Shown piece by piece: positions 1 through 64,000 of a stretch of 64,000 nucleotides of DNA. The notes below the pieces were generated by a model that was not told the origin of the DNA, searched no databases, and worked only from the letters and a program-made list of their open reading frames with translations. A program made the position numbers and the translations under genes. Positions within the stretch are counted from its first letter, which is position 1. Each line of letters begins with the position of its first letter. The DNA comes from Pigmentiphaga kullae (lineage in GTDB: Bacteria; Pseudomonadota; Gammaproteobacteria; Burkholderiales; Burkholderiaceae_B), in NCBI RefSeq assembly GCF_004216695.1, contig NZ_SGXC01000002.1:1240001-1304000 (forward strand), written 5' to 3'.

Positions 1-794
1 GGCTTGAACAGCCCCGTCCAACCGCCGTCCGGCGCCTGTCCGTTCAAGAGATAGGTGTAGGTGTACCCGCTGACGTCGGCGATGTCGGTCGGGTTCATCC
101 GCATCTCGGCCCACATCTTCCGGTCCGCGATGGTGGCCGACCAGCCCTTCTCGCGGACGTCGCGGAAGAAATCGCCGACGGTGCGCTTGTGGAAGTTGTA
201 GTAGTCGGACTGCTTCTTCAGCGTGCGCATGAGCCGCGCCGGGTCCTCGTCGGTCCAGTCCGACAGCATCACGACGTATTCGCGGTCGTAGGCGAACGGC
301 TCCGGCTCCTTCGCATCGATGATCAGCGGCCCGTAGATGCCCGACTGCTCCTGGAATCCCGAATGGCTGTGGTACCAGTAGGTGCCGTTCTGGCGCACCT
401 TGAAGGTGTAGACGTACATGCCGTCGGGCGCGATGCCTTCGAAGCTCAATCCGGGCACGCCGTCCATGTTGGCGGGTAGCAGGATGCCGTGCCAGTGGAT
501 GGAGGTGGACGCCTTCAGCTTGTTGCGCACGCGCAGGGTGACGGTGTCGCCTTCGCGCCAGCGCAGCAGCGGCCCGGGTATGCCGCCGTTCACGGTCATC
601 GCGGTACGCGGGCTGCCGGTGAAGTTCACCGGCGTCTCGCCGATCTGAAGATCGAATTCGGTGCCGGTCAGCACGTGGGGATCGCCCGGCCCGATGGCTG
701 CCCACACTGGCTTGCGCCAGAGGCCCAGCGCGCCCAGTGCGCCGCCCGCTGCCAGGGCGGTGACGAATGTCCGCCTTGAAGTCTTGATGTGCAT
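1..794 (-). CDS. Multicopper oxidase (CopA/PcoA type), C-terminus outside the window
   Basis: Periplasmic multicopper oxidase of the copper-resistance type, expected to oxidise Cu(I) to Cu(II). Only the first 264 codons are in the window. The N-terminus carries a twin-arginine export signal (SRRTFV at residues 6-11, then an alanine- and glycine-rich stretch). Cupredoxin copper-ligand motifs HWHG and HSHSG follow, as expected in domain 1. The ATG at 794 is chosen because the Tat signal starts right there. The gene lies 100 bp downstream of the copper P-type ATPase on the same strand and is probably co-transcribed with it. The type-1 copper site and C-terminal ligands lie off the window, so completeness cannot be judged. 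Confidence 0.88.
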   Translation of the reverse strand, partial: MHIKTSRRTFVTALAAGGALGALGLWRKPVWAAIGPGDPHVLTGTEFDLQIGETPVNFTGSPRTAMTVNGGIPGPLLRWREGDTVTLRVRNKLKASTSIHWHGILLPANMDGVPGLSFEGIAPDGMYVYTFKVRQNGTYWYHSHSGFQEQSGIYGPLIIDAKEPEPFAYDREYVVMLSDWTDEDPARLMRTLKKQSDYYNFHKRTVGDFFRDVREKGWSATIADRKMWAEMRMNPTDIADVSGYTYTYLLNGQAPDGGWTGLFK

Positions 795-894
795 GCGATA
801 TCCGATGAATCCGGTCAGGCCGCCACTCTAGCCAGCGGCCCCCCACCCCAGCCTGACCCGAAGATTACGTTTGTGTAATGTTGGGCCCGCGCCT

Positions 895-3315
895 TCAGGC
901 GCGGCCCTTCCAGCGCCGCAGCAGCAAGGCGTTGGAGACCACGCTGACACTGCTCAGCGCCATCGCCGCCCCGGCCAGGACCGGGCTGAGCAGGCCCAGG
1001 GCCGCCAGCGGCACGCCGACCACGTTGTAGATGAAGGCCCAGAACAGGTTCTGGCGGATCTTGGCGTAGGTGCGCCGGGAAATGTCGATCGCGTCGCCGA
1101 CCAGCGCGGGATCGCCGCGCATCAGCGTGACGCCCGCGGCATGCATGGCCACGTCCGTGCCGGTCGACATGGCGATCCCCACGTCGGCGGCGGCCAGCGC
1201 CGGCGCATCGTTGATGCCGTCGCCCACCATCGCCACCACGTGGCCGTCGGCCCGCAGGGCGGCAATGGCTTCGGCCTTGTGCTCGGGCAACACTTCCGCG
1301 CGCACGTCGTCCACGCCCAGCGCCTGGCCGATGGCGCGCGCCGCGCCGGCGTTGTCGCCGGTCAGCAGCACGCTGCGTATGCCTTGTTCGCGCAGCGACC
1401 GCAGCGCCGCATCCGAGGTCGGCTTGAGCGTGTCGCCGAAGGCCAGGAGACCCAGCAGCACCGGTTGGCCGCTCACGCTCGCCACCCAGGACACGGTGCG
1501 GCCTTCGGCCTGAAGCGCCGCCGCCCGCTGCGCCAGCGGCGCGATCTCGACGCCCAGTTCCTGCATGTAGCGGCCGCTGCCCAGCCGCAGCTCGCGGCCC
1601 TCCACCGACGCCGCCATGCCGCGCCCCGCCACCGCCCGCGCCTGGGCGGCGGCCGGCACCGCGATACCCTCGCGCCGCGCCTCGGCCATGACGGCGCGCG
1701 CCAGCGGATGCTCGCTGCCCGCCTGCAACGCGGCGCTGGCGGCCAGCAGGTCGCGGCGTTCACCCTGCGCCGGTTCGGCGGCGACCAGTTCGGGCTTGCC
1801 TTCGGTCAGCGTGCCGGTCTTGTCGAACGCGACGACCTTGACGTTGTGCGCCACCTCCAGCGCCTCCGCGTCCTTGATCAGGATGCCATGGCGCGCCGCC
1901 ACGCCGGTCCCGGCCATGATGGCCGTGGGCGTGGCCAGTCCCAGCGCGCACGGGCAGGCGATGACCAGGACCGCCACCGCGTTGAGGATGGCCTGTTCCC
2001 AGTCGCCGCCCGCCACGCCCCAGGCCAGCAGGGTCACCGTGGCGATGACGACGATCACCGGCACGAACACCTCGCTCACCCGGTCCACCAGACGCTGGAT
2101 GGGCGCCTTCTTGGCCTGCGCCGACTCGACCAGCCGCACGATGCGGGCCAGCATGGACTCCGCGCCAACGGCGGTGGTGCGGACCACCAGCAGGCCTTCG
2201 GCGTTGACCGAGCCGCCGGTGACGCGGTCGCCAGGCTGCTTGTCCACCGGCAGGCTTTCGCCGGTGATCAGCGATTCGTCGACCTGGCTGGCGCCCTCGA
2301 CCACTTCGCCGTCCACCGGCACGCGCTCGCCCGGACGCACCACGACGAGGTCGCCCGGGTGCACGGAGGCGACCGGCACCTCGACCTCGGCGCCTTCGCG
2401 CCGCACGCGCGCCACCTCGGGCCGCAGGGCGTTCAGGGCGCGGATCGCCTCGGTGGTCTGCCGCTTGGCGCGGGTCTCCAGCCACTTGCCCAGCAGAACC
2501 AGCGTGATCACCACCGCCGACGCCTCGAAATATAGATGCGTGGCCCCGTGGGTACCGTGGCGCAGCAGTTGATAGACGCTCAGGCCATAGGCGGCGCTGG
2601 TACCCAGCGCCACCAGCAGGTCCATGTTGCCGGCACGCGCCTTCAAGGCCTTCCAGGCACCGCGATAGAAACGCGCGCCCAGCCAGAACTGCACCGGCGT
2701 CGCCAGCGCCCATTGCACCCAGCCATTGGGCATCCAATGGATGCCGAAGGGCATCAACAGCATGGGCACGACCAGCGGCAGGGAAAGCGCCCCGGCCAGG
2801 GCGATCGGCCACCACGTCGGCAGGCCCGCGGCGCTTGCCTCGGCAGCGGGCGCGGACTGCGCGGCAAGGCGCGCCTCGTACCCGGCCTTCTCCACCGCGG
2901 CGATCAGCACCGCCTGATCGACCTTGGAGACGAGCGAGACCCGGGCGGTCTCGGTGGCCAGATTGACCTCGGCACCGGCCACGCCCGGCACCCGGGCCAG
3001 CGCCTTCTCCACCCGCGACACGCACGAGGCGCAGGTCATGCCGCCTATGCTCAGGTCCACCGATCCGGCGGGAATCTCATAGCCGGCCTTCTCGACCGCC
3101 GCGCGCAGCGTGGCGGCCTCCACCGGAGCATCGGCCTCGACCTCGGCCGTCTCGGTGGCCAGGTTGACGCTGGCGCGCCGCACGCCGGGCACCTGCGACA
3201 AGGCGCGCTCGACCCGGCCGACGCACGAGGCGCAGGTCATGCCCTCGATGGGCAGGGTCCAGCTCACAGGGGCGTCGCCCGGGCCGGCCACTGCCGGCGT
3301 TGACTGTCCACTCAT
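895..3315 (-). CDS. copA: Copper-exporting P1B-type ATPase
   Basis: Inner-membrane Cu(I) efflux pump of 806 residues, full length for the family. Two N-terminal heavy-metal-associated domains each carry MTCASC (Met26 and Met93). Then come membrane segments, the actuator TGES (351-354), the transmembrane metal-site motif CPC (454-456) and the phosphorylated aspartate in DKTGTLT (Asp498). A C-terminal [10 protein letters not shown] hinge motif is present. The ATG at 3315 has GAGG just upstream. A MerR-family promoter with a 19-bp spacer precedes it, and the multicopper oxidase gene follows. CPC with two HMA domains indicates Cu+ (or Ag+), not zinc or cadmium. Confidence 0.96.
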
Positions 3316-3347
3316 GGTTTCCTCGCGATACTGGGGTGATGCTTCGC

Positions 3348-3378
3348 AGTATCAAGCTTCCCATGATGGCAAAGTCAA
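3348..3378 (-). promoter_or_regulatory. CueR/MerR-type long-spacer promoter of the copper ATPase
   Basis: On the minus strand a -35 TTGACT (3378-3373) and a -10 GATACT (3353-3348) are separated by 19 bp, the over-long spacing typical of MerR-family activated promoters. The spacer holds an imperfect dyad (ACTTTGCC and GGGAAGCT around 5 bp) resembling CueR operators. The ATPase start codon lies about 33 bp downstream of the -10. No cueR gene is in the window, so the regulator must be elsewhere. Confidence 0.75.
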
Positions 3379-3410
3379 GCGCCGGATCCGGGGCAGGCAA
3401 CCCGTGCGGT

Positions 3411-5684
3411 TCAGGCCCCCTCGCCCGGCGCCGACGACGGTGCCTGCCCCAGGGGCTTGCCCCCAGGCCCGTCCATGAAGCTCTGCCAGGGCTCGGGCGC
3501 GCCCTGGCCGACGCCGGGCTTGCCGTAGTCGCACACGCCCAGCGGGAACACCGCCTGCAGGCGCGTCCACTGGTCGCCGCTGAAAGCCACGGCGAAATCG
3601 GCCCGCGCCAGCGGCTTCAGGGCGCACTTCATGATGTCGCTGGCCAGGCCTTCGCCCGCCGCGACGCGGGTATCCCGGAAAACGGGCCACTCATCCGCGC
3701 CCGGGCCGTAGACCGCCGTCGCCCCGGAGCCGCTCACGCTCGATGCCGACGTCGGATCGGCGCCGGTGTTGCAGTAGTCGGGATCGGTGCTCCAGGTGGC
3801 GGCGTCGGCGCGCCAGCAGGCGTCCACCGCGATGGCCGGCTTGTTGGCGATGATCTTTTCCCGCAGCGTCTTGCCGGAAGTATCGGCCTCGACCGTGCCC
3901 AGCCATTCGTTCATCGCGTCGAAACGGCGCGCGTTGTAGTCGGGCGGCGTGGACTTGTAGCGCCAGATGACGTGATTCGCGTAGTCGCCGTGCTCGCGCA
4001 GGATGCGGTTGCGGATCACGTAGCCGCGGAAATCGTAGTGTTCCTCCCGCACGTTGAAACTGATGGACTGGATGATGGCCACGTCGCCCAGGCGCCGGCC
4101 GTGCGCCACCCTGCCCGACCGGTGCGCGATTTCGGCCGCGCCGGGATCGGCCGCCATCCGCGCGGACTGCCATTGACCGTTGATGTCGTAACCGCCCACT
4201 TGTTCGTTCAGCATCACGAACTGCTCGGGCGAGATCCTGCCGCTGTTGACCGCCCGCAAGCCGTACAGGATGCCGACATTGTCGATCGGAGTCTTGGCGT
4301 AGCCGGTCGCGTCACGCGGTCCGAACACCGCGATGTTGAAATCCTGCAGCGTGCAGCGGATGCCCGTGGTATTGCCGGGCGACCAGACGTTCCAGTGTGT
4401 TCCGCAACCCGCGCCGCCCACGGTGGGATCGAGATAGAACGGCGTGCGCGAGGCCATGTTGGTGTTGGCCGGCCCTTCGCACACCTGATCGTAGACGTGG
4501 CCGTTGACGTGGGCCTTTTCCATGATGGTGAACGGGAGCCCGGCGGTCTTGCGCGCGTCGTAGAAGCGCTTGAGCAGCCCGCAGTCGGCGAACTCCCGGC
4601 CGGTGGTCCAGGTGTCCTGCCACCCGTCCGCGGGCAGCAGTCCTTGCAGCAGGCCGGGATAGTTCGAGGCATGCAGGTGCTGCTGGTGCGCGCCGCCCGA
4701 GCTGCCGTCGGCCATGGTGTAGCGGATCTCGCCGTAGTTCTCGGTGATGTATTCCTTGAGCATCATCACAGTCTCGGCCGACGTGACGTCGTTGCAATGC
4801 GTGCCGTACTGGGTCATCTCGGACGATGCGACCATGAACCCCCGGCTCAGGGCCACGTCGTCCAGCACGCTGCCCGGATTGCCCTGGGTGCGGCTGTATT
4901 CGCAGCCCGACCCGAACTTCCAGTGCAGCTTGCCGTTCCACGAATCCGGGCGGGCATACGGTGTCCAGCCCTTGACCGGATCGGCCGGGTTGGCCAGGTA
5001 GGCGATGTCGTACTTGCCGCGATTGATCACGCCGCGCTCGATGCGGACGATGTAGGGCACGGTCTTGCCCTCGTCCGTGGTCGCGCTGGCGATCTCCGAC
5101 GAGGCCGGCGGATTGGCGGGGTCGTAGACGGCGAAGCGCCCGGCCGTGGTCCGGTACTGATAGCGGAACACCGGCGCGGCGATATTGCACTGCTCGTCGA
5201 GCGGGTCGCCCAGATCGGGGTTGGTCGGCGTCGGCGCCGCGACCTTGGTGGCGCATTCCCAATAGCCGACCTGGGCGCCGGAGATGACCGGCCCGCCATT
5301 CGGATGGTTGTTGATCGCCAGGTACGCGGTGGCGCCGTCGTCCGTCCGCGCCACCAGCCTGTTGTCGCCATCGGCCAGTCCCTCCACCCGCCCCATGTAG
5401 CGGCCATTCCCGCGCACGGCGAACGCGCCGGTCACATCCTTGCCATTGAGCAGCATGCGGATCTGTTCGAAGCGCGTGGCGGAACCCTCGGGAACCTTGA
5501 CTTCGACCAGCGCCTGCCCGCCGGATACGAGATCGGCGCGATTCCCCAGCACCGAAATCCGCAAGCTCGGCGCCCCTGCCCCGGGGGGACCGCCGTCGCC
5601 CGGCGTTCCCCCGTCTCCTCCGCCGCAACCCGCCAGCACCACCGCCAGCGATATGCCGGTCAGCGCGAATGATGCCCTTTTCAT
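3411..5684 (-). CDS. Large alpha/beta-hydrolase-like lipoprotein (resembles DUF6351)
   Basis: A 757-residue exported lipoprotein: a short signal peptide ends in a lipobox with Cys20 (LAGC), followed by a glycine-rich linker. The N-terminal part (about 40-135) looks beta-rich. The rest contains GSSGG (327-331), which fits a nucleophile-elbow serine, next to a His-rich segment, so a serine hydrolase is likely. The architecture recalls the DUF6351 family of beta-proteobacteria; the substrate is unknown. The ATG at 5684 has GAGGAG upstream. It is divergent from a LysR gene 107 bp away, which may control it. Family assignment is from memory of sequence style, not a search. Confidence 0.6.
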   Translation of the reverse strand: MKRASFALTGISLAVVLAGCGGGDGGTPGDGGPPGAGAPSLRISVLGNRADLVSGGQALVEVKVPEGSATRFEQIRMLLNGKDVTGAFAVRGNGRYMGRVEGLADGDNRLVARTDDGATAYLAINNHPNGGPVISGAQVGYWECATKVAAPTPTNPDLGDPLDEQCNIAAPVFRYQYRTTAGRFAVYDPANPPASSEIASATTDEGKTVPYIVRIERGVINRGKYDIAYLANPADPVKGWTPYARPDSWNGKLHWKFGSGCEYSRTQGNPGSVLDDVALSRGFMVASSEMTQYGTHCNDVTSAETVMMLKEYITENYGEIRYTMADGSSGGAHQQHLHASNYPGLLQGLLPADGWQDTWTTGREFADCGLLKRFYDARKTAGLPFTIMEKAHVNGHVYDQVCEGPANTNMASRTPFYLDPTVGGAGCGTHWNVWSPGNTTGIRCTLQDFNIAVFGPRDATGYAKTPIDNVGILYGLRAVNSGRISPEQFVMLNEQVGGYDINGQWQSARMAADPGAAEIAHRSGRVAHGRRLGDVAIIQSISFNVREEHYDFRGYVIRNRILREHGDYANHVIWRYKSTPPDYNARRFDAMNEWLGTVEADTSGKTLREKIIANKPAIAVDACWRADAATWSTDPDYCNTGADPTSASSVSGSGATAVYGPGADEWPVFRDTRVAAGEGLASDIMKCALKPLARADFAVAFSGDQWTRLQAVFPLGVCDYGKPGVGQGAPEPWQSFMDGPGGKPLGQAPSSAPGEGA

Positions 5685-5791
5685 TGAAGTCTCCTCATCA
5701 CCGTTAGCGTTGTCGTGTCACCCACAGCGACCGGATAGTAAGATTTGACAATCATCGAGGGCATCGCTTTTTTTTGATGGAGTGATCGAAT

Positions 5792-6748
5792 ATGCAGATA
5801 ACCGATCTGAATCTCTCCACGCGCCAGGTCCGCGCATTCACGGCTCTGGCCGAGCACAGGAACTTCACGCGCGCCGCCGAACAATGCCATTTGTCCCAGT
5901 CGGCGTTCAGCAGCCTGATCCGCACGCTGGAGGATTCGTTGGGCGTACGCCTGTTCGATCGCGACACGCGCCGCGTCGAGCTGACGCCCGAGGGCCGGCT
6001 GTTCCTGGGCGGCGCCACGCGCGTGCTGGCCAGCCTGCGCGACGCGCTCGAGGACCTGGGCGAACACTCGGCCGGGCGGCGCGGCCGCGCCGGCGTCGCC
6101 GCGCTGCCTTCGCTGGCGGCCGGCTGGATGCCCGGGGTGCTGGCGTCGTTCCACCAGGAATATCCGGGCATCCAGGTGGACGTCGCCGACGTCCTGTCCG
6201 AAAGCTGCATAGAATTCGTGCGCAGCGGCCGCGCCGACTTCGCGCTGGCCTCGATGCGTTCGGTCGGACCGGACCTGCAGGCGGAACCGTTCTGCCGCGA
6301 CGGCTTCTACCTCGTCTGCCGCAAGGACCATCCCCTGTCGCGCCGGCGGCGGCTCACGCTGCCGGCGCTGAGCGGCGAGCCCTTCATCCACCTCGCCCAG
6401 GACAGCAGCGTGCGCCAGCATATCGAGGCGGCCATCCATCCGGCCAAGATGAACGGCATGATGGAACTGGACCAGTTGAGCACCGTGGCCGGCATGGTGC
6501 GGGCCGGCCTGGGAATCACCGTCGTGCCGGCGTTGACGCTGTTCCACTTCGACAGCGACGACCTGACCGCGCTGCCGGTCGAGACGCCGGGACTGACGCG
6601 GGAGGTCTTCGTCATCCGGCGCCGCGACCGCAGCCTGTCCATAGGCGCCCAGGCGCTGCTTGCCTTCATGATGCAGCGCCGGCCCCAGCCCGGGGAAAGG
6701 CGGGGAAGCCGGCGCGGCGCGGCCCCTCCGCATTCCCGTCGCCGGTAA
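5792..6748 (+). CDS. LysR-family transcriptional regulator
   Basis: LysR-type regulator of 318 residues, normal length. The N-terminal winged helix-turn-helix spans about residues 8-66 (helices around NFTRAAEQCHLSQSAFS), followed by a periplasmic-binding-protein-like effector domain. ATG 5792 is preceded by GGAG at a good distance. A run of eight T lies between the divergent gene and this ribosome-binding site (about 5768-5775). It sits between the divergent hydrolase-like lipoprotein and the co-directional AtuA module 122 bp downstream and could regulate either. The arginine-rich C-terminal tail is unremarkable for such GC-rich genomes. Confidence 0.93.
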   Translation: MQITDLNLSTRQVRAFTALAEHRNFTRAAEQCHLSQSAFSSLIRTLEDSLGVRLFDRDTRRVELTPEGRLFLGGATRVLASLRDALEDLGEHSAGRRGRAGVAALPSLAAGWMPGVLASFHQEYPGIQVDVADVLSESCIEFVRSGRADFALASMRSVGPDLQAEPFCRDGFYLVCRKDHPLSRRRRLTLPALSGEPFIHLAQDSSVRQHIEAAIHPAKMNGMMELDQLSTVAGMVRAGLGITVVPALTLFHFDSDDLTALPVETPGLTREVFVIRRRDRSLSIGAQALLAFMMQRRPQPGERRGSRRGAAPPHSRRR

Positions 6749-6870
6749 TCGGCTTTTTCGATCAGTTATCCCAAATAATCCATTTCCCGGAATACTCCGC
6801 GCGCCGCTATCGTGCCACTCATCCGCCGGACCCGATCCGGCCCCGCTTCCACGACCATGACCGGGTGTGC

Positions 6871-8256
6871 ATGCATTCATCTTCTACGTCCGCCGCGCCG
6901 AGCCTGCACATCGGCGCCGGCGCGGGATTTTCCGGGGACCGCTGGGATGCGGCCGTGCCGGTGGTCCGTACCCTGCTGGCGCACGACGGCCCTCGCGCCC
7001 TGATCTTCGAAACCCTGGCCGAGCGCACCCTGGCGCTGGCGCAATTGCAGCGCAGGCAGAACCCGGACTCGGGCTGGGAACCTTCCCTGGAGCACTTCGT
7101 CGCCCCTGTCCTGGCCGATTGCGTGCACGGCGCCATACCCATCATCGGCAACTTCGGCGCGGCCAACCCCCGCGGCGCGGCGCGGCAGCTGCAACGGCTG
7201 GCCGCGTCCCTCGGGCTGCCCGCGCTGCGCGTGGCCATCGTCAACGGCGACGATCTGCTGACGGCGCTTACCGCCGAACAGATGCGCGCGCTGCTCGACC
7301 AATCGTCGATCGAACGTCCCCTGGTCAGCGCCAATGCCTACCTGGGCGCCCGTGAAATCGCCGCGGCGCTGCGGGCCGGCGCGCAGGTGGTGGTCACCGG
7401 CAGGGTCGCGGATCCCGCCCTGGCGCTCGGCCCCATGCTGGCCCATTTCGACTGGCCCGAGGACGATTGGGATCGCCTGGCCGCGGGCACCATGGCCGGA
7501 CACATCCTGGAATGCGGCGGACAGGTATGCGGCGGCTATTTCGCCGACCCCGGCTTCAAGGACGTGCCCGACCTGGCCGGACTGGGCTTTCCCATCATCG
7601 AAATGCACGAGGACGGACGCTTCGTCGTCACCAAGGCCGCACACACCGGCGGCTGCGTGGATCGGCGGACCGTCGTCGAGCAATTGCTGTACGAGATCCA
7701 CGACCCCGGCGCCTATCTGACGCCCGACGTGGTGGCCGACATCACCGAGGCCGAGGTGCGCGAGATCGGCGCCGACCGGGTGGAAATCACCGGCGTGCGG
7801 GGCCACGCGCGGCCCGCCACGCTCAAGGCCACGCTTTGCTACGAAGGTCCCTGGCTGGCGGAAGGGGAAATCTCCTACGCCGGCCCCAATGCGGCCGCGC
7901 GCGCCGCGCTGGCGGCCGACGTCGTGCGCAGGCGCCTGCAGGCGCTGGGCCTGGGCGACTTGAAGATGCGCGCCGATTTCATCGGCGTTGCCAGCGTGTT
8001 CGGCGACGACAACGGCCGCTGGACGGCGGCTGCGGACGTCCTGGCATCCCCGACGCAAGACCTGAGGCTGCGCATCGCCGCGGCGGCGGCTTCACGGCGG
8101 GATGCCGAACGCGTCGCGCGCGAAGTGCTGGCGCTCTACACCTGCGGGCCGGCCGGCGGCGGCGGCGTACGCACGACCGTCACGCCCAGGCTGGCCAGCG
8201 GTTCATGCCTGGTGCCGCGCGAGTGGCTGGCACCGACCTGGGAGTTCGCCGCATGA
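6871..8256 (+). CDS. AtuA-family protein (acyclic terpene utilisation AtuA-like, DUF1446)
   Basis: Cytoplasmic protein of 461 residues resembling AtuA/DUF1446. The family is named from the Pseudomonas acyclic-terpene cluster and its biochemical reaction is not settled. Typical features are the glycine-rich N-terminal LHIGAGAGFSGDR and a central segment with GRVADPAL and ECGGQVCGGY. ATG 6871 (or the in-frame GTG 6865) is chosen because recognisable family sequence starts about 12 residues later; longer upstream reading in this frame is a shadow of the LysR gene. Its stop overlaps the next start (ATGA), so the two are translationally coupled. In many homologues the downstream small domain is fused to the C-terminus. 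Confidence 0.85.
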   Translation: MHSSSTSAAPSLHIGAGAGFSGDRWDAAVPVVRTLLAHDGPRALIFETLAERTLALAQLQRRQNPDSGWEPSLEHFVAPVLADCVHGAIPIIGNFGAANPRGAARQLQRLAASLGLPALRVAIVNGDDLLTALTAEQMRALLDQSSIERPLVSANAYLGAREIAAALRAGAQVVVTGRVADPALALGPMLAHFDWPEDDWDRLAAGTMAGHILECGGQVCGGYFADPGFKDVPDLAGLGFPIIEMHEDGRFVVTKAAHTGGCVDRRTVVEQLLYEIHDPGAYLTPDVVADITEAEVREIGADRVEITGVRGHARPATLKATLCYEGPWLAEGEISYAGPNAAARAALAADVVRRRLQALGLGDLKMRADFIGVASVFGDDNGRWTAAADVLASPTQDLRLRIAAAAASRRDAERVAREVLALYTCGPAGGGGVRTTVTPRLASGSCLVPREWLAPTWEFAA

Positions 8257-8606
8257 CGAGCACCACGCCCCCCCGCACCCTTCCCCTGCACCGGCTGGCC
8301 CACGCCCGCACCGGAGACAAAGGCAATCGCGCATCCATCAGCGTCATCGCCTACGATCCCGCCGACTGGCCGTTGCTGGTCGATCAGGTCACCGAGGCCC
8401 GCGTGGCCCGCCTCTTCGCTTCGCGCTCGCCGACCCAGGTCAAACGCTACCTGCTGCCGCGCCTGGCGGCCATGAATTTCGTGCTGGACGATGTGCTCGA
8501 CGGCGGCGTCAACGACTCGCTGAACCTCGACACGCACGGGAAGACGCTTTCCAGCCTGCTACTGACGCTTCCCATTTCCATCGACAATAAGGAGGAGACA
8601 CCATGA
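8253..8606 (+). CDS. AtuA-like small partner domain protein
   Basis: Small protein of 117 residues matching the C-terminal domain that many AtuA proteins carry (HARTGDKGNRASISVIAY near the N-terminus is the recognisable block). Here it is a separate gene overlapping its AtuA partner by 4 bp, which suggests a two-subunit form of a protein that is often a single chain. Its stop codon overlaps the start of the following Bug gene by 4 bp. No membrane segment or signal peptide is visible. The catalytic role is unknown; probably the two chains form one complex. Confidence 0.8.
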   Translation: MTSTTPPRTLPLHRLAHARTGDKGNRASISVIAYDPADWPLLVDQVTEARVARLFASRSPTQVKRYLLPRLAAMNFVLDDVLDGGVNDSLNLDTHGKTLSSLLLTLPISIDNKEETP

Positions 8607-9571
8607 ACACCCATCGTCGCCGGCAGCTTGCCGTGCTCGGCCTCGCCTTGCTGGGCGCATCGGCCGCCAGCGCCCAGACTTTTCCCGACAGGCCCATCAC
8701 CTTCGTCGTGCCGTTCGCCGCCGCCAGCGCCACCGACCAGATCGCGCGCGCGATCGGCCAGGCCGTCTCGGAAGCGAGCGGACAGCCGGTGGTGATCGAG
8801 AACAAGCCGGGCGCCAACTCTTTCATCGGCGCCCAGGCCGTGGCCCGCGCCAAGAACGACGGCTACACGGTGCTGATCACGACCAATACCACCCATGCGG
8901 CCAACGAGCATCTGTTCAAGAAACTGCCCTACGACCCCGTCAAGGACTTCGAACCGGTGACGCTGCTCGGCAAGGGCGGACAGATAATGGTCGTGCCGCC
9001 CAGCCTGCCGGTCAAGGACGTCAAGGAGTTCATCGCGCTGGCCAAGGCCCAGGCCGGCAAGCTGTCGTTCGGATACGGAAGCTCGTCCAGCCGGGTCGCC
9101 GGGGAACTCTTCAAGCAATCGACGGGAACGGAAATCGTGTCGGTGCCCTACCGCAGCAATCCCATGGGCGTCACCGACCTGCTCGGCGGCCAGATCCAGG
9201 TCATGTGGACCGACATGACGACCGGACTGCCCCAGGCCAAGAGCGGCAACCTGAAGGCGCTCGGGGTCACGACCTCCACGCGCAGTCCGCTCGCGCCCGA
9301 CGTGCCGACCATCGCGGAATCGGGCGTTCCCGGCTACGAATCGACCTACTGGTTCGCGGCCTATGTGCCCGCCGGCACCTCCGAGGCCATCGTGAACCGC
9401 CTGAACCAGTTGCTGGTGGCCGCGGCCAGGACGCCGACGGCGGCGAAGTTCTACGGCCCGACCGGCACCGAGCTGGTGACCAGCACCCCGGACGAACTGC
9501 GCCGCTTCCAGGCCGCCGAATCGCAGAAGTGGGCGCAGATCATCGCCAAGGCGGGCATCCAGAAGGAGTGA
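8603..9571 (+). CDS. Bug/TctC-family periplasmic solute-binding protein
   Basis: Tripartite tricarboxylate transporter substrate-binding protein of 322 residues with a cleavable signal peptide ending near AASAQT. It has the family N-terminal block FPDRPITFVVPF followed by VVIENKPGAN and the KLPYDPVKDF segment. Such proteins bind carboxylates or related small molecules in the periplasm. It overlaps the AtuA-like gene by 4 bp and is preceded by AGGAGG, so it is the last gene of a LysR-AtuA-AtuA-like-Bug unit. No TctA/TctB membrane subunits are nearby. Confidence 0.93.
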   Translation: MNTHRRRQLAVLGLALLGASAASAQTFPDRPITFVVPFAAASATDQIARAIGQAVSEASGQPVVIENKPGANSFIGAQAVARAKNDGYTVLITTNTTHAANEHLFKKLPYDPVKDFEPVTLLGKGGQIMVVPPSLPVKDVKEFIALAKAQAGKLSFGYGSSSSRVAGELFKQSTGTEIVSVPYRSNPMGVTDLLGGQIQVMWTDMTTGLPQAKSGNLKALGVTTSTRSPLAPDVPTIAESGVPGYESTYWFAAYVPAGTSEAIVNRLNQLLVAAARTPTAAKFYGPTGTELVTSTPDELRRFQAAESQKWAQIIAKAGIQKE

Positions 9572-9592
9572 TGCACATGCGCGTCGGGCCAG

Positions 9593-9617
9593 GCTGCCGC
9601 CTTACAGCAGCGGCAGC
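9593..9617. terminator. Hairpin between the convergent Bug and ftsH genes
   Basis: Perfect 8-bp inverted repeat GCTGCCGC (9593-9600) and GCGGCAGC (9610-9617) with a 9-nt loop. The loop contains the ftsH stop codon (TAA on the minus strand). It is placed 22 bp after the Bug stop and could serve as terminator for the plus-strand unit. No clear U-tract follows, so intrinsic termination is only possible. Confidence 0.4.
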
Positions 9618-11641
9618 TTGTCCTCGTCGTCCCGCGGCCGGATCCCTTCGGGCAGTTCGTTGAGGCGCGGCGCGGGCGGCAGGCCCGTCACCGCCAGGAT
9701 TTCCTTCTCGTCCAGCGTCTCGCGCTCCAGCAGCGCCCGCACCAGCGCATCCAGCTGGCCGCGATGCTCGCGCAAGAGGCCCAGCGCGCGGTCGTGGCAG
9801 CCGTGGATGATTTTCTGCACCTCGTCGTCCACGGCCCGGGCCGTCTCCTCGCTGTACGGCAGGCTGCCGCCCGCGCCGCCCAGGTAGGGGTTCTGGCGCG
9901 GCGCCAGCTGCACCATGCCGAGCCGGTCGCTCATGCCCCAGCGCATGACCATGTTGCGCGCCAGGTTCGACGCCTGTTCGATGTCGCTTTCGGCGCCGGT
10001 GGTGCGCGTGCCGTAGACCACCTCCTCGGCCGCCCGGCCGCCCAGCATGCCCACGATGCGCGCCAGCAGATAGGCCTCGGGATAGTTGTAGCGGTCGGTC
10101 TGCGGACGCTGGTAGGTCACGCCCAGGGCCTGGCCGCGCGGCACGATGGTGACCCGGTGCACCGGATCGGCGCCCGGCACCAGCAGCCCCAGGATGGCGT
10201 GGCCGCCCTCGTGGTAGGCGATGCGCTCGCGGTCGGCGTGGCTCAGGATCAGCGGCCGCTCGGGGCCCAGCACGATCTTCTCCAGCGCGTCGTTGAAATC
10301 CTTCTGGTGCACCTGGTCCTGGTCGCGGCGGGCCGCCAGCAGGGCCGCCTCGTTCACCAGGTTCTTCAGATCGGCGCCCGACAGGCCCGGCGTGGTGGAC
10401 GCCAGCTCCGGCAGATCCACGTCCCCGGCCAGCGGCGTCTTGCGCGTGTGGACCTTCAGGATGGCCTCGCGGCCGTTCTTGTCCGGCAGGTTGACCACCA
10501 CGCGCCGGTCGAAGCGGCCCGGCCGCAGCAAGGCCTTGTCCAGCACGTCGGGCTGGTTGGTGGCGGCCAGCACGATGACGCCCTCGCGTCCCGAGAACCC
10601 GTCCATCTCGGTCAGGATCTGGTTCAGGGTCTGTTCCTGCTCGCTGGAGCCGCCTATCGCGACCTGGCCGCGCGCGCGCCCGATGGAATCGATCTCGTCG
10701 ATGAAGATGATGGACGGCCCCTGCTCGCGCGCCTGCTTGAACAGGTCGCGCACGCGGGCCGCGCCCACGCCCACGATCATCTCGACGAACTCGGCCGCGC
10801 TCATGGAGAAGAACGGCACGCCGGCCTCGCCCGCCACGGCCTTGGCCAGCAAGGTCTTGCCGGTACCCGGCGCGCCCACCAGCAGCACGCCCTTGGGGGC
10901 CGACCCGCCCAGGCGGGTGTACTTGGCCGGGTTCTTCAGGAAGTCGACCACTTCGACCAGTTCGTTCTCGGCCTCGTCGATGCCGGCCACGTCCTCGAAG
11001 GTGACCTTCTCGCCGCCCTCCAGGTCGTAGCGGCGCGCCTTGCTCTTGCCCAGACCGAACATGCTGCCGCCCATGCCGCCCTGCCGCGCGGCGCGGCGGT
11101 ACAGCCAGACGTAGAACGCGATGATGAAGATGGCCGGCCCGAAACCGAAGATCAGCGTGGTCAGCCAGTTGCCGCTCTGGATGGGTTCGGCGCTGATCTC
11201 GACCTTGTGGTCGATCAGGAACTGCTCGAAGCCCGGCCCCACGAATACCGGCAGCGTGCTTTCGAAGGTCGTGGACGTGCGCGGCTGCTGGGCCCGCGCG
11301 CCGGCCTTGGCGGGGGCCTCGGCAACGGCGGTGGGCCAGGTCACGGCCTTGACGAAGCGGCCCTCGATGCGTTCGCCCTGGCTGTAGATGGCGGTGACGT
11401 TGCCCTTGGCGACCTCTTCCTTGAAGACCGTGTAAGGCACGGTGATGGGCGCGTCGGCGCCGCCCCCCGACAGATAGCGCGCCAGGAAGTAGTTGACCAG
11501 CAGCACCGCCAGGAAAATCAGCCACATCCGGCGGGGCGGCATGGACATCTGGCTGCCCGCGCCACGCCCCTCGGGCAGTCCGCCCTTGCCTGCGGGGGTG
11601 TTCGCGGATTTCTTCGGCTCCTGCTGGCTCGGCCACTTCAT
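9602..11641 (-). CDS. ftsH: Accessory FtsH-type ATP-dependent zinc metalloprotease
   Basis: Membrane-anchored AAA+ protease of 679 residues. Two membrane segments (about 39-58 and 160-180) flank a periplasmic domain of about 100 residues. Then come Walker A GAPGTGKT (256-263), Walker B IIFIDEID (311-318), a second region of homology around residues 359-380, and the zinc site HEGGH (477-481). Most FtsH proteins have HEAGH; HEGGH still fits HEXXH. ATG 11641 has GGGAGGGG upstream. The start overlaps the stop of the upstream LysR gene by 4 bp. The essential housekeeping ftsH of beta-proteobacteria normally sits beside rlmE and folP, so this is probably a second copy. Confidence 0.92.
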
Positions 11642-12594
11642 GGCGTCCCCTCCCTGTGTCGATCGGCTGCCGCCAAGCATACTCCTCCAGTACGATCTTC
11701 CTTTCGTGCCCGTGCCTCGGCAACGATCACGTCGCGGAAGGCCTGCACCGCGGGCGCGGCCGGCTGCCCGCGGCGCCAGATCAGGCCGACCTGCCGGCCC
11801 AGCACCGGCTCGATCAGGTCCACGCTGGCCAGGCCCTGGCCGGCCGGCCCGGACAGCGCGTGCTTGGGCACCGCGCCCACGCCCACCCCGGCCTGGATCA
11901 GGCTGAGCAGCGCCGGCACGTGCAGCACCTCGCCTATCCATTTGGGGCGCGCGGCCAGATGGGCCAGCCCCTGATCGATCAACAGGCGATTGCCGCCGCC
12001 GGCGGCCAGCCCGATGCATTCCACGTCGGCCAGTTCCTCCCAGCGCACGCGCCGGCGCCGGGCCAGCGGATGGTCGGACCGGCAAGCCAGGACGAAGGGC
12101 TCGCTCGCCAGTTCCTCGAACTCCAGGTCGGGTTCGCGCACGCCGAGATAGCTGATGCCGAAATCGGCGTCCGAGCGCGAAACCGACAGCAGCACGTCGG
12201 GCGCCGGCTGGTCCAGCACCCGCAGCCGGATGCGCGGAAAGCGGGCGTGGAAGATGCTGGCGGCCCGGGCGACGAAATTGTCCACGGCCGACGGAATGCA
12301 CGCCACCGTGACCAGCCCGCGTATGCGTTCGGACAGCTCGGTCATGCCCAGCAGCGCGCCTTCCAGTTCGGACAGCACGTGCTGGGCGCGCGGCAGGAAC
12401 GAGCGGCCCATGGCATTGAGTTCGACCTTGCGGGTGCTGCGCTCGAACAGCCGCATGCCCAGCGCCTGTTCCAGCTTGTCGACCCGCCGCGACAGCGCCG
12501 GCTGGGATACGTGCAGGGCCTGGGCCGCGGCACGGAAGCTGGCCAGTTGCGCCACCGTCACGAAGGCCCGGAGGTCCGACAGATCGAAATTCAT
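11638..12594 (-). CDS. LysR-family transcriptional regulator
   Basis: LysR-type regulator of 318 residues with an N-terminal winged helix-turn-helix (SFRAAAQALHVSQPALSRR) and an effector-binding domain. It is divergent from the Bug-Bug-dehydrogenase-amidohydrolase module, whose likely regulator it is, and its stop overlaps the ftsH start (ATGA). The last 20 or so residues are an unusual extension rich in charged residues that runs into the ftsH start. ATG 12594 lies inside an inverted repeat, which suggests autorepression. Confidence 0.92.
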   Translation of the reverse strand: MNFDLSDLRAFVTVAQLASFRAAAQALHVSQPALSRRVDKLEQALGMRLFERSTRKVELNAMGRSFLPRAQHVLSELEGALLGMTELSERIRGLVTVACIPSAVDNFVARAASIFHARFPRIRLRVLDQPAPDVLLSVSRSDADFGISYLGVREPDLEFEELASEPFVLACRSDHPLARRRRVRWEELADVECIGLAAGGGNRLLIDQGLAHLAARPKWIGEVLHVPALLSLIQAGVGVGAVPKHALSGPAGQGLASVDLIEPVLGRQVGLIWRRGQPAAPAVQAFRDVIVAEARARKEDRTGGVCLAAADRHREGTP

Positions 12595-12607
12595 ACGATT
12601 ACCGTAT
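12593..12607. promoter_or_regulatory. Perfect LysR-type inverted repeat over the regulator start codon
   Basis: ATACG-ATTAC-CGTAT is a perfect 5-5-5 palindrome that fits the T-N11-A LysR box pattern. It overlaps the LysR start codon. A second, looser repeat (AATTG ... CAATT, about 12613-12634) lies next to it toward the divergent Bug gene. Binding by the adjacent LysR protein is inferred from position and symmetry only. Confidence 0.45.
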
Positions 12608-12708
12608 CAATTGAAAGGATTTTTGCAATTTACAGCAGGAACGGGATGGCTGACGATGCCGGCAAGGCACCGATGAGTGCCTTGCAGAACATTTTCGGAG
12701 GCACTTCC

Positions 12709-13686
12709 ATGAAGCGACGCTTCATACTCCTGGCCGGCGCAGCCGCGACGGCCGGCGCGCTGGCATCCACCGCGGCCCGGGCCGACGAGGCCTGGCCCCA
12801 GCGCCCGATCACGCTCGTGGTTCCCTTCGCCGCCGGCGGCGGCACCGACAGCATCGCCCGCGATATCGCCAAGCAGATGAGCGAGCAGCTGCGCCAGCCC
12901 GTGGTGGTGGAAAACCGCGGCGGCGGGGGCGGTTCCATGGGCGCCAACGCGGTCGCCAAGGCGCGGCCCGACGGCTACACCGTGCTGTTCGCGACCTCGA
13001 CCTTCGCCACCAACGCGGCCTTCGAGCCCAAGCTGCCCTATGACCCGGAGCGCGACTTCGCCCCGGTCGCCATGATCGGCCGCGGGCCCCTGCTGCTGGT
13101 GACCAGCAAGCAGCTCGGCACCACCACGGTGCCGCAACTGCTGGCCGCCGCGCGCGGCCGCGCCGAGGGCCTGAACTTCTGCTCGGCCGGCCCGGGCAGC
13201 ATCAACCACCTGGCCGGCGAACTGTTCCGCCAGCAGACGGGGGCCGCCATGACCCACGTCCCGTTCAAGGGCAGCGCCCCGGCCAGCATGGAACTGCTGG
13301 CCGGACGCGTGGACGTGTTCTTCGCGACGGTGCCGACCATCCTGCCGCACATCAGGGAAAACAAGCTGAACCTGCTGGCCGTGACCAGCGACAAGCGTTC
13401 GGCCCTGTTTCCCGAGGTGCCCACCCTGGCCGAGGCGGGGGTAAAAGGCTATGACGTGACCACCTGGTGGGGCGTGCTGGCCCCCGCCGCCACGCCGCCC
13501 GCCGTGGTGCGGGCGCTGAACAAGGCGGTGATCGCCGCGGCCGCGGCCGCGCCGGTGCAGGAGCGGCTGCGCCACGAAGGCGCGACGCCGCTGGCGCTCA
13601 GCCCCGCCGCCTTCGGCGAGGAACTGCGCAAGGAACTGGCGCTGTGGCGCGGCGTCGTCGCCAAGCCCGGCATGCAGCTGCAATGA
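12709..13686 (+). CDS. Bug/TctC-family periplasmic solute-binding protein
   Basis: Bug-family binding protein of 325 residues with signal peptide (cleavage near ARADEA) and the family blocks WPQRPITLVVPF, VVVENRGGGG and KLPYDPERDF. ATG 12709 is preceded by GGAGG and a suitable gap; longer upstream reading in this frame is antisense to the LysR gene. First gene of a four-gene unit, followed 37 bp later by a second Bug gene. It is divergent from a LysR gene, the common arrangement for substrate-induced catabolic operons. Confidence 0.93.
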   Translation: MKRRFILLAGAAATAGALASTAARADEAWPQRPITLVVPFAAGGGTDSIARDIAKQMSEQLRQPVVVENRGGGGGSMGANAVAKARPDGYTVLFATSTFATNAAFEPKLPYDPERDFAPVAMIGRGPLLLVTSKQLGTTTVPQLLAAARGRAEGLNFCSAGPGSINHLAGELFRQQTGAAMTHVPFKGSAPASMELLAGRVDVFFATVPTILPHIRENKLNLLAVTSDKRSALFPEVPTLAEAGVKGYDVTTWWGVLAPAATPPAVVRALNKAVIAAAAAAPVQERLRHEGATPLALSPAAFGEELRKELALWRGVVAKPGMQLQ

Positions 13687-13723
13687 CCGGACCGGCCAAG
13701 AAAATCACTACGAGACTGTTCCC

Positions 13724-14716
13724 ATGACTGCTTTTTCCTCCTTGTCCCGCCGCGAATTCGTCCGGCTCGGCGCGGCCACCGCCATGCTGGCGGCCGGCGG
13801 CACCGGCCGCGCCGCCGGCGCCTATCCGACCAAGCCCGTCACGGTCATCGTGCCCTACGCCCCCGGCGGCCAAGGCGACGTGTTCGCTCGTCTGCTGTCC
13901 CAGGACCTGGGACAGGCGCTGGGACAATCTGTCATCGTCGAGAACCGGCCCGGCGCCAGCGGCGCGCTGGGCACCCGGCAGGTCGTGCGTGCCGACCCCG
14001 ACGGCCACACGCTGCTGCTGGGCCAGACCGGCGAAATCGCCATCAACGGCTTCGCCATGAAGAACCCCGGCTACGACACGCTCAAGGACCTGCGCGCGAT
14101 CGCCCTGGTCGGCAACGCGCCGCTGGTGCTTGCCGTGCCGCAGAATTCCCCCTACGGCAGCGTCGAGACGCTGCTGCGGGCCGCGCGCGACAAGCCCGGC
14201 AGCGTCGCCTATGCGTCCTCGGGCACCGCCACGCCGGGCCACCTGGCGGCCGCGGCAATGGCCGCCCGCTCGAAGGTCGACATGACCCACATTCCGTACA
14301 AGGGCGCGGGCCAGGCGATCTCGGACCTGATCGGCGGACAGGTGCAGTGCTTCTTCGCCAGCGCCTCGTCGATCATGCCGCACATCAAGGGCGGGCGCGT
14401 GCGCGCGCTGGCCGTCTCGTCGCTGGAGCCGGTCGCGGCGCTGGCCGGCGTGCCGACCATCGCGCAGACCCTGCCCGGCTTCGAGTTCAGCCTGTGGGGC
14501 GGCTATTTCGCGCCGTCGGCCACCCCGCCCGCGATCGTCGAGCTGCTGGCCGGGCACATCAACCGCATCGCCCGGAAGCCGGAACTGCGCAGCCGCTTCG
14601 AAGCGGAAGGCAGCGCCGTCGATCCGATGACGCCCGAGCGCTTCGGCAAGTTCGTGCGCGCGGAAATGGACAAATACGCGGCCCTGGTCAAGAGCACCCA
14701 GGCAAGCATCGACTGA
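13724..14716 (+). CDS. Bug/TctC-family solute-binding protein with Tat signal
   Basis: Bug-family protein of 330 residues. The N-terminus has a twin-arginine motif (SRREFVRLG) instead of the simple Sec signal of its neighbour, so it may be exported folded. Family blocks YPTKPVTVIVPYAPGG, VIVENRPGAS and PGYDTLKDL follow. It is a second, clearly divergent Bug protein in the same transcription unit, between another Bug gene and a beta-decarboxylating dehydrogenase gene. The two may bind different substrates of one pathway. Confidence 0.93.
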   Translation: MTAFSSLSRREFVRLGAATAMLAAGGTGRAAGAYPTKPVTVIVPYAPGGQGDVFARLLSQDLGQALGQSVIVENRPGASGALGTRQVVRADPDGHTLLLGQTGEIAINGFAMKNPGYDTLKDLRAIALVGNAPLVLAVPQNSPYGSVETLLRAARDKPGSVAYASSGTATPGHLAAAAMAARSKVDMTHIPYKGAGQAISDLIGGQVQCFFASASSIMPHIKGGRVRALAVSSLEPVAALAGVPTIAQTLPGFEFSLWGGYFAPSATPPAIVELLAGHINRIARKPELRSRFEAEGSAVDPMTPERFGKFVRAEMDKYAALVKSTQASID

Positions 14717-14769
14717 CCCTCGCATCCCAGGCCGATCGGCCTGCCCTTCTCCTTTCTGGCTGGAACATC

Positions 14770-15831
14770 ATGAAAATCATCGTACTTCCCGGCGACGGCA
14801 TCGGCCCCGAGACCATGGCCGCCACCGTCGAGGTGCTGCGCGCGGCGTCGCAGCGCTTCGGTTTCGAGCTTGCGCTGGAACACGACGTCGCGGGCCACGA
14901 CAGCCTGCGGCGCCACGGCGCCACCGTCACCCAGGCGCTGCTGGACAAGGTCCGCGCCGCCGACGGCCTGATGCTCGGCCCGATGGCCACCTTCGACTTC
15001 AAGGACGAAAGCAAGGGCGAGATCAACCCGTCGATGTTCTTCCGCAAGGAACTCGACCTGTACGCCAACATCCGCCCGTCGCGCACCTGGCAGGGCGTGC
15101 CGCACAAGGTCGACGCCTTCGACCTCGTGGTCGTGCGCGAGAACACCGAGGGCTTCTATGCCGACCGCAACATCGCCTCGGGCGGCAGCGAGATGCTGAT
15201 CACCGAGGACGTGGTGGTGTCCCTGCGCCGCATCACCCGCCTGTGCTGCGCGCGCATCGCCCGCGCCGCCTTCGAACTGGCGCGCACGCGGCGCAAGCAC
15301 GTCAGCATCGTCCACAAGGCCAACGTGCTCAAGATCGGCGACGGCATGTTCATCGACGAATGCAACAAGGCCGCGCGCGACTTCCCGGACGTGACCGTGG
15401 ACGATTTCATCGTCGATGCGATGATGGCGCACGTGGTCCGCGCCCCGCAGCGCTTCGACGTCATCGTCACCACCAACATGTTCGGCGACATACTGTCGGA
15501 CCTGACCGCCGAATTGTCAGGCAGCCTGGGGCTGGGCGGTTCGCTCAACATGGGCGAGCGCCATGCGATGGGCCAGGCCGCGCACGGCTCGGCGCCCGAC
15601 ATCGCCGACCAGGACATCGCCAATCCGTTCTCGCTGATCCTGTCGGCCGGCCAGTTGCTGGACTGGCACGGCCGCCGCACCAACCAGCCCGCCTACGTCG
15701 CCGCGGCCGATGCCATCGCGCGCACCGCCGCCGTCGTGGTCGAAGCCGGGGAATCCACGCGCGACGTGGGCGGCAACCTGGGCACCGCCGCGACCGGCCG
15801 CGCCTTCGCCAAGCGGCTGCTGGAGGCCTAG
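14770..15831 (+). CDS. Isocitrate/isopropylmalate dehydrogenase-family enzyme
   Basis: NAD(P)-dependent beta-decarboxylating dehydrogenase of 353 residues, oxidising a 2-hydroxy-diacid with loss of CO2. Seen motifs are LPGDGIGPE at the N-terminus, VVRENTEGFY (substrate/metal region), KANVLKIGDG (catalytic lysine), the metal-site DAMMAHVV and HGSAPDIA near the nucleotide site. A leuB housekeeping gene would be expected with leuCD, so here a pathway-specific substrate such as tartrate or another malate derivative is likely. The gene sits between two Bug genes and an amidohydrolase gene, 53 bp after the former and 2 bp before the latter. Confidence 0.9.
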   Translation: MKIIVLPGDGIGPETMAATVEVLRAASQRFGFELALEHDVAGHDSLRRHGATVTQALLDKVRAADGLMLGPMATFDFKDESKGEINPSMFFRKELDLYANIRPSRTWQGVPHKVDAFDLVVVRENTEGFYADRNIASGGSEMLITEDVVVSLRRITRLCCARIARAAFELARTRRKHVSIVHKANVLKIGDGMFIDECNKAARDFPDVTVDDFIVDAMMAHVVRAPQRFDVIVTTNMFGDILSDLTAELSGSLGLGGSLNMGERHAMGQAAHGSAPDIADQDIANPFSLILSAGQLLDWHGRRTNQPAYVAAADAIARTAAVVVEAGESTRDVGGNLGTAATGRAFAKRLLEA

Positions 15832-15833
15832 GC

Positions 15834-16655
15834 ATGGAACTGGCGTGCGATTGCCATACCCACGTGATCGGCGCCGCCGCGGCCTATCCCATGGTCGCGG
15901 ACCGCCACTACACGCCGGGTCCCGCCTCGGCCGCCCAGTTGCGCCACCACCTGGAACGGACGGGCATGGCGCGCGTGATCATCGTGCAGCCCAGCGTCTA
16001 CGGCACCGACAACCGCTGCCTGCTCGACGCCCTGGCGGACATGGATGGACAGGCGCGCGGAGTGGCGGTGATCGATGCCGGCTTCGCGCCCGCGCGGTTG
16101 CGGGCGCTGCATGAAGGCGGCGTGCGGGGCGTGCGCGTCAACCTGGAAAGCGCCGGCCTGCACGACACCGGCGCAGCGGAACGGGCGCTAGCCGCCGTCG
16201 CCGCGCAAGTGGCCGGCCTGGGCTGGCACGTGCAGTTGTATGCCGCCCATGGCGTGATCGCGGCGCTGGCGCCCCGCCTGGCCACGCTGCCCTGCCCCGT
16301 GGTCCTGGACCACTTCGCCATGGCCCCCTGGTCGGCCGAGGCCGCCGCGGTCCTGACCGGCCTGTTGCGCTCGGGGCGCGTCCACCTGAAACTGTCCGCG
16401 CCCTATCGGCTGGCGGACCCCGAAGACGCCGCCCGCTGGGCCCAGGCACTGTGCCGGGAAGTCCCCGCCGCCCTGCTGTGGGGCAGCGACTGGCCCCACA
16501 CTGCCCGCACGCCCGGCAAGGCGGCGCACGAAATCAGCCCGTATCGCCCGATCGGCCCGGACCGCCTGCTGGACGATCTGGCGCGCTGGCTGCCGACTCC
16601 CGAGCTGCGCCGGGCCGTCCTGGCGGACAATCCCGACCGGCTGTATTGGCGTTGA
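15834..16655 (+). CDS. Amidohydrolase-2 family TIM-barrel hydrolase (PDC-hydrolase-like)
   Basis: Metal-dependent hydrolase of 273 residues of the amidohydrolase-2 group that includes 2-pyrone-4,6-dicarboxylate hydrolase and lactonases. The N-terminal CDCHTHV holds the first metal ligands, VVLDHFA the barrel histidine and LLWGSDWPHT the C-terminal aspartate. It begins 2 bp after the dehydrogenase stop, so it is the last gene of the Bug-Bug-dehydrogenase-hydrolase operon. It probably opens a lactone or cleaves a C-C bond in the same route. Its last 122 bp overlap the 3' end of the convergent glycosyltransferase gene. Confidence 0.88.
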   Translation: MELACDCHTHVIGAAAAYPMVADRHYTPGPASAAQLRHHLERTGMARVIIVQPSVYGTDNRCLLDALADMDGQARGVAVIDAGFAPARLRALHEGGVRGVRVNLESAGLHDTGAAERALAAVAAQVAGLGWHVQLYAAHGVIAALAPRLATLPCPVVLDHFAMAPWSAEAAAVLTGLLRSGRVHLKLSAPYRLADPEDAARWAQALCREVPAALLWGSDWPHTARTPGKAAHEISPYRPIGPDRLLDDLARWLPTPELRRAVLADNPDRLYWR

Positions 16656-17730
16656 CGCCGCCTTCCCGCAGGGTCTGGCGGATCAAGTCCGCATTGGCGC
16701 GCAGCCGCTCGTCGCCGGGGGCCATCCGCAGGGCCTGCTCGACATGGGCCAGCGCCTCCTCGGCCCGGCCCAGCCGCCAGTTGGCGATGGCCGCGAGATC
16801 GTGCGGCAGCGCGCCATGGCACACCGGATCGCTCATGTAGCCGTCGGGCTCGCCGGACAACGACAGTCCCCGCATCGCCGCCGCCCGGCACTCGGCCCAC
16901 TCGCCGCGCCGGTAGCGGATGTCGGCCAGCGTGACCCAGGGCTCGCGGCGCTCCGGGCATTCGGCCGCGGCCCGCAGCGCCCAGTCCAGACCATCGCGCC
17001 CGCGGGCCATCTCGCACTTGGCCAGGTACAGCATGCCGGCCGACCGCTCTGGCCGGAACGGATCGCCCGGCAAAGACAGGTAGCGCTCGAACTCGCGCGC
17101 GGCGTCCTCGTAGCGCCCGGCATGGAACAGTTCGCGCGCATGGTAGTGCGCCATGCGCGGGTCGTGCGGTTCCTCGGCGGCCGCGGCGGCCAGCAGCGGC
17201 AGATAGGAGGCGCGCGGCTTGGCGCGGTCCGGACGGTGTTCCACGCGCACGCCGGGCGCGAGCACGCTTCGTTCGGCGATGCGGTCGGGATAGATGCCTT
17301 CATGGCAGGCGTGGCGCCACCGGTAGCCGTGGCGGGCGTGGATGCGGTTGTTCAGGAAGCGTATCGCCGGACTGCCGTCCACATGGAAGGCGGACACGAA
17401 CTCGTAATGCGCACGCGTGGTGCCCGGCGCCCAGGCGGCCTCCAGGGCCGGCCGCCAACCCGGGCACAGGACCTCGTCCAGGTCCAGCGACACGCACACG
17501 TCCACATCGCCCGGCACCAGCGCCAGCGCGGCGTTGCGGGCATCGTCGAAGCGCCACGGCTCGATGGACAGACGGTGCACGCACGCGCCCAGCGCCTCCA
17601 GGCGCCCGATGCCGCCGTCGGTCGATCCCGTGTCCGCGACCACGACCACGTCGGCGTCCGCGCAGGACGCCATGAAGCGCTCGACGAAGCCTGCTTCGTC
17701 GCGGCAGATGGCGTAGACGGCGATCTTCAG
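16534..17730 (-). CDS. Family-2-like glycosyltransferase with TPR C-terminus, CTG start
   Basis: A 398-residue cytoplasmic protein. Residues 1-200 form a GT-A glycosyltransferase domain (LKIAVYAICRDEAGF, then ADTGSTDGG and the metal-binding SLDLDEV). The C-terminal half has TPR-like helical repeats (for example AHYHARELFHAGRYEDAAR). The first beta strand of the GT fold begins directly at the CTG at 17730, which overlaps the upstream stop as CTGA. No in-frame ATG, GTG or TTG gives an intact fold, since the next Met is about residue 19. A CTG start with translational coupling is therefore the best reading. The 3' end overlaps the convergent amidohydrolase gene by 122 bp. Confidence 0.8.
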   Translation of the reverse strand: MKIAVYAICRDEAGFVERFMASCADADVVVVADTGSTDGGIGRLEALGACVHRLSIEPWRFDDARNAALALVPGDVDVCVSLDLDEVLCPGWRPALEAAWAPGTTRAHYEFVSAFHVDGSPAIRFLNNRIHARHGYRWRHACHEGIYPDRIAERSVLAPGVRVEHRPDRAKPRASYLPLLAAAAAEEPHDPRMAHYHARELFHAGRYEDAAREFERYLSLPGDPFRPERSAGMLYLAKCEMARGRDGLDWALRAAAECPERREPWVTLADIRYRRGEWAECRAAAMRGLSLSGEPDGYMSDPVCHGALPHDLAAIANWRLGRAEEALAHVEQALRMAPGDERLRANADLIRQTLREGGVNANTAGRDCPPGRPGAARESAASAPDRPAGGPGRSGDTG

Positions 17731-18221
17731 GGCTTGCCCGCCGCGGCCAGCCTGGCCTCGACCCGGTCGATGTTCTCGCGATGCGCCACCAGCATGGCCA
17801 GCAGATTGTCCTGGATGCCGGCCTCCTTGACCCTGGGCACCAGGGCTTCCAGTTTCCTGACCACCCAGGCCTGTCCGCGATTCAGGAAAGCCATCCGCGC
17901 GGGCAGGTCGGCGATGGCCATGGCCTTGCCGTGGAAGGCGCCCGTGCGCGAGCCGGGCTTGGCGTCCAGCGACTTGATGGCGGCGATCAGCATGCCGCAC
18001 CATTTCACTTCGTCCTGCCGGATGGCCTCCATCAGCGCGCGCTCGGCCGGATCCTGCAATTGCGCCACGGTTTCCTCGGCCACACGGGCCCCGGCCCGCT
18101 CGGCCTCCAGCAATTCGTCCAGCGCCGCCAGCAGTTCCTCGCGCGCAAGCTGGCCCATGTACGCGGCATCGGCCTGCTCGGCGTAGCACACCGGCGATGC
18201 GCGATCGGATTCAGACTGCAT
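17727..18221 (-). CDS. DUF6306-like helical protein
   Basis: Small soluble protein of 164 residues, almost entirely predicted helix, resembling DUF6306. An opening YMGQLAREELLAALDELLEAE block is followed by further helices with spaced acidic and His residues (QDEVKW, GAFHGKAMA, LVAHRENID). This spacing is reminiscent of a ferritin-like four-helix bundle, but that is inference. ATG 18221 has GGAG upstream. It lies 20 bp after the cupin gene and overlaps the glycosyltransferase start by 4 bp. Function unknown. Confidence 0.7.
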   Translation of the reverse strand: MQSESDRASPVCYAEQADAAYMGQLAREELLAALDELLEAERAGARVAEETVAQLQDPAERALMEAIRQDEVKWCGMLIAAIKSLDAKPGSRTGAFHGKAMAIADLPARMAFLNRGQAWVVRKLEALVPRVKEAGIQDNLLAMLVAHRENIDRVEARLAAAGKP

Positions 18222-18241
18222 GATTTCTCCAGGATGATGAG

Positions 18242-18595
18242 TCAGGCGGCGCCAGGGCCGGCATCGCCCGGCTTGCGGACCAGCGTGACCAGCAGCGTCG
18301 TGTCGGCCAGCGCCCGCACCGCGTGCGGCTCCTGGCCGAGCAACGCGACCAGTTGGCCGGGACGTAGTCCACAGGCGCCGTGCGGCGTGGTGACGACGGC
18401 TTCGCCGGTCAGGCACTGGATGGTCAATTCGCCGGGCACGTGGTGCTGCGGCAGTTCGTGCCCGGCGGGAAGCACCAGTTGCATGAGCTGCAGGCCGTCC
18501 GTGCGGAGCAGGCTGCTGCTGGCGTGGGTTCCCCGCTGTTCGTCGCTGGCATGCAGGTCGATCGCTTCCAGGGGACTTGCGTGTCTGAGGGCCAT
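18242..18595 (-). CDS. Small cupin-domain protein
   Basis: A 117-residue single-domain cupin. Cupin motif 1 is seen as LPAGHELPQHHVPGELTIQ and motif 2 as LRPGQLVALLGQEPHAV, giving a His-rich metal site in a beta barrel. ATG 18595 opens an operon with the DUF6306 and glycosyltransferase genes. It is divergent from the membrane-protein gene at 18768 (172-bp gap with no obvious regulatory site). Role could be sensing or dioxygenase-like; it cannot be decided from sequence. Confidence 0.8.
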   Translation of the reverse strand: MALRHASPLEAIDLHASDEQRGTHASSSLLRTDGLQLMQLVLPAGHELPQHHVPGELTIQCLTGEAVVTTPHGACGLRPGQLVALLGQEPHAVRALADTTLLVTLVRKPGDAGPGAA

Positions 18596-18767
18596 GATCG
18601 CACCGACTGAACCTGTGGGCGCTCCAGTCTCCAGGCCGAGCGCGTTGCCTTGTCGTACCTGACGTTATACGCCAGTCCGGCGGCGGTCGCATTCCGAAGG
18701 AAAAAGATACAGCACGCGCGCGCCTCGCTTGCTAGGATCGCCCGCGTGCCACCCATGGGGAGCCGGG

Positions 18768-20057
18768 ATGACGGAACCGATCGCCTCGCCCTTCGCATTG
18801 ACCTTCCGCCTGTGGCTGCGCTTCTGGCCGCAACTGATGTGCCTCGTGCTTGCCGGCGTGCTGGCGAACGAGTTGCTGTTGTGGCTGGCCGTGCATACCG
18901 GCTTCGCCAACCACCTGGCGGGGCTGGCCGTGCTGACGCTGGTGGCGCTGGCACACCTGATCGTCACGGTGCTGATGTTCCAGGTCCTGCTGCCCGGCCT
19001 GCCCGCCGTGCGCGCCGCCCAGGAAGCCGCCCGTGGCGAGGCCTCGCCCGCCGGCGGCTCGAACCGGCTGGCTTCGATGATCACCGTGGCCCTGCTGCCC
19101 TTCTTCGCCTACTACGCCGCCTGGGGATTCCTGGGCGATACGGTACGGCAATACTCGCGCCTGGCTCTGTCGCTCGATCCGTTCGGCACGCATGGCAACA
19201 TCCTCGACGCCCTGGATTCGCGCTGGCTGTTCGTCTCGGTCGCGGTGTCGTGGCTGGTGCGCAAGCTGGCCAAGCGGCGCCGCGATGCCACCGGACGGCC
19301 GGCGTGGCAGGTGGTCATGGTGATCTGCGAGACGAACTGGATCCTGATCGGCCTGTACGTCATCAGCCGCTGGAAGGACGACGTCTGGACCTGGGTCACC
19401 GGCCTGGGCATCCGGGACTACCTGGCCTCGCTCCTGAATGCCCTGGCCACGCCGCTGGCGAACGCGCAGGCGGCGGCGATGGTGCCGGTGGAAGCGCTGG
19501 CCGAGACGCCCGGCAAACTGCTGGCGAACCTGTTCTTCTACGCCTTGCTGCCGGTGGTCTGGCTGGTCATGACGGCGCTGGTCTACGGCTACGACGTGCG
19601 CGACGATACCGAGCTGATGCGCATCCACCGCCGCATCGAACGCTTTGGAGAACGCTACCGGGCCATTCCGAAATTCCTGCGCGACTTCGTCGCTCATTTC
19701 ATCGGCGGCTATCGTTCGCGCTACCTGCCCATCGCCAACGGCATCCGCCTGACGCTGAATTCGGGCGTCCTGCTGCTGGTCACGCTCATTCTCGGCTACC
19801 GGTTGATCGACTGGGGCAGCGCCTGGCTATGGATAGGCGCGACGCGGCTGATCGGCCCCCACGACCTGGACACCTGGCAGCTCTGGGCACACGGGTTGAC
19901 GCTGCTGCTGGGCAGCCCGTTCCGCGATTCGTCCACGGGACTCCTGATCGAACCGCTGCGCATCTGCTTCCTGGCGGCGGTGCTGGAAACCGCGTTCGCA
20001 CGGCCCGTGCGCGAGCCGGCGTCGGCGCGCACAGCGCCTCTGGAACGACGCGCCTGA
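18768..20057 (+). CDS. Polytopic membrane protein of unknown function
   Basis: A 429-residue integral membrane protein with about seven or eight hydrophobic segments, for example around residues 15-40, 45-75, 100-125, 180-200, 250-275 and 310-345. A charged cytoplasmic loop with repeated Arg (ELMRIHRRIERFGERYRAI) lies between segments. No recognisable transporter or enzyme motif was found. ATG 18768 is chosen for the upstream GGGGAG; an in-frame ATG at 18729 would add 13 residues. It converges on the three-gene operon that ends 11 bp downstream. Not recognised. Confidence 0.75.
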   Translation: MTEPIASPFALTFRLWLRFWPQLMCLVLAGVLANELLLWLAVHTGFANHLAGLAVLTLVALAHLIVTVLMFQVLLPGLPAVRAAQEAARGEASPAGGSNRLASMITVALLPFFAYYAAWGFLGDTVRQYSRLALSLDPFGTHGNILDALDSRWLFVSVAVSWLVRKLAKRRRDATGRPAWQVVMVICETNWILIGLYVISRWKDDVWTWVTGLGIRDYLASLLNALATPLANAQAAAMVPVEALAETPGKLLANLFFYALLPVVWLVMTALVYGYDVRDDTELMRIHRRIERFGERYRAIPKFLRDFVAHFIGGYRSRYLPIANGIRLTLNSGVLLLVTLILGYRLIDWGSAWLWIGATRLIGPHDLDTWQLWAHGLTLLLGSPFRDSSTGLLIEPLRICFLAAVLETAFARPVREPASARTAPLERRA

Positions 20058-20067
20058 AAGCCAGCGC

Positions 20068-20649
20068 CTATTGGACCAACGTCGGCGGCTGGGCAAAGCG
20101 CAGGTAGCGCGGCCGCTGCGGTCCCAGCGCCACCGTGGCGCGCAGGGCCGCGGCGGCATCGCGCGGCACCAGAAAGGCGTGGCGAATGCGCACGGTATCG
20201 CCGGCCTTGGGCCCCGATCCCGCGGCCAGCACGCATTCCCGCGCTTCCGAACGCGGCAGCGGCAAGACGCGCGTCGGCATCCAGCGCCGCCCTTGGCCGT
20301 CCTCCAGCGCGATCTCGCAGCCCGCCCAGTTCTTGCGCACGTCGGCATCCCGCACCTGCACGGCAAATTCGGCCACCACGCCCATCGCGTTTTCCGGTAT
20401 GCGCTTGCCCGCCGGCAGCGGCGCCATCCGCAACGCGCGAAGCCGCCAGCTCGCTCCCCCAAGATCGGCCTGGCCGCCCGCGGGAACTTCGCGCGCGATG
20501 CGCGCGCGCCCGCTCCACCACGTTCGCGCGCTGTCATGCATGACCACCGCCATGGCCAAGGGCACGAGGATCACCAGCAGCCACAGGCTGCGCCGGCGCC
20601 ATCGGCACTCCGCAGCGTCCCGCGCAACGGCGGGATCCCGGGCGTTCAC
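20068..20649 (-). CDS. Membrane-anchored hypothetical protein, third of a related trio
   Basis: A 193-residue protein with one N-terminal membrane helix (about 18-36, LWLLVILVPLAMAVVM) and a predicted periplasmic beta-rich domain. The start is GTG at 20649, overlapping the upstream stop as GTGA. Its domain follows the same order of blocks as the two upstream neighbours: a hydrophobic strand, a polar loop with Asp-Arg, a Gly-containing turn (LEDGQGRRWMP) and a late 'RHAFLVPRDAAAALRATV' strand. A divergent paralogue is inferred. No known function. Confidence 0.7.
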   Translation of the reverse strand: MNARDPAVARDAAECRWRRRSLWLLVILVPLAMAVVMHDSARTWWSGRARIAREVPAGGQADLGGASWRLRALRMAPLPAGKRIPENAMGVVAEFAVQVRDADVRKNWAGCEIALEDGQGRRWMPTRVLPLPRSEARECVLAAGSGPKAGDTVRIRHAFLVPRDAAAALRATVALGPQRPRYLRFAQPPTLVQ

Positions 20650-21230
20650 GGCCGGCCTCCCGCCTGCCGCAGATCGAAGGTCTCGGCAATCGGCGGCAGG
20701 CCGTCCGCGGCGGTCGGCAGCGCGTTCAACGCGACGTGCGCCTCGGAATCCAGCCGGGGAAACGGACCTTCGGAAACCAGCAAGGTGGCACCCAGGATCT
20801 GGTCGGGCCGGATCTCGAAGACGAAGCGGCCACGCTGCGGCAGGCCTGGCTCGAGCGTATGGGGCGGCAGGTCCGGCAGGAACTCCGGCCGGTCCGACAA
20901 CTCGTAGCGCAGTCCCGTCGGCCCTTCCCACACGGCGTGCGTGACGTTGACCGACCGCGAACGCGCGGCCATCCGCGCGGTGACGATCGCCCACACCCCC
21001 GCGCTTTCATGCCGTATCTCGCCGCCGAAACGCTTGCCGACCAGTTGCCGCGCAAACTCCACGCGCTCGACCTCGATATCGAACAGGCGCGTGGACGCCG
21101 CCTTCCCCATCTTCCCGTAGGCCGGGATGGGTCCGGTCAGGTCCTGATAGCGCGGCGTACTGCGCTGCATCGCGAACAGCACGGCAGCAGCCAGCGCAAC
21201 CATGCCCAGGGTAGTGAACGGCCGCCTCAC
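20646..21230 (-). CDS. Membrane-anchored hypothetical protein, second of a related trio
   Basis: A 194-residue protein beginning with GTG at 21230 that overlaps the upstream stop by 4 bp. One N-terminal membrane helix (FTTLGMVALAAAVLFAM) precedes a beta-rich domain with blocks parallel to its neighbours (WAIVTARMAA, then GPTGLRYEL and GRFVFEIRPDQILGATL). The fold looks like a small Ig-like or DUF4352-like sandwich; this is inference. Function unknown. Confidence 0.72.
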   Translation of the reverse strand: MRRPFTTLGMVALAAAVLFAMQRSTPRYQDLTGPIPAYGKMGKAASTRLFDIEVERVEFARQLVGKRFGGEIRHESAGVWAIVTARMAARSRSVNVTHAVWEGPTGLRYELSDRPEFLPDLPPHTLEPGLPQRGRFVFEIRPDQILGATLLVSEGPFPRLDSEAHVALNALPTAADGLPPIAETFDLRQAGGRP

Positions 21231-21820
21231 GAGGCCCGCCCCGCCACGCTTTCCGTCGCCTCGACCGCCATCGTGATTCGTCCCACCACGCGCGGATTGA
21301 ACCAGCCAGGCGTGCCATAAAGGTTGTCGACGGGCTTGTAGGTCTTGGCGATGACATCGGCGTCCAGGCTCGTGGGCAACACGGCCGAGGCCGGCAGTTT
21401 CCAGACGAAAGCCACGCGCTCGGCCAGCCCCGGATGCAGCAGCGGCAGCGGCCGGGCCTCGCGTACCAGCGCCACCTCGGGATCCGGCGCGGGAACGCCG
21501 CCCACGGGATGCAGTTTCAGCAGCTTCGCGTAGTCGCGGGTGGAGGCTTGCGTGCGGTTGTTCAGGTCGGCCTCGACCACCAGCGCCCGCTCACCTTCCT
21601 GCAGCCGGACGCCCAGGACCTTCTTTTCTTCGCTGACCCAGGCCCGCCTGGGTATCACCTGCCATTGTCCGGCCTCGATCTGGCTGCCGGCCGTGTACTC
21701 GGTCGCGGCTGGCGGCGGCGCGGCGCCCAGGATGCCGTAGACGGTCGCGGCGCAGACCGCGATGGTCGAACCGATGCCGGTGGCCAGACGAGCCCTGAGT
21801 TTGCCGAATGCGACGCGCAC
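21227..21820 (-). CDS. Membrane-anchored hypothetical protein, first of a related trio
   Basis: A 197-residue protein with a hydrophobic N-terminal helix (about 13-33) and a periplasmic beta-rich domain (ALVVEADLNNRTQASTRDY, then RVAFVWKLPASAVLPTSL). GTG at 21820 is taken as start because GGAGGGG lies directly upstream. It heads the operon of three overlapping genes that each encode the same layout of anchor plus about 150-residue domain. Not recognised. Confidence 0.72.
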   Translation of the reverse strand: MRVAFGKLRARLATGIGSTIAVCAATVYGILGAAPPPAATEYTAGSQIEAGQWQVIPRRAWVSEEKKVLGVRLQEGERALVVEADLNNRTQASTRDYAKLLKLHPVGGVPAPDPEVALVREARPLPLLHPGLAERVAFVWKLPASAVLPTSLDADVIAKTYKPVDNLYGTPGWFNPRVVGRITMAVEATESVAGRAS

Positions 21821-21925
21821 CCGCCCCTCCGTAGTTCACGCGTGAAGGTCCGGCGATGCTGGACGAGCGGGGATGGTAGCCCCCGGGCTCGCCGTGCGTA
21901 AATTGCGCGATTGTTTCGATACGTA

Positions 21926-21960
21926 CGGGCCCGGAACCGCGCGATGAGGTTCCGGGCCCG
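21926..21960. terminator. Long perfect hairpin downstream of the glycosidase-like gene
   Basis: A 13-bp perfect stem, CGGGCCCGGAACC (21926-21938) pairing with GGTTCCGGGCCCG (21948-21960), and a 9-nt loop. It lies 20 bp past the stop of the minus-strand lipoprotein gene. No T-run follows, so it may act as a transcript-end stabiliser or a Rho-assisted terminator. The remainder of 21821-21980 shows nothing else. Confidence 0.55.
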
Positions 21961-21980
21961 AGGAAGAGACGCCGCTTTTC

Positions 21981-24005
21981 TTATTTGTAGGCGTTGACCA
22001 CCGCATCGTACAGGCTGGTCTTGTTCAATTGGTCGATGGTCAGCACGCCGTAGTTGGTCTTGGCCTGGTCCTCGTAGAAGTCGTAGTCTGCCTGCACGGT
22101 CTGGATCTGCTTGACGACGTTGCCGTGATGGAATGCCCCGAACGCCCCTTCCGTGTCGGTGTCGTGGTCGGTCTGCTTCCAGACCTTGTCGTCGAACTGG
22201 AAGTGGGCGATGCCGAGTATCTGGCCAGGATTGCTCTTCTGGTAGTCCAGCACGCCTTTCAACTGCCGGTTGACGTAGTTCGGGGTGTAGTCGGGCTTCG
22301 CCCGGCTGTAGCCGATCTCCGTGAACAGGATGGGAACGCCGAACTGCTTGTAGGTCGCGGGAATCCAGCCCTGGCCCGTGCTTTCCGCGTTCTTGAGCAG
22401 ATAGGTCTCGTCGTTGTAGGTCTGCGGAGCAAGCATGAGGCGGTCCTTGTACTTCGCGGTCCGGGAGTCGGTCAGCAGGCGGTTGAACTGGTTCCAGCCG
22501 GGCATGTTCCTGCCGAGCAGATAAGGCTCGCCGCGCGGCACGAAGGTAACGGGCATGCCGACCGGAACGCTCTTGCTGAACTTGCGCTTGTCGGCCTCCT
22601 CGATGAAGCGCGCGACCAGGCCGATGGCCGTGTTGTAGTTGCCAGGATAGCCTTCGGAATCGAGCTCGTTGGAGATGATCACCCCGGCGATCGCGGGATG
22701 CCAGTCGGTGCCGGCCTTGTTGCCGAAGTTCCGGTTCGAGAAATACGCGGCCAGCGCCGTATTCCAGACCGTGTCGCCCTGCGTGGAGATCCAGTTGCTG
22801 AGCGGCACGATCACCTTGATGTTCAGGCTGTTCGCGTAGTCCAGGAACTGGCTGTGGTCGTTGCGGGTGTCCCAGTCGTAGAGCCGGATCAGGTTGATGC
22901 CCATGTCCTTGATAGTCTTCAGGTCGTTGCGGCAACTCGGCGCGCAGCCTTGCTTGAGATAGGACTGGGTACCCCAGAGCGATCCCGCCTGTTTGCGGGC
23001 GATGTCGCTGCCGAAGTAGATGTAGCTGGTGTTCGCCGTGGACGGGTTGTAGCCCTGTCCGAAGGCCTGGTAGGCGGTGCCCTTGCCGGGAATGGGGAAG
23101 CGCGTGAAGCGGCCCGCGGCGATGCTCAGCACGGCATCGTCGACGGCCTCCGGCGCGCCCGCGTTCGCGCCCTGCAGCGTCGCCGTGTAGCTGATCTCGT
23201 CGGTGTCCGCGTCATAGGCGGGATTGGTCAGCTTCATGGCGTACAGCTTGGAGACCCCCTTGGACGTGGTGCCGAACAGCGTGGCGGTCGGCGCCGCCTC
23301 GCCATAGGCATAGGACCACTGCGGCAGGAAATAGGAAACCGGCCGGGCCTCGGAGTACGTGCCCGGGGCGTTGTCCACCAGGAACATGTCCGCGCCCGCC
23401 TGGCTCAGCACCACCTTGTACTGGCCGGCCGTGGCGGTGGGCTGCAAGGCCGCCTTCGAGGCGTACTGCGTGTACTCCGCCACCTCCTTGTCGTCCGCCA
23501 GGTTGTTGAGCACCTTGACGGTGACATTGTCGAAAGCAAGCGCGGCACCGGCATCCTGGTCCAGCGTGTCGTTCTGCAACTGCGCCTGGAACGTCATCGT
23601 CCCGGTTTTCTCGTCGTAGGCGGGCTGGGAAAGCGCCACATACACACCTTCCATGGCACCGCTGCCCTGCAGCTGGAACTGGACGGTCGCGTTGGGGTCG
23701 ACGCCGCCATAGGCGTCCCGCCAGATGCTGCCCGCGTAGTCCTTGACCGGAGACTTGCCCACCTCCAGGCCTTGGCCGCCTTCGTACCACAGCACGTCGG
23801 ATTCGACGTTCTTCAAGGTCAGGGTCCGGGTCGTCTCCTCGGCGCCGGCCGACAACTGCCCGGACCCGGCCACCAGCATATAGGTGCGGGGCGAGTAGCT
23901 GGTGCCCGAGCCGCCGTCGCTCTTGGCCCCGTCTCCCCCGCAACCGGCCAGCATCGCACCCGCGACCAACGCCAGTGCCGACATGACAAATCGTTTTGTT
24001 TTCAT
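21981..24005 (-). CDS. Glycoside-hydrolase-like TIM-barrel lipoprotein
   Basis: Exported lipoprotein of 674 residues with lipobox Cys22 (LAGC). Residues about 36-150 and 190-300 are two related beta-rich domains: matching blocks YVALSQPAYDEKTGT and YAMKLTNPAYDADTD sit at equivalent places. The C-terminal part (about 320-674) resembles a TIM-barrel glycosidase such as the GH72/GH17 glucanase group: GINLIRLYDWDT, putative acid/base Glu447 (SNELDSEG) and putative nucleophile Glu563 (LFTEIGYS). ATG 24005 has GGAG upstream. A role in beta-glucan or cell-surface polysaccharide processing is an inference. Confidence 0.68.
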   Translation of the reverse strand: MKTKRFVMSALALVAGAMLAGCGGDGAKSDGGSGTSYSPRTYMLVAGSGQLSAGAEETTRTLTLKNVESDVLWYEGGQGLEVGKSPVKDYAGSIWRDAYGGVDPNATVQFQLQGSGAMEGVYVALSQPAYDEKTGTMTFQAQLQNDTLDQDAGAALAFDNVTVKVLNNLADDKEVAEYTQYASKAALQPTATAGQYKVVLSQAGADMFLVDNAPGTYSEARPVSYFLPQWSYAYGEAAPTATLFGTTSKGVSKLYAMKLTNPAYDADTDEISYTATLQGANAGAPEAVDDAVLSIAAGRFTRFPIPGKGTAYQAFGQGYNPSTANTSYIYFGSDIARKQAGSLWGTQSYLKQGCAPSCRNDLKTIKDMGINLIRLYDWDTRNDHSQFLDYANSLNIKVIVPLSNWISTQGDTVWNTALAAYFSNRNFGNKAGTDWHPAIAGVIISNELDSEGYPGNYNTAIGLVARFIEEADKRKFSKSVPVGMPVTFVPRGEPYLLGRNMPGWNQFNRLLTDSRTAKYKDRLMLAPQTYNDETYLLKNAESTGQGWIPATYKQFGVPILFTEIGYSRAKPDYTPNYVNRQLKGVLDYQKSNPGQILGIAHFQFDDKVWKQTDHDTDTEGAFGAFHHGNVVKQIQTVQADYDFYEDQAKTNYGVLTIDQLNKTSLYDAVVNAYK

Positions 24006-24214
24006 ACTGCCGCTCCTGAGAAACCGGTCCCGTGGCCCGTGCAACGAACCGACGCCCTGACATTCGCAATGCCGCGTCATTCGCATGGAAAGGATGAGCA
24101 GATGTTAGAGAAAGGCCTCTTTTGCGAGGCAGGCATGTTTGGGGCAAGCGTCCCGAGTACCGGAAAATCGTCCCGGATGTAGCATTGCGCGCCACAGGTG
24201 TATCATTTTGTGTC

Positions 24215-25249
24215 ATGTCGACCACCCCGCCTCCTTGCGTACCGGAGCATCTGTCTTCCCACGACGTGGAGCCGGGACTGCGTTTCGACGCCTGGCGCGA
24301 ACGTGCCCACCAGTGGGTGGAAATGCTGCCGCCACCGCCCGGTACCGAACTGGATGCGGAACTGCTCACCTTGCGCAGCAGCACCTGCATCTTCGGCACC
24401 ATGCGTTCGTCCGCCTACGAAATGCGGGCGGCGTCCCGCCGCCTGGCCCATGCGCCCGAAATGGTGGTGGTCACGCTGATCCAGGCCGGCGAACTGATAC
24501 GCGATGCCGCTCCGGGCGAGCCTCAACGCGTCGGCCCGGGCAACCTGGGCCTGTACGACCCCTGGCGCATCGGGAACTACCGCTGGAGCCAGGGCTCGCG
24601 CGAGGTCTTCCTGGCCCTGCCCCGCGACGAGGTGCGCGCGGCGCTGGGACGCGAGCCGGGCAACGTGCCCATCCCGCTGGAACACTGCGCGCTGGCCCCC
24701 GCCCTGGCCAGCCAGTTGAATCATCTGGCCCTGCTGACACGCCAGCCGCAGAAGCTCGACGGCATGGAGTACGCCAGCCTGCTGGAGGGCACGCGTACGC
24801 TCGCGCTGCTGATGCTGCGCAACCTGGGGCGCCAGGGATCGAGCCAGGAACAATCCGACCTGGAAGATGACCTGAACGGGGGCCGCCATGCGGCGGCGCT
24901 GCGCTTCATGGAACGCGAGGCCCACCGCCACGACCTCGACGTCGCGGCGGTCGCCCGCGGCGCCGGCTGCTCGCGCACCCGCCTTTACGCGGCCTTCGCA
25001 TCACGGGGCGAAACGGTGATGGGAGCGCTGCGCGAAATCCGCCTGCAACGCGCCAAGGCCTTGATCGAGCGCAGCCCCAGGCTGCACATCGGCTCGCTGT
25101 CGTGGCGCTGCGGCTTCGCGGACCAATCGGCCTTCAGCAAGCTGTTCCGGCTGCGCTTCGGCCTGCTGCCCTCCGAATGGCACCACCGGACGTGGAGCAG
25201 TCCGGCCGCCGAGGCGGTGGCCCGCGCCCGCTCGCAAGATCCCTGTTGA
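24215..25249 (+). CDS. AraC-family transcriptional regulator
   Basis: AraC-type regulator of 344 residues. The N-terminal region resembles the AraC-binding-like (cupin-like) domain of regulators such as FeaR (VTLIQAGELIRD, LYDPWRIGNYRW). The C-terminal double helix-turn-helix spans about 245-335 with the typical RLQRAKALIERSP and WRCGFADQSAFSKLFRLRFG. ATG 24215 is preferred over an earlier in-frame ATG (24122) because only from here does family-like sequence begin. It is divergent from the glycosidase-like lipoprotein gene and may regulate it; the gap of 209 bp shows no clear site. Confidence 0.88.
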   Translation: MSTTPPPCVPEHLSSHDVEPGLRFDAWRERAHQWVEMLPPPPGTELDAELLTLRSSTCIFGTMRSSAYEMRAASRRLAHAPEMVVVTLIQAGELIRDAAPGEPQRVGPGNLGLYDPWRIGNYRWSQGSREVFLALPRDEVRAALGREPGNVPIPLEHCALAPALASQLNHLALLTRQPQKLDGMEYASLLEGTRTLALLMLRNLGRQGSSQEQSDLEDDLNGGRHAAALRFMEREAHRHDLDVAAVARGAGCSRTRLYAAFASRGETVMGALREIRLQRAKALIERSPRLHIGSLSWRCGFADQSAFSKLFRLRFGLLPSEWHHRTWSSPAAEAVARARSQDPC

Positions 25250-25289
25250 AAATCCCCGGCGGCGTCGACGGTATTGGGGTTCCCCCTAT

Positions 25290-25312
25290 AAGATTCATTT
25301 AATATATATCTT
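25290..25312 (+). promoter_or_regulatory. NsrR-type operator upstream of nnrS
   Basis: AAGATTCATTT-A-ATATATATCTT has the 11-1-11 layout and sequence of NsrR sites (consensus AAGATGYATTT-N-AAATRCATCTT); the two arms match each other at 8 of 11 positions. It is an AT-rich island in GC-rich sequence, 36 bp before the nnrS start. NsrR is a nitric-oxide-sensing repressor, so the nnrS-azurin pair would be induced by NO. Confidence 0.72.
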
Positions 25313-25347
25313 CAAACCAGACGTCCATCCCCCCACGGAGCCGGCCC

Positions 25348-26544
25348 ATGGCCATCCTGCTGGAAGTCGAAGAACCGGTGCCACCCACCCCGCCACCCCC
25401 GCAGTGGCGCGCTTTCCTGGAGCTGGGCTTCCGGCCTCTGTATCTGGCGGGCTGCCTGTGGGCCGCCCTGTCCATCCTGCTCTGGGTGTATGCGCCGCAG
25501 TTCTCGGCCGGGCCGCTCGGCGGCGTGGCCTGGCATGCCCATGAAATGCTCTGGGGCTTCATCGCCACCATTGCGGTGGGTTTCCTGCTTACCGCCGGCG
25601 CCAACTGGACCGGCATCAATCCCCTGCACGGCACGGCCCTGGGCGCGCTGACGGCGCTCTGGCTGCTGGCGCGGATCGGGTACCTGGTGCCCGGCGGCGC
25701 GGGCTTCTGGCTTGCCGCATGCGGCGAGACCCTGTTCTTCGCCACCGCCGCCGTGGCCCTGGGACGCTCCATCTACCAGGCACGCAGCAAGCGCAACTAC
25801 GGCATACCCGTACTCGTCCTTGGACTGGGCGCGGCGAACGTCCTCTACCTCCATACGGTCCTGCAAGGCGACTACGTCCTGCTGCTGGCGCGCTTCAACC
25901 TCGGACTGCTGTGCATGGCGGTGATCGCGCTGCTGGTGGCGCGGCGCGTGATCCCCTTCTTCGCGATGCGCGCCGTGGCCGGCCTGGACATCCCCATGCA
26001 CACCCGCAGCGGCCAGTGGCAGCTCGGCGCGGGCGTGCTGGCGATCGCGCTCCTGCTGGCAGGCTGGATGCCAGGGGCGGGCCTGGCTCTTGCTGCCACC
26101 GGCGTGCTGACCTGCTGGCAACTGCTGGCATGGCGCCCCTGGGCGGTGCGGCGCGTGCCGCTCCTGTGGATCCTGTACGTGGGCTACGCCGCGCTGGGCA
26201 TCGGCTTGCTGGTGGCCGCGGCGCACGCGGCGGGCTGGGTCCCGCGCCTGGCCTGGCCGGCGCACGTCATCGGCGCGGCGGGCTTCGCGGTGCTGATCAT
26301 CGGCATGGTCACCCGCACGGCGCTGGGCCACCTGGGGCGTCCGCTGCGCACCGACCGCAGCATGGTGGCGGCCTATGCGCTGGTGATCGCGGCGGCCGCG
26401 CTGCGCCTGGCCGCGCTGCTGCCCACGGCCTGGGCCACGGGCGCCCTGCACGCATCGGCGGCGGCCTGGATCCTGGGGTTCGCGCTGTACCTGTGGCGCT
26501 TCTTCCCGCTGCTGATCCGTCCTCGTTTCGACCGACGTTCCTGA
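25348..26544 (+). CDS. nnrS: NnrS-family membrane protein
   Basis: Haem- and copper-containing integral membrane protein family linked to protection against nitrosative stress. The 398 residues hold about 12 hydrophobic segments. Typical family blocks are FRPLYLAG near the N-terminus, [10 protein letters not shown] (putative haem-ligand histidines) and VIPFFAMRA in the middle. ATG 25348 has GGAG upstream. The NsrR-type site just before it supports an NO-response role. The azurin gene follows after 11 bp on the same strand. Confidence 0.93.
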
Positions 26545-26555
26545 AGGAGAACCTG

Positions 26556-27011
26556 ATGAAGATCCTGCACACCACCCCGGCGCTGCTGCTGGCCGCCACC
26601 CTGGCCAGCCCCGCCTTCGCCGCCACCTGCAACGTGGAGATCGCGGGCAACGATGCCATGAAATTCGACAAGACCAGCATCGACGTGCCGCAAAGCTGCA
26701 AGCAGTTCACGGTCAAGCTCACGCACCCGGGCAAGCTGCCCAAGAGCTCTATGGGGCACAACTGGGTGTTGAGCAAGGCCTCGGACGTACAAGGCATCGC
26801 GGCCGACGGCATTCCCGCCGGGCTGGAGAAGAACTACCTCAAGCCGGGCGATACGCGCGTGATCGCGCACACCAAGGTGATAGGCGGCGGGGAAACCGAC
26901 TCCGTCACCTTCGACACGAGCAAGCTCAAGGCGGGGGAAAACTACGCGTTCTTCTGCTCGTTCCCGGGGCATGCGGCGCTGATGAAGGGCACGGTGGCGG
27001 TGACGAAATAG
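26556..27011 (+). CDS. azu: Azurin
   Basis: Periplasmic blue copper protein of 151 residues including a signal peptide cleaved after PAFA. The four type-1 copper ligands are visible: His in SMGHNWV, Cys and His in FFCSFPGH and Met in AALMKG. The N-terminal Cys pair of azurins (TCNVEI and SCKQF) forming a disulphide is present. AAGGAG precedes the ATG. Azurin passes electrons in respiration or denitrification; co-transcription with nnrS suggests an electron-transfer role during NO stress. Confidence 0.97.
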
Positions 27012-27319
27012 GCGCCGGGGGGTTCATGCGGGAACATACGCCAATCCGGCGATGGCCGCATGGCCGCGCCGCCCGGATGCCCGCCGGCAAGAATCCGTCC
27101 CGGGGCGGCATCGCGAGCCGACCCGGCGCCCTGGTACGGCTGGACCTCCCCCTGCAAATTCAGGCATATCAGCTTTGACGCGAGCGCGGATAGCCCGCGC
27201 GCATCACATTGCCTACAGTGCGCGTACATGGTGCCCGCGCCACGGGCGGGCACCAGATCAACGAGAACCGGCCACCGGGCGCTTCCGAAGCCCGCCGGAC
27301 ACGAGACAAGGAACCCCAC
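27012..27319. other. Intergenic stretch without a recognisable gene
   Basis: This 308-bp gap between azurin and the next Bug gene contains an open frame from 27060 with no family resemblance and biased GC codons, taken as chance. No convincing terminator, operator or RNA was seen. A promoter for the Bug gene must lie here but no clear -35/-10 pair stands out. Confidence 0.5.
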
Positions 27320-28306
27320 GTGATCGATCAACGACGACGCGTCCTCACGCTTGGCGCCATGGCGCTTCCCCTGGCCACGGCCATGTTCCCGGTGCGCGCG
27401 GCCGACAAGTTCCCCTCGCGCCCCATCCGCATCATCGTGCCGTTGGCGCCGGGCGGCTCCGCGGACACGGTATGCCGCCTGCTTGGAAACGGCCTGACCA
27501 AGATCCTGGGCCAGCCGGTGATCGTCGAGAATCGCCCGGGCGCGGGTGGCCTGACCGGGCTGTCCGAAGTCGCCCGGTCGGCGCCCGACGGCTACACCCT
27601 GGGTTATTCGCTGGCCGGCGCGCTGACCGTGGCGCCGCATATCGCGCGCAAGATGCCCTACGATCCGTTCAAGGACCTGGTCCCGGTGTCGCAGGTCATC
27701 GGCGTGCCCGAGATCATCGTCGTAAACCCCCGAACCGGCATCAAGACCCTGGGCGAACTGGTGTCCTACGCCAAGGCCAATCCGGGCAAGCTCAACTTCG
27801 GGTCTGCCGGCAACGCCACCATTCCCCACCTGGCCGGCGAACTGTTCAAGCGCGTGGCCGGGGTCGAGATGGTGCACGTGCCTTACCGCGGCTCGGGTCC
27901 GGCGCTCAACGATCTGTTGGCCGGCCAGGTCCAGGTCATGGTGTCGGACATCACGCTGGTACGCTCGCACATCGAAGCCGGCCGCCTTACCGGTCTGGCC
28001 GTGGCAGGTCCGCGCCGTGTCGACCAGCTACCCAATTTGCCGACCACCGCCGAGGCTGGCGTGCCGGCCATGCAGGTTTCCAACTGGCACGGCCTGGTGG
28101 CGCCGGCTGGCCTGCCCCCGGCCCTGCTGGACGAGTTGCACCACGGCATCGCGAGGGCCATGGCGCTGCCCGAAGTCAAGGAGCGCATCGATTCGGAAGG
28201 CGCGGAAATCGTGGCCAGCAGCTCCGCCGAATTCGGGGCCTTCCTGAAGAAGGAAAGCGACAAATGGGGCGGCCTGGTGAAGGAACTGGGCATACAGTGG
28301 GACTGA
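27320..28306 (+). CDS. Bug/TctC-family solute-binding protein (orphan)
   Basis: Bug-family periplasmic binding protein of 328 residues. GTG 27320 is taken as start because AAGGA lies upstream and the signal peptide (RRRVLTLGAMALPLATAMF) begins right after it; an ATG at 27209 would add 37 residues before the signal. Family blocks FPSRPIRIIVPLAPGG, VIVENRPGAG and KMPYDPFKDL are intact. It stands alone between azurin and exonuclease III genes without a regulator or enzyme partner. Confidence 0.9.
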   Translation: MIDQRRRVLTLGAMALPLATAMFPVRAADKFPSRPIRIIVPLAPGGSADTVCRLLGNGLTKILGQPVIVENRPGAGGLTGLSEVARSAPDGYTLGYSLAGALTVAPHIARKMPYDPFKDLVPVSQVIGVPEIIVVNPRTGIKTLGELVSYAKANPGKLNFGSAGNATIPHLAGELFKRVAGVEMVHVPYRGSGPALNDLLAGQVQVMVSDITLVRSHIEAGRLTGLAVAGPRRVDQLPNLPTTAEAGVPAMQVSNWHGLVAPAGLPPALLDELHHGIARAMALPEVKERIDSEGAEIVASSSAEFGAFLKKESDKWGGLVKELGIQWD

Positions 28307-28538
28307 ACGTTCCCGGCCATGGGTCCGCCGGCTGCCGGATCGAGGCCGGGAGCATCCGGAGTCGGGGCCGGGCGGGGTAGACGAGCGATTCGGTCCGCAC
28401 GAATCGAGGCTGCTATCATGCGCAAGGCGGCGGACATCCATCCGGCCGCCAAGCGCGCCTCGGCTTTGCAGCCAGCCCAGCGGATGGGGCGATGAATCCC
28501 CCGTTAGCCCGCATCCATATTAGAAATCGCCTCGCCCG

Positions 28539-29318
28539 ATGAAGCTCGCCACCTGGAACATCAACTCCCTCAACGTGCGCCTGCCGCAGGTCATCGCCTA
28601 TCTGCAGGCCAATCCGGTCGATGCCCTGTGCCTGCAGGAGCTCAAGCTTTCCGACGACAAGTTCCCCGTCGCGGCCCTGGAGGAAATCGGCTATCACGCC
28701 GTCTTCACCGGCCAGAAGACCTACAACGGGGTCGCCATCCTGACCCGCCAGCCGGTCAAGGACGTAGCCAAGAACATCGACGGGTTCGAGGACACCCAGC
28801 AGCGCGTCATCGCCGCCACGCTGGATACCCCGGCCGGCGAACTGCGCGTCGTCAGCGCCTATTGCCCCAACGGCCAGTCGGTGGGAAGCGACAAATACGA
28901 ATACAAGCTGAAATGGTTCGCCGCCTTCCGCGAAGGACTGCAGAAGGAACTGGCCCGCTACCCGCGCCTGGCGGTACTGGGCGACTACAACGTCGCGCCC
29001 GACGACCGCGACGTGCATGATCCGGTCAAGTGGGAAGGCAGCGTGCTGGTGTCCGAACCCGAACGCGCCGCGTTCCGATCGCTGCTGGACGTGGGCCTGC
29101 ACGATGCCTTCCGGCTGTTCGAGCAGCCGCCCAAGTCCTTCAGCTGGTGGGACTACCGGCAGTTGGGATTCCGCCGCAATGCGGGCCTGCGCATCGACCA
29201 CATCCTGTTGTCCGACACCTTGAAGGCCGTGTGCAGCGAGTGCGTGATCGAACGCGAGATCCGCAAGAACGAACAGCCGTCGGACCACGCGCCGGTGATG
29301 GCGACGCTGGAAATCTAG
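28539..29318 (+). CDS. xthA: Exodeoxyribonuclease III
   Basis: AP endonuclease and 3'-5' exonuclease of base-excision repair, 259 residues, normal length. Conserved motifs are present: [11 protein letters not shown] (Asn7 region), CLQELKL (metal-binding Glu), GDYNVAP (catalytic Asp and Asn) and PSDHAPV (Asp-His pair at the C-terminus). It is transcribed alone; the 232-bp region upstream shows no clear feature. Confidence 0.96.
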
Positions 29319-29323
29319 CGCGC

Positions 29324-30877
29324 TCAGTCCGCCAGCGCGCAGGCCTGGCGGCGCAGGTCGGCCGCCGCTTCCAGCGTGCCGTCGGCGCGCAGGCGGATGG
29401 CCTTGGCCGACCCGAAGTAGAACTCGTGCAGGGAATCCTCCTCCACGGGCACGCCGGCCTCGCGCAAGCGCCGCGCCACGCCCGCCTCGAACCCGGGTTC
29501 GAGCAGGATGTCGCCGCCGCGCGTGAGGCTCCAGCGCGGCGCATCGATGGCCTGGGCCAGCGGCATGTGCTCGAAGCAGGCATGGGCGATCACCTGCACG
29601 CCCGTCGTGGTCTGGCTCACGCCGCCCGGCGATACCCCCAGCATGGATGGACGGCCGCCTTCCATGACGATGTACGGGTTCAGGGTGTGGACCGGCCGCT
29701 TGCCCGGCCCCACCACGTTGGGGCTGGCCGGGTCCAGATCGAATTCGATCAGGCGGTTGTTCATCAGGATGCCGGTTGCCGGATCCACGCAGCCGCTGCC
29801 GAAGGGCTGGAACACGCTTTGCAGCATGGCCAGCGCGTTGCCCTGGCCGTCCGCCAGCACGATGCCGGCGGTGTCGCCAGGATCCCGCGCGCCCGAGGGC
29901 GCCGCATCCGCCACGCTGGCCAGGCGCCGCGCGACCCGCGCCGGATCCAGGGTCGCGGGCCAGGTCGCGGCCGGGTCGGCCACCTTGCGGTGGAAGGTTT
30001 CCAGGCACAGCCGGGCGATCTGGATCTGCGCGTAGGCGCGCTGGCCGTCCGGCTCGTCCAGGTACGGCGCCAGCGCCTCGAGCTGGGCCAGCATCAGCAC
30101 ACCCAGCGAATTCGGCGGCATGACGTGGATGTGCCGGTCCCGCACGCTCAGGCTGACCGGCGGCACCCAGTCCGCGCGCTGCGCCCGCATGTCGTCCAGG
30201 CACAGCAGGCCGCCCTGCTCCCGCGCGAAGGTGTCCAGGCTGCGCGCGATGGGCCCTTCGTAGAAAGCACCGGCGCCGTCGCGCGCGATACGAGTCAGCG
30301 TGTCGGCCAGGGCGGGCTGGCGCAGGAGGTCTCCTGCCGTCAGCGGCCGGCCCTCCGGCGCGAACAGGGTGCCGAAGCCGGGCTGGCGGACCACCGCCGG
30401 CCTGGCGCTCTGGAGGTTGCGGTGGATCTCGCTGGAGCACCCGATGCCGTCCGCCGCGTGGCGCACCGCGTCCTTCATCAGCGAAGCCCAGGGCAGGCGT
30501 CCATGGCGCCGGTGCGCCTGCTCCCACAGGCGCACGAGTCCGGGCACCACCCAGGTCGATGGCCCGCGCGGACCGATGCCGCCGTCGCCGAAGGCATCCG
30601 GGCGGGCCAGGCCGGGCGCCCGGCCCGTGCCGTTCAGGGCCTGGACCGTGCCCGAGGCCGCGTCGTAATACAGCATCATGCCGCAGCCGCCCAGCGAGGT
30701 GGCATGCGGCAGCGCCACGGCCATGACGGCCGATGCCGAAATCATCGCATCGACCAGCGAGCCGCCGGCCCGCAAGGTGTCCAGCGCGCTCTGGCTGGCC
30801 AGGTGATGGCCGGTGACGATGGCGCGGCGACGGCCAAAGACGCCGGCGCGGGGAGCGGGCCTGGCCATGCCGGTCAT
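29324..30877 (-). CDS. Gamma-glutamyltransferase-family Ntn hydrolase, no signal peptide
   Basis: A 517-residue homologue of gamma-glutamyltransferase. The N-terminal large-subunit part has ATSLGGCGMM and the oxyanion/loop region. The expected autoprocessing and catalytic threonine is in PGDTAGIVLAD, aligned with the nucleophile region of classical GGT, and SPGGVSQTTTG near the C-terminus corresponds to the glycine-rich substrate loop. Unlike classical GGT it lacks an export signal, so it should act in the cytoplasm. It is the last gene of the molybdenum-hydroxylase operon (ATGA overlap with coxG), which suggests hydrolysis of an amide intermediate and not glutathione turnover. Confidence 0.85.
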   Translation of the reverse strand: MTGMARPAPRAGVFGRRRAIVTGHHLASQSALDTLRAGGSLVDAMISASAVMAVALPHATSLGGCGMMLYYDAASGTVQALNGTGRAPGLARPDAFGDGGIGPRGPSTWVVPGLVRLWEQAHRRHGRLPWASLMKDAVRHAADGIGCSSEIHRNLQSARPAVVRQPGFGTLFAPEGRPLTAGDLLRQPALADTLTRIARDGAGAFYEGPIARSLDTFAREQGGLLCLDDMRAQRADWVPPVSLSVRDRHIHVMPPNSLGVLMLAQLEALAPYLDEPDGQRAYAQIQIARLCLETFHRKVADPAATWPATLDPARVARRLASVADAAPSGARDPGDTAGIVLADGQGNALAMLQSVFQPFGSGCVDPATGILMNNRLIEFDLDPASPNVVGPGKRPVHTLNPYIVMEGGRPSMLGVSPGGVSQTTTGVQVIAHACFEHMPLAQAIDAPRWSLTRGGDILLEPGFEAGVARRLREAGVPVEEDSLHEFYFGSAKAIRLRADGTLEAAADLRRQACALAD

Positions 30878-31485
30878 CGCAGCAGGTTGGCGCAGAAGGT
30901 GCCGACGAAGCAACCCACGCCGCAGGCAATGGGCAGCCACCAGCCCTGCCAGCGACCCGCCGCCGGCGCGGCGGTTGGCGCGGGCGCGGCCCAAGCCTGG
31001 GCGGGAGCCACGAACCCGGATGCGGGCGCGGCGGCTTGCGCCCCTGCCCCCGACAGTTCGCGCTGCACGTTGGCGAAGAACTGTTCCGAGAACTTGCGCG
31101 CCGCGCCGTCTATCATCCGCGCGCCCAGTTGGGCAACCTTGCCGGTCACCTCGGTCTCGGCACGGTAGCCCAGCAGGGTGCCGCCGGCGATGTCCTCCAG
31201 CGTCACCGCCACGCTGCCGCTGGCGGCGCCGGCCACGCCGGCCGAGCCCTGCCCGGTCAGCGTGAAGCGTTCCTGCGGCGCCTGCACCGAGCGGGCGAAG
31301 GCCACCTCGAAGTTGGCGCGGATGGGCCCCACGCCCGCCGAGATCGTGGCCCGGTAGCCGCCGTCGTCGGTGCGGCTGATGGCGCGGCAATCGGGAATCG
31401 TGCGGCGCAGGAAGTCCAGGTCGTCCAGCGCCTCCCAGACCCGGGCGCGCGGCGCCGCCAGCGTCTTGGTGCCGTCTATGATCAT
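30874..31485 (-). CDS. coxG: CoxG-family protein (SRPBCC domain, C-terminal anchor)
   Basis: Carbon-monoxide-dehydrogenase subunit G family, 203 residues. Residues 1-145 form an SRPBCC/START-like domain (VWEALDDLDFLRRTIPDC, then TEVTGKVAQLGARMIDG). An Ala/Pro-rich linker follows and a hydrophobic C-terminal tail (WWLPIACGVGCFVGTF) that can anchor it to the membrane. CoxG recruits molybdenum hydroxylases to the membrane. It overlaps the flavoprotein gene upstream and the GGT-like gene downstream by 4 bp each. Confidence 0.9.
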   Translation of the reverse strand: MIIDGTKTLAAPRARVWEALDDLDFLRRTIPDCRAISRTDDGGYRATISAGVGPIRANFEVAFARSVQAPQERFTLTGQGSAGVAGAASGSVAVTLEDIAGGTLLGYRAETEVTGKVAQLGARMIDGAARKFSEQFFANVQRELSGAGAQAAAPASGFVAPAQAWAAPAPTAAPAAGRWQGWWLPIACGVGCFVGTFCANLLR

Positions 31486-32633
31486 GGCCGTGCCTCTCCC
31501 ATCATGTCTATGCCCGCCTGCGCCAGGCCGCGGTCGGCCACGCGCATGCGCTCGTTCAGGCACTTGAACTGGCCGAAGCTCCAGGCCACCAGCGGCCGGG
31601 CGAAATCCAGCGAAGTCGGCCACTGGCGCGTGAACCAGTCGTAGCGCACGGCCCAGGCCTGCGTGCGGTCGCTGATGAAGCGCACGCGCTGTTCCCAAGC
31701 CGCCACCGCGGCGGCGACGTCGTCGGCGTCGGCCACCAGGTGCGCCAGCGCATAGGCGTTCATCAGGGTCAGGCCCGCCCCCTGCCCCAGGGTCGGCGGC
31801 AAGCCATGGGCGGCGTCGCCCAGGATGGCGATGTTGCCGACGCTCCACTTCGGGCACTTGACCAGGCCGTAATGGTATTGCGTGCCCTCGGCCCGGTGCA
31901 GCACCGGCATCAGGTCGGCGATCTTGGGAAAACGCCTGCTCCAGTCCTCGACGTCGATGGGAAAGCGCGCCGCCTTGGCGTCCCAGGCCGGGGCGACCAT
32001 GTAGACGTAGGTGTGGTCGGGCCCCGAAGGCGTCACGCCTATGCGCCGGTTGCCGGACCAGTGCTCCACCGTCTTGGGCTGGGACGTGAAGGCGCGGCCT
32101 TCGACCAGATAGCGGTTGATGATGGTCGGCAGCTCGGTGAACCCGCCTCCCATCTTGAGCGAATTGCGCACCGCCGAATGCACGCCGTCCGCCGCGATGA
32201 CCAGATCGGCTTCATGCAGCCCGCCGTCGGCGGTCAGGAGGCCCTTGCCGGGTAGCGCGCCGGTCACGCGCGAACCGGTCACGATGTTCACGCCGGCCTC
32301 CAGCGCCGCGTCGCGCAGCCCCTCGATCAGCACCTGGCGGGCGAAGGTGTGGACGCGGGACTTGTCCCGCAGCGGCCGCTCCTGCTTGACCGTGCCGTCG
32401 GCGAACTGGATCTGCGCGCGCTCGAGCACCGTGCCCTGGCCGCGTATCCGGTCCAGCACGCCCAGCTTCTCCAGCACTTCCAGGCTGTTGTTCTTGATGT
32501 AGATGCCCGCTCCCACCTCGCGGATCTCGGATCCCTGCTCGTGGACGTTGACTTCCCAGCCGTGGCGCGCGAACAGCGCACCCGCGCTCAGGCCGGCGAT
32601 GCCGCCTCCGGCGATTTCTACTTTGCGTTTCAT
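31482..32633 (-). CDS. FAD-dependent monooxygenase, pyridine-ring-oxygenase-like
   Basis: Class A flavoprotein monooxygenase of 383 residues. It has the Rossmann dinucleotide motif (EIAGGGIAGLSAG at 6-18), the DG motif (IAADGVHSAVR) and the second FAD motif GDAAHGLPPTLGQG. N-terminal blocks such as GAGIYIKNNSLEVLEKLG look closer to 2-methyl-3-hydroxypyridine-5-carboxylate oxygenase (which opens a pyridine ring) than to salicylate or 6-hydroxynicotinate hydroxylases. This is judged from memory without alignment scores. It lies 37 bp after the LigB-type dioxygenase gene and overlaps coxG. Confidence 0.85.
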   Translation of the reverse strand: MKRKVEIAGGGIAGLSAGALFARHGWEVNVHEQGSEIREVGAGIYIKNNSLEVLEKLGVLDRIRGQGTVLERAQIQFADGTVKQERPLRDKSRVHTFARQVLIEGLRDAALEAGVNIVTGSRVTGALPGKGLLTADGGLHEADLVIAADGVHSAVRNSLKMGGGFTELPTIINRYLVEGRAFTSQPKTVEHWSGNRRIGVTPSGPDHTYVYMVAPAWDAKAARFPIDVEDWSRRFPKIADLMPVLHRAEGTQYHYGLVKCPKWSVGNIAILGDAAHGLPPTLGQGAGLTLMNAYALAHLVADADDVAAAVAAWEQRVRFISDRTQAWAVRYDWFTRQWPTSLDFARPLVAWSFGQFKCLNERMRVADRGLAQAGIDMMGEARP

Positions 32634-32670
32634 ACCCGATACCCGAAGAAAATGTTGAAGCGAAGAATCT

Positions 32671-33765
32671 CTATCCGGCCTGGCGGCGCTTGGCGGCCAG
32701 GCCGATCTGCATGGCCGCGCCCGAGGTCAGCAAGGCATGGATGCTGAAACGGTCGCGCAGGACTTCCCATTGCATGGCGCACAGCGCCTCGCGCTCGTCG
32801 TCTGCCAGAAGGAACGGCTGGCAGAAGGCCGCGGGGTCGTCCAGGAAACGTTCCGCCGAATCGGCCCGCGTACGCAGGGTCAGGACCGCTTCGGCCAGGC
32901 GGGCCCGCTCCGGCGGCATGGCCGGATAGCGCAGCGGGTCCCGCGCCGGCGAGGGTTCGGTCAGGTCCCACCCCGCCGAGGCATAGATGTGGTGCCACGA
33001 CGGCTCCAGCAGCGCCGTGAACGGCGGCCGGTTCTCGCCCAGCGCCCCGGCCAGGATCAGCGGCGCGCGCAGCTCGACGTTGCCGGTGCGGTCCAGCTCC
33101 CAGTCGTCGTAGCTCAGCAGGTGCGTCAGGTGCCCGGCCTGGATCTCGGCGAAGATGCGCTGGTCGGCCTCCAGGTCGGGATGCGGATAGTGCACCGTGC
33201 CCGGGTAGTGGGACAGGCCGCCGCTGGCGATCAGCAGCGCGCGCTTGCCCAGGCGCTGCAAGGCGGTCTGCAGGGCGGCGCCGAAGGCGTAGCAGCGGCG
33301 CCCGCTGGGCTGGGGCGGCACGTAGGCGTTGACGAACAGGGCCACCAGCGGCACGTCGCGCCCGAAGCCCATGAATTCGTAGGGAATGGTGAAGGCCGTC
33401 TGCAGCTTGGCGTTCATGGTGAAGGCCAGGTCGAAGCCGGCGCGCTCCATTTCCGGAACCAGGGCGTAGCCGGTGTCGCCGTCGATGGCCCACATGCCGC
33501 GATGCTTGTGCATGCCGTCGGCTTCGTCGGCCACGTGCACGCAGAACGGCGGCACGCCGTGGGTGACGAAGTGGTCGCCGTGGTCGTTGGACACCATGAC
33601 GATGCAATCGGGTTCGAGCGCCCGCAGCTGTTCGCCTATGGTTTCCAGCGAGCGGCGCACGCGGGCGACCTGCTCGAGGTCCTCGCTCTCGGGCAGGGAC
33701 AGGAACTGCGGCGCGTGCGGCACGATGGCCGCGCCGACGATGCCGTAAGGGTTGGAGGATTTCAC
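32671..33765 (-). CDS. LigB-type class III extradiol dioxygenase
   Basis: Ring-cleavage dioxygenase catalytic subunit of the LigB/DODA superfamily, 364 residues. AAIVPHAPQF near the N-terminus and SNDHGDHF supply candidate iron and catalytic histidines, and IASGGLSHYPG is the conserved SGGLSH motif. The start is GTG 33765, overlapping the upstream iron-sulfur subunit stop (GTGA). The C-terminal extension beyond about residue 280 may stand in for a small LigA-type subunit. Position after a molybdenum hydroxylase suggests that it cleaves the hydroxylated ring. Confidence 0.88.
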   Translation of the reverse strand: MKSSNPYGIVGAAIVPHAPQFLSLPESEDLEQVARVRRSLETIGEQLRALEPDCIVMVSNDHGDHFVTHGVPPFCVHVADEADGMHKHRGMWAIDGDTGYALVPEMERAGFDLAFTMNAKLQTAFTIPYEFMGFGRDVPLVALFVNAYVPPQPSGRRCYAFGAALQTALQRLGKRALLIASGGLSHYPGTVHYPHPDLEADQRIFAEIQAGHLTHLLSYDDWELDRTGNVELRAPLILAGALGENRPPFTALLEPSWHHIYASAGWDLTEPSPARDPLRYPAMPPERARLAEAVLTLRTRADSAERFLDDPAAFCQPFLLADDEREALCAMQWEVLRDRFSIHALLTSGAAMQIGLAAKRRQAG

Positions 33766-34241
33766 GCTTGCACCTCGGTAGTGGGTCGTTCTTCGTTGGC
33801 GACCTCGACGACGGCCGCCACGATGCCGTGATAGCCCGTGCAGCGGCAGATGTTGCCGGACAGGCACTGACGGATCGCCGGTTCGTCGCGCAACTGGCCA
33901 CGGCGCACGATGTCGTATCCGCTCACGACCATGCCCGGCGTGCAGAAGCCGCATTGCAGGGCGTGGTGTTCGCTGAAGGCCCGGCGCAACCGGTCGGCGG
34001 TGGTGTCGCACAGCCCTTCCAGCGTCGTCACCGAGCAGCCGTCCACCGAGCCCGCCAGCGTCAGGCAGGCACGCACGACCCGGCCGTCGACGATGACGTT
34101 GCAGGCGCCGCATACGCCATGCTCGCAGCCCAGGTGCACGGAGGTCTGCCGGCACTGTTCGCGCAGCACGTCGGCCAGTACCGCGGACGGTTCGACGTCG
34201 AGTCCGGTTTCGCGGCCGTTCACGGTCAATGTGATGTTCAT
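33762..34241 (-). CDS. coxS: Molybdenum hydroxylase small subunit, two [2Fe-2S] clusters
   Basis: CoxS-type iron-sulfur subunit of 159 residues. The N-terminal plant-type cluster ligands are in GCEHGVCGAC and a further Cys (RACLTL). The C-terminal all-helical cluster has CGFCTPG and CRCTGYHG. It carries electrons from the molybdenum site to FAD. The start overlaps the FAD-subunit stop (ATGA) and the end overlaps the dioxygenase start. Length is normal for the family. Confidence 0.95.
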   Translation of the reverse strand: MNITLTVNGRETGLDVEPSAVLADVLREQCRQTSVHLGCEHGVCGACNVIVDGRVVRACLTLAGSVDGCSVTTLEGLCDTTADRLRRAFSEHHALQCGFCTPGMVVSGYDIVRRGQLRDEPAIRQCLSGNICRCTGYHGIVAAVVEVANEERPTTEVQA

Positions 34242-35086
34242 GCAGTCACTCCTTGCCATGCCTGTTCGACCGCCCGGGCCATCGCCTGCGCGTGGCGGGA
34301 TGCCGCCAGCGGATCGATGTGCGGCCGGGCGGCCAGGATCTCGTCCAGGGCCGAGGCCGCGATGTCGCGCCTGGCGGGCAGCGCGCCCCCGGCGGCGGGC
34401 AGCCGTGCCGCCGTGGCCGGCAGCGCCAGCGGACCGGGGTCGATCGCGCCCAGCCAGCATGCCCACCGGCCATCCGCCCCTTGCAGGGCCAATGCGCTGG
34501 CCGAGGCGAATTCGCCGGCCCGGTGCATGAGCTTGCACCGGCCCCACCGCAGAAGACCGGATGCCCGCTCGGGCAGCGTGGCCGCCAGCGCGATCTCGTC
34601 CACCTGCACGTCGCTGTCCATCGCGCCCCGGATGAAGTCGCGCAGCGCAACGGCGCGCCGCCCACGCAGGCTGCCCAGTTCCACCGTGGCGTCCAGGGCG
34701 GTCAGCAGCAGCGGCCAGTCTCCCGCCGGATCGGCATGGACCAGACTGCCGACCACCGTTCCCCGGCCGCGCACCGGCAGGAAAGCGATGTCGGCGGCAT
34801 GCGCCCGCAGCAGGTCGAACAGCACGCCGGCCTGCGTGCACCGCTCGACGTCGGCATGAGTGACGGCCGCGCCGATGCGCACGACGGGCGTGGTATCCAG
34901 GCGCGTCAGCGAGACCACCCGGGTGATGTCGATCAGCGCGTAGGGACGCAGCATGCGGTAACGCATCATGGGCAACAGGCTCTGCCCGCCGGCCAGGACC
35001 TTGGCATCGCTGCCCAGGGCGGCGCGCAGCGCCAGCGCCTCGTCCAGCGTGCGCGGCACGTGCAGCGCGAAAGGCGGCAGCTTCAT
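34238..35086 (-). CDS. coxM: Molybdenum hydroxylase FAD-binding subunit
   Basis: CoxM-type medium subunit of 282 residues. The FAD-binding motif AGGQSLLPMM is present, and the second glycine-rich block reads GRGTVVGSLVHADPAGDWP where the family usually has TIGGS. It passes electrons from the iron-sulfur subunit to the acceptor. Its start overlaps the end of the large subunit gene and its stop overlaps the small subunit start. The variant TVVGS in place of TIGGS is a mild oddity. Confidence 0.93.
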   Translation of the reverse strand: MKLPPFALHVPRTLDEALALRAALGSDAKVLAGGQSLLPMMRYRMLRPYALIDITRVVSLTRLDTTPVVRIGAAVTHADVERCTQAGVLFDLLRAHAADIAFLPVRGRGTVVGSLVHADPAGDWPLLLTALDATVELGSLRGRRAVALRDFIRGAMDSDVQVDEIALAATLPERASGLLRWGRCKLMHRAGEFASASALALQGADGRWACWLGAIDPGPLALPATAARLPAAGGALPARRDIAASALDEILAARPHIDPLAASRHAQAMARAVEQAWQGVTA

Positions 35087-37455
35087 CGCGCACCTCCCTG
35101 CCCGGCTTCGTGCAACTGGCGCAGCAGGTAATCGGGCGTGATGGGCGTGCGGCACACGTCCACACCCAGTTCCGCCAGCGCATCGCGCACGGCATTGGCG
35201 ATGGCGGCGGGCGGCGCCACGGCGCCCCCTTCCCCCATGCCCTTCATGCCGAACTCGGAATGCGGCGACGGCGTGCTGAAGTGCAGGATGGAAATCGGCG
35301 GCACCTCGACCGCGCTGGGCACGGCGTAGTCGCCGAAGGTCACCGTTTGCGGCTGGCCGTTGCTGTCGTAGATCATTTCTTCATACAGGGCCTGGCCGAT
35401 GCCTTGCGCGACGCCGCCGCGTATCTGGCCGTCCAGGATCAGGGGGTTGACCACGGTGCCGCAGTCCTCCACCACCAGGTAGTCCAGGATCCTGACGAAG
35501 CCGGTGTCCGGGTCGACGCTGACGCGCGCGGCATGCAGCGTGTAGGAAAACGTTCCGGTCTCGACGCCGGGCCGGTAATCGGCCTGGAACGAGAAGCCGG
35601 GGGAAATGGAGCGCGGCAGCTTGCTCACGCCCACGTAGGCGACGCGGGCCAGGTCGCCGAAAGACGTCGTGCCCTGCGGCGAGACGCAGGCGCCGTCGCG
35701 CACCTCGACCTGCGCGTCGTCCGTCTCGTGCAGCACGGCGTGGATGGCGCGCGCCTTGCCGACGATGTCGCGGCAGGCCATGGCCACCGCCCCGCCCGCC
35801 ATCACGATGGAACGCGAGGCGACCGAACCCAGTCCGTAGGGCGCCGCCGAGGTATCGCCCTGGCGTATCCGTATCGCCGAGATGGGCAGCGTGGTGATCT
35901 CGGCCGCGATCTGCGCCAGGCTGGTGAAATGCCCCTGCCCGTGCGACAGCGTGCCGACCTCGATGACCAGCGTGCCGTCCATGTTCAGCGTGGCGCGCGC
36001 CGACTCGTGGCCATAGATCAGCGGCGAGCCCCGGCGGCGCCATTCCTCGGCGCCGTGCGCGGCCTGCTCGACCAGCATCGCATAGCCCACGCCCACCCGG
36101 CAGCCGTCCCCGGCCTGCCGCGAAACGGGCCAGTTCTCGGCCACGAAGCGCCCAGCGGCATCGACGATCTCGCGATAGTTGCCCGAGTCATAGGCCAGCC
36201 CCGTGGCCGACACGTAGGGCATCTGCGCCGGCGAGATCAGGTTGGCCCGGCGCACGTCCAGCGGGTCGGCGCCCAGTTCGCGGGCGACTTCCTCGATGAT
36301 GCGCTCCATCGCGAAGCAGCCGCCCGGCCGGCCCACGCCCCGGTACGGACCCAGCGGGCTCTTGTTGGTGTGGATGCTGACGGCCTCGTAGCGATAGTTG
36401 CGGATGTCGTAGGGCCCCAGCATGACGTTGGTGGCCATGTTGGCCTCGATGGCCCCGGTGGAGGTCTTGGCCGAATAGGCCCCGGCGTCCACCACCACCA
36501 GCGCGTCCAGCGCGTGGATCCGGCCCGTGTCGTCGAAATAGGCGGTGATGCGCTGCTCGTGCTGACGGCTGTGGTTGCTGGCGACGAAATGCTCGTAGCG
36601 GTCCTCGATCCAGCGCACCGGCCGCCGCAGCTTCCAGGCCAGCGCGGTCACCAGCACTTCCTCGGGATAGAGATTGCTCTTGGAGCCGAAGCCGCCGCCC
36701 ACGTCCGGCACGACCACGCGGATGTCGGCCTCGGTCAGGCCCGGAATCTGTTCGGCCAGGAAGGTGCGGATCAGGTGCGGACGCTGGCTGGACACGTGCA
36801 CCACCATGCCGCCGGCCGGATCCGGATAGGCCAGGCAGCCCCGGCATTCCAGCGGGCTGGCCAGCACCCTGCCCATGGACAGGCGGCGCGTGACCTGCCG
36901 CAGGCCACGCGCGGCCGGATCGTCGATGATGGACTGCGCATCGCCCAGCGCGCGGCCGATGCGCATGACCAGGTTGGATTCCAGGTGGTCGTGCAGCGGC
37001 ACGCCCGGATGCTCGACCTCGTCCCAGGCATCGACCACCGCGGCCAGCGGCTCGATGTCCAGTTGCACCTGCTCGGCGCGCTCCTCGGCCTCGGCCCGGG
37101 TCGCGCCCAGCGCCAGCACCACGGGCTCGCCGGCGAAACGCACCTTGCCGTCGGCCAGCAGCGGATACGGCGCGCCGTTGAACTCCGGACGCAACAGCGC
37201 GCAGTAGATGGGCAAGGCCAGGCCGGCGATGTCGGCCGCGGTCCAGAACGTCCCGGCCGGCAACTCCGGCGGCAGCGTCACGCCCTTCAGGCGGCCGTGG
37301 GCCACCGGACTGCGGCAGAACGCCACTTCCAGGCACCCGGCCACCTGGATGTCCGCCACGAAGGCGCCCCCGCCTGCCAGGTGGCGGGCATCCTCCACCC
37401 GGGCCAGCGGCCGCCCGATATGGGCGTAGCCACCGTCGACCTTGCTTTGCCCCAT
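35083..37455 (-). CDS. coxL: Molybdenum hydroxylase large (molybdopterin) subunit
   Basis: Xanthine-oxidase-family large subunit of 790 residues that binds molybdopterin-cytosine dinucleotide. VGGGFGSKSNLYPEE and the active-site loop region GPYRGVGRPGG are clear, as is the conserved Glu in GEGGAVAPPAA near the C-terminus. The loop differs from the AYXCSFR loop of true CO dehydrogenase, so a hydroxylase for an organic ring is expected. ATG 37455 lies 2 bp after the Bug stop; a GTG 6 bases earlier is an alternative. No maturation genes (coxDEF) lie in the window. Confidence 0.93.
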   Translation of the reverse strand: MGQSKVDGGYAHIGRPLARVEDARHLAGGGAFVADIQVAGCLEVAFCRSPVAHGRLKGVTLPPELPAGTFWTAADIAGLALPIYCALLRPEFNGAPYPLLADGKVRFAGEPVVLALGATRAEAEERAEQVQLDIEPLAAVVDAWDEVEHPGVPLHDHLESNLVMRIGRALGDAQSIIDDPAARGLRQVTRRLSMGRVLASPLECRGCLAYPDPAGGMVVHVSSQRPHLIRTFLAEQIPGLTEADIRVVVPDVGGGFGSKSNLYPEEVLVTALAWKLRRPVRWIEDRYEHFVASNHSRQHEQRITAYFDDTGRIHALDALVVVDAGAYSAKTSTGAIEANMATNVMLGPYDIRNYRYEAVSIHTNKSPLGPYRGVGRPGGCFAMERIIEEVARELGADPLDVRRANLISPAQMPYVSATGLAYDSGNYREIVDAAGRFVAENWPVSRQAGDGCRVGVGYAMLVEQAAHGAEEWRRRGSPLIYGHESARATLNMDGTLVIEVGTLSHGQGHFTSLAQIAAEITTLPISAIRIRQGDTSAAPYGLGSVASRSIVMAGGAVAMACRDIVGKARAIHAVLHETDDAQVEVRDGACVSPQGTTSFGDLARVAYVGVSKLPRSISPGFSFQADYRPGVETGTFSYTLHAARVSVDPDTGFVRILDYLVVEDCGTVVNPLILDGQIRGGVAQGIGQALYEEMIYDSNGQPQTVTFGDYAVPSAVEVPPISILHFSTPSPHSEFGMKGMGEGGAVAPPAAIANAVRDALAELGVDVCRTPITPDYLLRQLHEAGQGGAR

Positions 37456-37457
37456 GC

Positions 37458-38465
37458 TCACTCCAGCGTCACCTTGGCATCCTTGATGATGCCGCCCCAC
37501 ATGTTGAAGTCATTGCGCATGCGCTTCTTCAGATCGTCCACCGAGGTGTCCATGGGCGCAAGCCCCAGGTCGATCAGCGAACTGCGCACGTCCGGCTTCT
37601 TCAGGATCTTGTTCACTTCGTCGTTGATGGAAGCAACCACGGCGGGCGGGGTCTGCGCCGGCGCCATCAGGATGAACCAGCTCGACAGCTCCTCGTCGGG
37701 CAGGCCGGACTCCTTCAAGGTCGGCAGCGCCGGCGTGCTCGGGAAGCGGTTGCGCGCCCCCACCATCAGCAGGCGCACCTTGCCGGCATCCACCATGGGG
37801 CGCAGCGGCGGGATGTTGTCGAAGCTGAAGTCGATGTCGCCCTGCGCCAGCGCCACCGATGCCGGACCGCTGCCCTTGTAGGGCGAGTGGACGGCCTTGA
37901 TGCCGAGCTGCTTGATCAGCCATTCGGAAGCCAGGTGCAGCGTGCTGCCGGGACCCGCCGAGCCGAAGGTCACGCCTTTCTCGGTGGCGGCCTTGGCCTT
38001 GATCTCGGCGATGAAGTCCTTGACGTTGGTCGCCTTGATGCCGGGCCCCACGGCCAGGAACGGCGGCACTTCGACGATACCCACCACCGGTACCAGTTCC
38101 TTCATGGCGTCGTAGTCGAGCCTGGGGTACAGGTGCGCATTGTTGACGACCGAGGTGGTGGCCAGCAGCAGCGTGTAGCCATCGGGCGCGGACCGGATCA
38201 CGTTGCGGGTCGCGATCTGGGTGCTGGCGCCGGGCTGGTTCTCGACCACCACGGCCTGGCCATAGACTTCCTGAAGTTTCCTGCCGATCAGCCGCGCCGT
38301 CACGTCGCTGCCGCCGCCCGCGGCGAAAGGCACGATGATCTTGATGGGACGGCTGGGATAGTGGTCGGCCGCCGTGGCAGTGGCGGCACAGACCGCGGCG
38401 GCGCAGGCAAGCACGGCACCGGCGGTGCGTCGCGCGAAAAGCGATGAACTCAACGACATCTTCAT
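37458..38465 (-). CDS. Bug/TctC-family solute-binding protein of the aromatic operon
   Basis: Periplasmic binding protein of 335 residues with signal peptide (cleavage near TATAADHY) and family blocks YPSRPIKIIVPFAAGGG and VVVENQPGAS. ATG 38465 is the first Met of the signal. It sits between the RidA gene (71 bp upstream) and coxL (2 bp downstream), so it probably recognises the substrate of the pathway encoded by this operon. Confidence 0.93.
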   Translation of the reverse strand: MKMSLSSSLFARRTAGAVLACAAAVCAATATAADHYPSRPIKIIVPFAAGGGSDVTARLIGRKLQEVYGQAVVVENQPGASTQIATRNVIRSAPDGYTLLLATTSVVNNAHLYPRLDYDAMKELVPVVGIVEVPPFLAVGPGIKATNVKDFIAEIKAKAATEKGVTFGSAGPGSTLHLASEWLIKQLGIKAVHSPYKGSGPASVALAQGDIDFSFDNIPPLRPMVDAGKVRLLMVGARNRFPSTPALPTLKESGLPDEELSSWFILMAPAQTPPAVVASINDEVNKILKKPDVRSSLIDLGLAPMDTSVDDLKKRMRNDFNMWGGIIKDAKVTLE

Positions 38466-38536
38466 GTTCGATACCTTGAGCGAAGAGGGGAAAGGACGCA
38501 TCGGCGGCACGCGGGGTCCGCGCGCCGCCAGCCTGC

Positions 38537-38917
38537 CTAGCGGGTCGCCACGACCTCGATCTCCAGCATCATCCCGGCGATCGCCAGGGGTGCCTCGATC
38601 GTGGTGCGGGCCGGAAACTTGCCTTCCTGGAAATAGCCGCGGTAGATCTCGTTCATCTCGTTGAAGCGGCTGATGTCGGTCAGGATCACGTTGGCCTTCA
38701 CGACCTTGTCCAGCGAGCTGTCGCATTCGCCCAGGATCTGCTTGAGGTTCTTCATCACCTGGTGCATCTGCTCGGAGAAGGTCGGCGCCAATTGGCGGTT
38801 GGCGTCGAAGGGCGTGGTGCCCGAGACGAAGACGAAGTCGCCGGCGACGACCGCGTGCGAAAGCGGCGCCTTGGGCTTGGCGACGGCGTCGGACATGAAA
38901 ATCTTGCTTGTGGACAT
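38537..38917 (-). CDS. RidA-family enamine/imine deaminase
   Basis: RidA/YjgF/Rid family protein of 126 residues, normally a trimer that hydrolyses enamines or imines to ketones and ammonia. The conserved substrate-binding Arg lies in FPARTTIEA and the segment VFVSGTTPFD is typical. As the first gene of the operon it fits a pathway whose ring opening yields enamine intermediates. ATG 38917 is taken as start. Confidence 0.92.
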   Translation of the reverse strand: MSTSKIFMSDAVAKPKAPLSHAVVAGDFVFVSGTTPFDANRQLAPTFSEQMHQVMKNLKQILGECDSSLDKVVKANVILTDISRFNEMNEIYRGYFQEGKFPARTTIEAPLAIAGMMLEIEVVATR

Positions 38918-39021
38918 GAGGGGCCTCGATAATGACTGGCGGGAAACGCTCGAACCGCCGGCTGCTGTGCCGCCACCTTGGCGTCAGTCTTGCCGGTCGC
39001 CGAAAAATTATCGGGAGATCG

Positions 39022-39030
39022 CCCCCCCCC
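39022..39030. repeat. Run of nine C in a divergent promoter region
   Basis: A homopolymer of nine C on the plus strand lies between the ridA start (38917) and the LysR start (39161). The rest of 38918-39160 shows no clear operator. Such runs can change length by slippage; in Bordetella, C-runs in fimbrial promoters do so. Confidence 0.6.
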
Positions 39031-39160
39031 AACAAGACAAGGGGCACGCACACCATGTTCTCGATCCGAGAACACCCGCACGCCACCGGGGCATGCGACG
39101 CTACATCCTTGGACATCGATCGCACGAGGGCGGTGCGCGGCACCGGAATGGGGAACCTGC

Positions 39161-40075
39161 ATGAACCCGGCTGACCTGGCCAGCTTCTATGAAGTCGCGG
39201 TATGCAAGGGCATACGGCGCGCATCGGAACGGCTCGACATCGCGCCCTCGGCCCTGAGCAAGCACATCAAGCGGCTGGAAGGCGAACTGGGCATCAAGCT
39301 GCTGGACCGCTCCAGCCGCGGCGTCGTGCTGACGCCGGCGGGCGAGGTCTGCCTGCACTATGCCGAGGAAGTGCTGCACGGCCAGCGGCGCATGCTGGCC
39401 GAACTCGAGGCGCTCAAGGGCCTGCGCAACGGCCACGTGAAGCTGTATTCCACCGAGGGCCAGATCGAGTTCGTGACCCAGACCGTGGCCGGATTCCAGC
39501 AGCGCTATCCCGGCGTGACCTTCGAGATCGTCGTGGCCGGCACCGAGACCACGCTGGCCGCGGTCACCAGCGGCGACGCGGACCTGGGCCTGGCGTTCAC
39601 CCCCACGCCGCACGACGCCATCGAATGCGCGCTACGCATCTCCGCGCCGCTGGAGGCGGTGATGGCGCCCACGCACGAACTGGCGCGCCGCAAGTCCATA
39701 TCGCTGCGCGAGATGCTGAATCACCGCACGGCGCTGCCGGCCTCGGACTTCGGCATACGCCGCCTGATCGACTCCATCTGCGCGGGCGAACGCCTGCGGG
39801 TGGCGCCGGCGATGGTGACCAACTCCATCGCCGCGATGAAGAACTACGCGCGCAACCAGGGCGGCATCACCATCCTTTCGCACATGTCCATCCACCATGA
39901 ACTGGACGCGGGCGACCTGGTCAGCATTCCGCTGTCGCATCCCATCCTGGGCAAGACCTGCGTGGACGTCTGCGTGCTGGGCCGCCGGCGCCTGCCGCAG
40001 GCCGTCAGCGCCTATCTGCAGCACATGCGCAAGCAGGTACGCACGTTGTATGGCCAGGACGGCGGCGGACGCTGA
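39161..40075 (+). CDS. LysR-family regulator of the aromatic operon
   Basis: LysR-type regulator of 304 residues: winged helix-turn-helix about 1-60 (GIRRASERLDIAPSALSKHI) and an effector domain. The ATG at 39161 begins normal family sequence; longer in-frame reading upstream is non-coding. It is divergent from the RidA-Bug-Cox-dioxygenase operon 243 bp away and is the obvious candidate for its inducer-dependent control. It is followed, tail to tail, by the bioC-bioD gene. Confidence 0.92.
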   Translation: MNPADLASFYEVAVCKGIRRASERLDIAPSALSKHIKRLEGELGIKLLDRSSRGVVLTPAGEVCLHYAEEVLHGQRRMLAELEALKGLRNGHVKLYSTEGQIEFVTQTVAGFQQRYPGVTFEIVVAGTETTLAAVTSGDADLGLAFTPTPHDAIECALRISAPLEAVMAPTHELARRKSISLREMLNHRTALPASDFGIRRLIDSICAGERLRVAPAMVTNSIAAMKNYARNQGGITILSHMSIHHELDAGDLVSIPLSHPILGKTCVDVCVLGRRRLPQAVSAYLQHMRKQVRTLYGQDGGGR

Positions 40076-40084
40076 AGGCCGGCC

Positions 40085-41509
40085 TCAGGCGCCCGCGGCT
40101 CCGGCCGCTTCCAGCACCTGCTCCAGCGGTTCGATGCCGCGCGCCAGGGCAGCCACCACACCGGCATCGACGGCGGATAGACGCGGGATCTCGGCCAGCA
40201 CGCGGACCTTGCCGAACTGTTCGATGCCGAGCCGGTTGCCCGCCGAGGGCTCGCCGCTCATCACCACGCCCGCCACCGGGATGCTGCGCGCGCGCAGGGC
40301 CTCCAGCGACAACAGCGTGTGATTGAGCGTGCCCAGCGTGCTGCGCGCCACCAGCACCACCGGCAGCCCCAGGCGGGCGATCAGGTCGATCATCGTCGCC
40401 CGCTCGTCGATGGGGACCAGCAGCCCGCCGGCGCCCTCCACCACCAGCGGCGCGCGCGTGGCGGGCAGCGCGATATCGGCCGCGTCCAGCGCCACGCCTT
40501 CCTCGCGCGCGGCCGCCCAGGGCGACAAGGGCGCCTGCAGCACCGCGTGGGGCGCATGGATGCGTCCGGGCGCAAGATCGGCCAGAAGCGCCACCGTGCC
40601 GGTGTCGTCGGGTTCGGTCGCCACGCCGGTCTGCAAGGGCTTCCAGTAGTCGGCCTGCCAGGCGCGCGCCAGCACGGCGGACACCAGCGTCTTGCCGATG
40701 CCGGTATCGGTGCCGGTGACGAACACGCCGCGCGGCGCCCCTCCCTTGTTCCAGGTGCCGTAGGCCAGGTGGTAGGTCACGCTTGCTCCCTGAGTATCGA
40801 AACTGCGCAGTATCCGTTTGAACGTGGCCGGCGGCAGCGGCCGGCGGCCCGGCGCGGGCGCATCCGCGCCTATCGCCTTGAGTCCGCGCAGGAACGCCAT
40901 GCCGTCGCGATGGGGCTGCACCCGCCGTTCGGCCCGCATGATGCGGCGCAGGCCGGGCAGCGCGGCGCCTATGTCCGCGGGACGGGGATAGTCGCGAACC
41001 GCGGCGTCCACGCCATGGTTCTCATGCGCGGCCCGCCATTCGGCGAAGGTGCCGTCGGCCAGCGTGGCCACGGCCATCCAGCCGCCCTCGGCCAGCAGGC
41101 CGCCCAGCCGCGCCAGCCCGGCATCCAGGTCGCCGAACCATTGCACGGCCATGCTGGAACAGATCAGGTCGAACTCGCCCAGCCCCGCATCGGGATGCTC
41201 GCCGTCCATGGCCAGGAAACGACAGGTGCCGGGCAACGCCAGCCGATGCCGCGCGGTCTCCAGCATGGCGGGCGAGATGTCGGTCAGCGTCCACCGCGCG
41301 GGCCCCAGCCGGCGCGCCAGGGCCTCGGCCAGGAAGCCCGTGCCGCAGCCTATCTCCAGGATGCGCGGGCGATCCGGCAGCGGCAGGCGGACGATGCGCG
41401 CGGCCAGTTCCTCGGCCACCTCGCGCTGCAAGCCCGCATGGCGCTCGTAGCGCTCCGCCGCATCGCCGAAGCGGCGGGCCACGGCCCGCCCATGGACGTG
41501 CGCCGTCAT
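40085..41509 (-). CDS. bioCD: Fused BioC-BioD: malonyl-ACP methyltransferase and dethiobiotin synthetase
   Basis: A 474-residue fusion of two biotin enzymes. Residues 1-255 are a BioC-type SAM methyltransferase (ILEIGCGTGFLAE at 50-62, TYHLAYGTW near the end of the domain), which methylates malonyl-ACP to start pimelate synthesis. Residues about 258-474 are BioD, the ATP-dependent carboxylase that makes dethiobiotin, with Walker A VTGTDTGIGKT (264-274), KPLQTG and VEGAGGLLVP. No stop or start separates them. The gene overlaps the BioH-like gene upstream by 4 bp. Confidence 0.94.
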   Translation of the reverse strand: MTAHVHGRAVARRFGDAAERYERHAGLQREVAEELAARIVRLPLPDRPRILEIGCGTGFLAEALARRLGPARWTLTDISPAMLETARHRLALPGTCRFLAMDGEHPDAGLGEFDLICSSMAVQWFGDLDAGLARLGGLLAEGGWMAVATLADGTFAEWRAAHENHGVDAAVRDYPRPADIGAALPGLRRIMRAERRVQPHRDGMAFLRGLKAIGADAPAPGRRPLPPATFKRILRSFDTQGASVTYHLAYGTWNKGGAPRGVFVTGTDTGIGKTLVSAVLARAWQADYWKPLQTGVATEPDDTGTVALLADLAPGRIHAPHAVLQAPLSPWAAAREEGVALDAADIALPATRAPLVVEGAGGLLVPIDERATMIDLIARLGLPVVLVARSTLGTLNHTLLSLEALRARSIPVAGVVMSGEPSAGNRLGIEQFGKVRVLAEIPRLSAVDAGVVAALARGIEPLEQVLEAAGAAGA

Positions 41510-42174
41510 GCCGGATCCACGGCACCCGCATGTTCACGCGCGAACATGCGAATCTGGTTGGCGCACCACTCGGGGTGTGTCAGCGGCAGCAGGTGTCCGC
41601 CGCCCGCGCACCAAGCGACCTCGCCGCCGAACGAGGCGGCAGTGAGCGCCGGCGCGACGACCGGATCGGCATCGCCGGCCAGGACCCGGACCGGCACGCG
41701 CCGCCCCGCCCAGGCCGCGCGCGCATCGCCCTCGCACAGATGGCGCAGGCCGGCGGCCAGGGCGTCCCCGTCCAGCGCGCCCGCGTCGACGGGCTCCTCG
41801 GCGCCGCAGCGCCGGCGGAATTCGCCCACCACGGCCGCGGGATCCGCCGCCAGGCGCGCCAGCATGCGGTCCAGCACCCTGGGCGCCACCCCTTGGGGAA
41901 AATCGGCGGCGGCCGAGAAACGCGCGAATCCGTTGATCAGGACGAGGCCGCGGCAGCCGCCGCCCGCCTCCTCCAGGCCGCGCATGGCGCCCAGCGAATG
42001 CCCCACCGCCACATAGGCCGGCGGGCGTCGGGCCGCAACGGCGCGGCCGAAGTAGCCGGCATCGTCGGCGTGGATCTCCCAGCCGTCCAGATGCGCGCGC
42101 ATGGGCGCCCAGGTCGAGGCATCGAAGCCCCACCCATGCAGGAGCACCAGCGGCAGGCGCGCGCCGCCGGTCAT
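41506..42174 (-). CDS. bioH: BioH-like alpha/beta hydrolase (pimeloyl-ACP methyl ester esterase)
   Basis: An alpha/beta hydrolase of 222 residues. VLLHGWGFDAS is the oxyanion region, GHSLGA the nucleophile elbow, an Asp follows in LAGDADPV and a catalytic His in GGHLLPL. The position between bioF and bioC-bioD, with 4-bp overlaps on both sides, supports the role of removing the methyl group from pimeloyl-ACP methyl ester. It is shorter than E. coli BioH (256 residues), so other pimeloyl-ester esterase types are possible. Confidence 0.82.
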   Translation of the reverse strand: MTGGARLPLVLLHGWGFDASTWAPMRAHLDGWEIHADDAGYFGRAVAARRPPAYVAVGHSLGAMRGLEEAGGGCRGLVLINGFARFSAAADFPQGVAPRVLDRMLARLAADPAAVVGEFRRRCGAEEPVDAGALDGDALAAGLRHLCEGDARAAWAGRRVPVRVLAGDADPVVAPALTAASFGGEVAWCAGGGHLLPLTHPEWCANQIRMFAREHAGAVDPA

Positions 42175-43373
42175 GGCCGGCCTCCGTTGCCGCCCGCGGT
42201 CCGTGCGCGCAATTCGGCGATGGTGCCGGCCAGGCGGGCCACGTCCGCTTCCTTGTGCGCGGCGCTGAGCGCGATCCGCAGCCGGCTGGTGCCCGCCGGA
42301 ACCGTGGGTGGACGGATCGCCACCGCCAGCAGGCCCCGTTCGCGCAACCCATCGCTCAAGGCCAGCGCCGCGCCGGCTTCGCCCACGATGGCGGGCACGA
42401 TCTGCGTCGACGACGCGCCCGTCTCCAGCCCCTGCTCCGCCAGCGCCCGCCGCAGTCCGTCGCCCAGGCCCGCCAGCAGTTGCCGCTCGTCGTCCATGCC
42501 TGGCACGAGATCGAGCGCGGCGTCGATGGCGGCCAGCACCGGCGGCGGCAGGGCCGTGGTGTAGATGAATCCCGAGCAGACGTTCACGAGGTAGTCGCAC
42601 AATTGCCGCGAGCCCGCCACGTAGGCGCCGAAGCTGCCCATGGCCTTGCTGAAAGTGCCCATGGCCAGATCCACCCTCCCCCCGCCCAGGCTGGCCAGCC
42701 CGGCCCCGCTCGGCCCCAGCACGCCGGTGGCGTGGGCCTCGTCCAGGTAGACGAAGGCCCCGTGGCGTTCGGCCACCCGGCACAGCGCGGCCACGTCGGT
42801 GCGGTCGCCATCCATGCTGAACACGCTTTCCGTCACGATCAGGCGCGGCCCCGGCTGGCCGGCACGCTCGGCCAGCAGCGCATCCAGGTGATCGAGATCG
42901 TTGTGCCGGAAGCGTATCTGCCGCACGCCCGCGGCCTGGCAGCCGTGGTGCAGGCTGGCATGGTTCAGCCGGTCGCAGAACACCAGCGGGTCGCCCTGGC
43001 CCGGCACGCGCAGCAAGGCCGGCAGCACGGCGGCGTTGGCCTGCCAGCCGGAGGCGAACAGCAGCGCCGCCTCGGTCCCCTTGAAGCGGGCCAGCTTGGC
43101 TTCGACGGCCTGGTGCAGGTCGAGGTTGCCCGACACCAGGCGCGAGGCGCGCGCGCCGGCGCCATGGCGCGAAGTCCAGTCGGCCACGCGCTCGGCCAGC
43201 AAGGGATGCCTGGCCAGGCCGAGATAGTCGTTGCTGGAGAAATCGACGACGTCATGGCCTTCGAACGTCACATGCCCGCCGCGCGCCGCGGCGGCGGTGC
43301 GCAAACGGCGCCGCGTCTGGCGCTGCGCGGCGCGGTCGAGCTCTTGGGTAAACAGGGAATCGAATATGGACAT
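42171..43373 (-). CDS. bioF: 8-amino-7-oxononanoate synthase
   Basis: PLP enzyme of 400 residues that condenses pimeloyl-ACP with alanine in biotin synthesis. FSSNDYLGLA at the N-terminus, the DEAHATGV cofactor-aspartate motif and GTFSKAMGSFG with the PLP lysine are present. ATG 43373 begins normal sequence. It is the first gene of the bioF-bioH-bioCD operon, all coupled by ATGA overlaps, and is divergent from bioA (99-bp gap). Confidence 0.95.
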   Translation of the reverse strand: MSIFDSLFTQELDRAAQRQTRRRLRTAAAARGGHVTFEGHDVVDFSSNDYLGLARHPLLAERVADWTSRHGAGARASRLVSGNLDLHQAVEAKLARFKGTEAALLFASGWQANAAVLPALLRVPGQGDPLVFCDRLNHASLHHGCQAAGVRQIRFRHNDLDHLDALLAERAGQPGPRLIVTESVFSMDGDRTDVAALCRVAERHGAFVYLDEAHATGVLGPSGAGLASLGGGRVDLAMGTFSKAMGSFGAYVAGSRQLCDYLVNVCSGFIYTTALPPPVLAAIDAALDLVPGMDDERQLLAGLGDGLRRALAEQGLETGASSTQIVPAIVGEAGAALALSDGLRERGLLAVAIRPPTVPAGTSRLRIALSAAHKEADVARLAGTIAELRARTAGGNGGRP

Positions 43374-43472
43374 GGTCCAGCGGTGCGCCCGAAGGCGCCC
43401 GCACCGTAGAATGCGTGTCATTGTAGAGGAACGACCGGCCCGGCTTCCCGCCCTGGCCGGCGCAGGACGATC

Positions 43473-44756
43473 ATGCACACACCCGCTCCCGCCTGGGCCG
43501 CCGACGGCGCCCGCCACGTCTGGCTGCCCTATGCGCAGATGAAGACCGCCGCGCCGCCGCTGCCGGTGGTGCGCACCCACGGCAGCCGCATCGAACTGGC
43601 CGATGGCCGCAGCCTGGTGGACGGCGTGGCCTCGTGGTGGACCGCCTGCCACGGCTACAACCATCCCGCCATCGCCCAGGCCGTGCGCGGCCAGCTCGAT
43701 GCGATGCCCCACGTGATGTTCGGCGGGCTGACGCACGAACCCGCGGCGCGGCTCGCGCAGCGCCTGTGCGCGCTGCTGGGCCCGGGCTTCGAGCGCGTGT
43801 TCTACACCGACTCGGGTTCCGTGGCGGTCGAGGTGGCGATGAAGATGGCCGTGCAGTTCTGGCTCAACCAGGGCGAACGCCAGCGCTCGCGCTTCCTGGC
43901 CTTTCGCGGCGGCTACCACGGCGACACCTTCGGCACGATGGCGGTCTGCGATCCGGAAGACGGCATGCACAGCCTGTTCCGCGGCCTGCTGACCCAGCAC
44001 GTGATGGCGCCGCTGCCGCGCGACGAGGCCTCGCAGGCCGAGCTGGACGCCCTCCTGCGCCAGCACGCCCACGAACTGGCCGGTATCCTGGTCGAACCCC
44101 TGGTCCAGGGCGCCGGGGGCATGCTGATGCACCCGCCCGAAGTGCTGGCCCGCCTGCGCGCGCTGGCGGACCGCCACGGACTGCTGCTGATCTACGACGA
44201 GATCTTCACCGGCTTCGGCCGCACCGGCACGATGTTCGCGTTCGAGCAGGCCGATGCCCGGCCCGACATCGTCACGCTGTCCAAGGCCCTGACCGGCGGC
44301 ACCCTGCCGCTTGCCGCCACCGTGGCCAGCCGGCGCGTGTTCGACGGCTTCTGGTCCGACGATCCCGGCCACGCCCTGATGCACGGCCCGACCTTCATGG
44401 GCAACGCCCTGGCCTGCGCCGCCGCCAACGCCTCGCTGGACCTGTTCGAAAACGAACCGCGCCTGGAGCAGGTCGCGACCCTGTCCCGCGCGCTGGAAGC
44501 CGGCCTCGCGCCTTGCCGCGAGCTGCCGTGGGTGCGCGACGTACGCGTACTGGGAGCCATCGCCGCGGTCGAACTGGCCGCACCGTTCGACCGCGACGCG
44601 CTGCGGGCCAGGCTGGTCGAGGCCGGCGTCTGGGTGCGGCCCTTCGGCAACATCGTCTACCTGACGCCGGCCTTCACCATCGGCCGGGACGACCTGGACT
44701 TCCTGATCGCCGCGGTGGCGGGCGTCGTGCGGACCATGCGCCCGCCCGCCGCCTGA
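43473..44756 (+). CDS. bioA: Adenosylmethionine-8-amino-7-oxononanoate aminotransferase
   Basis: Class-III aminotransferase of 427 residues that converts KAPA to DAPA using SAM as amino donor. HVWLPYAQMK near the N-terminus, GYHGDTFGTMAVCD, the cofactor Asp in IYDEIFTGFGRTG and the PLP Lys in LSKALTGG are typical of BioA. It is divergent from bioF and stops 1 bp before the convergent aldehyde dehydrogenase gene. No BirA-type or BioR operator was recognised in 43374-43472. Confidence 0.95.
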   Translation: MHTPAPAWAADGARHVWLPYAQMKTAAPPLPVVRTHGSRIELADGRSLVDGVASWWTACHGYNHPAIAQAVRGQLDAMPHVMFGGLTHEPAARLAQRLCALLGPGFERVFYTDSGSVAVEVAMKMAVQFWLNQGERQRSRFLAFRGGYHGDTFGTMAVCDPEDGMHSLFRGLLTQHVMAPLPRDEASQAELDALLRQHAHELAGILVEPLVQGAGGMLMHPPEVLARLRALADRHGLLLIYDEIFTGFGRTGTMFAFEQADARPDIVTLSKALTGGTLPLAATVASRRVFDGFWSDDPGHALMHGPTFMGNALACAAANASLDLFENEPRLEQVATLSRALEAGLAPCRELPWVRDVRVLGAIAAVELAAPFDRDALRARLVEAGVWVRPFGNIVYLTPAFTIGRDDLDFLIAAVAGVVRTMRPPAA

Positions 44757-44757
44757 A

Positions 44758-46206
44758 TCAGGCCAGCGAAACCAGCTTCGTCACCAGGCAGGCCTCGAGC
44801 CCCTCGATGCCATTCTCGGCGCCATGGCCGCTTTCCTTGACTCCCAGGAACGGTGCATCGGGAACCGAGATCATGAAGGAATTGATGGCCAGCATGCCGG
44901 CCTCGACCTCCTGGGATACCCGCCTGACCACGTCCGTCGAGCGAGTGAACGCATAGGCCGCCAGGCCGAACGGCAGCCGGTTGGCCCGCGCGATCACCTC
45001 GTCCGTGGACGTGAAGGAGTTCAACAGCGCCAGAGGGCCGAACGGTTCTTCGTTCATCACTCGGGCTGACTCCGGCACGTCGGCCAGCACCGTCGGCTCG
45101 AAGAAATAGCCGTCCGCCTCGATGGCCTTGCCGCCGCTGACGAGGCGGCCGCCGCCGTCCAGCGCGTTTTCGATCAGGCCTTCCAGGGGAGCCCGGCGCC
45201 GGTCGTGCGCCAGCGGGCCCATGCGGGTGCCTTCGGCCAGCCCGTCGCCCACCGGAATGGCCCGCACCCGCTGCCGGAAGCCGCTGACGAAGCGCTCATG
45301 GATGCTTTCATGGATATAGAAGCGCGTGGGACTCACGCACACCTGGCCGGCATTGCGATACTTCGAGGCGACGGCCAGGTCCAGTGCCTGTTCGACGTCG
45401 GCATCGCCGAACACGAGCACCGGCGCATGCCCGCCCAGCTCCATGGTGGTGCGCTTCCCGGAGGCCGCGGCGAGTTTCATCAGATGCTGCCCGACGGGAA
45501 TGGATCCGGTGAAGGACACCTTCCGTATGACCGGCGACGCGAGAAAATGCTCGGAAACCGCCGCCGGCACGCCGAACACGACGGACAAGACCCCGCGCGG
45601 CAGGCCGGCCTCCAGCAGTGCCCTGGCCACTTCCAGCGCCGCCGCGGGCGCCTCTTCCGCAGGCTTCAGGATGCAGGGGCACCCGGCCGCCAGCGCCGAC
45701 CCTATCTTGCGGGCCGCGTTGACCGTCGGAAAATTCCAGGGTGCGAATGCCGCGACAGGCCCGACCGGCTCCTTGACCACCATGAACTGGGTCTTGCCCA
45801 GCCCCGATGGCAAGATCCGTCCATACGCGCGGCGCCCCTCTTCCGCGAACCAGTCGAGCGTCTCCGCGGCCAGCGCCGCTTCCTGGCGAGACTCGGCAAT
45901 GGGCTTGCCCACCTCCAGGGTGATCAGCCGGGCTATCGGCTCGAGGCTGCCGCGCATCAGGTCGGCGGCCCGGCGCAAGATCCTCCCCCGATCGACCGGC
46001 GCCACCCGCCGCCATGCCATGAAGCTCCTTTGCGCGGCTTCAAGCGCATCGTCCAAATCCTGCCGGCTTGCCAGCGGAAGCAGGCCCAGCGCACCGCCTG
46101 TCGCGGGGTTCACGACCGGCATGGCTTCCCGGCCATCGAGCCCTCGGGGATCGCCCCCGATCAGCAGTTCCGGCTGCCGGTATGTATCGGTATTTCCCAG
46201 TTCCAA
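44758..46206 (-). CDS. NAD(P)-dependent aldehyde dehydrogenase (succinate-semialdehyde type)
   Basis: Aldehyde dehydrogenase of 482 residues. PWNFP and GSIPVGQ are cofactor motifs, MELGGHAPVLV holds the catalytic glutamate and GQVCVSPTRF the catalytic cysteine. The style is that of succinate-semialdehyde or glycolaldehyde dehydrogenases. The start is TTG 46206 with GAGGA about 8 bases upstream; the next in-frame ATG would cut 28 residues. It is last in the SDR-Bug-dehydrogenase unit, suggesting that it oxidises an aldehyde made in that pathway. Confidence 0.9.
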   Translation of the reverse strand: MELGNTDTYRQPELLIGGDPRGLDGREAMPVVNPATGGALGLLPLASRQDLDDALEAAQRSFMAWRRVAPVDRGRILRRAADLMRGSLEPIARLITLEVGKPIAESRQEAALAAETLDWFAEEGRRAYGRILPSGLGKTQFMVVKEPVGPVAAFAPWNFPTVNAARKIGSALAAGCPCILKPAEEAPAAALEVARALLEAGLPRGVLSVVFGVPAAVSEHFLASPVIRKVSFTGSIPVGQHLMKLAAASGKRTTMELGGHAPVLVFGDADVEQALDLAVASKYRNAGQVCVSPTRFYIHESIHERFVSGFRQRVRAIPVGDGLAEGTRMGPLAHDRRRAPLEGLIENALDGGGRLVSGGKAIEADGYFFEPTVLADVPESARVMNEEPFGPLALLNSFTSTDEVIARANRLPFGLAAYAFTRSTDVVRRVSQEVEAGMLAINSFMISVPDAPFLGVKESGHGAENGIEGLEACLVTKLVSLA

Positions 46207-46257
46207 GATTCCATCCTCAAAGATTTCCCGACGGTCGGTCCAGACACGCGGCCGCGC

Positions 46258-47235
46258 CTACTGATCCAGCGTCAGGTTGTTTTCCTTCACGATCTTCGCG
46301 TAGGCCTCGGACTCCTTGCGGATCAGCGCCGAGACTTCCTGAGGCTTGATCAGCAGCGGCATGTAGCCGAACTGGATCATCTTCGGCGGCACGTCCGCCT
46401 GGCTGTAGATGGCGGCCACATCCCTGTTGACCTGATCGACCAGCGCCCTGGGCGTGCCCGCAGGCGCGAACAGCCCCACCCATCCCGACACCTGGAAACC
46501 TGCCGGCCCGCCGCTTTCGCCGACCAGCGGCACGTCCGGATAGGCGGCAAGACGCTCCGTGCCAGCCCAGCCGATGAACTTGAGCTTGCCCGCCTGCTGC
46601 AACGGACCTGCGCTGCCCGGCGTCCCGAATGCCCAGTCGACGTCACCGTTGGCAACGGAGGCATACAATTGGCCCACGTCCTTGAACGGGACATGCGTCA
46701 TATGGGTGCCCGAAGCGGTCTCCAGTGCCGCGCCGGCCAGATGCGCCACGCTTCCGATCTGCCACGAACCGTACGTCACCCTGCCGGGAGCCGCCTTCGC
46801 GGCGGCCAACAGATCGCCGGCGCTGTTCCATTTCGATTGCGACGACACGGCGATGAAGAAGTTGCTGTGATGCAGGGGGATCACCGGCACGAAATCCTTC
46901 TGGGCGTCGTAGGGCATCTTCTTGTAGAGATGCGGCACCGCGGTGAAGTTCAGGCCATCCGCATGGAAGAGCGTATAGCCGTCGGCAGGCGAACGCATGA
47001 CGTCGGCGGCCGCGATGAAACCCGTGCCCCCGGGCTTGTTCTCGACGACGACGGCCTGGCCCCACGACTTGGACAGGCGATCGGCCACGATGCGCAACAT
47101 CGCGTCGGCTCCCGATCCGGTGGAAAACGCCGACACGATGCGGACCGGCTTGGCGGGATATTTCGGCGCCTGGCCAAAGGCCGGCGTGTTCGCCAACATG
47201 AATGCCGCCGCGGCGGCCGTGATTGTCTTTTTCAT
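46258..47235 (-). CDS. Bug/TctC-family solute-binding protein
   Basis: Bug-family periplasmic binding protein of 325 residues with signal peptide (cleavage near TPAFGQAP). Family blocks are YPAKPVRIVSAFSTGSGAD, VVVENKPGGTG and KMPYDAQKDF. It sits 34 bp after an SDR gene and 51 bp before an aldehyde dehydrogenase gene, on the same strand, so it probably supplies the substrate for both. Confidence 0.93.
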   Translation of the reverse strand: MKKTITAAAAAFMLANTPAFGQAPKYPAKPVRIVSAFSTGSGADAMLRIVADRLSKSWGQAVVVENKPGGTGFIAAADVMRSPADGYTLFHADGLNFTAVPHLYKKMPYDAQKDFVPVIPLHHSNFFIAVSSQSKWNSAGDLLAAAKAAPGRVTYGSWQIGSVAHLAGAALETASGTHMTHVPFKDVGQLYASVANGDVDWAFGTPGSAGPLQQAGKLKFIGWAGTERLAAYPDVPLVGESGGPAGFQVSGWVGLFAPAGTPRALVDQVNRDVAAIYSQADVPPKMIQFGYMPLLIKPQEVSALIRKESEAYAKIVKENNLTLDQ

Positions 47236-47269
47236 TGTCTCGACTCCTGGTTTCTGGTGGTTCTTGTGA

Positions 47270-48013
47270 TCAGACGAAGATGGCTCCGCCGTCGACGACG
47301 AGCGTCTGGCCCGTCATGAATGCCGCATCGGGTCCCAGCAGGAACGAGGCCGCGCCGACCAGGTCTTCCGGCATCTGGTCCCGCTTCAACGCCCGCGCAC
47401 TCTTGCCCACGTCGCGGAACTGATCGACGTGCTCCTTGTTCGTCAGGATGCCGTCCGACAGAGTGAATCCCGGGGCGATCGCATTGACCGTGATCCCCGC
47501 CGGCCCCAGTTCCCTGGCCAGGCTGCGCGTGAGCGCGATCACCGCGCCCTTGCTGGCCACGTAGTGAGGCATCCCGGTCACCCCTTTCAAAGGCGAGGTG
47601 GACGCGATGTTCACCACACGCCCACCGCCGCCCTCCCGCATGGCTGGCGAACACGCCTTGATGCCCAGGAACGGACCGGCGGTGTTGACTGCCATGACCT
47701 GCATCCAGTCTTCCTTGGAAATCTGCGTGAACGGCTGCATGGGCAGGCTCGCGAACATCGCCGCGTTGTTGACCAGTCCGTAGAGCGCATTTCCTTTCGC
47801 GGACAGGTCTTCGACGATGCGCCTCCAATCCGCCTCCTCCGTCACGTCGCCGGAATAGCCGGTCGCGCTCAGTCCCTCGCGTGCCATCGATGCCGCGGCC
47901 TGCTCGGCGCCCGTGCTGTCGAGAATGGCGACGTCGAACCCGTCGGCCGCGAAACGCCGTGCGAACGCCAGCCCTATGCCTCTGGCCGCTCCTGTAACGA
48001 TGATGCTCCTCAC
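47270..48013 (-). CDS. Short-chain dehydrogenase/reductase
   Basis: Classical SDR of 247 residues: cofactor motif TGAARGIG, NNAA after strand 4, catalytic Ser in IASTSPLKG and YVASK with Tyr and Lys. The GTG at 48013 is the start because the first beta strand follows at once and GGAG lies about 9 bases upstream. It is the first gene of a unit with Bug and aldehyde dehydrogenase genes, divergent from a LysR gene. It probably oxidises an alcohol substrate. Confidence 0.9.
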   Translation of the reverse strand: MRSIIVTGAARGIGLAFARRFAADGFDVAILDSTGAEQAAASMAREGLSATGYSGDVTEEADWRRIVEDLSAKGNALYGLVNNAAMFASLPMQPFTQISKEDWMQVMAVNTAGPFLGIKACSPAMREGGGGRVVNIASTSPLKGVTGMPHYVASKGAVIALTRSLARELGPAGITVNAIAPGFTLSDGILTNKEHVDQFRDVGKSARALKRDQMPEDLVGAASFLLGPDAAFMTGQTLVVDGGAIFV

Positions 48014-48036
48014 TGCTTGCGCTCCTGGCTCCTCGT

Positions 48037-48060
48037 TTACGATGCGCGCAGTATGCGTAA
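48037..48060. promoter_or_regulatory. Possible LysR operator in divergent promoter region
   Basis: TTACG (48037-48041) and CGTAA (48056-48060) form an inverted repeat with a 14-bp spacer between the divergent SDR and LysR starts (48013 and 48114). A GC-repeat (ATGCG twice) lies inside. The position fits a regulator site; symmetry is short, so this is tentative. Confidence 0.35.
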
Positions 48061-48113
48061 GGCAGAGCGGCACTGAATATTGCTTTTTCCGGTGGGCGCC
48101 ATTAAGTTTCGGC

Positions 48114-49019
48114 ATGACCATCCACATCCGCCCTCTCGATGCCTTTCTTGCGGTTGCCCAGTACGGCACCCTGGGGCGCGCAGCCCAGAAACTCAACATC
48201 ACCCAGCCTGCCCTGAGCCGGACCATACGCAAGCTGGAAGAGCAGATCGGCATGCCGCTGTTCGAGCGCTACCTGACCGGCATGAAGCTGACCGCCGCGG
48301 GCGAGACCCTGCTGCCCCGCGCGGCGTTGATCCAGAAAGAAGCCGAGGCCGCTACCGAAGAAATCGACGAACTGCGCGGCCTGGCACGCGGTACGATCCG
48401 CGTTGGAGCGATCGCCAGCGCGGTCGGACAAATCCTCCCCCAAGCCATCGCCCAGGTACTGGAACAATGGCCCAAGCTGCAGGTGCATATCGTCGAAGGA
48501 ATCGCCGATGTGCTCGTCGATGCGCTCGTCAACCGGGAGGTCGACCTTACCGTCGGCGCTTCCATGCCCGCCAGTCCCGACATCTGCGCGATCCCGGATT
48601 GCCATTGGGAAGACGCGAGCTACATCGTCGCCGCGCCGTCCCACCCCTTGCGCGCCAACAGCGTCATCACCCTGGCGGACACCCTGGACTACAAGTGGGT
48701 GCTATCGCCCGAAGGGACCGCCCCCTACGAGGACTTGTCCAAGGAATTCGCCAAGGCCGGATTGCCCATGCCGGGGGTGATCGTCAATACCCGCTCGAAC
48801 ATCACGAACAAGAGCCTGATCTCGCACGGCGGCTTCCTCGGGTGGCTGGCTGAACCGCTGTACGAGCCGGAACGGCAGGCAGGCTGGATAGACCGGCTAC
48901 CGGTGGCCGGCGTGGTCAAGCGCCGCCAATTACAGGTCTACCGGCGAAGCCACGGGCTCTTGCCCCAGCCCGCGGTGAAGCTTCTGGACGTCCTGCGCCG
49001 GCTCACGTCTCGGCGTTGA
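48114..49019 (+). CDS. LysR-family regulator
   Basis: LysR-type regulator of 301 residues. HTH in residues about 1-60 (TLGRAAQKLNITQPALSRTI), then a substrate-binding domain. The ATG at 48114 starts standard family sequence (TIHIRPLDAFLAVAQ). It is divergent from the SDR-Bug-aldehyde dehydrogenase unit, its likely target. The sequence resembles the GbpR/CbbR-like catabolic LysR proteins in general form. Confidence 0.92.
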   Translation: MTIHIRPLDAFLAVAQYGTLGRAAQKLNITQPALSRTIRKLEEQIGMPLFERYLTGMKLTAAGETLLPRAALIQKEAEAATEEIDELRGLARGTIRVGAIASAVGQILPQAIAQVLEQWPKLQVHIVEGIADVLVDALVNREVDLTVGASMPASPDICAIPDCHWEDASYIVAAPSHPLRANSVITLADTLDYKWVLSPEGTAPYEDLSKEFAKAGLPMPGVIVNTRSNITNKSLISHGGFLGWLAEPLYEPERQAGWIDRLPVAGVVKRRQLQVYRRSHGLLPQPAVKLLDVLRRLTSRR

Positions 49020-49068
49020 TGCGACGAAGTCCCGCCTCTTCCTTCAGTCGGCCTTTTTATTCTAAAAT

Positions 49069-49087
49069 ATAAATGATTATCATTACC
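49069..49087 (+). promoter_or_regulatory. Fur box
   Basis: The 19-mer ataaatgattatcattacc matches the Fur consensus GATAATGATWATCATTATC at about 14 of 19 positions, with the central TGATTATCA core symmetric. It lies 15 bp before the start of the truncated superoxide dismutase gene, so iron-bound Fur would repress this gene and the co-directional ZIP transporter. sodA of Bordetella pertussis is known to be Fur-regulated, which fits. Confidence 0.75.
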
Positions 49088-49101
49088 AATACGGGCAGAC
49101 G

Positions 49102-49329
49102 ATGGAGATCCACTACACCAGGCACCACCAGACCAAGCTGGCCGTGGAAAGCACGGGCAACCAGGACTGCCCGCTCATGGCTGGTAACACGCCGATACTG
49201 GGTCTGGACGTATGGGAGCATGCATACTACTTGCGCTACCAGAACCGGCGTCCCGAATACATTGCCGCTTTCTGCAACGTGGTGAACTGGGATGAAGTCG
49301 AACGGCGCTACCGACAGGCCCAAAGCTGA
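49102..49329 (+). pseudogene. Internally deleted Fe/Mn superoxide dismutase (75 codons)
   Basis: Reads as two joined pieces of a Fe/Mn-SOD. Residues 1-11 ([11 protein letters not shown]) match the N-terminal metal-ligand helix. Residues 12-75 ([11 protein letters not shown], then [15 protein letters not shown]) match the C-terminal domain. About 90 central residues and about 20 N-terminal ones are absent, but the frame is kept. Three of four metal ligands remain (His4, Asp36, His40); the second-helix His is lost, and FWNVVNW has become FCNVVNW. Dismutase activity is unlikely. It keeps a Fur box and lies 7 bp before the ZIP gene. It may be a decayed sodA or a kept mini-protein. Confidence 0.85.
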
Positions 49330-49336
49330 GGCCCCC

Positions 49337-50233
49337 ATGACGACGGCCAACCGAACCGCCTCCCCTGGACAGGTGCTGCGCCGGACCGTGGGCGCCGCCA
49401 TCGCGCTGCTGGGCCTGGCGGTGCTCGGGTGGCAGCTGTGGGTGCGGATGGCCACCGATCCGGTGGTGCTGGAAGCCCTGATAGGCGGCATGATGGCCGC
49501 CGGCGCAACCGCGCTGGGGGCCGTGCCCGTGCTGTTCTCCCAGCGCCTGTCCGATCGCGTGCAGGACAGCCTGTTCGGCTTCGGCGCCGGTGTCATGCTG
49601 GCGGCCAGCGCCTTTTCGCTGGTGGTACCGGGCATAGAAGCCGCGAGGCTGCAAGGTGCCGGCCCCTGGGGCGCGGGCCTGCTGATGGGCGCGGCCATCC
49701 TGCTGGGCGCCGCCCTGCTGCTGGCGATGGAACGCTACCTGCCCCACGAACACTTCATCAAGGGGGTCGAAGGCAAGCATTCGCCGCTGGCCGTGCGCCG
49801 CACGTGGATGTTCGTGTTCGCCATCGCCCTGCACAACCTGCCCGAGGGACTGGCCATAGGGGTGGCCTTCGCCGGCACCGATCCGCTGCGCGCCTCGGCG
49901 CTCACCACCGGCATCTCGATCCAGGACGTACCCGAAGGGCTGGTCGTGGCCGTCGCGCTGCTGGGCATCGGCTACAGCAAGGGCTTCTCGTTCGTGCTGG
50001 GCGCGCTGACGGGGCTGGTCGAACCGATCGCCGCCGTCATCGGCGCCTCGGTCATCTCCTACTCCGCGATGCTGCTGCCCTGGGGGCTGGGCTTCGCGGC
50101 CGGGGCGATGCTGTTCGTGATCAGCCACGAGATCATCCCCGAATCGCACCGCAAGGGGCACGAGGTCTACGCCACCTGCGGCTTGATGGTGGGCTTCGTC
50201 ATCATGATGCTGCTGGACACGGCGCTGGGCTGA
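49337..50233 (+). CDS. ZIP-family metal transporter, close to BbZIP
   Basis: Inner-membrane divalent-metal transporter of 298 residues with about eight membrane segments. The binuclear metal site is formed by HNLPEGLAIG (TM4) and IQDVPEGL (TM5), with a C-terminal SHEIIPESHRKGHE. The order and many blocks (GVMLAASAFSL, LMVGFVIMMLLDTALG) closely match the structurally known Bordetella bronchiseptica ZIP. ATG 49337 follows the SOD remnant by 7 bp and has GAGG upstream. The Fur box ahead of the pair suggests induction in low iron. Substrates are probably zinc, manganese or iron. Confidence 0.93.
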   Translation: MTTANRTASPGQVLRRTVGAAIALLGLAVLGWQLWVRMATDPVVLEALIGGMMAAGATALGAVPVLFSQRLSDRVQDSLFGFGAGVMLAASAFSLVVPGIEAARLQGAGPWGAGLLMGAAILLGAALLLAMERYLPHEHFIKGVEGKHSPLAVRRTWMFVFAIALHNLPEGLAIGVAFAGTDPLRASALTTGISIQDVPEGLVVAVALLGIGYSKGFSFVLGALTGLVEPIAAVIGASVISYSAMLLPWGLGFAAGAMLFVISHEIIPESHRKGHEVYATCGLMVGFVIMMLLDTALG

Positions 50234-50263
50234 CGGCAAGACCGCCGCCCGGCGCCGCCGGCG

Positions 50264-51784
50264 TCAATCGTCGTCGTCCAGGCCCAGGTCCTGGATCTTG
50301 CGCGTGATGGTGTTGCGGCCGATGCCCAGCTTGAGAGCCGCCTCGATCCGCCGGCCCCGGGTGGCGCGCAGCGCGGTCGAGATCAGCATGCTTTCGAACT
50401 GGCGCGTCAGGGTCTGCATGATGTCGGGCTCGCCCCGCTGCAGGCGCTGCTCGACGTCGCTCTGCAGGCCGCCCAGCCACGGATTCGGACGCTCGGCCAC
50501 CGCCATGCCGCCGGCGGCGCGCGCCGTCTCGGCGCTCGGTGCCGCCAGCACGCCGCGATCCGTCGCCAGCGCCTGCATCGTCGCGCCGACCGCGCCCGGA
50601 GCCGGCGTGCCATGGCCCTCGGCCGGCATCTTTTCCAGGAGTTCGGGCGGCAGGTCCTGCACATCCACCGTCTGCGCCGGCGCCATCACGGTCAGCCAGT
50701 GGCAGACGTTCTCGAGCTGCCGCACGTTGCCCGGAAACGGAAAGCGCGACAGCGCCGCCAGCGCGGCGGGCGTGAAGCGCTTGGGCTCGACGCCCAGGTC
50801 GCGCGCGCTGCGCGCCAGGAAATGGCGGGCCAGCAGCGGGATGTCCTCGGCCCGCTCGCGCAGCGGCGGCAGGCGCAGGCGGATCACGTTGAGCCGGTGG
50901 AACAGGTCCTCGCGGAACAGGCCCTGCTTGACCCGTTCTTCCAGCGGCTGGTGCGTGGCCGCGATGACGCGCACGTTGGCATGCACGGGGCTGTGTCCGC
51001 CCACGCGATAGAAGCTGCCGTCCGACAGCACCCGCAGCAGACGCGTCTGCAACTCGGCGGGCATGTCGCCGATCTCGTCCAGGAACAGCGTGCCGCCGTC
51101 GGCCTGCTCGAAGCGGCCGCGGCGCATGCTTTGCGCGCCGGTGAACGCGCCGCGCTCGTGGCCGAACAGCTCGGATTCCAGCAGGTCGCGCGGAATCGCG
51201 GCGGTGTTGATCGCCACGAAGGGGCCGGAGGCCCGGGCACTGTGCCGATGCAGTGCGCGCGCCACCAGTTCCTTGCCGCTGCCCGATTCGCCGGTGATCA
51301 TGACCGTGACCTGCGACTGCGACAGGCGGCCGATGGCGCGGAACACTTCCTGCATGGCCGGCGCCTGCCCCAGGATCTCGGGCGTGCCGACCAGGGTCTC
51401 GTCGGCCGAGGCCTCCTCGCGCAGGCTTTCCTCGACGGCACGCCGGATCAGTTCGGTCGCGGTGTCCACGTCGAAGGGCTTGGGCAGGTACTCGAAGGCG
51501 CCGCCCTGGAAGGCCGACACCGCGCTTTCCAGGTCGGAATACGCCGTCATGACGATCACGGGCAGCGCCGGGAAGCGCCGCTTGACCGCCTGCAACAGTT
51601 CGATGCCGCCGGCGCCGGGCATCCGTATGTCGGTCACCAGCACCTGGGGTACGTCGTCGTTCAGGGCGTCCAGGGCCTCGCGCGCGGTGCCGAAGCTGCG
51701 GCTGGGCAGGTTCTCGCGGGCCAAGGCTTTTTCGAGCACCCAGCGGATCGAACGGTCATCATCTACGATCCAGATCGGTTTCAT
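50264..51784 (-). CDS. ntrC: Nitrogen regulation response regulator NtrC
   Basis: Sigma-54-dependent activator of 506 residues. The receiver domain (1-120) has VDDDRS and the phosphorylated Asp in VTDIRMPG. The AAA+ domain has Walker A GESGSGKE, the sigma-54 contact loop GAFTGA and Walker B GGTLFLDEIGD. The C-terminal Fis-type HTH is at ALKLGIGRNTITRKI. The linker before the HTH (about residues 395-460) is long and Ala-rich, making it longer than E. coli NtrC (469). It follows ntrB after 50 bp. Confidence 0.96.
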   Translation of the reverse strand: MKPIWIVDDDRSIRWVLEKALARENLPSRSFGTAREALDALNDDVPQVLVTDIRMPGAGGIELLQAVKRRFPALPVIVMTAYSDLESAVSAFQGGAFEYLPKPFDVDTATELIRRAVEESLREEASADETLVGTPEILGQAPAMQEVFRAIGRLSQSQVTVMITGESGSGKELVARALHRHSARASGPFVAINTAAIPRDLLESELFGHERGAFTGAQSMRRGRFEQADGGTLFLDEIGDMPAELQTRLLRVLSDGSFYRVGGHSPVHANVRVIAATHQPLEERVKQGLFREDLFHRLNVIRLRLPPLRERAEDIPLLARHFLARSARDLGVEPKRFTPAALAALSRFPFPGNVRQLENVCHWLTVMAPAQTVDVQDLPPELLEKMPAEGHGTPAPGAVGATMQALATDRGVLAAPSAETARAAGGMAVAERPNPWLGGLQSDVEQRLQRGEPDIMQTLTRQFESMLISTALRATRGRRIEAALKLGIGRNTITRKIQDLGLDDDD

Positions 51785-51834
51785 CGCTGCCTTCCTAGGT
51801 ACGCTCGGGAAAAAAAATCCATCCAATTCTTCGA

Positions 51835-52923
51835 TCAAGGTAAGGGCAACAGCAGGCGGAAATCGGTCAGGCCGGGCCGGCTGTCGCATTCGATCACACC
51901 CTCGTGCTGCTGCACGAAAGTCTGAGCCAGGGTCAATCCCAGTCCGCTGCCGCCCTCACGTCCGGACACCAGCGGGTGGAAGATCCGGTCCAGCAATTCA
52001 GGGGGAATCCCCGGGCCGTTGTCCATCACATGCAATTCCAATGCCAGCTTGAAGCGCTGCTTGGCCAGGGTGACCTGGCGCGCCACACGGGTGCGCAGCG
52101 TGATCTCGGCATCGCCGGCCGCGATACGCGGCGACAGGGCCTCGGCGGCGTTGCGCACCACGTTCAGGACGGCCTGGATCAACTGCGCCTTGTCGCCGCG
52201 GAACTCGGGAATCGCCGCGTCGTAGTCGCGCACGATGCGCAGCCCGTTCGGATATTCGGCCAGCACCAGCGACCGCACGCGCTCGCAGACCTCGTGGATG
52301 TTGACGTCGCCGACGATGCGCGGCGCGCGATGCGGCACCAGCAGGCGATCCACCAGGGTCTGGAGGCGGTCGGCCTCCTGGATGATGACCTGGGTGTATT
52401 CGATCAGGGCGGGATCGGACAACTCGGCTTCCAGCAGCTGCGCCGCGCCGCGCAGCCCGCCCAGGGGGTTCTTGATCTCGTGCGCGAGATTGCGCAGCAG
52501 TTCGCGATTGGCCTGCGCCTGTTCCAGCAGGCGCTCCTCGCGGTCTACCTTCAGCTGCTGCTCGATCTCGCGCAGCTCGATCAGCGCCGGCCACGGCTGG
52601 CCGTCCAGCGCGACCACGGTTACCGATACCTGGGTCGGCTCGCGTCCCAGGCGGTCGATCTCCAGTATCTGCCGCTTGTCGGCGAACAGGTGCTGGCGGG
52701 CCTCTTCCAGCGACTGGCGCAACTGCTCGCCGTCGCGGAACAGGTCGCCGGCCTTGACCGCGTACAGCTGCCGCACCGAGACCTCGAACAAGTCCTCGGC
52801 CGGCGCGTTGGCGTAGCGGATCAGGCCGTCGTCGTCGATGACGAGGATGGCGCTGGACAGCAGCTCGAACGCGGCGAAGGCGTCGACCGGATATGGGGAA
52901 GGATCTGGAAGCAAATGAGTCAT
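51835..52923 (-). CDS. ntrB: Nitrogen regulation sensor kinase NtrB
   Basis: Cytoplasmic histidine kinase of 362 residues that phosphorylates NtrC when nitrogen is scarce. A PAS-like N-terminal domain (about 10-120) is followed by the phosphoacceptor box NLAHEIKNPLGG, the N box NVVRNAAEAL and G boxes DNGPGIP and GREGGSGLGLTL. The ATG at 52923 is used; a TTG 6 bases earlier is an alternative. No clear ribosome-binding site is seen, and a terminator hairpin ends about 8 bp before the ATG, so expression depends on read-through from glnA or its own promoter. Confidence 0.96.
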   Translation of the reverse strand: MTHLLPDPSPYPVDAFAAFELLSSAILVIDDDGLIRYANAPAEDLFEVSVRQLYAVKAGDLFRDGEQLRQSLEEARQHLFADKRQILEIDRLGREPTQVSVTVVALDGQPWPALIELREIEQQLKVDREERLLEQAQANRELLRNLAHEIKNPLGGLRGAAQLLEAELSDPALIEYTQVIIQEADRLQTLVDRLLVPHRAPRIVGDVNIHEVCERVRSLVLAEYPNGLRIVRDYDAAIPEFRGDKAQLIQAVLNVVRNAAEALSPRIAAGDAEITLRTRVARQVTLAKQRFKLALELHVMDNGPGIPPELLDRIFHPLVSGREGGSGLGLTLAQTFVQQHEGVIECDSRPGLTDFRLLLPLP

Positions 52924-52930
52924 GGCCAAT

Positions 52931-52959
52931 AAAAACGGGGCGTTCGAACGCCCCGTTTT
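52931..52959 (-). terminator. Intrinsic terminator after glnA
   Basis: A near-perfect hairpin, AACGGGGCG-TTCGAA-CGCCCCGTT, flanked by A and T runs on both sides, so it reads as an intrinsic terminator in both directions. On the minus strand it follows the glnA stop by 27 bp and ends with GTTTTTATT. It separates glnA from ntrBC and probably lets only part of the transcripts continue. Confidence 0.88.
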
Positions 52960-52986
52960 CCTGTCTGACGACTGATCAGGTCCTGA

Positions 52987-54399
52987 TCAGAGGCCGTAGT
53001 ACATGTCGAACTCGACGGGGTGGGTCGTGGCGCGGAAACGCGTGACTTCGTCCATCTTCAGGGTGATGTAGGCATCGATCATGGCGTTGCTGAACACACC
53101 GCCGCGCGTCAGGAACTCGCGATCCTTGTCGAGCGCTTCCAGGGCCTGGTCGAGCGACGAGCACACGGTCGGGATCTTCGCGTCTTCCTCGGGCGGCAGG
53201 TCGTACAGGTTCTTGTCGGCCGGATCGCCAGGGTGGATCTTGTTCATCACGCCGTCCAGGCCGGCCATCATCAGGGCCGAGAACGCCAGGTACGGGTTGG
53301 CCAGCGGATCCGGGAAGCGCGTCTCGATGCGGCGGCCCTTCGGGTTGGCCACGTACGGGATGCGGATCGAGGCCGAGCGGTTGCGGGCCGAATAGGCCAG
53401 CTTGACCGGAGCTTCGAAGTGCGGAACCAGGCGCTTGTACGAGTTCGTGCCGGGGTTGGTGATGGCGTTCAGCGCGCGGGCGTGCTTGATGATGCCGCCG
53501 ATGTAGTACAGCGCGAATTCGGACAGGCCGGCGTAGCCGTTGCCCGCGAACAGGTTCTGGCCGTCCTTCCAGATGGACTGGTGGACGTGCATGCCGGAGC
53601 CGTTGTCGCCGACGACGGGCTTGGGCATGAAGGTGGCGGTCTTGCCGTAGGCGGCGGCCACGTTCCAGATCGTGTACTTCATGATCTGGTTCCAGTCGGC
53701 GCGCTGCACCAGGGTCGAGAACTTGGTGCCGATTTCCAGCTGGCCGGGGCCCGCCACTTCGTGGTGGTGCACTTCGACCGGCACGCCCTGCTGTTCCAGC
53801 AGCAGGCACATTTCCGAACGCAGGTCCTGGAAGGAATCGGTGGGCGGGACGGGGAAGTAGCCGCCCTTGACCGAGGGACGGTGGGCCAGGTTGCCGCCGT
53901 CGTACTCGATGCCGGTGGACCACGAGGCTTCTTCCGACTTGATCTTGACGAAGCAGCCGGACATGTCGACGTTCCAGGTCACGCCGTCGAACACGAAGAA
54001 TTCGGGCTCGGGACCGAAGTAGGCGGTATCGCCCAGGCCCGAGGACTTCAGGTAGGCTTCGGCGCGCTTGGCCAGCGAGCGGGGATCGCGGTCATAGCCC
54101 TTCATGTCGGAAGGCTCGACCACGTCGCAGGTCATGATCAGGGTCGATTCCTCGCGGAACGGATCCATGCGGGCGGTCGAGGGCTCGGGAATCAGCAGCA
54201 TGTCCGAGGCTTCGATGCCCTTCCAGCCGGCGATCGAGGAGCCGTCGAAAGCGTGGCCCGTTTCGAACTTGTCTTCGTCCACGGTGTGGGACGGCACCGA
54301 CACGTGCTGTTCCTTGCCACGCGTATCGGTGAAACGGTAGTCAACGAACTTGACCTCGTTGTCCGCAATCATCTTGAGGACGTCTTTGGGCGTTGCCAT
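52987..54399 (-). CDS. glnA: Type I glutamine synthetase
   Basis: Ammonia-assimilating enzyme of 470 residues, the usual GSI-beta length. [11 protein letters not shown] (substrate loop), [22 protein letters not shown] and [10 protein letters not shown] are family motifs. The adenylylation tyrosine lies in NLYDLPPEE, so activity is likely controlled by GlnE. ATG 54399 has AGGAG upstream. It is transcribed from a sigma-54 promoter and followed by a terminator, then ntrB and ntrC. Confidence 0.98.
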
Positions 54400-54513
54400 T
54401 AGGGCTCCTGATAGTCTCGTAACCGCCTCCGGCTCCCGGAGGCTCAAGCGTTCTCGATAATGCACACAGCGCGACCGGAAGCGATCTGGGCGCTGGACGG
54501 TTGCGCATCAAGT

Positions 54514-54533
54514 TAAGCAGTTTCCGTGCCAAC
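54514..54533 (-). promoter_or_regulatory. Sigma-54 promoter of glnA
   Basis: On the minus strand TTGGCACGGAAACTGCTT fits the -24/-12 consensus (TGGCAC-N5-TTGCW) with one mismatch (C for T) and the required GG-N10-GC spacing. It lies about 115 bp before the glnA ATG. The 368-bp region from 54400 to 54767 otherwise contains only the NtrC site at 54690-54706; an isolated TGGTGC (54661-54666) may be a weak second half site. Confidence 0.85.
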
Positions 54534-54689
54534 ACTGACCCGTACCGCCTTCCGGCCCGCTTGCGCAGGACGGCGCGGCATTCTCGCACATTGGCGGGCG
54601 GAAGAAGATGTCCGGCCACGCACCACCATGAAGCAAACCCGGCGCGACGATTCCCCATATTGGTGCCTTACGGGAAATCAGACCCATTT

Positions 54690-54706
54690 TGCACCAAAAA
54701 AGTGCA
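54690..54706. promoter_or_regulatory. NtrC enhancer site upstream of glnA
   Basis: TGCACC-AAAAA-AGTGCA matches the NtrC consensus TGCACC-N5-GGTGCA with one mismatch. It is about 160 bp upstream of the glnA -24/-12 promoter, a normal enhancer distance. It is also near the 3' end of hemW on the same strand, with which it does not overlap. Confidence 0.8.
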
Positions 54707-54767
54707 TTAGTGCTGTGCGATGGCGCGGCGCGCACGTTTACGGGCAATGGGCCGTTTTTCCGTCAGC

Positions 54768-56003
54768 TCAAAGAAACAGGCTTTGCAGGTCGTTCAGGAA
54801 ACGCCGGCCCAGCGCCGTCGCGCGGATGCGGGTCGGATCCTCGTCCAGCAGGCCCCGCTCCACGGCGCGGGCAAGCGGCCGGGCGATGGTGGCCAGATTC
54901 AGGCCGGTGCGTTCGGCGAAGCTGGCCGCCGGCACGCCATCGGCCAGCCGCAGCGCGTTCAGCATGAATTCGAAGGGCAGTTCGTCGGGCCCCACCAGCC
55001 GCGATTCGGCCAGGTGCGTCGCGCCGGCCGCCGGCTCCAGCAGCGCATCCATCCAGGACTGGGGATTGCGCACGCGCGCCTCGCGCAGGATGCGGTCGTG
55101 GAAGGACAACTTGCCGTGGGCGCCCGGGCCGATGCCGAGATAGTCGCCGAATTCCCAATAGTTCAGGTTGTGGCGGCAGCGGGCCCCGGGCCGGGCATAG
55201 GCCGATATCTCGTAGTGGTCGTATCCCGCCCCCGCCAGCCGCGCCTCGATGCGGTCCTGCATCTCGAAGGCCGTGTCGTCGTCGGGCAGTTCCGGCGGAT
55301 ACTTGGCGAAGACCGTGTTCGGTTCCAGCGTCAGGTGATACAGGGACAGGTGTTCCGTGCCGAAGGACAGCGCAGTCTCGACATCGTCCAGGCAGCCGTC
55401 CAGGGTCTGCCCCGGCAGCGCGAACATCAGGTCCAGGTTGATCCGCTCGATGTGGCGCTGGGCGATGGCGATGGCCTCGCGCGCGGCCCGGCCGTCGTGG
55501 ATGCGGCCCAGCGCGCGCAGGCGGTCGTCGTCGAAGCTCTGTATGCCCAGCGAGATGCGGTTGACCCCGCTGGCCGCGAAGTCGGCGAAGCGCGCGGCCT
55601 CGACCGTGCCGGGGTTGGCCTCCATCGTGATCTCGGCGTCGGGCAGCAGCGGCAGGCGCGAGCGCAGCAGCGCCAGCATGGCGTCCATCGTGGCGGCCGA
55701 CAACAGGCTCGGAGTTCCGCCACCGATGAAGACCGACACCACCTTGCGCCCCCATACCTGCGGCAGGCTCTGGTCGAGATCGGCGGTCAGCGCCTGCAGG
55801 TAGCGGTCCTCCGGCAGCTCGCCCTGTGCCGCATGCGAATTGAAATCGCAATATGGGCACTTGCGCACGCACCAGGGCACGTGCACGTATACCGACAACG
55901 GCGGCAGGCTGGTCAGCAGGCTGGGACCGGGCGCGAACGGCATGGCCGCGCGCGCCGCGGGCGCCCCCTGCCCCGCCGGCCGGATCGCGATGGAGCGGGC
56001 CAT
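54768..56003 (-). CDS. hemW: HemW-like radical SAM protein
   Basis: Radical SAM protein of 411 residues related to oxygen-independent coproporphyrinogen III oxidase; HemW proteins act as haem chaperones and not as HemN oxidases. The iron-sulfur motif is CVRKCPYCDF (CxxxCxxC), followed by GGGTPSLL and a C-terminal winged-helix-like domain. The single CxxxCxxC followed by DF, not the HemN CxxxCxxCxC, supports HemW. The ATG overlaps the rdgB stop (TGATG). Confidence 0.92.
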   Translation of the reverse strand: MARSIAIRPAGQGAPAARAAMPFAPGPSLLTSLPPLSVYVHVPWCVRKCPYCDFNSHAAQGELPEDRYLQALTADLDQSLPQVWGRKVVSVFIGGGTPSLLSAATMDAMLALLRSRLPLLPDAEITMEANPGTVEAARFADFAASGVNRISLGIQSFDDDRLRALGRIHDGRAAREAIAIAQRHIERINLDLMFALPGQTLDGCLDDVETALSFGTEHLSLYHLTLEPNTVFAKYPPELPDDDTAFEMQDRIEARLAGAGYDHYEISAYARPGARCRHNLNYWEFGDYLGIGPGAHGKLSFHDRILREARVRNPQSWMDALLEPAAGATHLAESRLVGPDELPFEFMLNALRLADGVPAASFAERTGLNLATIARPLARAVERGLLDEDPTRIRATALGRRFLNDLQSLFL

Positions 56004-56602
56004 CAGAACGTATCCAGCTTGTCCATCAGCACCGCCAGCGCCTGGGCGCGGTGACTGATGCGGTTCTTCTCGTCGGCCGACAGCTCGGCCGCCGTGCGGC
56101 CCAGGCCGGGCAGCAGGAAATGCGGATCGTAGCCGAAGCCGCCGGCGCCGCGCGGCTGCTCGATGATCTCGCCCCGCCAGAGGCCCTCGCCGATCAGCGG
56201 CTGGGGGTCGTCGGCCGAACGCACCAGCACCAGCGCGGCGTAATAGTAGGCCCGGCGGTCGGCCGCGCCGCGCAGGCGCTCGACCACCAGTGCGTTGTTG
56301 GCGGCATCGGACTTCTCGCCGCCGCTGCGCGCCGCGTAGCGCGCCGAATAGACGCCGGGTTCGCCGCCCAGCGCCGTCACGCACACCCCGGAATCGTCGG
56401 CCAGCGCGGGCAGGCCGGTCAGTTGGCTGGCATGCCGCGCCTTGGCCAACGCGTTCTCGATGAACGTGACGTGGGGTTCTTCCGCCTCGGGCACGCCCAG
56501 GCTGCCCTGGGGCACGAGCTCGAAGCCGCGCGGCGCCAGCAGCGACGAGAACTCGCGCAGCTTGCCCGCGTTGTTGGATGCCAGGACCAGTTTTCTTGCC
56601 AT
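56003..56602 (-). CDS. rdgB: Non-canonical purine NTP pyrophosphatase (XTP/dITP)
   Basis: House-cleaning enzyme of 199 residues that hydrolyses dITP, dHAPTP and XTP to monophosphates. KLVLASNNAGKLREF holds the nucleotide-binding SNN and K. ENALAKARHAS, LADDSGV with the catalytic Asp, GGFGYDPHF and SHRAQAL are all family motifs. ATG 56602 has GGAG upstream; an in-frame ATG at 56629 overlapping the rph stop as TGATG is a plausible alternative start. Confidence 0.95.
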   Translation of the reverse strand: MARKLVLASNNAGKLREFSSLLAPRGFELVPQGSLGVPEAEEPHVTFIENALAKARHASQLTGLPALADDSGVCVTALGGEPGVYSARYAARSGGEKSDAANNALVVERLRGAADRRAYYYAALVLVRSADDPQPLIGEGLWRGEIIEQPRGAGGFGYDPHFLLPGLGRTAAELSADEKNRISHRAQALAVLMDKLDTF

Positions 56603-56628
56603 CGTCGTTCGCTCCGGTCGCGCCGACA

Positions 56629-57384
56629 TCAGCGACCCGGATACGGTTGTGCCAGCGCCTCGCGCTGCAGGCGCACGAGATCGGCGATGCCGGCCTCGGC
56701 CAGGCCCAGCAGCGCATCCATTTCCTGGCGCGAGAACGGCACGCCCTCGGCCGTGCCCTGCACCTCCACATAGGCGCCGCTGCCCGTCATCACGACGTTC
56801 ATGTCGGTCTCGCACTGCGAATCCTCGGCATAGTCCAGGTCCAGCACCGGCTGCCCTTGATGGATGCCCACCGATACCGCGGCCACGTGGTCGCGAATGG
56901 GCGAGGCGGCCAGGGCGCCGCGCGCCACCAGCAGCGCGATCGCGTCGCTGGCCGCGACGAAGGCCCCGGTGATGCTGGCCGTGCGCGTGCCGCCGTCGGC
57001 CTGGATCACGTCGCAATCCAGGTGCAGCGTGCGCTCGCCGAGTTTTTCCAGGTCGAACACCGCGCGCAGGCTGCGGCCGATCAGGCGCTGGATTTCCTGC
57101 GTGCGGCCGGTCTGCTTGCCCTTGGCCGCCTCGCGGCCGCCGCGCGTATGGGTGGCGCGCGGCAGCATGCCGTACTCGGCCGTGACCCAGCCCTGCCCCA
57201 TGCCCTTCAGGAACGGCGGCACCTTGTCCTCGACGCTGGCGGTACAGATCACCTGCGTGTCGCCGAAGCTCACCAGCACCGACCCTTCGGCATAGCGGGT
57301 GTAGCCGCGTTGCAGGGACACGGGGCGCAGCGAATCGAGGCCGCGGCCGGACGGCCGGGCGAATGCGGAAGGGGCAATGCTCAT
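56629..57384 (-). CDS. rph: Ribonuclease PH
   Basis: Phosphate-dependent 3'-exonuclease that trims tRNA 3' ends, 251 residues. [21 protein letters not shown] near the N-terminus, [17 protein letters not shown] and [16 protein letters not shown], with the phosphate-binding Arg, are typical. ATG 57384 is the first Met of the family sequence. Gene order rph-rdgB-hemW is common in beta-proteobacteria. It is divergent from yicC, which is also the usual neighbour. Confidence 0.97.
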
Positions 57385-57586
57385 GAAAAACTCCAGATCG
57401 GCGGGCGGACCGGCGCGCCGGCGCCCAGGACGCATGGGCCGCGCCGCGGCGGCCGGATGCGGACATTGTACGGGCAAGGCCCCACGAATCCCGTCGTGCG
57501 ATTTATCATGCTCGCTCATGCCGACAAACGCACCGGCCCTGTCGCCGTGCTCGTCGGCCTCGCCCACATCCTGACAGGCCTTCGCC

Positions 57587-58507
57587 ATGATCCGTAGCAT
57601 GACCGCCTTTGGCGCCGCGCGCGCCGACACCGACCACGGTTCGGTGTCCATCGAACTGCGCAGCGTCAACAGCCGCTTCCTCGACCTCCATTTCCGCATG
57701 CCGGACGAATTGCGCGCACTGGAATCGCCGCTGCGCGAGCTGCTGACCAAGGCCGTGGCGCGCGGCAAGATCGAGGTACGCGCCTCCATCCAGCGCCGCC
57801 TCAGCACCGACCCCGAATCCATCAACGTCGCCGCCCTGGAACAGGCCGCCACGCTGTTCCGCAAGGTCCAGGCCGTGCTCCCTGATGTCCAGCCGCCGCG
57901 CCTGTCCGAACTCTTGTCCTGGCCAGGCGTGCAGGCGGCCGAGGAATCGGAAGACACCTGGCGCGAGGCCGCCCTGCGCGCCGCCGCCGAGGCCCTGACC
58001 CAGATGCAGGAAGCGCGCGACCGCGAAGGCGAACGCCTGGCCGCCATGATCGCCGACCGCGCCGACTCGGTCGCGGCCATCGTGGGAGAGGTCGAGCAGC
58101 GCATGCCCCAGCTCGTCCAGGAATACCGCGAACGGCTCGCGCGCAAGCTGCGCGACACGGTCGAGGCCGCCTTCCCCGGCGGCTTCCAGAACATCCGCGG
58201 CGAGGAACTGTCCGAACGCCTGGCCCATGAAGCCACCCTGTTCGGCCTGCGCATCGACGTGGCCGAGGAACTGTCGCGCCTGCATTCGCACCTGGCCGAG
58301 CTCAGGCAACTGATCGGCAAGGGCGGCGCGGGCAAGAAGGCCGACAAGGGCAGCGCCGGCAAGCGGCTGGACTTCCTGTTCCAGGAAATGAACCGCGAGG
58401 CCAATACGCTGGGGTCCAAGGCCGGCGGGCTGGAAGTGACGCGGGCGGCGATGGATCTGAAGCTGCTGATCGAGCAGATGCGGGAGCAGGCGCAGAATAT
58501 CGAGTGA
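57587..58507 (+). CDS. yicC: YicC-family endoribonuclease
   Basis: YicC protein of 306 residues. The N-terminal [12 protein letters not shown] and [17 protein letters not shown] are hallmark blocks, and the C-terminal DUF1732 part ends in [16 protein letters not shown], as is normal. YicC proteins act as RNA-decay endonucleases affecting small RNAs such as RyhB. ATG 57587 begins the family sequence. It is divergent from rph. Confidence 0.95.
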
Positions 58508-58592
58508 GCACATGGGGCGCGGCTGATTCAGTCCACTGCCCTGTGGGCAATCGCGATACAGCGCGCCTCCTGATGGCCACGCCCTATAAAAA

Positions 58593-58638
58593 CCATTAAA
58601 ATGGCTTTTGTATATATTTTTATGACATAAAAGTCATA
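58593..58638. promoter_or_regulatory. AT-rich region with inverted repeats before hipB
   Basis: Two inverted repeats lie in a very AT-rich 60-bp stretch: CCAT-TAAA-ATGG (58593-58604) and TATGAC-ATAAAA-GTCATA (58621-58638). The second ends 3 bp before the hipB ATG. They are likely operators for autoregulation by the HipB-type repressor. No ribosome-binding site fits between, so the transcript may start near the ATG. Confidence 0.55.
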
Positions 58639-58641
58639 ATA

Positions 58642-58953
58642 ATGGTACTTAATCTAGCTCCGTCTGGCGAAATACTTCAGGTGCTGGGCCAACGCGTGCG
58701 TGCGCAGCGGTTGGCCCAGGGGTTGCCACAGCGCGAGCTGGCGCAGATGGCGGGTCTTTCCTTGGGCGCACTGCGCAAGCTTGAAAGTAGCGGCCAGTCC
58801 TCGCTGGAGACCTTGGTTCGCACGGTGCAGGCGCTCGGACTGGTCAATGAGCTGGAGGATTTGTTCATACTCAAGCGCCAGTCCATCGCCCAGATGGAAA
58901 AAGCCGAAGCAGCCAGCCAGCGGCAGCGAGCCAGCCGCCGGAAAAGCACATGA
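58642..58953 (+). CDS. hipB: HipB-like XRE-family antitoxin/repressor
   Basis: HTH protein of 103 residues with an XRE-type domain (GQRVRAQRLAQGLPQRELAQ, then LGALRKLESSG) and a basic C-terminal tail. It overlaps the HipA gene by 4 bp (ATGA), as in toxin-antitoxin pairs. ATG 58642 lacks a clear ribosome-binding site. Palindromic sites directly upstream support autoregulation. Confidence 0.88.
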   Translation: MVLNLAPSGEILQVLGQRVRAQRLAQGLPQRELAQMAGLSLGALRKLESSGQSSLETLVRTVQALGLVNELEDLFILKRQSIAQMEKAEAASQRQRASRRKST

Positions 58954-60176
58954 AACGCCTGGCCGTCCACTACTGCGGCTGGGGCGAGGACCTGCCACTG
59001 GGCTTGCTCGCCGACGATGGCACCACGCTCCTGTTCGAATATGCGCCCGAGGCGCTGGCGCAAGGGCTGGAACTGTCACCGCTGCACCTCAAGCTGCGTG
59101 CCACCGCCTACGGCGACTTCCCCCCCCATCTGCTCCGCCTGCCAGGCCTGATCGCCGACAGCCTGCCCGATGGCTGGGGCCTGCTGCTGATGGACCGGCT
59201 GTTCCGCCAGCAGGGCCTGCGCCATCCCGGCCCGCTGGATCGCCTGGCCTTCATCGGGGATCGCGCCATGGGTGCCCTGCGCTTCGTGCCGGCTGCACAG
59301 TTTGATGCCGAGGAGCCAGACTGGAACCTGCTGGCCTTAGCCAAGGAAAACGAGCGCGCCCTGGCCGGTGAAGCAGGAGTCGCCTTGCGCGAGCTGGCGT
59401 TGACGGGGGGCTCCCCACAAGGCGCACGGCCCAAGGCGCTCGTACAATACGACACAGGATCCGGCCACGTCAGCACGCGCGGCGACGCTTCAGGCGAACC
59501 CTGGCTGGTGAAATTCCCCGCCCTGGGCGAACACAAAGAGGTCTGCGTCATCGAGCAGATGTATGCCGAACTCGCTCGCGACTGCGGGCTGGAGATGCCT
59601 GCCAGTGCGTGGTTCGATCTATCGTCCAAACTAGCCGCCTTCGGCGTGGCACGCTTCGATCGCGAACAAGGCTTGCGCGTGCCGGTGCACAGCCTGGCGG
59701 GTCTGCTGCAGGTGGACTTCCGCCTTCCCGGCAGCGCGGACTACACCGCCCTCCTGCGCGCCACACGCCTGCTGACCCGCGACGAGCGCGAGGTGGAGAA
59801 GGCTTACGCGCGGGCCGTCTTCAACGTGCTGTTTCACAACCGCGACGACCACCCGAAGAACTTTGCCTGGCGCCTCGGGCGGGATCGGCGTTGGCGGCTG
59901 GCCCCGGCCTTCGACCTGACCTTCAGCGAAGGCCCCATGGGCCAGCACCACATGGATGTCTGCGGCGAAGGCCGTGCCGTGAAACGAAGCCATCTGCTGC
60001 GCCTGGCCTCGGAGGGTGGCGTGGCGGCGAAGGCGGCCGAGGTCACCATTGACCGGATGCTGGCGCAGGCGGCGACCTTCTCTGAACGTGCGACGGCGTA
60101 TCCGATCCGACGAAAGACGGTGCAGTTGATGAAAGCATCGATCCACGACTGCCAAGAGAAACTCATGCGGGGGTGA
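58950..60176 (+). CDS. hipA: HipA-like serine/threonine kinase toxin
   Basis: HipA-family kinase of 408 residues. Its G-loop-like segment GGSPQGARPKA contains the autophosphorylated-type serine, the ATP-binding Lys is in WLVKFP, the catalytic HNRDDHPKN loop and the metal-binding APAFDLT are all intact. HipA kinases phosphorylate targets such as GltX and stop translation. A run of eight C in the coding sequence (about 59120-59127) is a possible frameshift hotspot. Codon use is less GC-biased than neighbours in places, which with the AT-rich promoter suggests acquisition. Confidence 0.93.
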   Translation: MKRLAVHYCGWGEDLPLGLLADDGTTLLFEYAPEALAQGLELSPLHLKLRATAYGDFPPHLLRLPGLIADSLPDGWGLLLMDRLFRQQGLRHPGPLDRLAFIGDRAMGALRFVPAAQFDAEEPDWNLLALAKENERALAGEAGVALRELALTGGSPQGARPKALVQYDTGSGHVSTRGDASGEPWLVKFPALGEHKEVCVIEQMYAELARDCGLEMPASAWFDLSSKLAAFGVARFDREQGLRVPVHSLAGLLQVDFRLPGSADYTALLRATRLLTRDEREVEKAYARAVFNVLFHNRDDHPKNFAWRLGRDRRWRLAPAFDLTFSEGPMGQHHMDVCGEGRAVKRSHLLRLASEGGVAAKAAEVTIDRMLAQAATFSERATAYPIRRKTVQLMKASIHDCQEKLMRG

Positions 60177-60359
60177 TGAATGCTGAGGGGACTGCAGGAC
60201 CGCCCCATCCCACCTCGGGGCCCCTGAATAAAGGCTGCCCTACCGTGAACCGCATTGAGCAAAGCTTTCCAGGAGTAGCATTGTTCGCCAAGACCCCGTA
60301 GCCGTTAATGCCACGGCACGCCGTCGCGACTTCCGCCCCTTTCCATCGGAGCAAATGCC

Positions 60360-60941
60360 TTGCTCGACCGGCCCAACACCCAGCCCGGGCACGCTGACCC
60401 CGCCGCCCGCGGCGCCCAGCTCGCCGCCTTCGCCGCGCACCCGGACGCATTCGACGCACGCCTCTTCGCCCGCCTGCTGGCCGCCCGCGAAGTCCGGCGC
60501 GAACTGCCCCTGCTGGGGCTGCCGCAGGAGACACTACGGGAACTCTACGCCCGCTGGTTTCCGGGTGCGCCCCTTCCCCCGCTGCCGGCGCACCCTGAAG
60601 CCTGCACCACGTTCACGGCCAACCTGCGCACCCACATGCTGGCCTGGCGCAACCCCGCGCTTCCCGCCGCCGACGTCGCCTGCCTGGCGACGATCATCGC
60701 CCATGCCTGTCTGCGGCCCGATCACCTGTGGCGCGACCTGGGGCTGGCCGGGCGCGACGACGTCACGCGCGCGCTGCACCGCTACTTCCCGGGGCTGCCC
60801 GAGCGCAACACGGGCGACATGCGCTGGAAGAAATTCCTGGCGTACGACCTGGCGGTCACGCGCGGGGAAACGCCGCAACCGGCACCAGGCTGTCCGGGCT
60901 GCGAGGAATACGGGCGCTGCTTCCCGAAACGCCTGCGCTAG
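60360..60941 (+). CDS. nifQ: NifQ-like protein, one motif cysteine missing
   Basis: NifQ-family protein of 193 residues. NifQ donates molybdenum for nitrogenase cofactor synthesis and carries a C-terminal CX4CX2CX5C. Here the C-terminus reads RWKKFLAYDLAV, then PQPAPGCPGCEEYGRCF: only CX2CX5C is left, with Gln in place of the first Cys. Start is TTG 60360 with GGAG upstream. No other nif genes are in the window. It abuts the convergent SelW-like gene without a gap. A different molybdenum-handling role is possible. Confidence 0.8.
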   Translation: MLDRPNTQPGHADPAARGAQLAAFAAHPDAFDARLFARLLAAREVRRELPLLGLPQETLRELYARWFPGAPLPPLPAHPEACTTFTANLRTHMLAWRNPALPAADVACLATIIAHACLRPDHLWRDLGLAGRDDVTRALHRYFPGLPERNTGDMRWKKFLAYDLAVTRGETPQPAPGCPGCEEYGRCFPKRLR

Positions 60942-61220
60942 CTAGGACCGGTCGACGTGCCCGAGGTCGCGCCCCGGGTCCAGCCGGTCGCGCACGCGCT
61001 GCTTGAGTACCTTCGCATCCGGGAAGCCGCCATCGGTCTTGCGGTCCCAGATCAGTTCATCGTCGTAGCGGATCTGGAACACCCCGCCCGTGCCGGGCAC
61101 CAGCGCGACCTGCCCCAGGTCCGTGCCGAAAGTGGACAGCAGTTCCTGCGCCATCCACGCCGCGCGCAGCAGCCACAGGCATTGTGTGCAATAGGTGATC
61201 GAAATCGCGGGTCCGTTCAT
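60942..61220 (-). CDS. SelT/SelW/SelH-family (Rdx) selenoprotein-like protein
   Basis: Small protein of 92 residues with thioredoxin-like fold and redox motif CTQC in ITYCTQCLWLLRA; it uses cysteine, not selenocysteine. The family block GTGGVFQIRYDDELIWDRK is clear. ATG 61220 has GGAGG upstream. It follows the uracil-DNA-glycosylase-family gene after 13 bp. Function of bacterial members is not known. Confidence 0.88.
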   Translation of the reverse strand: MNGPAISITYCTQCLWLLRAAWMAQELLSTFGTDLGQVALVPGTGGVFQIRYDDELIWDRKTDGGFPDAKVLKQRVRDRLDPGRDLGHVDRS

Positions 61221-61233
61221 GGCAAGACCTCCA

Positions 61234-61905
61234 TCAGGCCGGCAGCAGCGCATCCAGCCGGGCTTTCAGCAGCCGGGGGAAATGCGGCCGCCAGCGGGCA
61301 TTGGCGGGCGAAGGATGCGGCAAGGGGTGCAGGCGCAGGACCCGTTCGCGGCCTTGCGCGCGCAGGGGCACGGCAACGCTGGATTCGTACTTGTCCTCGC
61401 GCCGCCAGAATTCGCGGACAGCGGCCAGTTCCTCGCCCGCCAGGCCGATGCTGAACCATTCGAAGGCTTCGTTGCCCAGGGTGACGACATCGCCGCCGCG
61501 CCACTGCGCCGACAAGATATGCTGGATCAATGGCTGGAAACGCTGCCGCACCGCCGGCGACCACGCCTTGTTGTGCAAGGGCTTGTAGGGCACGGTGCTG
61601 ATCCAGAAGCAGCCCGCGCCGACGCGCAGGCCTTCGTCGAACGAATACGGCACGTCGGGCGCCAGGTGGCGGTGCAGTTCGGCGCGCAGCAACTGGCCGG
61701 AGCTGCCCACGAAGGGCTGCCCGTGCCGGACTTCGTCCGCGCCCGGGTCGCGGCCGAAGAAGCACAATGGCGCATCGGCAGGCCCCAGACCTAGAATAGG
61801 AACGAGCGGATCGCGGCCGGCGGCGGCATAGGCCTCGCCGTCGATGCGATCGAGGCCGGCGGCCAGGCGGCGGAAAGCGGCAAGTTGTTCGGCGTCCAGG
61901 GGCAT
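61234..61905 (-). CDS. Uracil-DNA glycosylase superfamily protein
   Basis: Protein of 223 residues of the uracil-DNA-glycosylase superfamily. Motif A is seen as CFFGRDPGADEVRHGQPFVG and the C-terminal DNA-binding motif as HPLPHPSPANARW. The pattern does not match family 1 Ung. ATG 61905 is favoured because normal sequence begins there; two further in-frame ATGs lie upstream. It is co-directional with the SelW-like gene and divergent from the DUF72 gene. Confidence 0.85.
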   Translation of the reverse strand: MPLDAEQLAAFRRLAAGLDRIDGEAYAAAGRDPLVPILGLGPADAPLCFFGRDPGADEVRHGQPFVGSSGQLLRAELHRHLAPDVPYSFDEGLRVGAGCFWISTVPYKPLHNKAWSPAVRQRFQPLIQHILSAQWRGGDVVTLGNEAFEWFSIGLAGEELAAVREFWRREDKYESSVAVPLRAQGRERVLRLHPLPHPSPANARWRPHFPRLLKARLDALLPA

Positions 61906-61969
61906 GGCGAAGCGAAACGAAAACCGGAACGGCATTGTAGGGTCGGCCGGTGCGATGGAGAAGCGGCTC

Positions 61970-62782
61970 ATGAGCAAGGCGACAGGCGTGTCTTCCGTAC
62001 GCGTGGGCATAGGCGGCTGGGTGTTCGAACCCTGGCGCGGCAACTTCTATCCCGAGGGCCTCGTGCAAAGCCGGGAGCTGGAATACGCCAGCCGCCACGT
62101 GACCTCCATCGAGATCAACGGCACGTTCTATGGGACGCAGAAGCCGGCCAGCTTCGCGCGCTGGCACGACGAGACGCCCGAGCATTTCGTCTTCGCGCTG
62201 AAGGGTCCGCGCTTCGCCACCAACCGTCGCGTGCTGGCCGAGGCCGGCCCCTCCATCGACAAGTTCCTGGCCAGCGGCCTCGTGGAACTGAAGGACAAGC
62301 TCGGCCCCATCAACTGGCAGTTCCCGCCCACCAAGAAGTTCGACCCCGAGGACTTCGCGGCCTTCCTGGCGCTGCTGCCTCCGGAATACGAAGGCCGGCC
62401 GCTGCGCCACGCGGTGGAGGTGCGGCACGAGAGCTTCGCGGTGCCGGCCTTCGTCGAACTGCTGCGCCGGCACGAGGTCGCGGCGATCGTGGCCGACAAG
62501 GACGGCGTGCCGCACCTGCACGACGTGACGGCGCCCTTCGTCTACGTCCGGTTGCAGGGCGCGCGCGAAGACCGCAAGCTGGGCTACGCGCCGGCCGATC
62601 TCGATGCCTGGGCCGAACGCGCCCGGACATGGGCCGGCGGCAAGGCGCCGGCCGACCTGCCCTGCCTGGCCGCCTCGCCGGCCAAGGCCGCGCGGGGACG
62701 CGAGGTGTTCGTCTACATGATCAACGGTTTCAAGCCCAAGGCCCCCGCCGCGGCCATGGCCTTGATCGAACGGCTGGGTTGA
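61970..62782 (+). CDS. DUF72 family protein
   Basis: DUF72 protein of 270 residues with a predicted TIM barrel. VGIGGWVFEPWRGNFYPEG, the EINGTFYGTQ block, FALKGPRFATN and AVEVRHESF are all typical; the conserved acidic and aromatic residues are intact. ATG 61970 has GGAG upstream (an ATG at 61955 would add five residues). Function of the family is unknown. It is divergent from the glycosylase-family gene. Confidence 0.9.
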   Translation: MSKATGVSSVRVGIGGWVFEPWRGNFYPEGLVQSRELEYASRHVTSIEINGTFYGTQKPASFARWHDETPEHFVFALKGPRFATNRRVLAEAGPSIDKFLASGLVELKDKLGPINWQFPPTKKFDPEDFAAFLALLPPEYEGRPLRHAVEVRHESFAVPAFVELLRRHEVAAIVADKDGVPHLHDVTAPFVYVRLQGAREDRKLGYAPADLDAWAERARTWAGGKAPADLPCLAASPAKAARGREVFVYMINGFKPKAPAAAMALIERLG

Positions 62783-62795
62783 TCCCGGTCATCGC

Positions 62796-63491
62796 TCACC
62801 CGGACAACGACGCGCCGCCGCAGACCTGGATGTCCTGCCCGGTGATGGCCGCGGCGGCATCCGACAGCAGGAAGCCCACCAGCGCCGCCACCTCGGCCGG
62901 CTCGATCAGGCGCCCTCGCGGCGGCAGGCGCGGCGCGCTGGCGGCGCGGCCCGGGTCGTCCAGCATGGCCGTGCGCGTGGCCGCGGGCGACACCACGTTC
63001 ACCGTCACGCCCCGTGCCGCCACCTCGGCCGCCCAACTGCGCCCCATGGCCACCAGCGCGGCCTTGACCGCGGCATATTGACTGCGCCCCGCCATGCCGC
63101 GGGATACGCGGCTGCCGATCAGCACCACCCGCCCCCGGCCGCGAGCCGCCATGGCCGGCACCATGCCGTCGGCGAGCTGGCTGCCCGCGGCCACGTGCAG
63201 CCGCCACATCGACTCGAAGTCGGCGCCGTCCAGGCTGCCCAGCGGCGCGGTCCGCATGATGCCCGCCGCGTGGACCAGCGCATCGCAGTCCAGCACACCG
63301 GGCAGCGCGCCGGCGATGGCGTTGGCATCCGCGAGGTCGACCGGCCGGCCTTCGAAGCGTGGGTGATCCAGGGTAGCCGCCGCGCGGTCCAGTCCGACGA
63401 CCCGCCAGCCCTGTTCCAGCAGCGCGGCCGCCACCGCGCGGCCGATGCCCGCGCTGCTGCCCGTCACGGCGGCGCGGCGTTCATTCCGCAC
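62796..63491 (-). CDS. Short-chain dehydrogenase/reductase
   Basis: SDR of 231 residues. Cofactor motif TGSSAGIG, HAAG after strand 4, catalytic Ser in IGSRVSRG and Tyr/Lys in YAAVK. GTG 63491 is chosen because GAGGG lies upstream and the first strand follows (RRAAVTGSSAG). It overlaps the last codons of the upstream Bug gene by 11 bp, so both are one unit. Substrate unknown. Confidence 0.88.
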   Translation of the reverse strand: MRNERRAAVTGSSAGIGRAVAAALLEQGWRVVGLDRAAATLDHPRFEGRPVDLADANAIAGALPGVLDCDALVHAAGIMRTAPLGSLDGADFESMWRLHVAAGSQLADGMVPAMAARGRGRVVLIGSRVSRGMAGRSQYAAVKAALVAMGRSWAAEVAARGVTVNVVSPAATRTAMLDDPGRAASAPRLPPRGRLIEPAEVAALVGFLLSDAAAAITGQDIQVCGGASLSG

Positions 63492-64000
63492 GGATGTTGC
63501 CCTCGACGATGATCTTCTTCGACCGCGCCATGTCCTCCTGCTGGAAGCGCGCGAAGTCCTCGATGGAACCGGCCTTGAGCACCAGTCCCTGCTGCTCCAG
63601 CTTTTCGCGCATGCCGGCCTCCAGCGCCTTGTTGACTTCGGCGTTGAGCTTGTGGGCGATGTCCATGGGCAACCGGGCCGGGCCCCACAGGCCGTACCAG
63701 CTGTAGAACTCATAGCCCGGCACGGTCTCGCCCACGGTGGGCACCTCGGGCAGCGTGGGCACGCGCGAACGCGACGTGACGGCCAGGATCTTGAGCATGC
63801 CGCCCTTGTAGTACGACATGGCCCCCAGGATGGGATCGATGAAGCCGGAGATCTGCCCGCCCACCAGATCCTGGTAGGCCGGCGCGGACCCCTTGTACGG
63901 CACGATCAGGTAGTTCATCTGCCCCGCCCGGCGCAGCAGCTCGGTGGCGAGCTGGCCCGCCGATCCGGTGGAGCCGACCGCGAAGCTGAGCTTGCCCGGA
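63481..64000 (-). CDS. Bug/TctC-family solute-binding protein, N-terminus outside the window
   Basis: C-terminal 172 codons of a Bug-family protein: GKLSFAVGSTGSAGQLATEL, then IVPYKGSAPAYQDLVGGQI and VPTLPEVPTVGE are typical. The signal peptide lies beyond the window end. It overlaps the SDR gene downstream by 11 bp. Seventh Bug-family gene in the window. Confidence 0.92.
   Translation of the reverse strand, partial: PGKLSFAVGSTGSAGQLATELLRRAGQMNYLIVPYKGSAPAYQDLVGGQISGFIDPILGAMSYYKGGMLKILAVTSRSRVPTLPEVPTVGETVPGYEFYSWYGLWGPARLPMDIAHKLNAEVNKALEAGMREKLEQQGLVLKAGSIEDFARFQQEDMARSKKIIVEGNIRAE

Follow-up and report, generated by a model that had tools for sequence, protein, structure and literature searches.

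Nine conserved genes of Pigmentiphaga kullae probably let bacteria use a nitrogen-containing aromatic ring, which would be given two adjacent oxygens and then cut. They lie within a 64,000-nucleotide stretch of contig NZ_SGXC01000002.1 (here called the window), and we consider it rather likely that they constitute a catabolic operon, inducible by its substrate, for the breakdown of an N-heteroaromatic acid; a pyridine carboxylate is our best guess as to that substrate. N-heteroaromatic degradation was the reading given in the initial annotation of this DNA; it has been strengthened, and is the best reading of the operon, through the affinities of its CoxL, FAD monooxygenase (FMO), LigB and GGT-like proteins and through the exchange of an upstream module in two relatives, while every reaction and the substrate are ones that we infer. 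In the scheme proposed here, the Bug protein would deliver or sense the acid, and CoxLMS would place a hydroxyl from water on a ring carbon adjoining the nitrogen, with the electrons passing perhaps to quinone via the membrane-tailed CoxG. An FMO of the MHPCO group would add a second hydroxyl beside the first, and LigB would carry out extradiol opening of the resulting aza-catechol, with 2,3- (equivalently 5,6-) dihydroxypyridine giving an N-vinyl oxamate-type amide. The amide would then be hydrolyzed by an HpxW-like homologue of GGT, the enamine or imine removed by the Rid protein and the remaining dioxo acid cleaved by an enzyme of the fumarylacetoacetate hydrolase (FAH) family.

Operon layout and conservation of the cassette

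All nine genes are on the minus strand in the order RidA-Bug-CoxL-CoxM-CoxS-LigB-FMO-CoxG-GGT, as the initial annotation had it, and with a LysR-type regulator gene that is divergent, also as described there (39161..40075, plus strand; PF00126/PF03466), they occupy positions 29324-40075; each of the ten products exceeds its Pfam gathering score. RidA, the first gene (38537..38917), encodes a Rid-family enamine/imine deaminase (PF01042, 1.2e-30, 106 bits, as read from 38896) and starts at the ATG at 38917, with GAGG upstream and an alternative ATG at 38896. There follow a Bug/TctC-type periplasmic solute-binding protein (37458..38459; PF03401, 3.9e-61), the molybdopterin subunit CoxL of a predicted azaarene-type hydroxylase (35083..37455; PF02738/PF20256), its FAD subunit CoxM (34238..35086; PF00941, 3.6e-37) and its 2Fe-2S subunit CoxS (33762..34241; PF01799, 6.4e-26, and PF00111). 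Next come a LigB-type class III extradiol dioxygenase with a GTG start, made up of a catalytic domain and a C-terminal helical part (32671..33765; PF02900), the FMO, assigned to the MHPCO group by its PDB matches (31482..32633; PF01494), CoxG (30874..31485; PF06240, 2.7e-23) and a GGT-like, HpxW-like Ntn hydrolase (29324..30877; PF01019, 5e-105). The overlaps are indeed mostly of 4 bp (five of the eight junctions: CoxL-CoxM, CoxM-CoxS, CoxS-LigB, FMO-CoxG and CoxG-GGT), the remaining junctions being gaps of 77 bp (RidA-Bug, measured from the Bug ATG at 38459), 2 bp (Bug-CoxL) and 37 bp (LigB-FMO). No membrane partner for Bug was seen in the operon. Between LysR and RidA lies a palindrome, GTTCTCG-N3-CGAGAAC (39057..39073), whose arms are identical in all five loci of the genus and whose center varies; shuffled sequence gives an expectation of 0.02 such palindromes in the window with at most one mismatch allowed, and it is a likely candidate for the LysR binding site.

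The cassette as a whole (29319..40084) sits between two convergent genes, one xth-like (28539-29318, plus strand) and the other bioC-bioD-like (40085-41509, minus strand), names that rest on domain matches. In two congeners (G008 and G009) the site is empty and the stop codons of the flanking genes overlap, where the window has 10.8 kb, and in G004 there is a 63-bp gap; the block, LysR gene included, is thus a discrete cassette that is missing from some close relatives. A search for the gene set in other genomes, as the initial annotation had advised, found the series from Bug through GGT in 10 of the 21 loci compared. The series is more than a chance arrangement, since it is kept in nine loci beyond the window, four of them in the genus and five with proteins that are only 45-72% identical. 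The loci compared also include one with LigB and GGT at 51%, CoxL at 34% and no match to FMO or Rid (L058), and two with LigB at 51%, alone (L020 and L021); these count against the proposed scheme.

Proposed ring cleavage and fate of the nitrogen

Class III extradiol dioxygenases bind Fe(II) through two His and a Glu and use a further, catalytic His. In LigB, His17, His62, Glu231 and His186 are invariant (17 of 17 sequences), with His62 and His186 aligning with the equivalent residues of MhpB and LigAB; the protein therefore has the residues of this class, and a ring-cleaving role is predicted for it. HpxW, which the GGT-like protein resembles, is an amidohydrolase that converts oxamate to oxalate and ammonium (PMC5270733); the same activity is suggested for the GGT-like protein by similarity only. 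The HpxW chain 5hft_B is the best match of its small chain (6e-24), and HpxW (5hft), a GGT-fold amidase of a different pathway, purine catabolism, has the top identity, 33%, among the 50 PDB matches listed. Nearness to HpxW is weak evidence because GGT-like proteins at 33-38% identity make up all 40 plasmid matches listed, of 752 matching records, and because a Bacillus halodurans "cephalosporin acylase" (2nlz) is the first match of the full-length search. The predicted nucleophile, Thr336, is invariant (10/10), and the N-terminus lacks strong hydrophobicity. A true gamma-glutamyltransferase was considered and is ruled against by a TIGR00066 score of 274.2, under the cut-off of 357.85, and by the absence of the Arg that binds the gamma-glutamyl group, Arg114 in E. 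coli GGT, which aligns with Thr84 (numbering by hand).

It is this resemblance to HpxW that leads us to propose the N-vinyl oxamate-type product, its hydrolysis and the removal of an enamine by Rid. RidA has the Ribonuc_L-PSP domain and, within a PARTTI stretch found in all eight RidA relatives, an Arg that would correspond to Arg105, the conserved Arg of RidA enamine deaminases, so that it is placed in the Rid family, with a TIGR00004 score (96.0) under the cut-off of 106.25. All 12 loci in which LigB and GGT are joined by a CoxL of at least 61% identity or by a Rieske set encode a Rid-family protein (E<=1e-10, within the locus stretches compared); it is RidA in eight and RidA2 in four, and no locus has both. 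The RidA copies of one locus (L017) are alike in 376 of 381 bases.

A more general, tentative proposal is that the downstream genes form an aza-catechol meta-cleavage lower pathway, in which LigB would convert a 2,3-dihydroxypyridine acid to an N-vinyl oxamate, the GGT-fold amidase would free oxalate and Rid would yield a dioxo acid, with an interchangeable feed by a Mo hydroxylase and flavin enzyme or by a phthalate-type Rieske dioxygenase and a dehydrogenase. None of 18 genomes gave a match over cut-off to oxalyl-CoA decarboxylase (TIGR03254), and none of 12 gave one to bicupin oxalate decarboxylase (TIGR03404), so that released oxalate would have no obvious use; the lack of such matches argues mildly against the oxamate step. 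Oxalate need not be used if the diol in the same type of operon is instead a 3,4-dihydroxypyridine, as in the PydA (Rhizobium TAL1145) and Kpi (Arthrobacter IN13) routes for 3-hydroxy-4-pyridone and 4-hydroxypyridine: LigB would cut between C2 and C3 to give an N-acyl formiminopyruvate (formyl, or oxalyl with a 2-carboxyl), GGT would deacylate it, Rid would clear the enamine and FAH would cut formylpyruvate, the need for oxalate use falling away where the acyl group is formyl. This alternative, to which we give perhaps one chance in a handful or slightly better, agrees with the annotation of PydA as a LigB-family 3,4-dihydroxypyridine dioxygenase and with the FAD monooxygenase, extradiol opening, amide hydrolysis, enamine and proposed FAH-family last step of these routes (PMC7356986, PMC3637104). 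Outside the genus, nine loci have LigB together with GGT or are cut before GGT, and in six of these an FAH-family gene adjoins the cluster (five at 55-57% to the L016 query, and L016 itself), which speaks for this alternative and for the scheme proposed above alike; the window operon has none, and FAH is located elsewhere in the same genome. Against it, the conserved PydA stretches that served as primer sites, DDHFENH and EWICGM (PMC3637104), are both missing from the window LigB and from all 21 LigB relatives, one of which (L059) is truncated. The available text on these routes (PMC7356986, PMC3637104) mentions no Mo hydroxylase step and gives KpiC as an amidohydrolase-fold dioxygenase and KpiB as an alpha/beta hydrolase, whereas the amidase here is HpxW-like. 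Moreover, the known Mo hydroxylases that act at C4, the quinaldine-type oxidases, do so mainly on rings with a blocked C2.

A telling result in favor of the proposed scheme comes from two relatives, L017 of Achromobacter denitrificans and L018 of Caballeronia sordidicola, which retain LigB, GGT and a Rid protein. In place of CoxLMS, FMO and CoxG they carry a Rieske oxygenase, a reductase and a dehydrogenase of the Gfo/Idh family. In the trees of LigB and of GGT both fall among Mo-type loci, L017 as sister to the Mo-type locus L022 (support 100/99 for LigB and 99/98 for GGT). In the phthalate dihydrodiol route a Rieske oxygenase and a dihydrodiol dehydrogenase produce an ortho-diol, and the molybdenum and flavin route should therefore do so too; a single ortho-diol should thus be the product of either set and would be cleaved by LigB. 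The swapped-in set is like the phthalate 4,5-dioxygenase (Oph/Pht) upper pathway, from which it differs in being joined to LigB, GGT and Rid, and it is missing from the window operon. The L017 Rieske oxygenase matches 9ina (6.8e-90) and 7fhr, a "putative phthalate 4,5-dioxygenase" (2.3e-86), and the Gfo/Idh protein is 43% identical to one annotated pht4 4,5-dihydroxyphthalate dehydrogenase, its best match (47%) having a family name only. This likeness would suit a carbocyclic substrate (e.g., a hydroxylated aromatic acid or phthalate analogue) with GGT and Rid as accessory detoxifying proteins, as would the LigB fold, which resembles protocatechuate and other carbocyclic dioxygenases, and the Bug protein, which matches 2dvz (3.9e-54) and is equally close to terephthalate-binding proteins (8hka, 2.4e-52) and Bug27 (2qpq, 7e-52). 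Such a substrate is improbable, given that all 12 uncut loci whose LigB reaches at least 57%, whether Mo-type or Rieske-type, have GGT in the LigB cluster, that an amidase and an enamine deaminase would hardly be sensible without a ring nitrogen, and that CoxL is nearest to quinoline 2-oxidoreductase and FMO to a pyridine oxygenase.

Affinities of the predicted hydroxylating enzymes

The top matches of FMO are five MHPCO sequences, all at 4.6e-48 or better, with NicC next (3alm, 4.8e-49 and 170 bits, vs 5eow, 3.6e-18 and 69 bits), which places it by sequence among the pyridine-ring oxygenases grouped with MHPCO, 2-methyl-3-hydroxypyridine-5-carboxylate oxygenase. MHPCO opens its own ring substrate, and its substrate residues are Tyr82, Tyr223 and Arg211. 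In a hand-read alignment, R197 and Y209 of FMO align with Arg211 and Tyr223, and Ala73 aligns with Tyr82; because of this last position FMO is not classed as MHPCO itself. The matching residues and bit scores would agree with a ring-opening FMO, LigB then working on another intermediate or compound, but the Ala in place of Tyr82, the presence of LigB with its active-site residues in 10 of 10 loci with FMO and the lack of FMO where the Rieske set stands make this quite improbable.

Quinoline 2-oxidoreductase (1t3q) is the closest solved structure to CoxL in the PDB search (471 bits, 4.9e-140; best CO dehydrogenase 363 bits), and the two share YRGVG and KGMGE stretches. Glu742, the Glu at the Mo site, is found in all eight aligned orthologues and the loop PYRGVGR in seven, with PFRGVGR in the eighth (L019), and CoxL is accordingly assigned, at group level only, to the azaarene Mo hydroxylases around quinoline 2-oxidoreductase. 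No NCBIfam model exceeded its own cut-off with CoxL. CoxG, which may pass electrons to quinone, has a hydrophobic C-terminal tail, a feature of all 11 CoxG proteins inspected. That CoxLMS and CoxG form an aerobic CO dehydrogenase, as the CoxMSL subunit set, the presence of CoxG and matches to the NCBIfam models might suggest, can be dismissed almost outright: the model scores (514 and 404 bits) are far under the cut-offs (950 and 991), the loop is not the AYxCSFR of CO dehydrogenase, just as the initial annotation had remarked, quinoline 2-oxidoreductase outscores every CO dehydrogenase by more than 100 bits, and a ring-hydroxylating set stands in for the Cox genes in two relatives.

Known pathways and implications

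The gene set had been called undescribed, and no matching pathway was found in the literature searched, a coverage that excludes most subscription journals. In the 2-aminophenol meta-cleavage (amn) pathway, which has a Rid protein, AmnD, the amino group is outside the ring, and we know of no Mo hydroxylase or GGT there. The picolinate (pic) route of Alcaligenes faecalis JQ135 and Bordetella, related bacteria, is similar in that a dehydrogenase, PicA, and then a monooxygenase, PicB, act on a pyridine carboxylate; it differs in proceeding via 3,6-dihydroxypicolinate, the decarboxylase PicC and 2,5-dihydroxypyridine to PicD, PicE, PicF and PicG, and in having a multi-gene picB1B2B3B4, and the available text mentions no LigB, GGT or Rid gene (PMC10142695). 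The Pfam domain of a PicC-like amidohydrolase-family decarboxylase is absent from the nine operon genes. Routes for nicotinate and hydroxypyridines also converge on 2,5-dihydroxypyridine (PMC7356986), as the pic route does (PMC10142695).

A conserved and exchangeable module cleaving an ortho-dihydroxy N-ring would add a lower pathway separate from these 2,5-dihydroxypyridine routes, and the upstream swap makes the claim of one shared intermediate directly testable. GGT-like and Rid proteins, now annotated by family only, would also gain a function, and the module would offer a concrete enzyme set for N-heterocycle removal. If the aza-catechol reading is true, this would be, to our knowledge, the first case of a GGT-fold enzyme taking part in the breakdown of an aromatic ring.

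Layout, probable control region and genomic setting

The nine genes of the operon and the divergent LysR gene (29324-40075) lie where the initial annotation had placed them, and Pfam identifies all of them with scores over its gathering threshold. The 4-bp overlaps described for most junctions are present at five of the eight, the remaining three being spaced at +77, +2 and +37. Of the two candidate starts of RidA, 38917 is more likely than 38896, because GAGG precedes the former position. The stretch separating LysR from RidA holds a perfect palindrome at 39057-39073, GTTCTCG-N3-CGAGAAC, for which shuffles give an expectation of 0.02 sites per window with at most one mismatch allowed; its arms are without difference in 5/5 loci of the genus, with variation at the three central bases, and it is likely to be a LysR-type binding site. 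A terminator-like hairpin with a T run lies between the palindrome and RidA on the minus strand (39008-39035; three overlapping sites found versus 0.2 expected); it contains a long G run, the letters of which vary among relatives, and it may belong to the leader of the operon.

The genome of the window groups with Pigmentiphaga in the family Alcaligenaceae, and the loci that match at 96-97% include one from Pigmentiphaga sp. NML030171. LigB, the extradiol dioxygenase, or its 96-97% orthologue is found in five of the 11 genomes of the genus. In two genomes without the operon (G008 and G009, whose letters are alike at the empty site), the stop codons of the convergent xth-like and bioC-bioD-like genes overlap, and in G004 these genes are separated by 63 bp. 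In the window, 10,766 bp separate them, and the outermost coding ends of this block are 5 bp from xth and 9 bp from bioCD. The empty or near-empty site argues that LysR and the nine genes are a single piece, gained or lost together. In G001 and G006 the two flanking genes are far from each other, and a search of G010 found no bioC-bioD match.

Elsewhere in the window are four more genes for Bug/TctC-type solute-binding proteins (PF03401; 8633-9571, 13742-14716, 27359-28306 and 46258-47235), and a partial ORF at 63481-63999 looks like a candidate further one. An AtuA gene (PF07287) and a separate gene for an AtuA ferredoxin-like domain protein (PF23544) at 6955-8606, preceded by a LysR-like gene and followed by a TctC gene, have the look of a small catabolic operon. 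The genes at 40085-44756 look like a biotin cluster, two of them with a PLP aminotransferase fold; a 474-aa protein encoded there joins a methyltransferase domain to an AAA_26 (BioD-type) domain, and its halves match as separate pieces in neighbouring places in G001 and G006.

Distribution of the gene set

A single pattern-seeded LigB scan of an 84,980-species collection returned ten loci. LigB relatives at E<=1e-60 occurred in 12 of 250 genomes sampled from the family and 13 of 399 from the order, where matches other than the window's own gene had 39-44% identity, except one at 51%. Twenty-one loci, window included, were compared, with the ten window proteins plus six further ones as queries. 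The initial annotation had proposed seeking the gene set in other genomes, and the series Bug-CoxL-CoxM-CoxS-LigB-FMO-CoxG-GGT is complete in ten of the 21: the window and L013, L014, L015 and L045 of the same genus, L016 (Verticiella sediminum), L022 (Bordetella genomosp. 13), L057 and L037 from further genera within the family, and L019 from a Burkholderiales MAG. Locus L059 carries the first part of the series up to a contig end.

No LysR match was seen beyond the genus; the regulator there is a GntR-type gene (at least 50% in seven of nine loci, counting the L022 query). An FAH-family gene is close by in six of the nine loci there in which GGT accompanies LigB or the contig ends ahead of it (the L016 query and five at 55-57%); the match in L018 is at 35% only, and none was found in the L019 or L058 loci. 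Elsewhere in the genome of the window 16 FAH matches occur (E<=1e-40), the best by E-value at 49%. A Rid-family protein accompanies LigB, GGT and an upstream set in 12/12 loci, as RidA in eight and as the longer RidA2 (PF14588/PF01042) in four, never both together; in L019, L022 and L057 the RidA2 gene lies between LigB and FMO.

Locus L058 holds a variant cluster (1847-11616) with CoxL at 34%, CoxG at 38%, LigB and GGT at 51% and two alpha/beta hydrolases, lacks FMO and Rid matches, and is preceded by a VanA/LigX-type Rieske gene in the opposite orientation. L020 and L021 have LigB at 51% without the remaining catabolic genes. The window's genome also encodes a 43% LigB paralogue (L036, G000:C1:654500-674400; 8977-10050, minus strand), which shares a 4-bp overlap with a gene for an aldehyde dehydrogenase (PF00171); in L038, too, the LigB relative adjoins such a gene.

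Exchange of the upstream enzymes and predicted chemistry

Achromobacter denitrificans (L017) and Caballeronia sordidicola (L018) retain LigB, GGT and a Rid protein, and across 21 kb of either locus no CoxLMS, FMO or CoxG was found; they carry instead a Rieske oxygenase, a reductase and a Gfo/Idh dehydrogenase. The closest solved structures to the L017 Rieske protein are 9ina (6.8e-90) and 7fhr ('putative phthalate 4,5-dioxygenase', 2.3e-86). The Gfo/Idh protein of L017 has 43% identity to a protein annotated pht4, 4,5-dihydroxyphthalate dehydrogenase, the best match (47%) carrying a family name only. L017 is sister to the molybdenum-type L022 (LigB tree 100/99, GGT tree 99/98), and L018 falls in both trees among molybdenum-type rows, in a group of five (94/97 and 99/98), its exact position in the LigB tree being weakly supported. 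Gene content and tree placement together argue that the ring-opening core stayed while the upstream enzymes were exchanged. Two RidA copies flank the L017 cluster (7617-7997 and 16660-17040; 376 of 381 bases alike), and because the exact match runs no more than 8 bases beyond each end, the sequence suggests duplication of RidA as a gene alone.

In phthalate degradation a Rieske dioxygenase and a dihydrodiol dehydrogenase lead to an ortho-diol, and on the most parsimonious reading CoxLMS and FMO would yield the same ortho-diol through two single hydroxylations. LigB would then open a 2,3- (or 5,6-) dihydroxypyridine in extradiol fashion between C3 and C4, after which, by chemical reasoning, the nitrogen must be part of an oxamate, N-CO-COOH; the HpxW-like amidase (GGT) would cut the oxamate, and the Rid protein would act on the enamine left over. 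If C6 bears a carboxyl, the route would yield 2-amino-4-oxobutenoate and then a 2,4-dioxo acid, on which an FAH-family hydrolase may act. Picolinate or quinolinate would fit as substrate, and positions 5 and 6 of quinolinate correspond to phthalate 4,5, in agreement with the Rieske swap. Counting against the oxalate version of this scheme, neither of two oxalate-consuming families had a match over its cut-off (oxalyl-CoA decarboxylase, TIGR03254, in none of 18 genomes; bicupin oxalate decarboxylase, TIGR03404, in none of 12), and GGT-like proteins of comparable similarity are common. A 3,4-diol instead is a less probable alternative; routes of this PydA/Kpi type are described in PMC7356986 and PMC3637104.

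The pic pathway, in the part of its description available, shares its first idea with the operon but none of the lower genes. Every enzyme family here is already known; the portion of the literature covered held no paper with this gene set, in keeping with the initial annotation, which knew of no described pathway with exactly these genes, and no description of the combination and its exchangeable design. What the swap implies about the ortho-diol limits the possible chemistry more than the window does alone.
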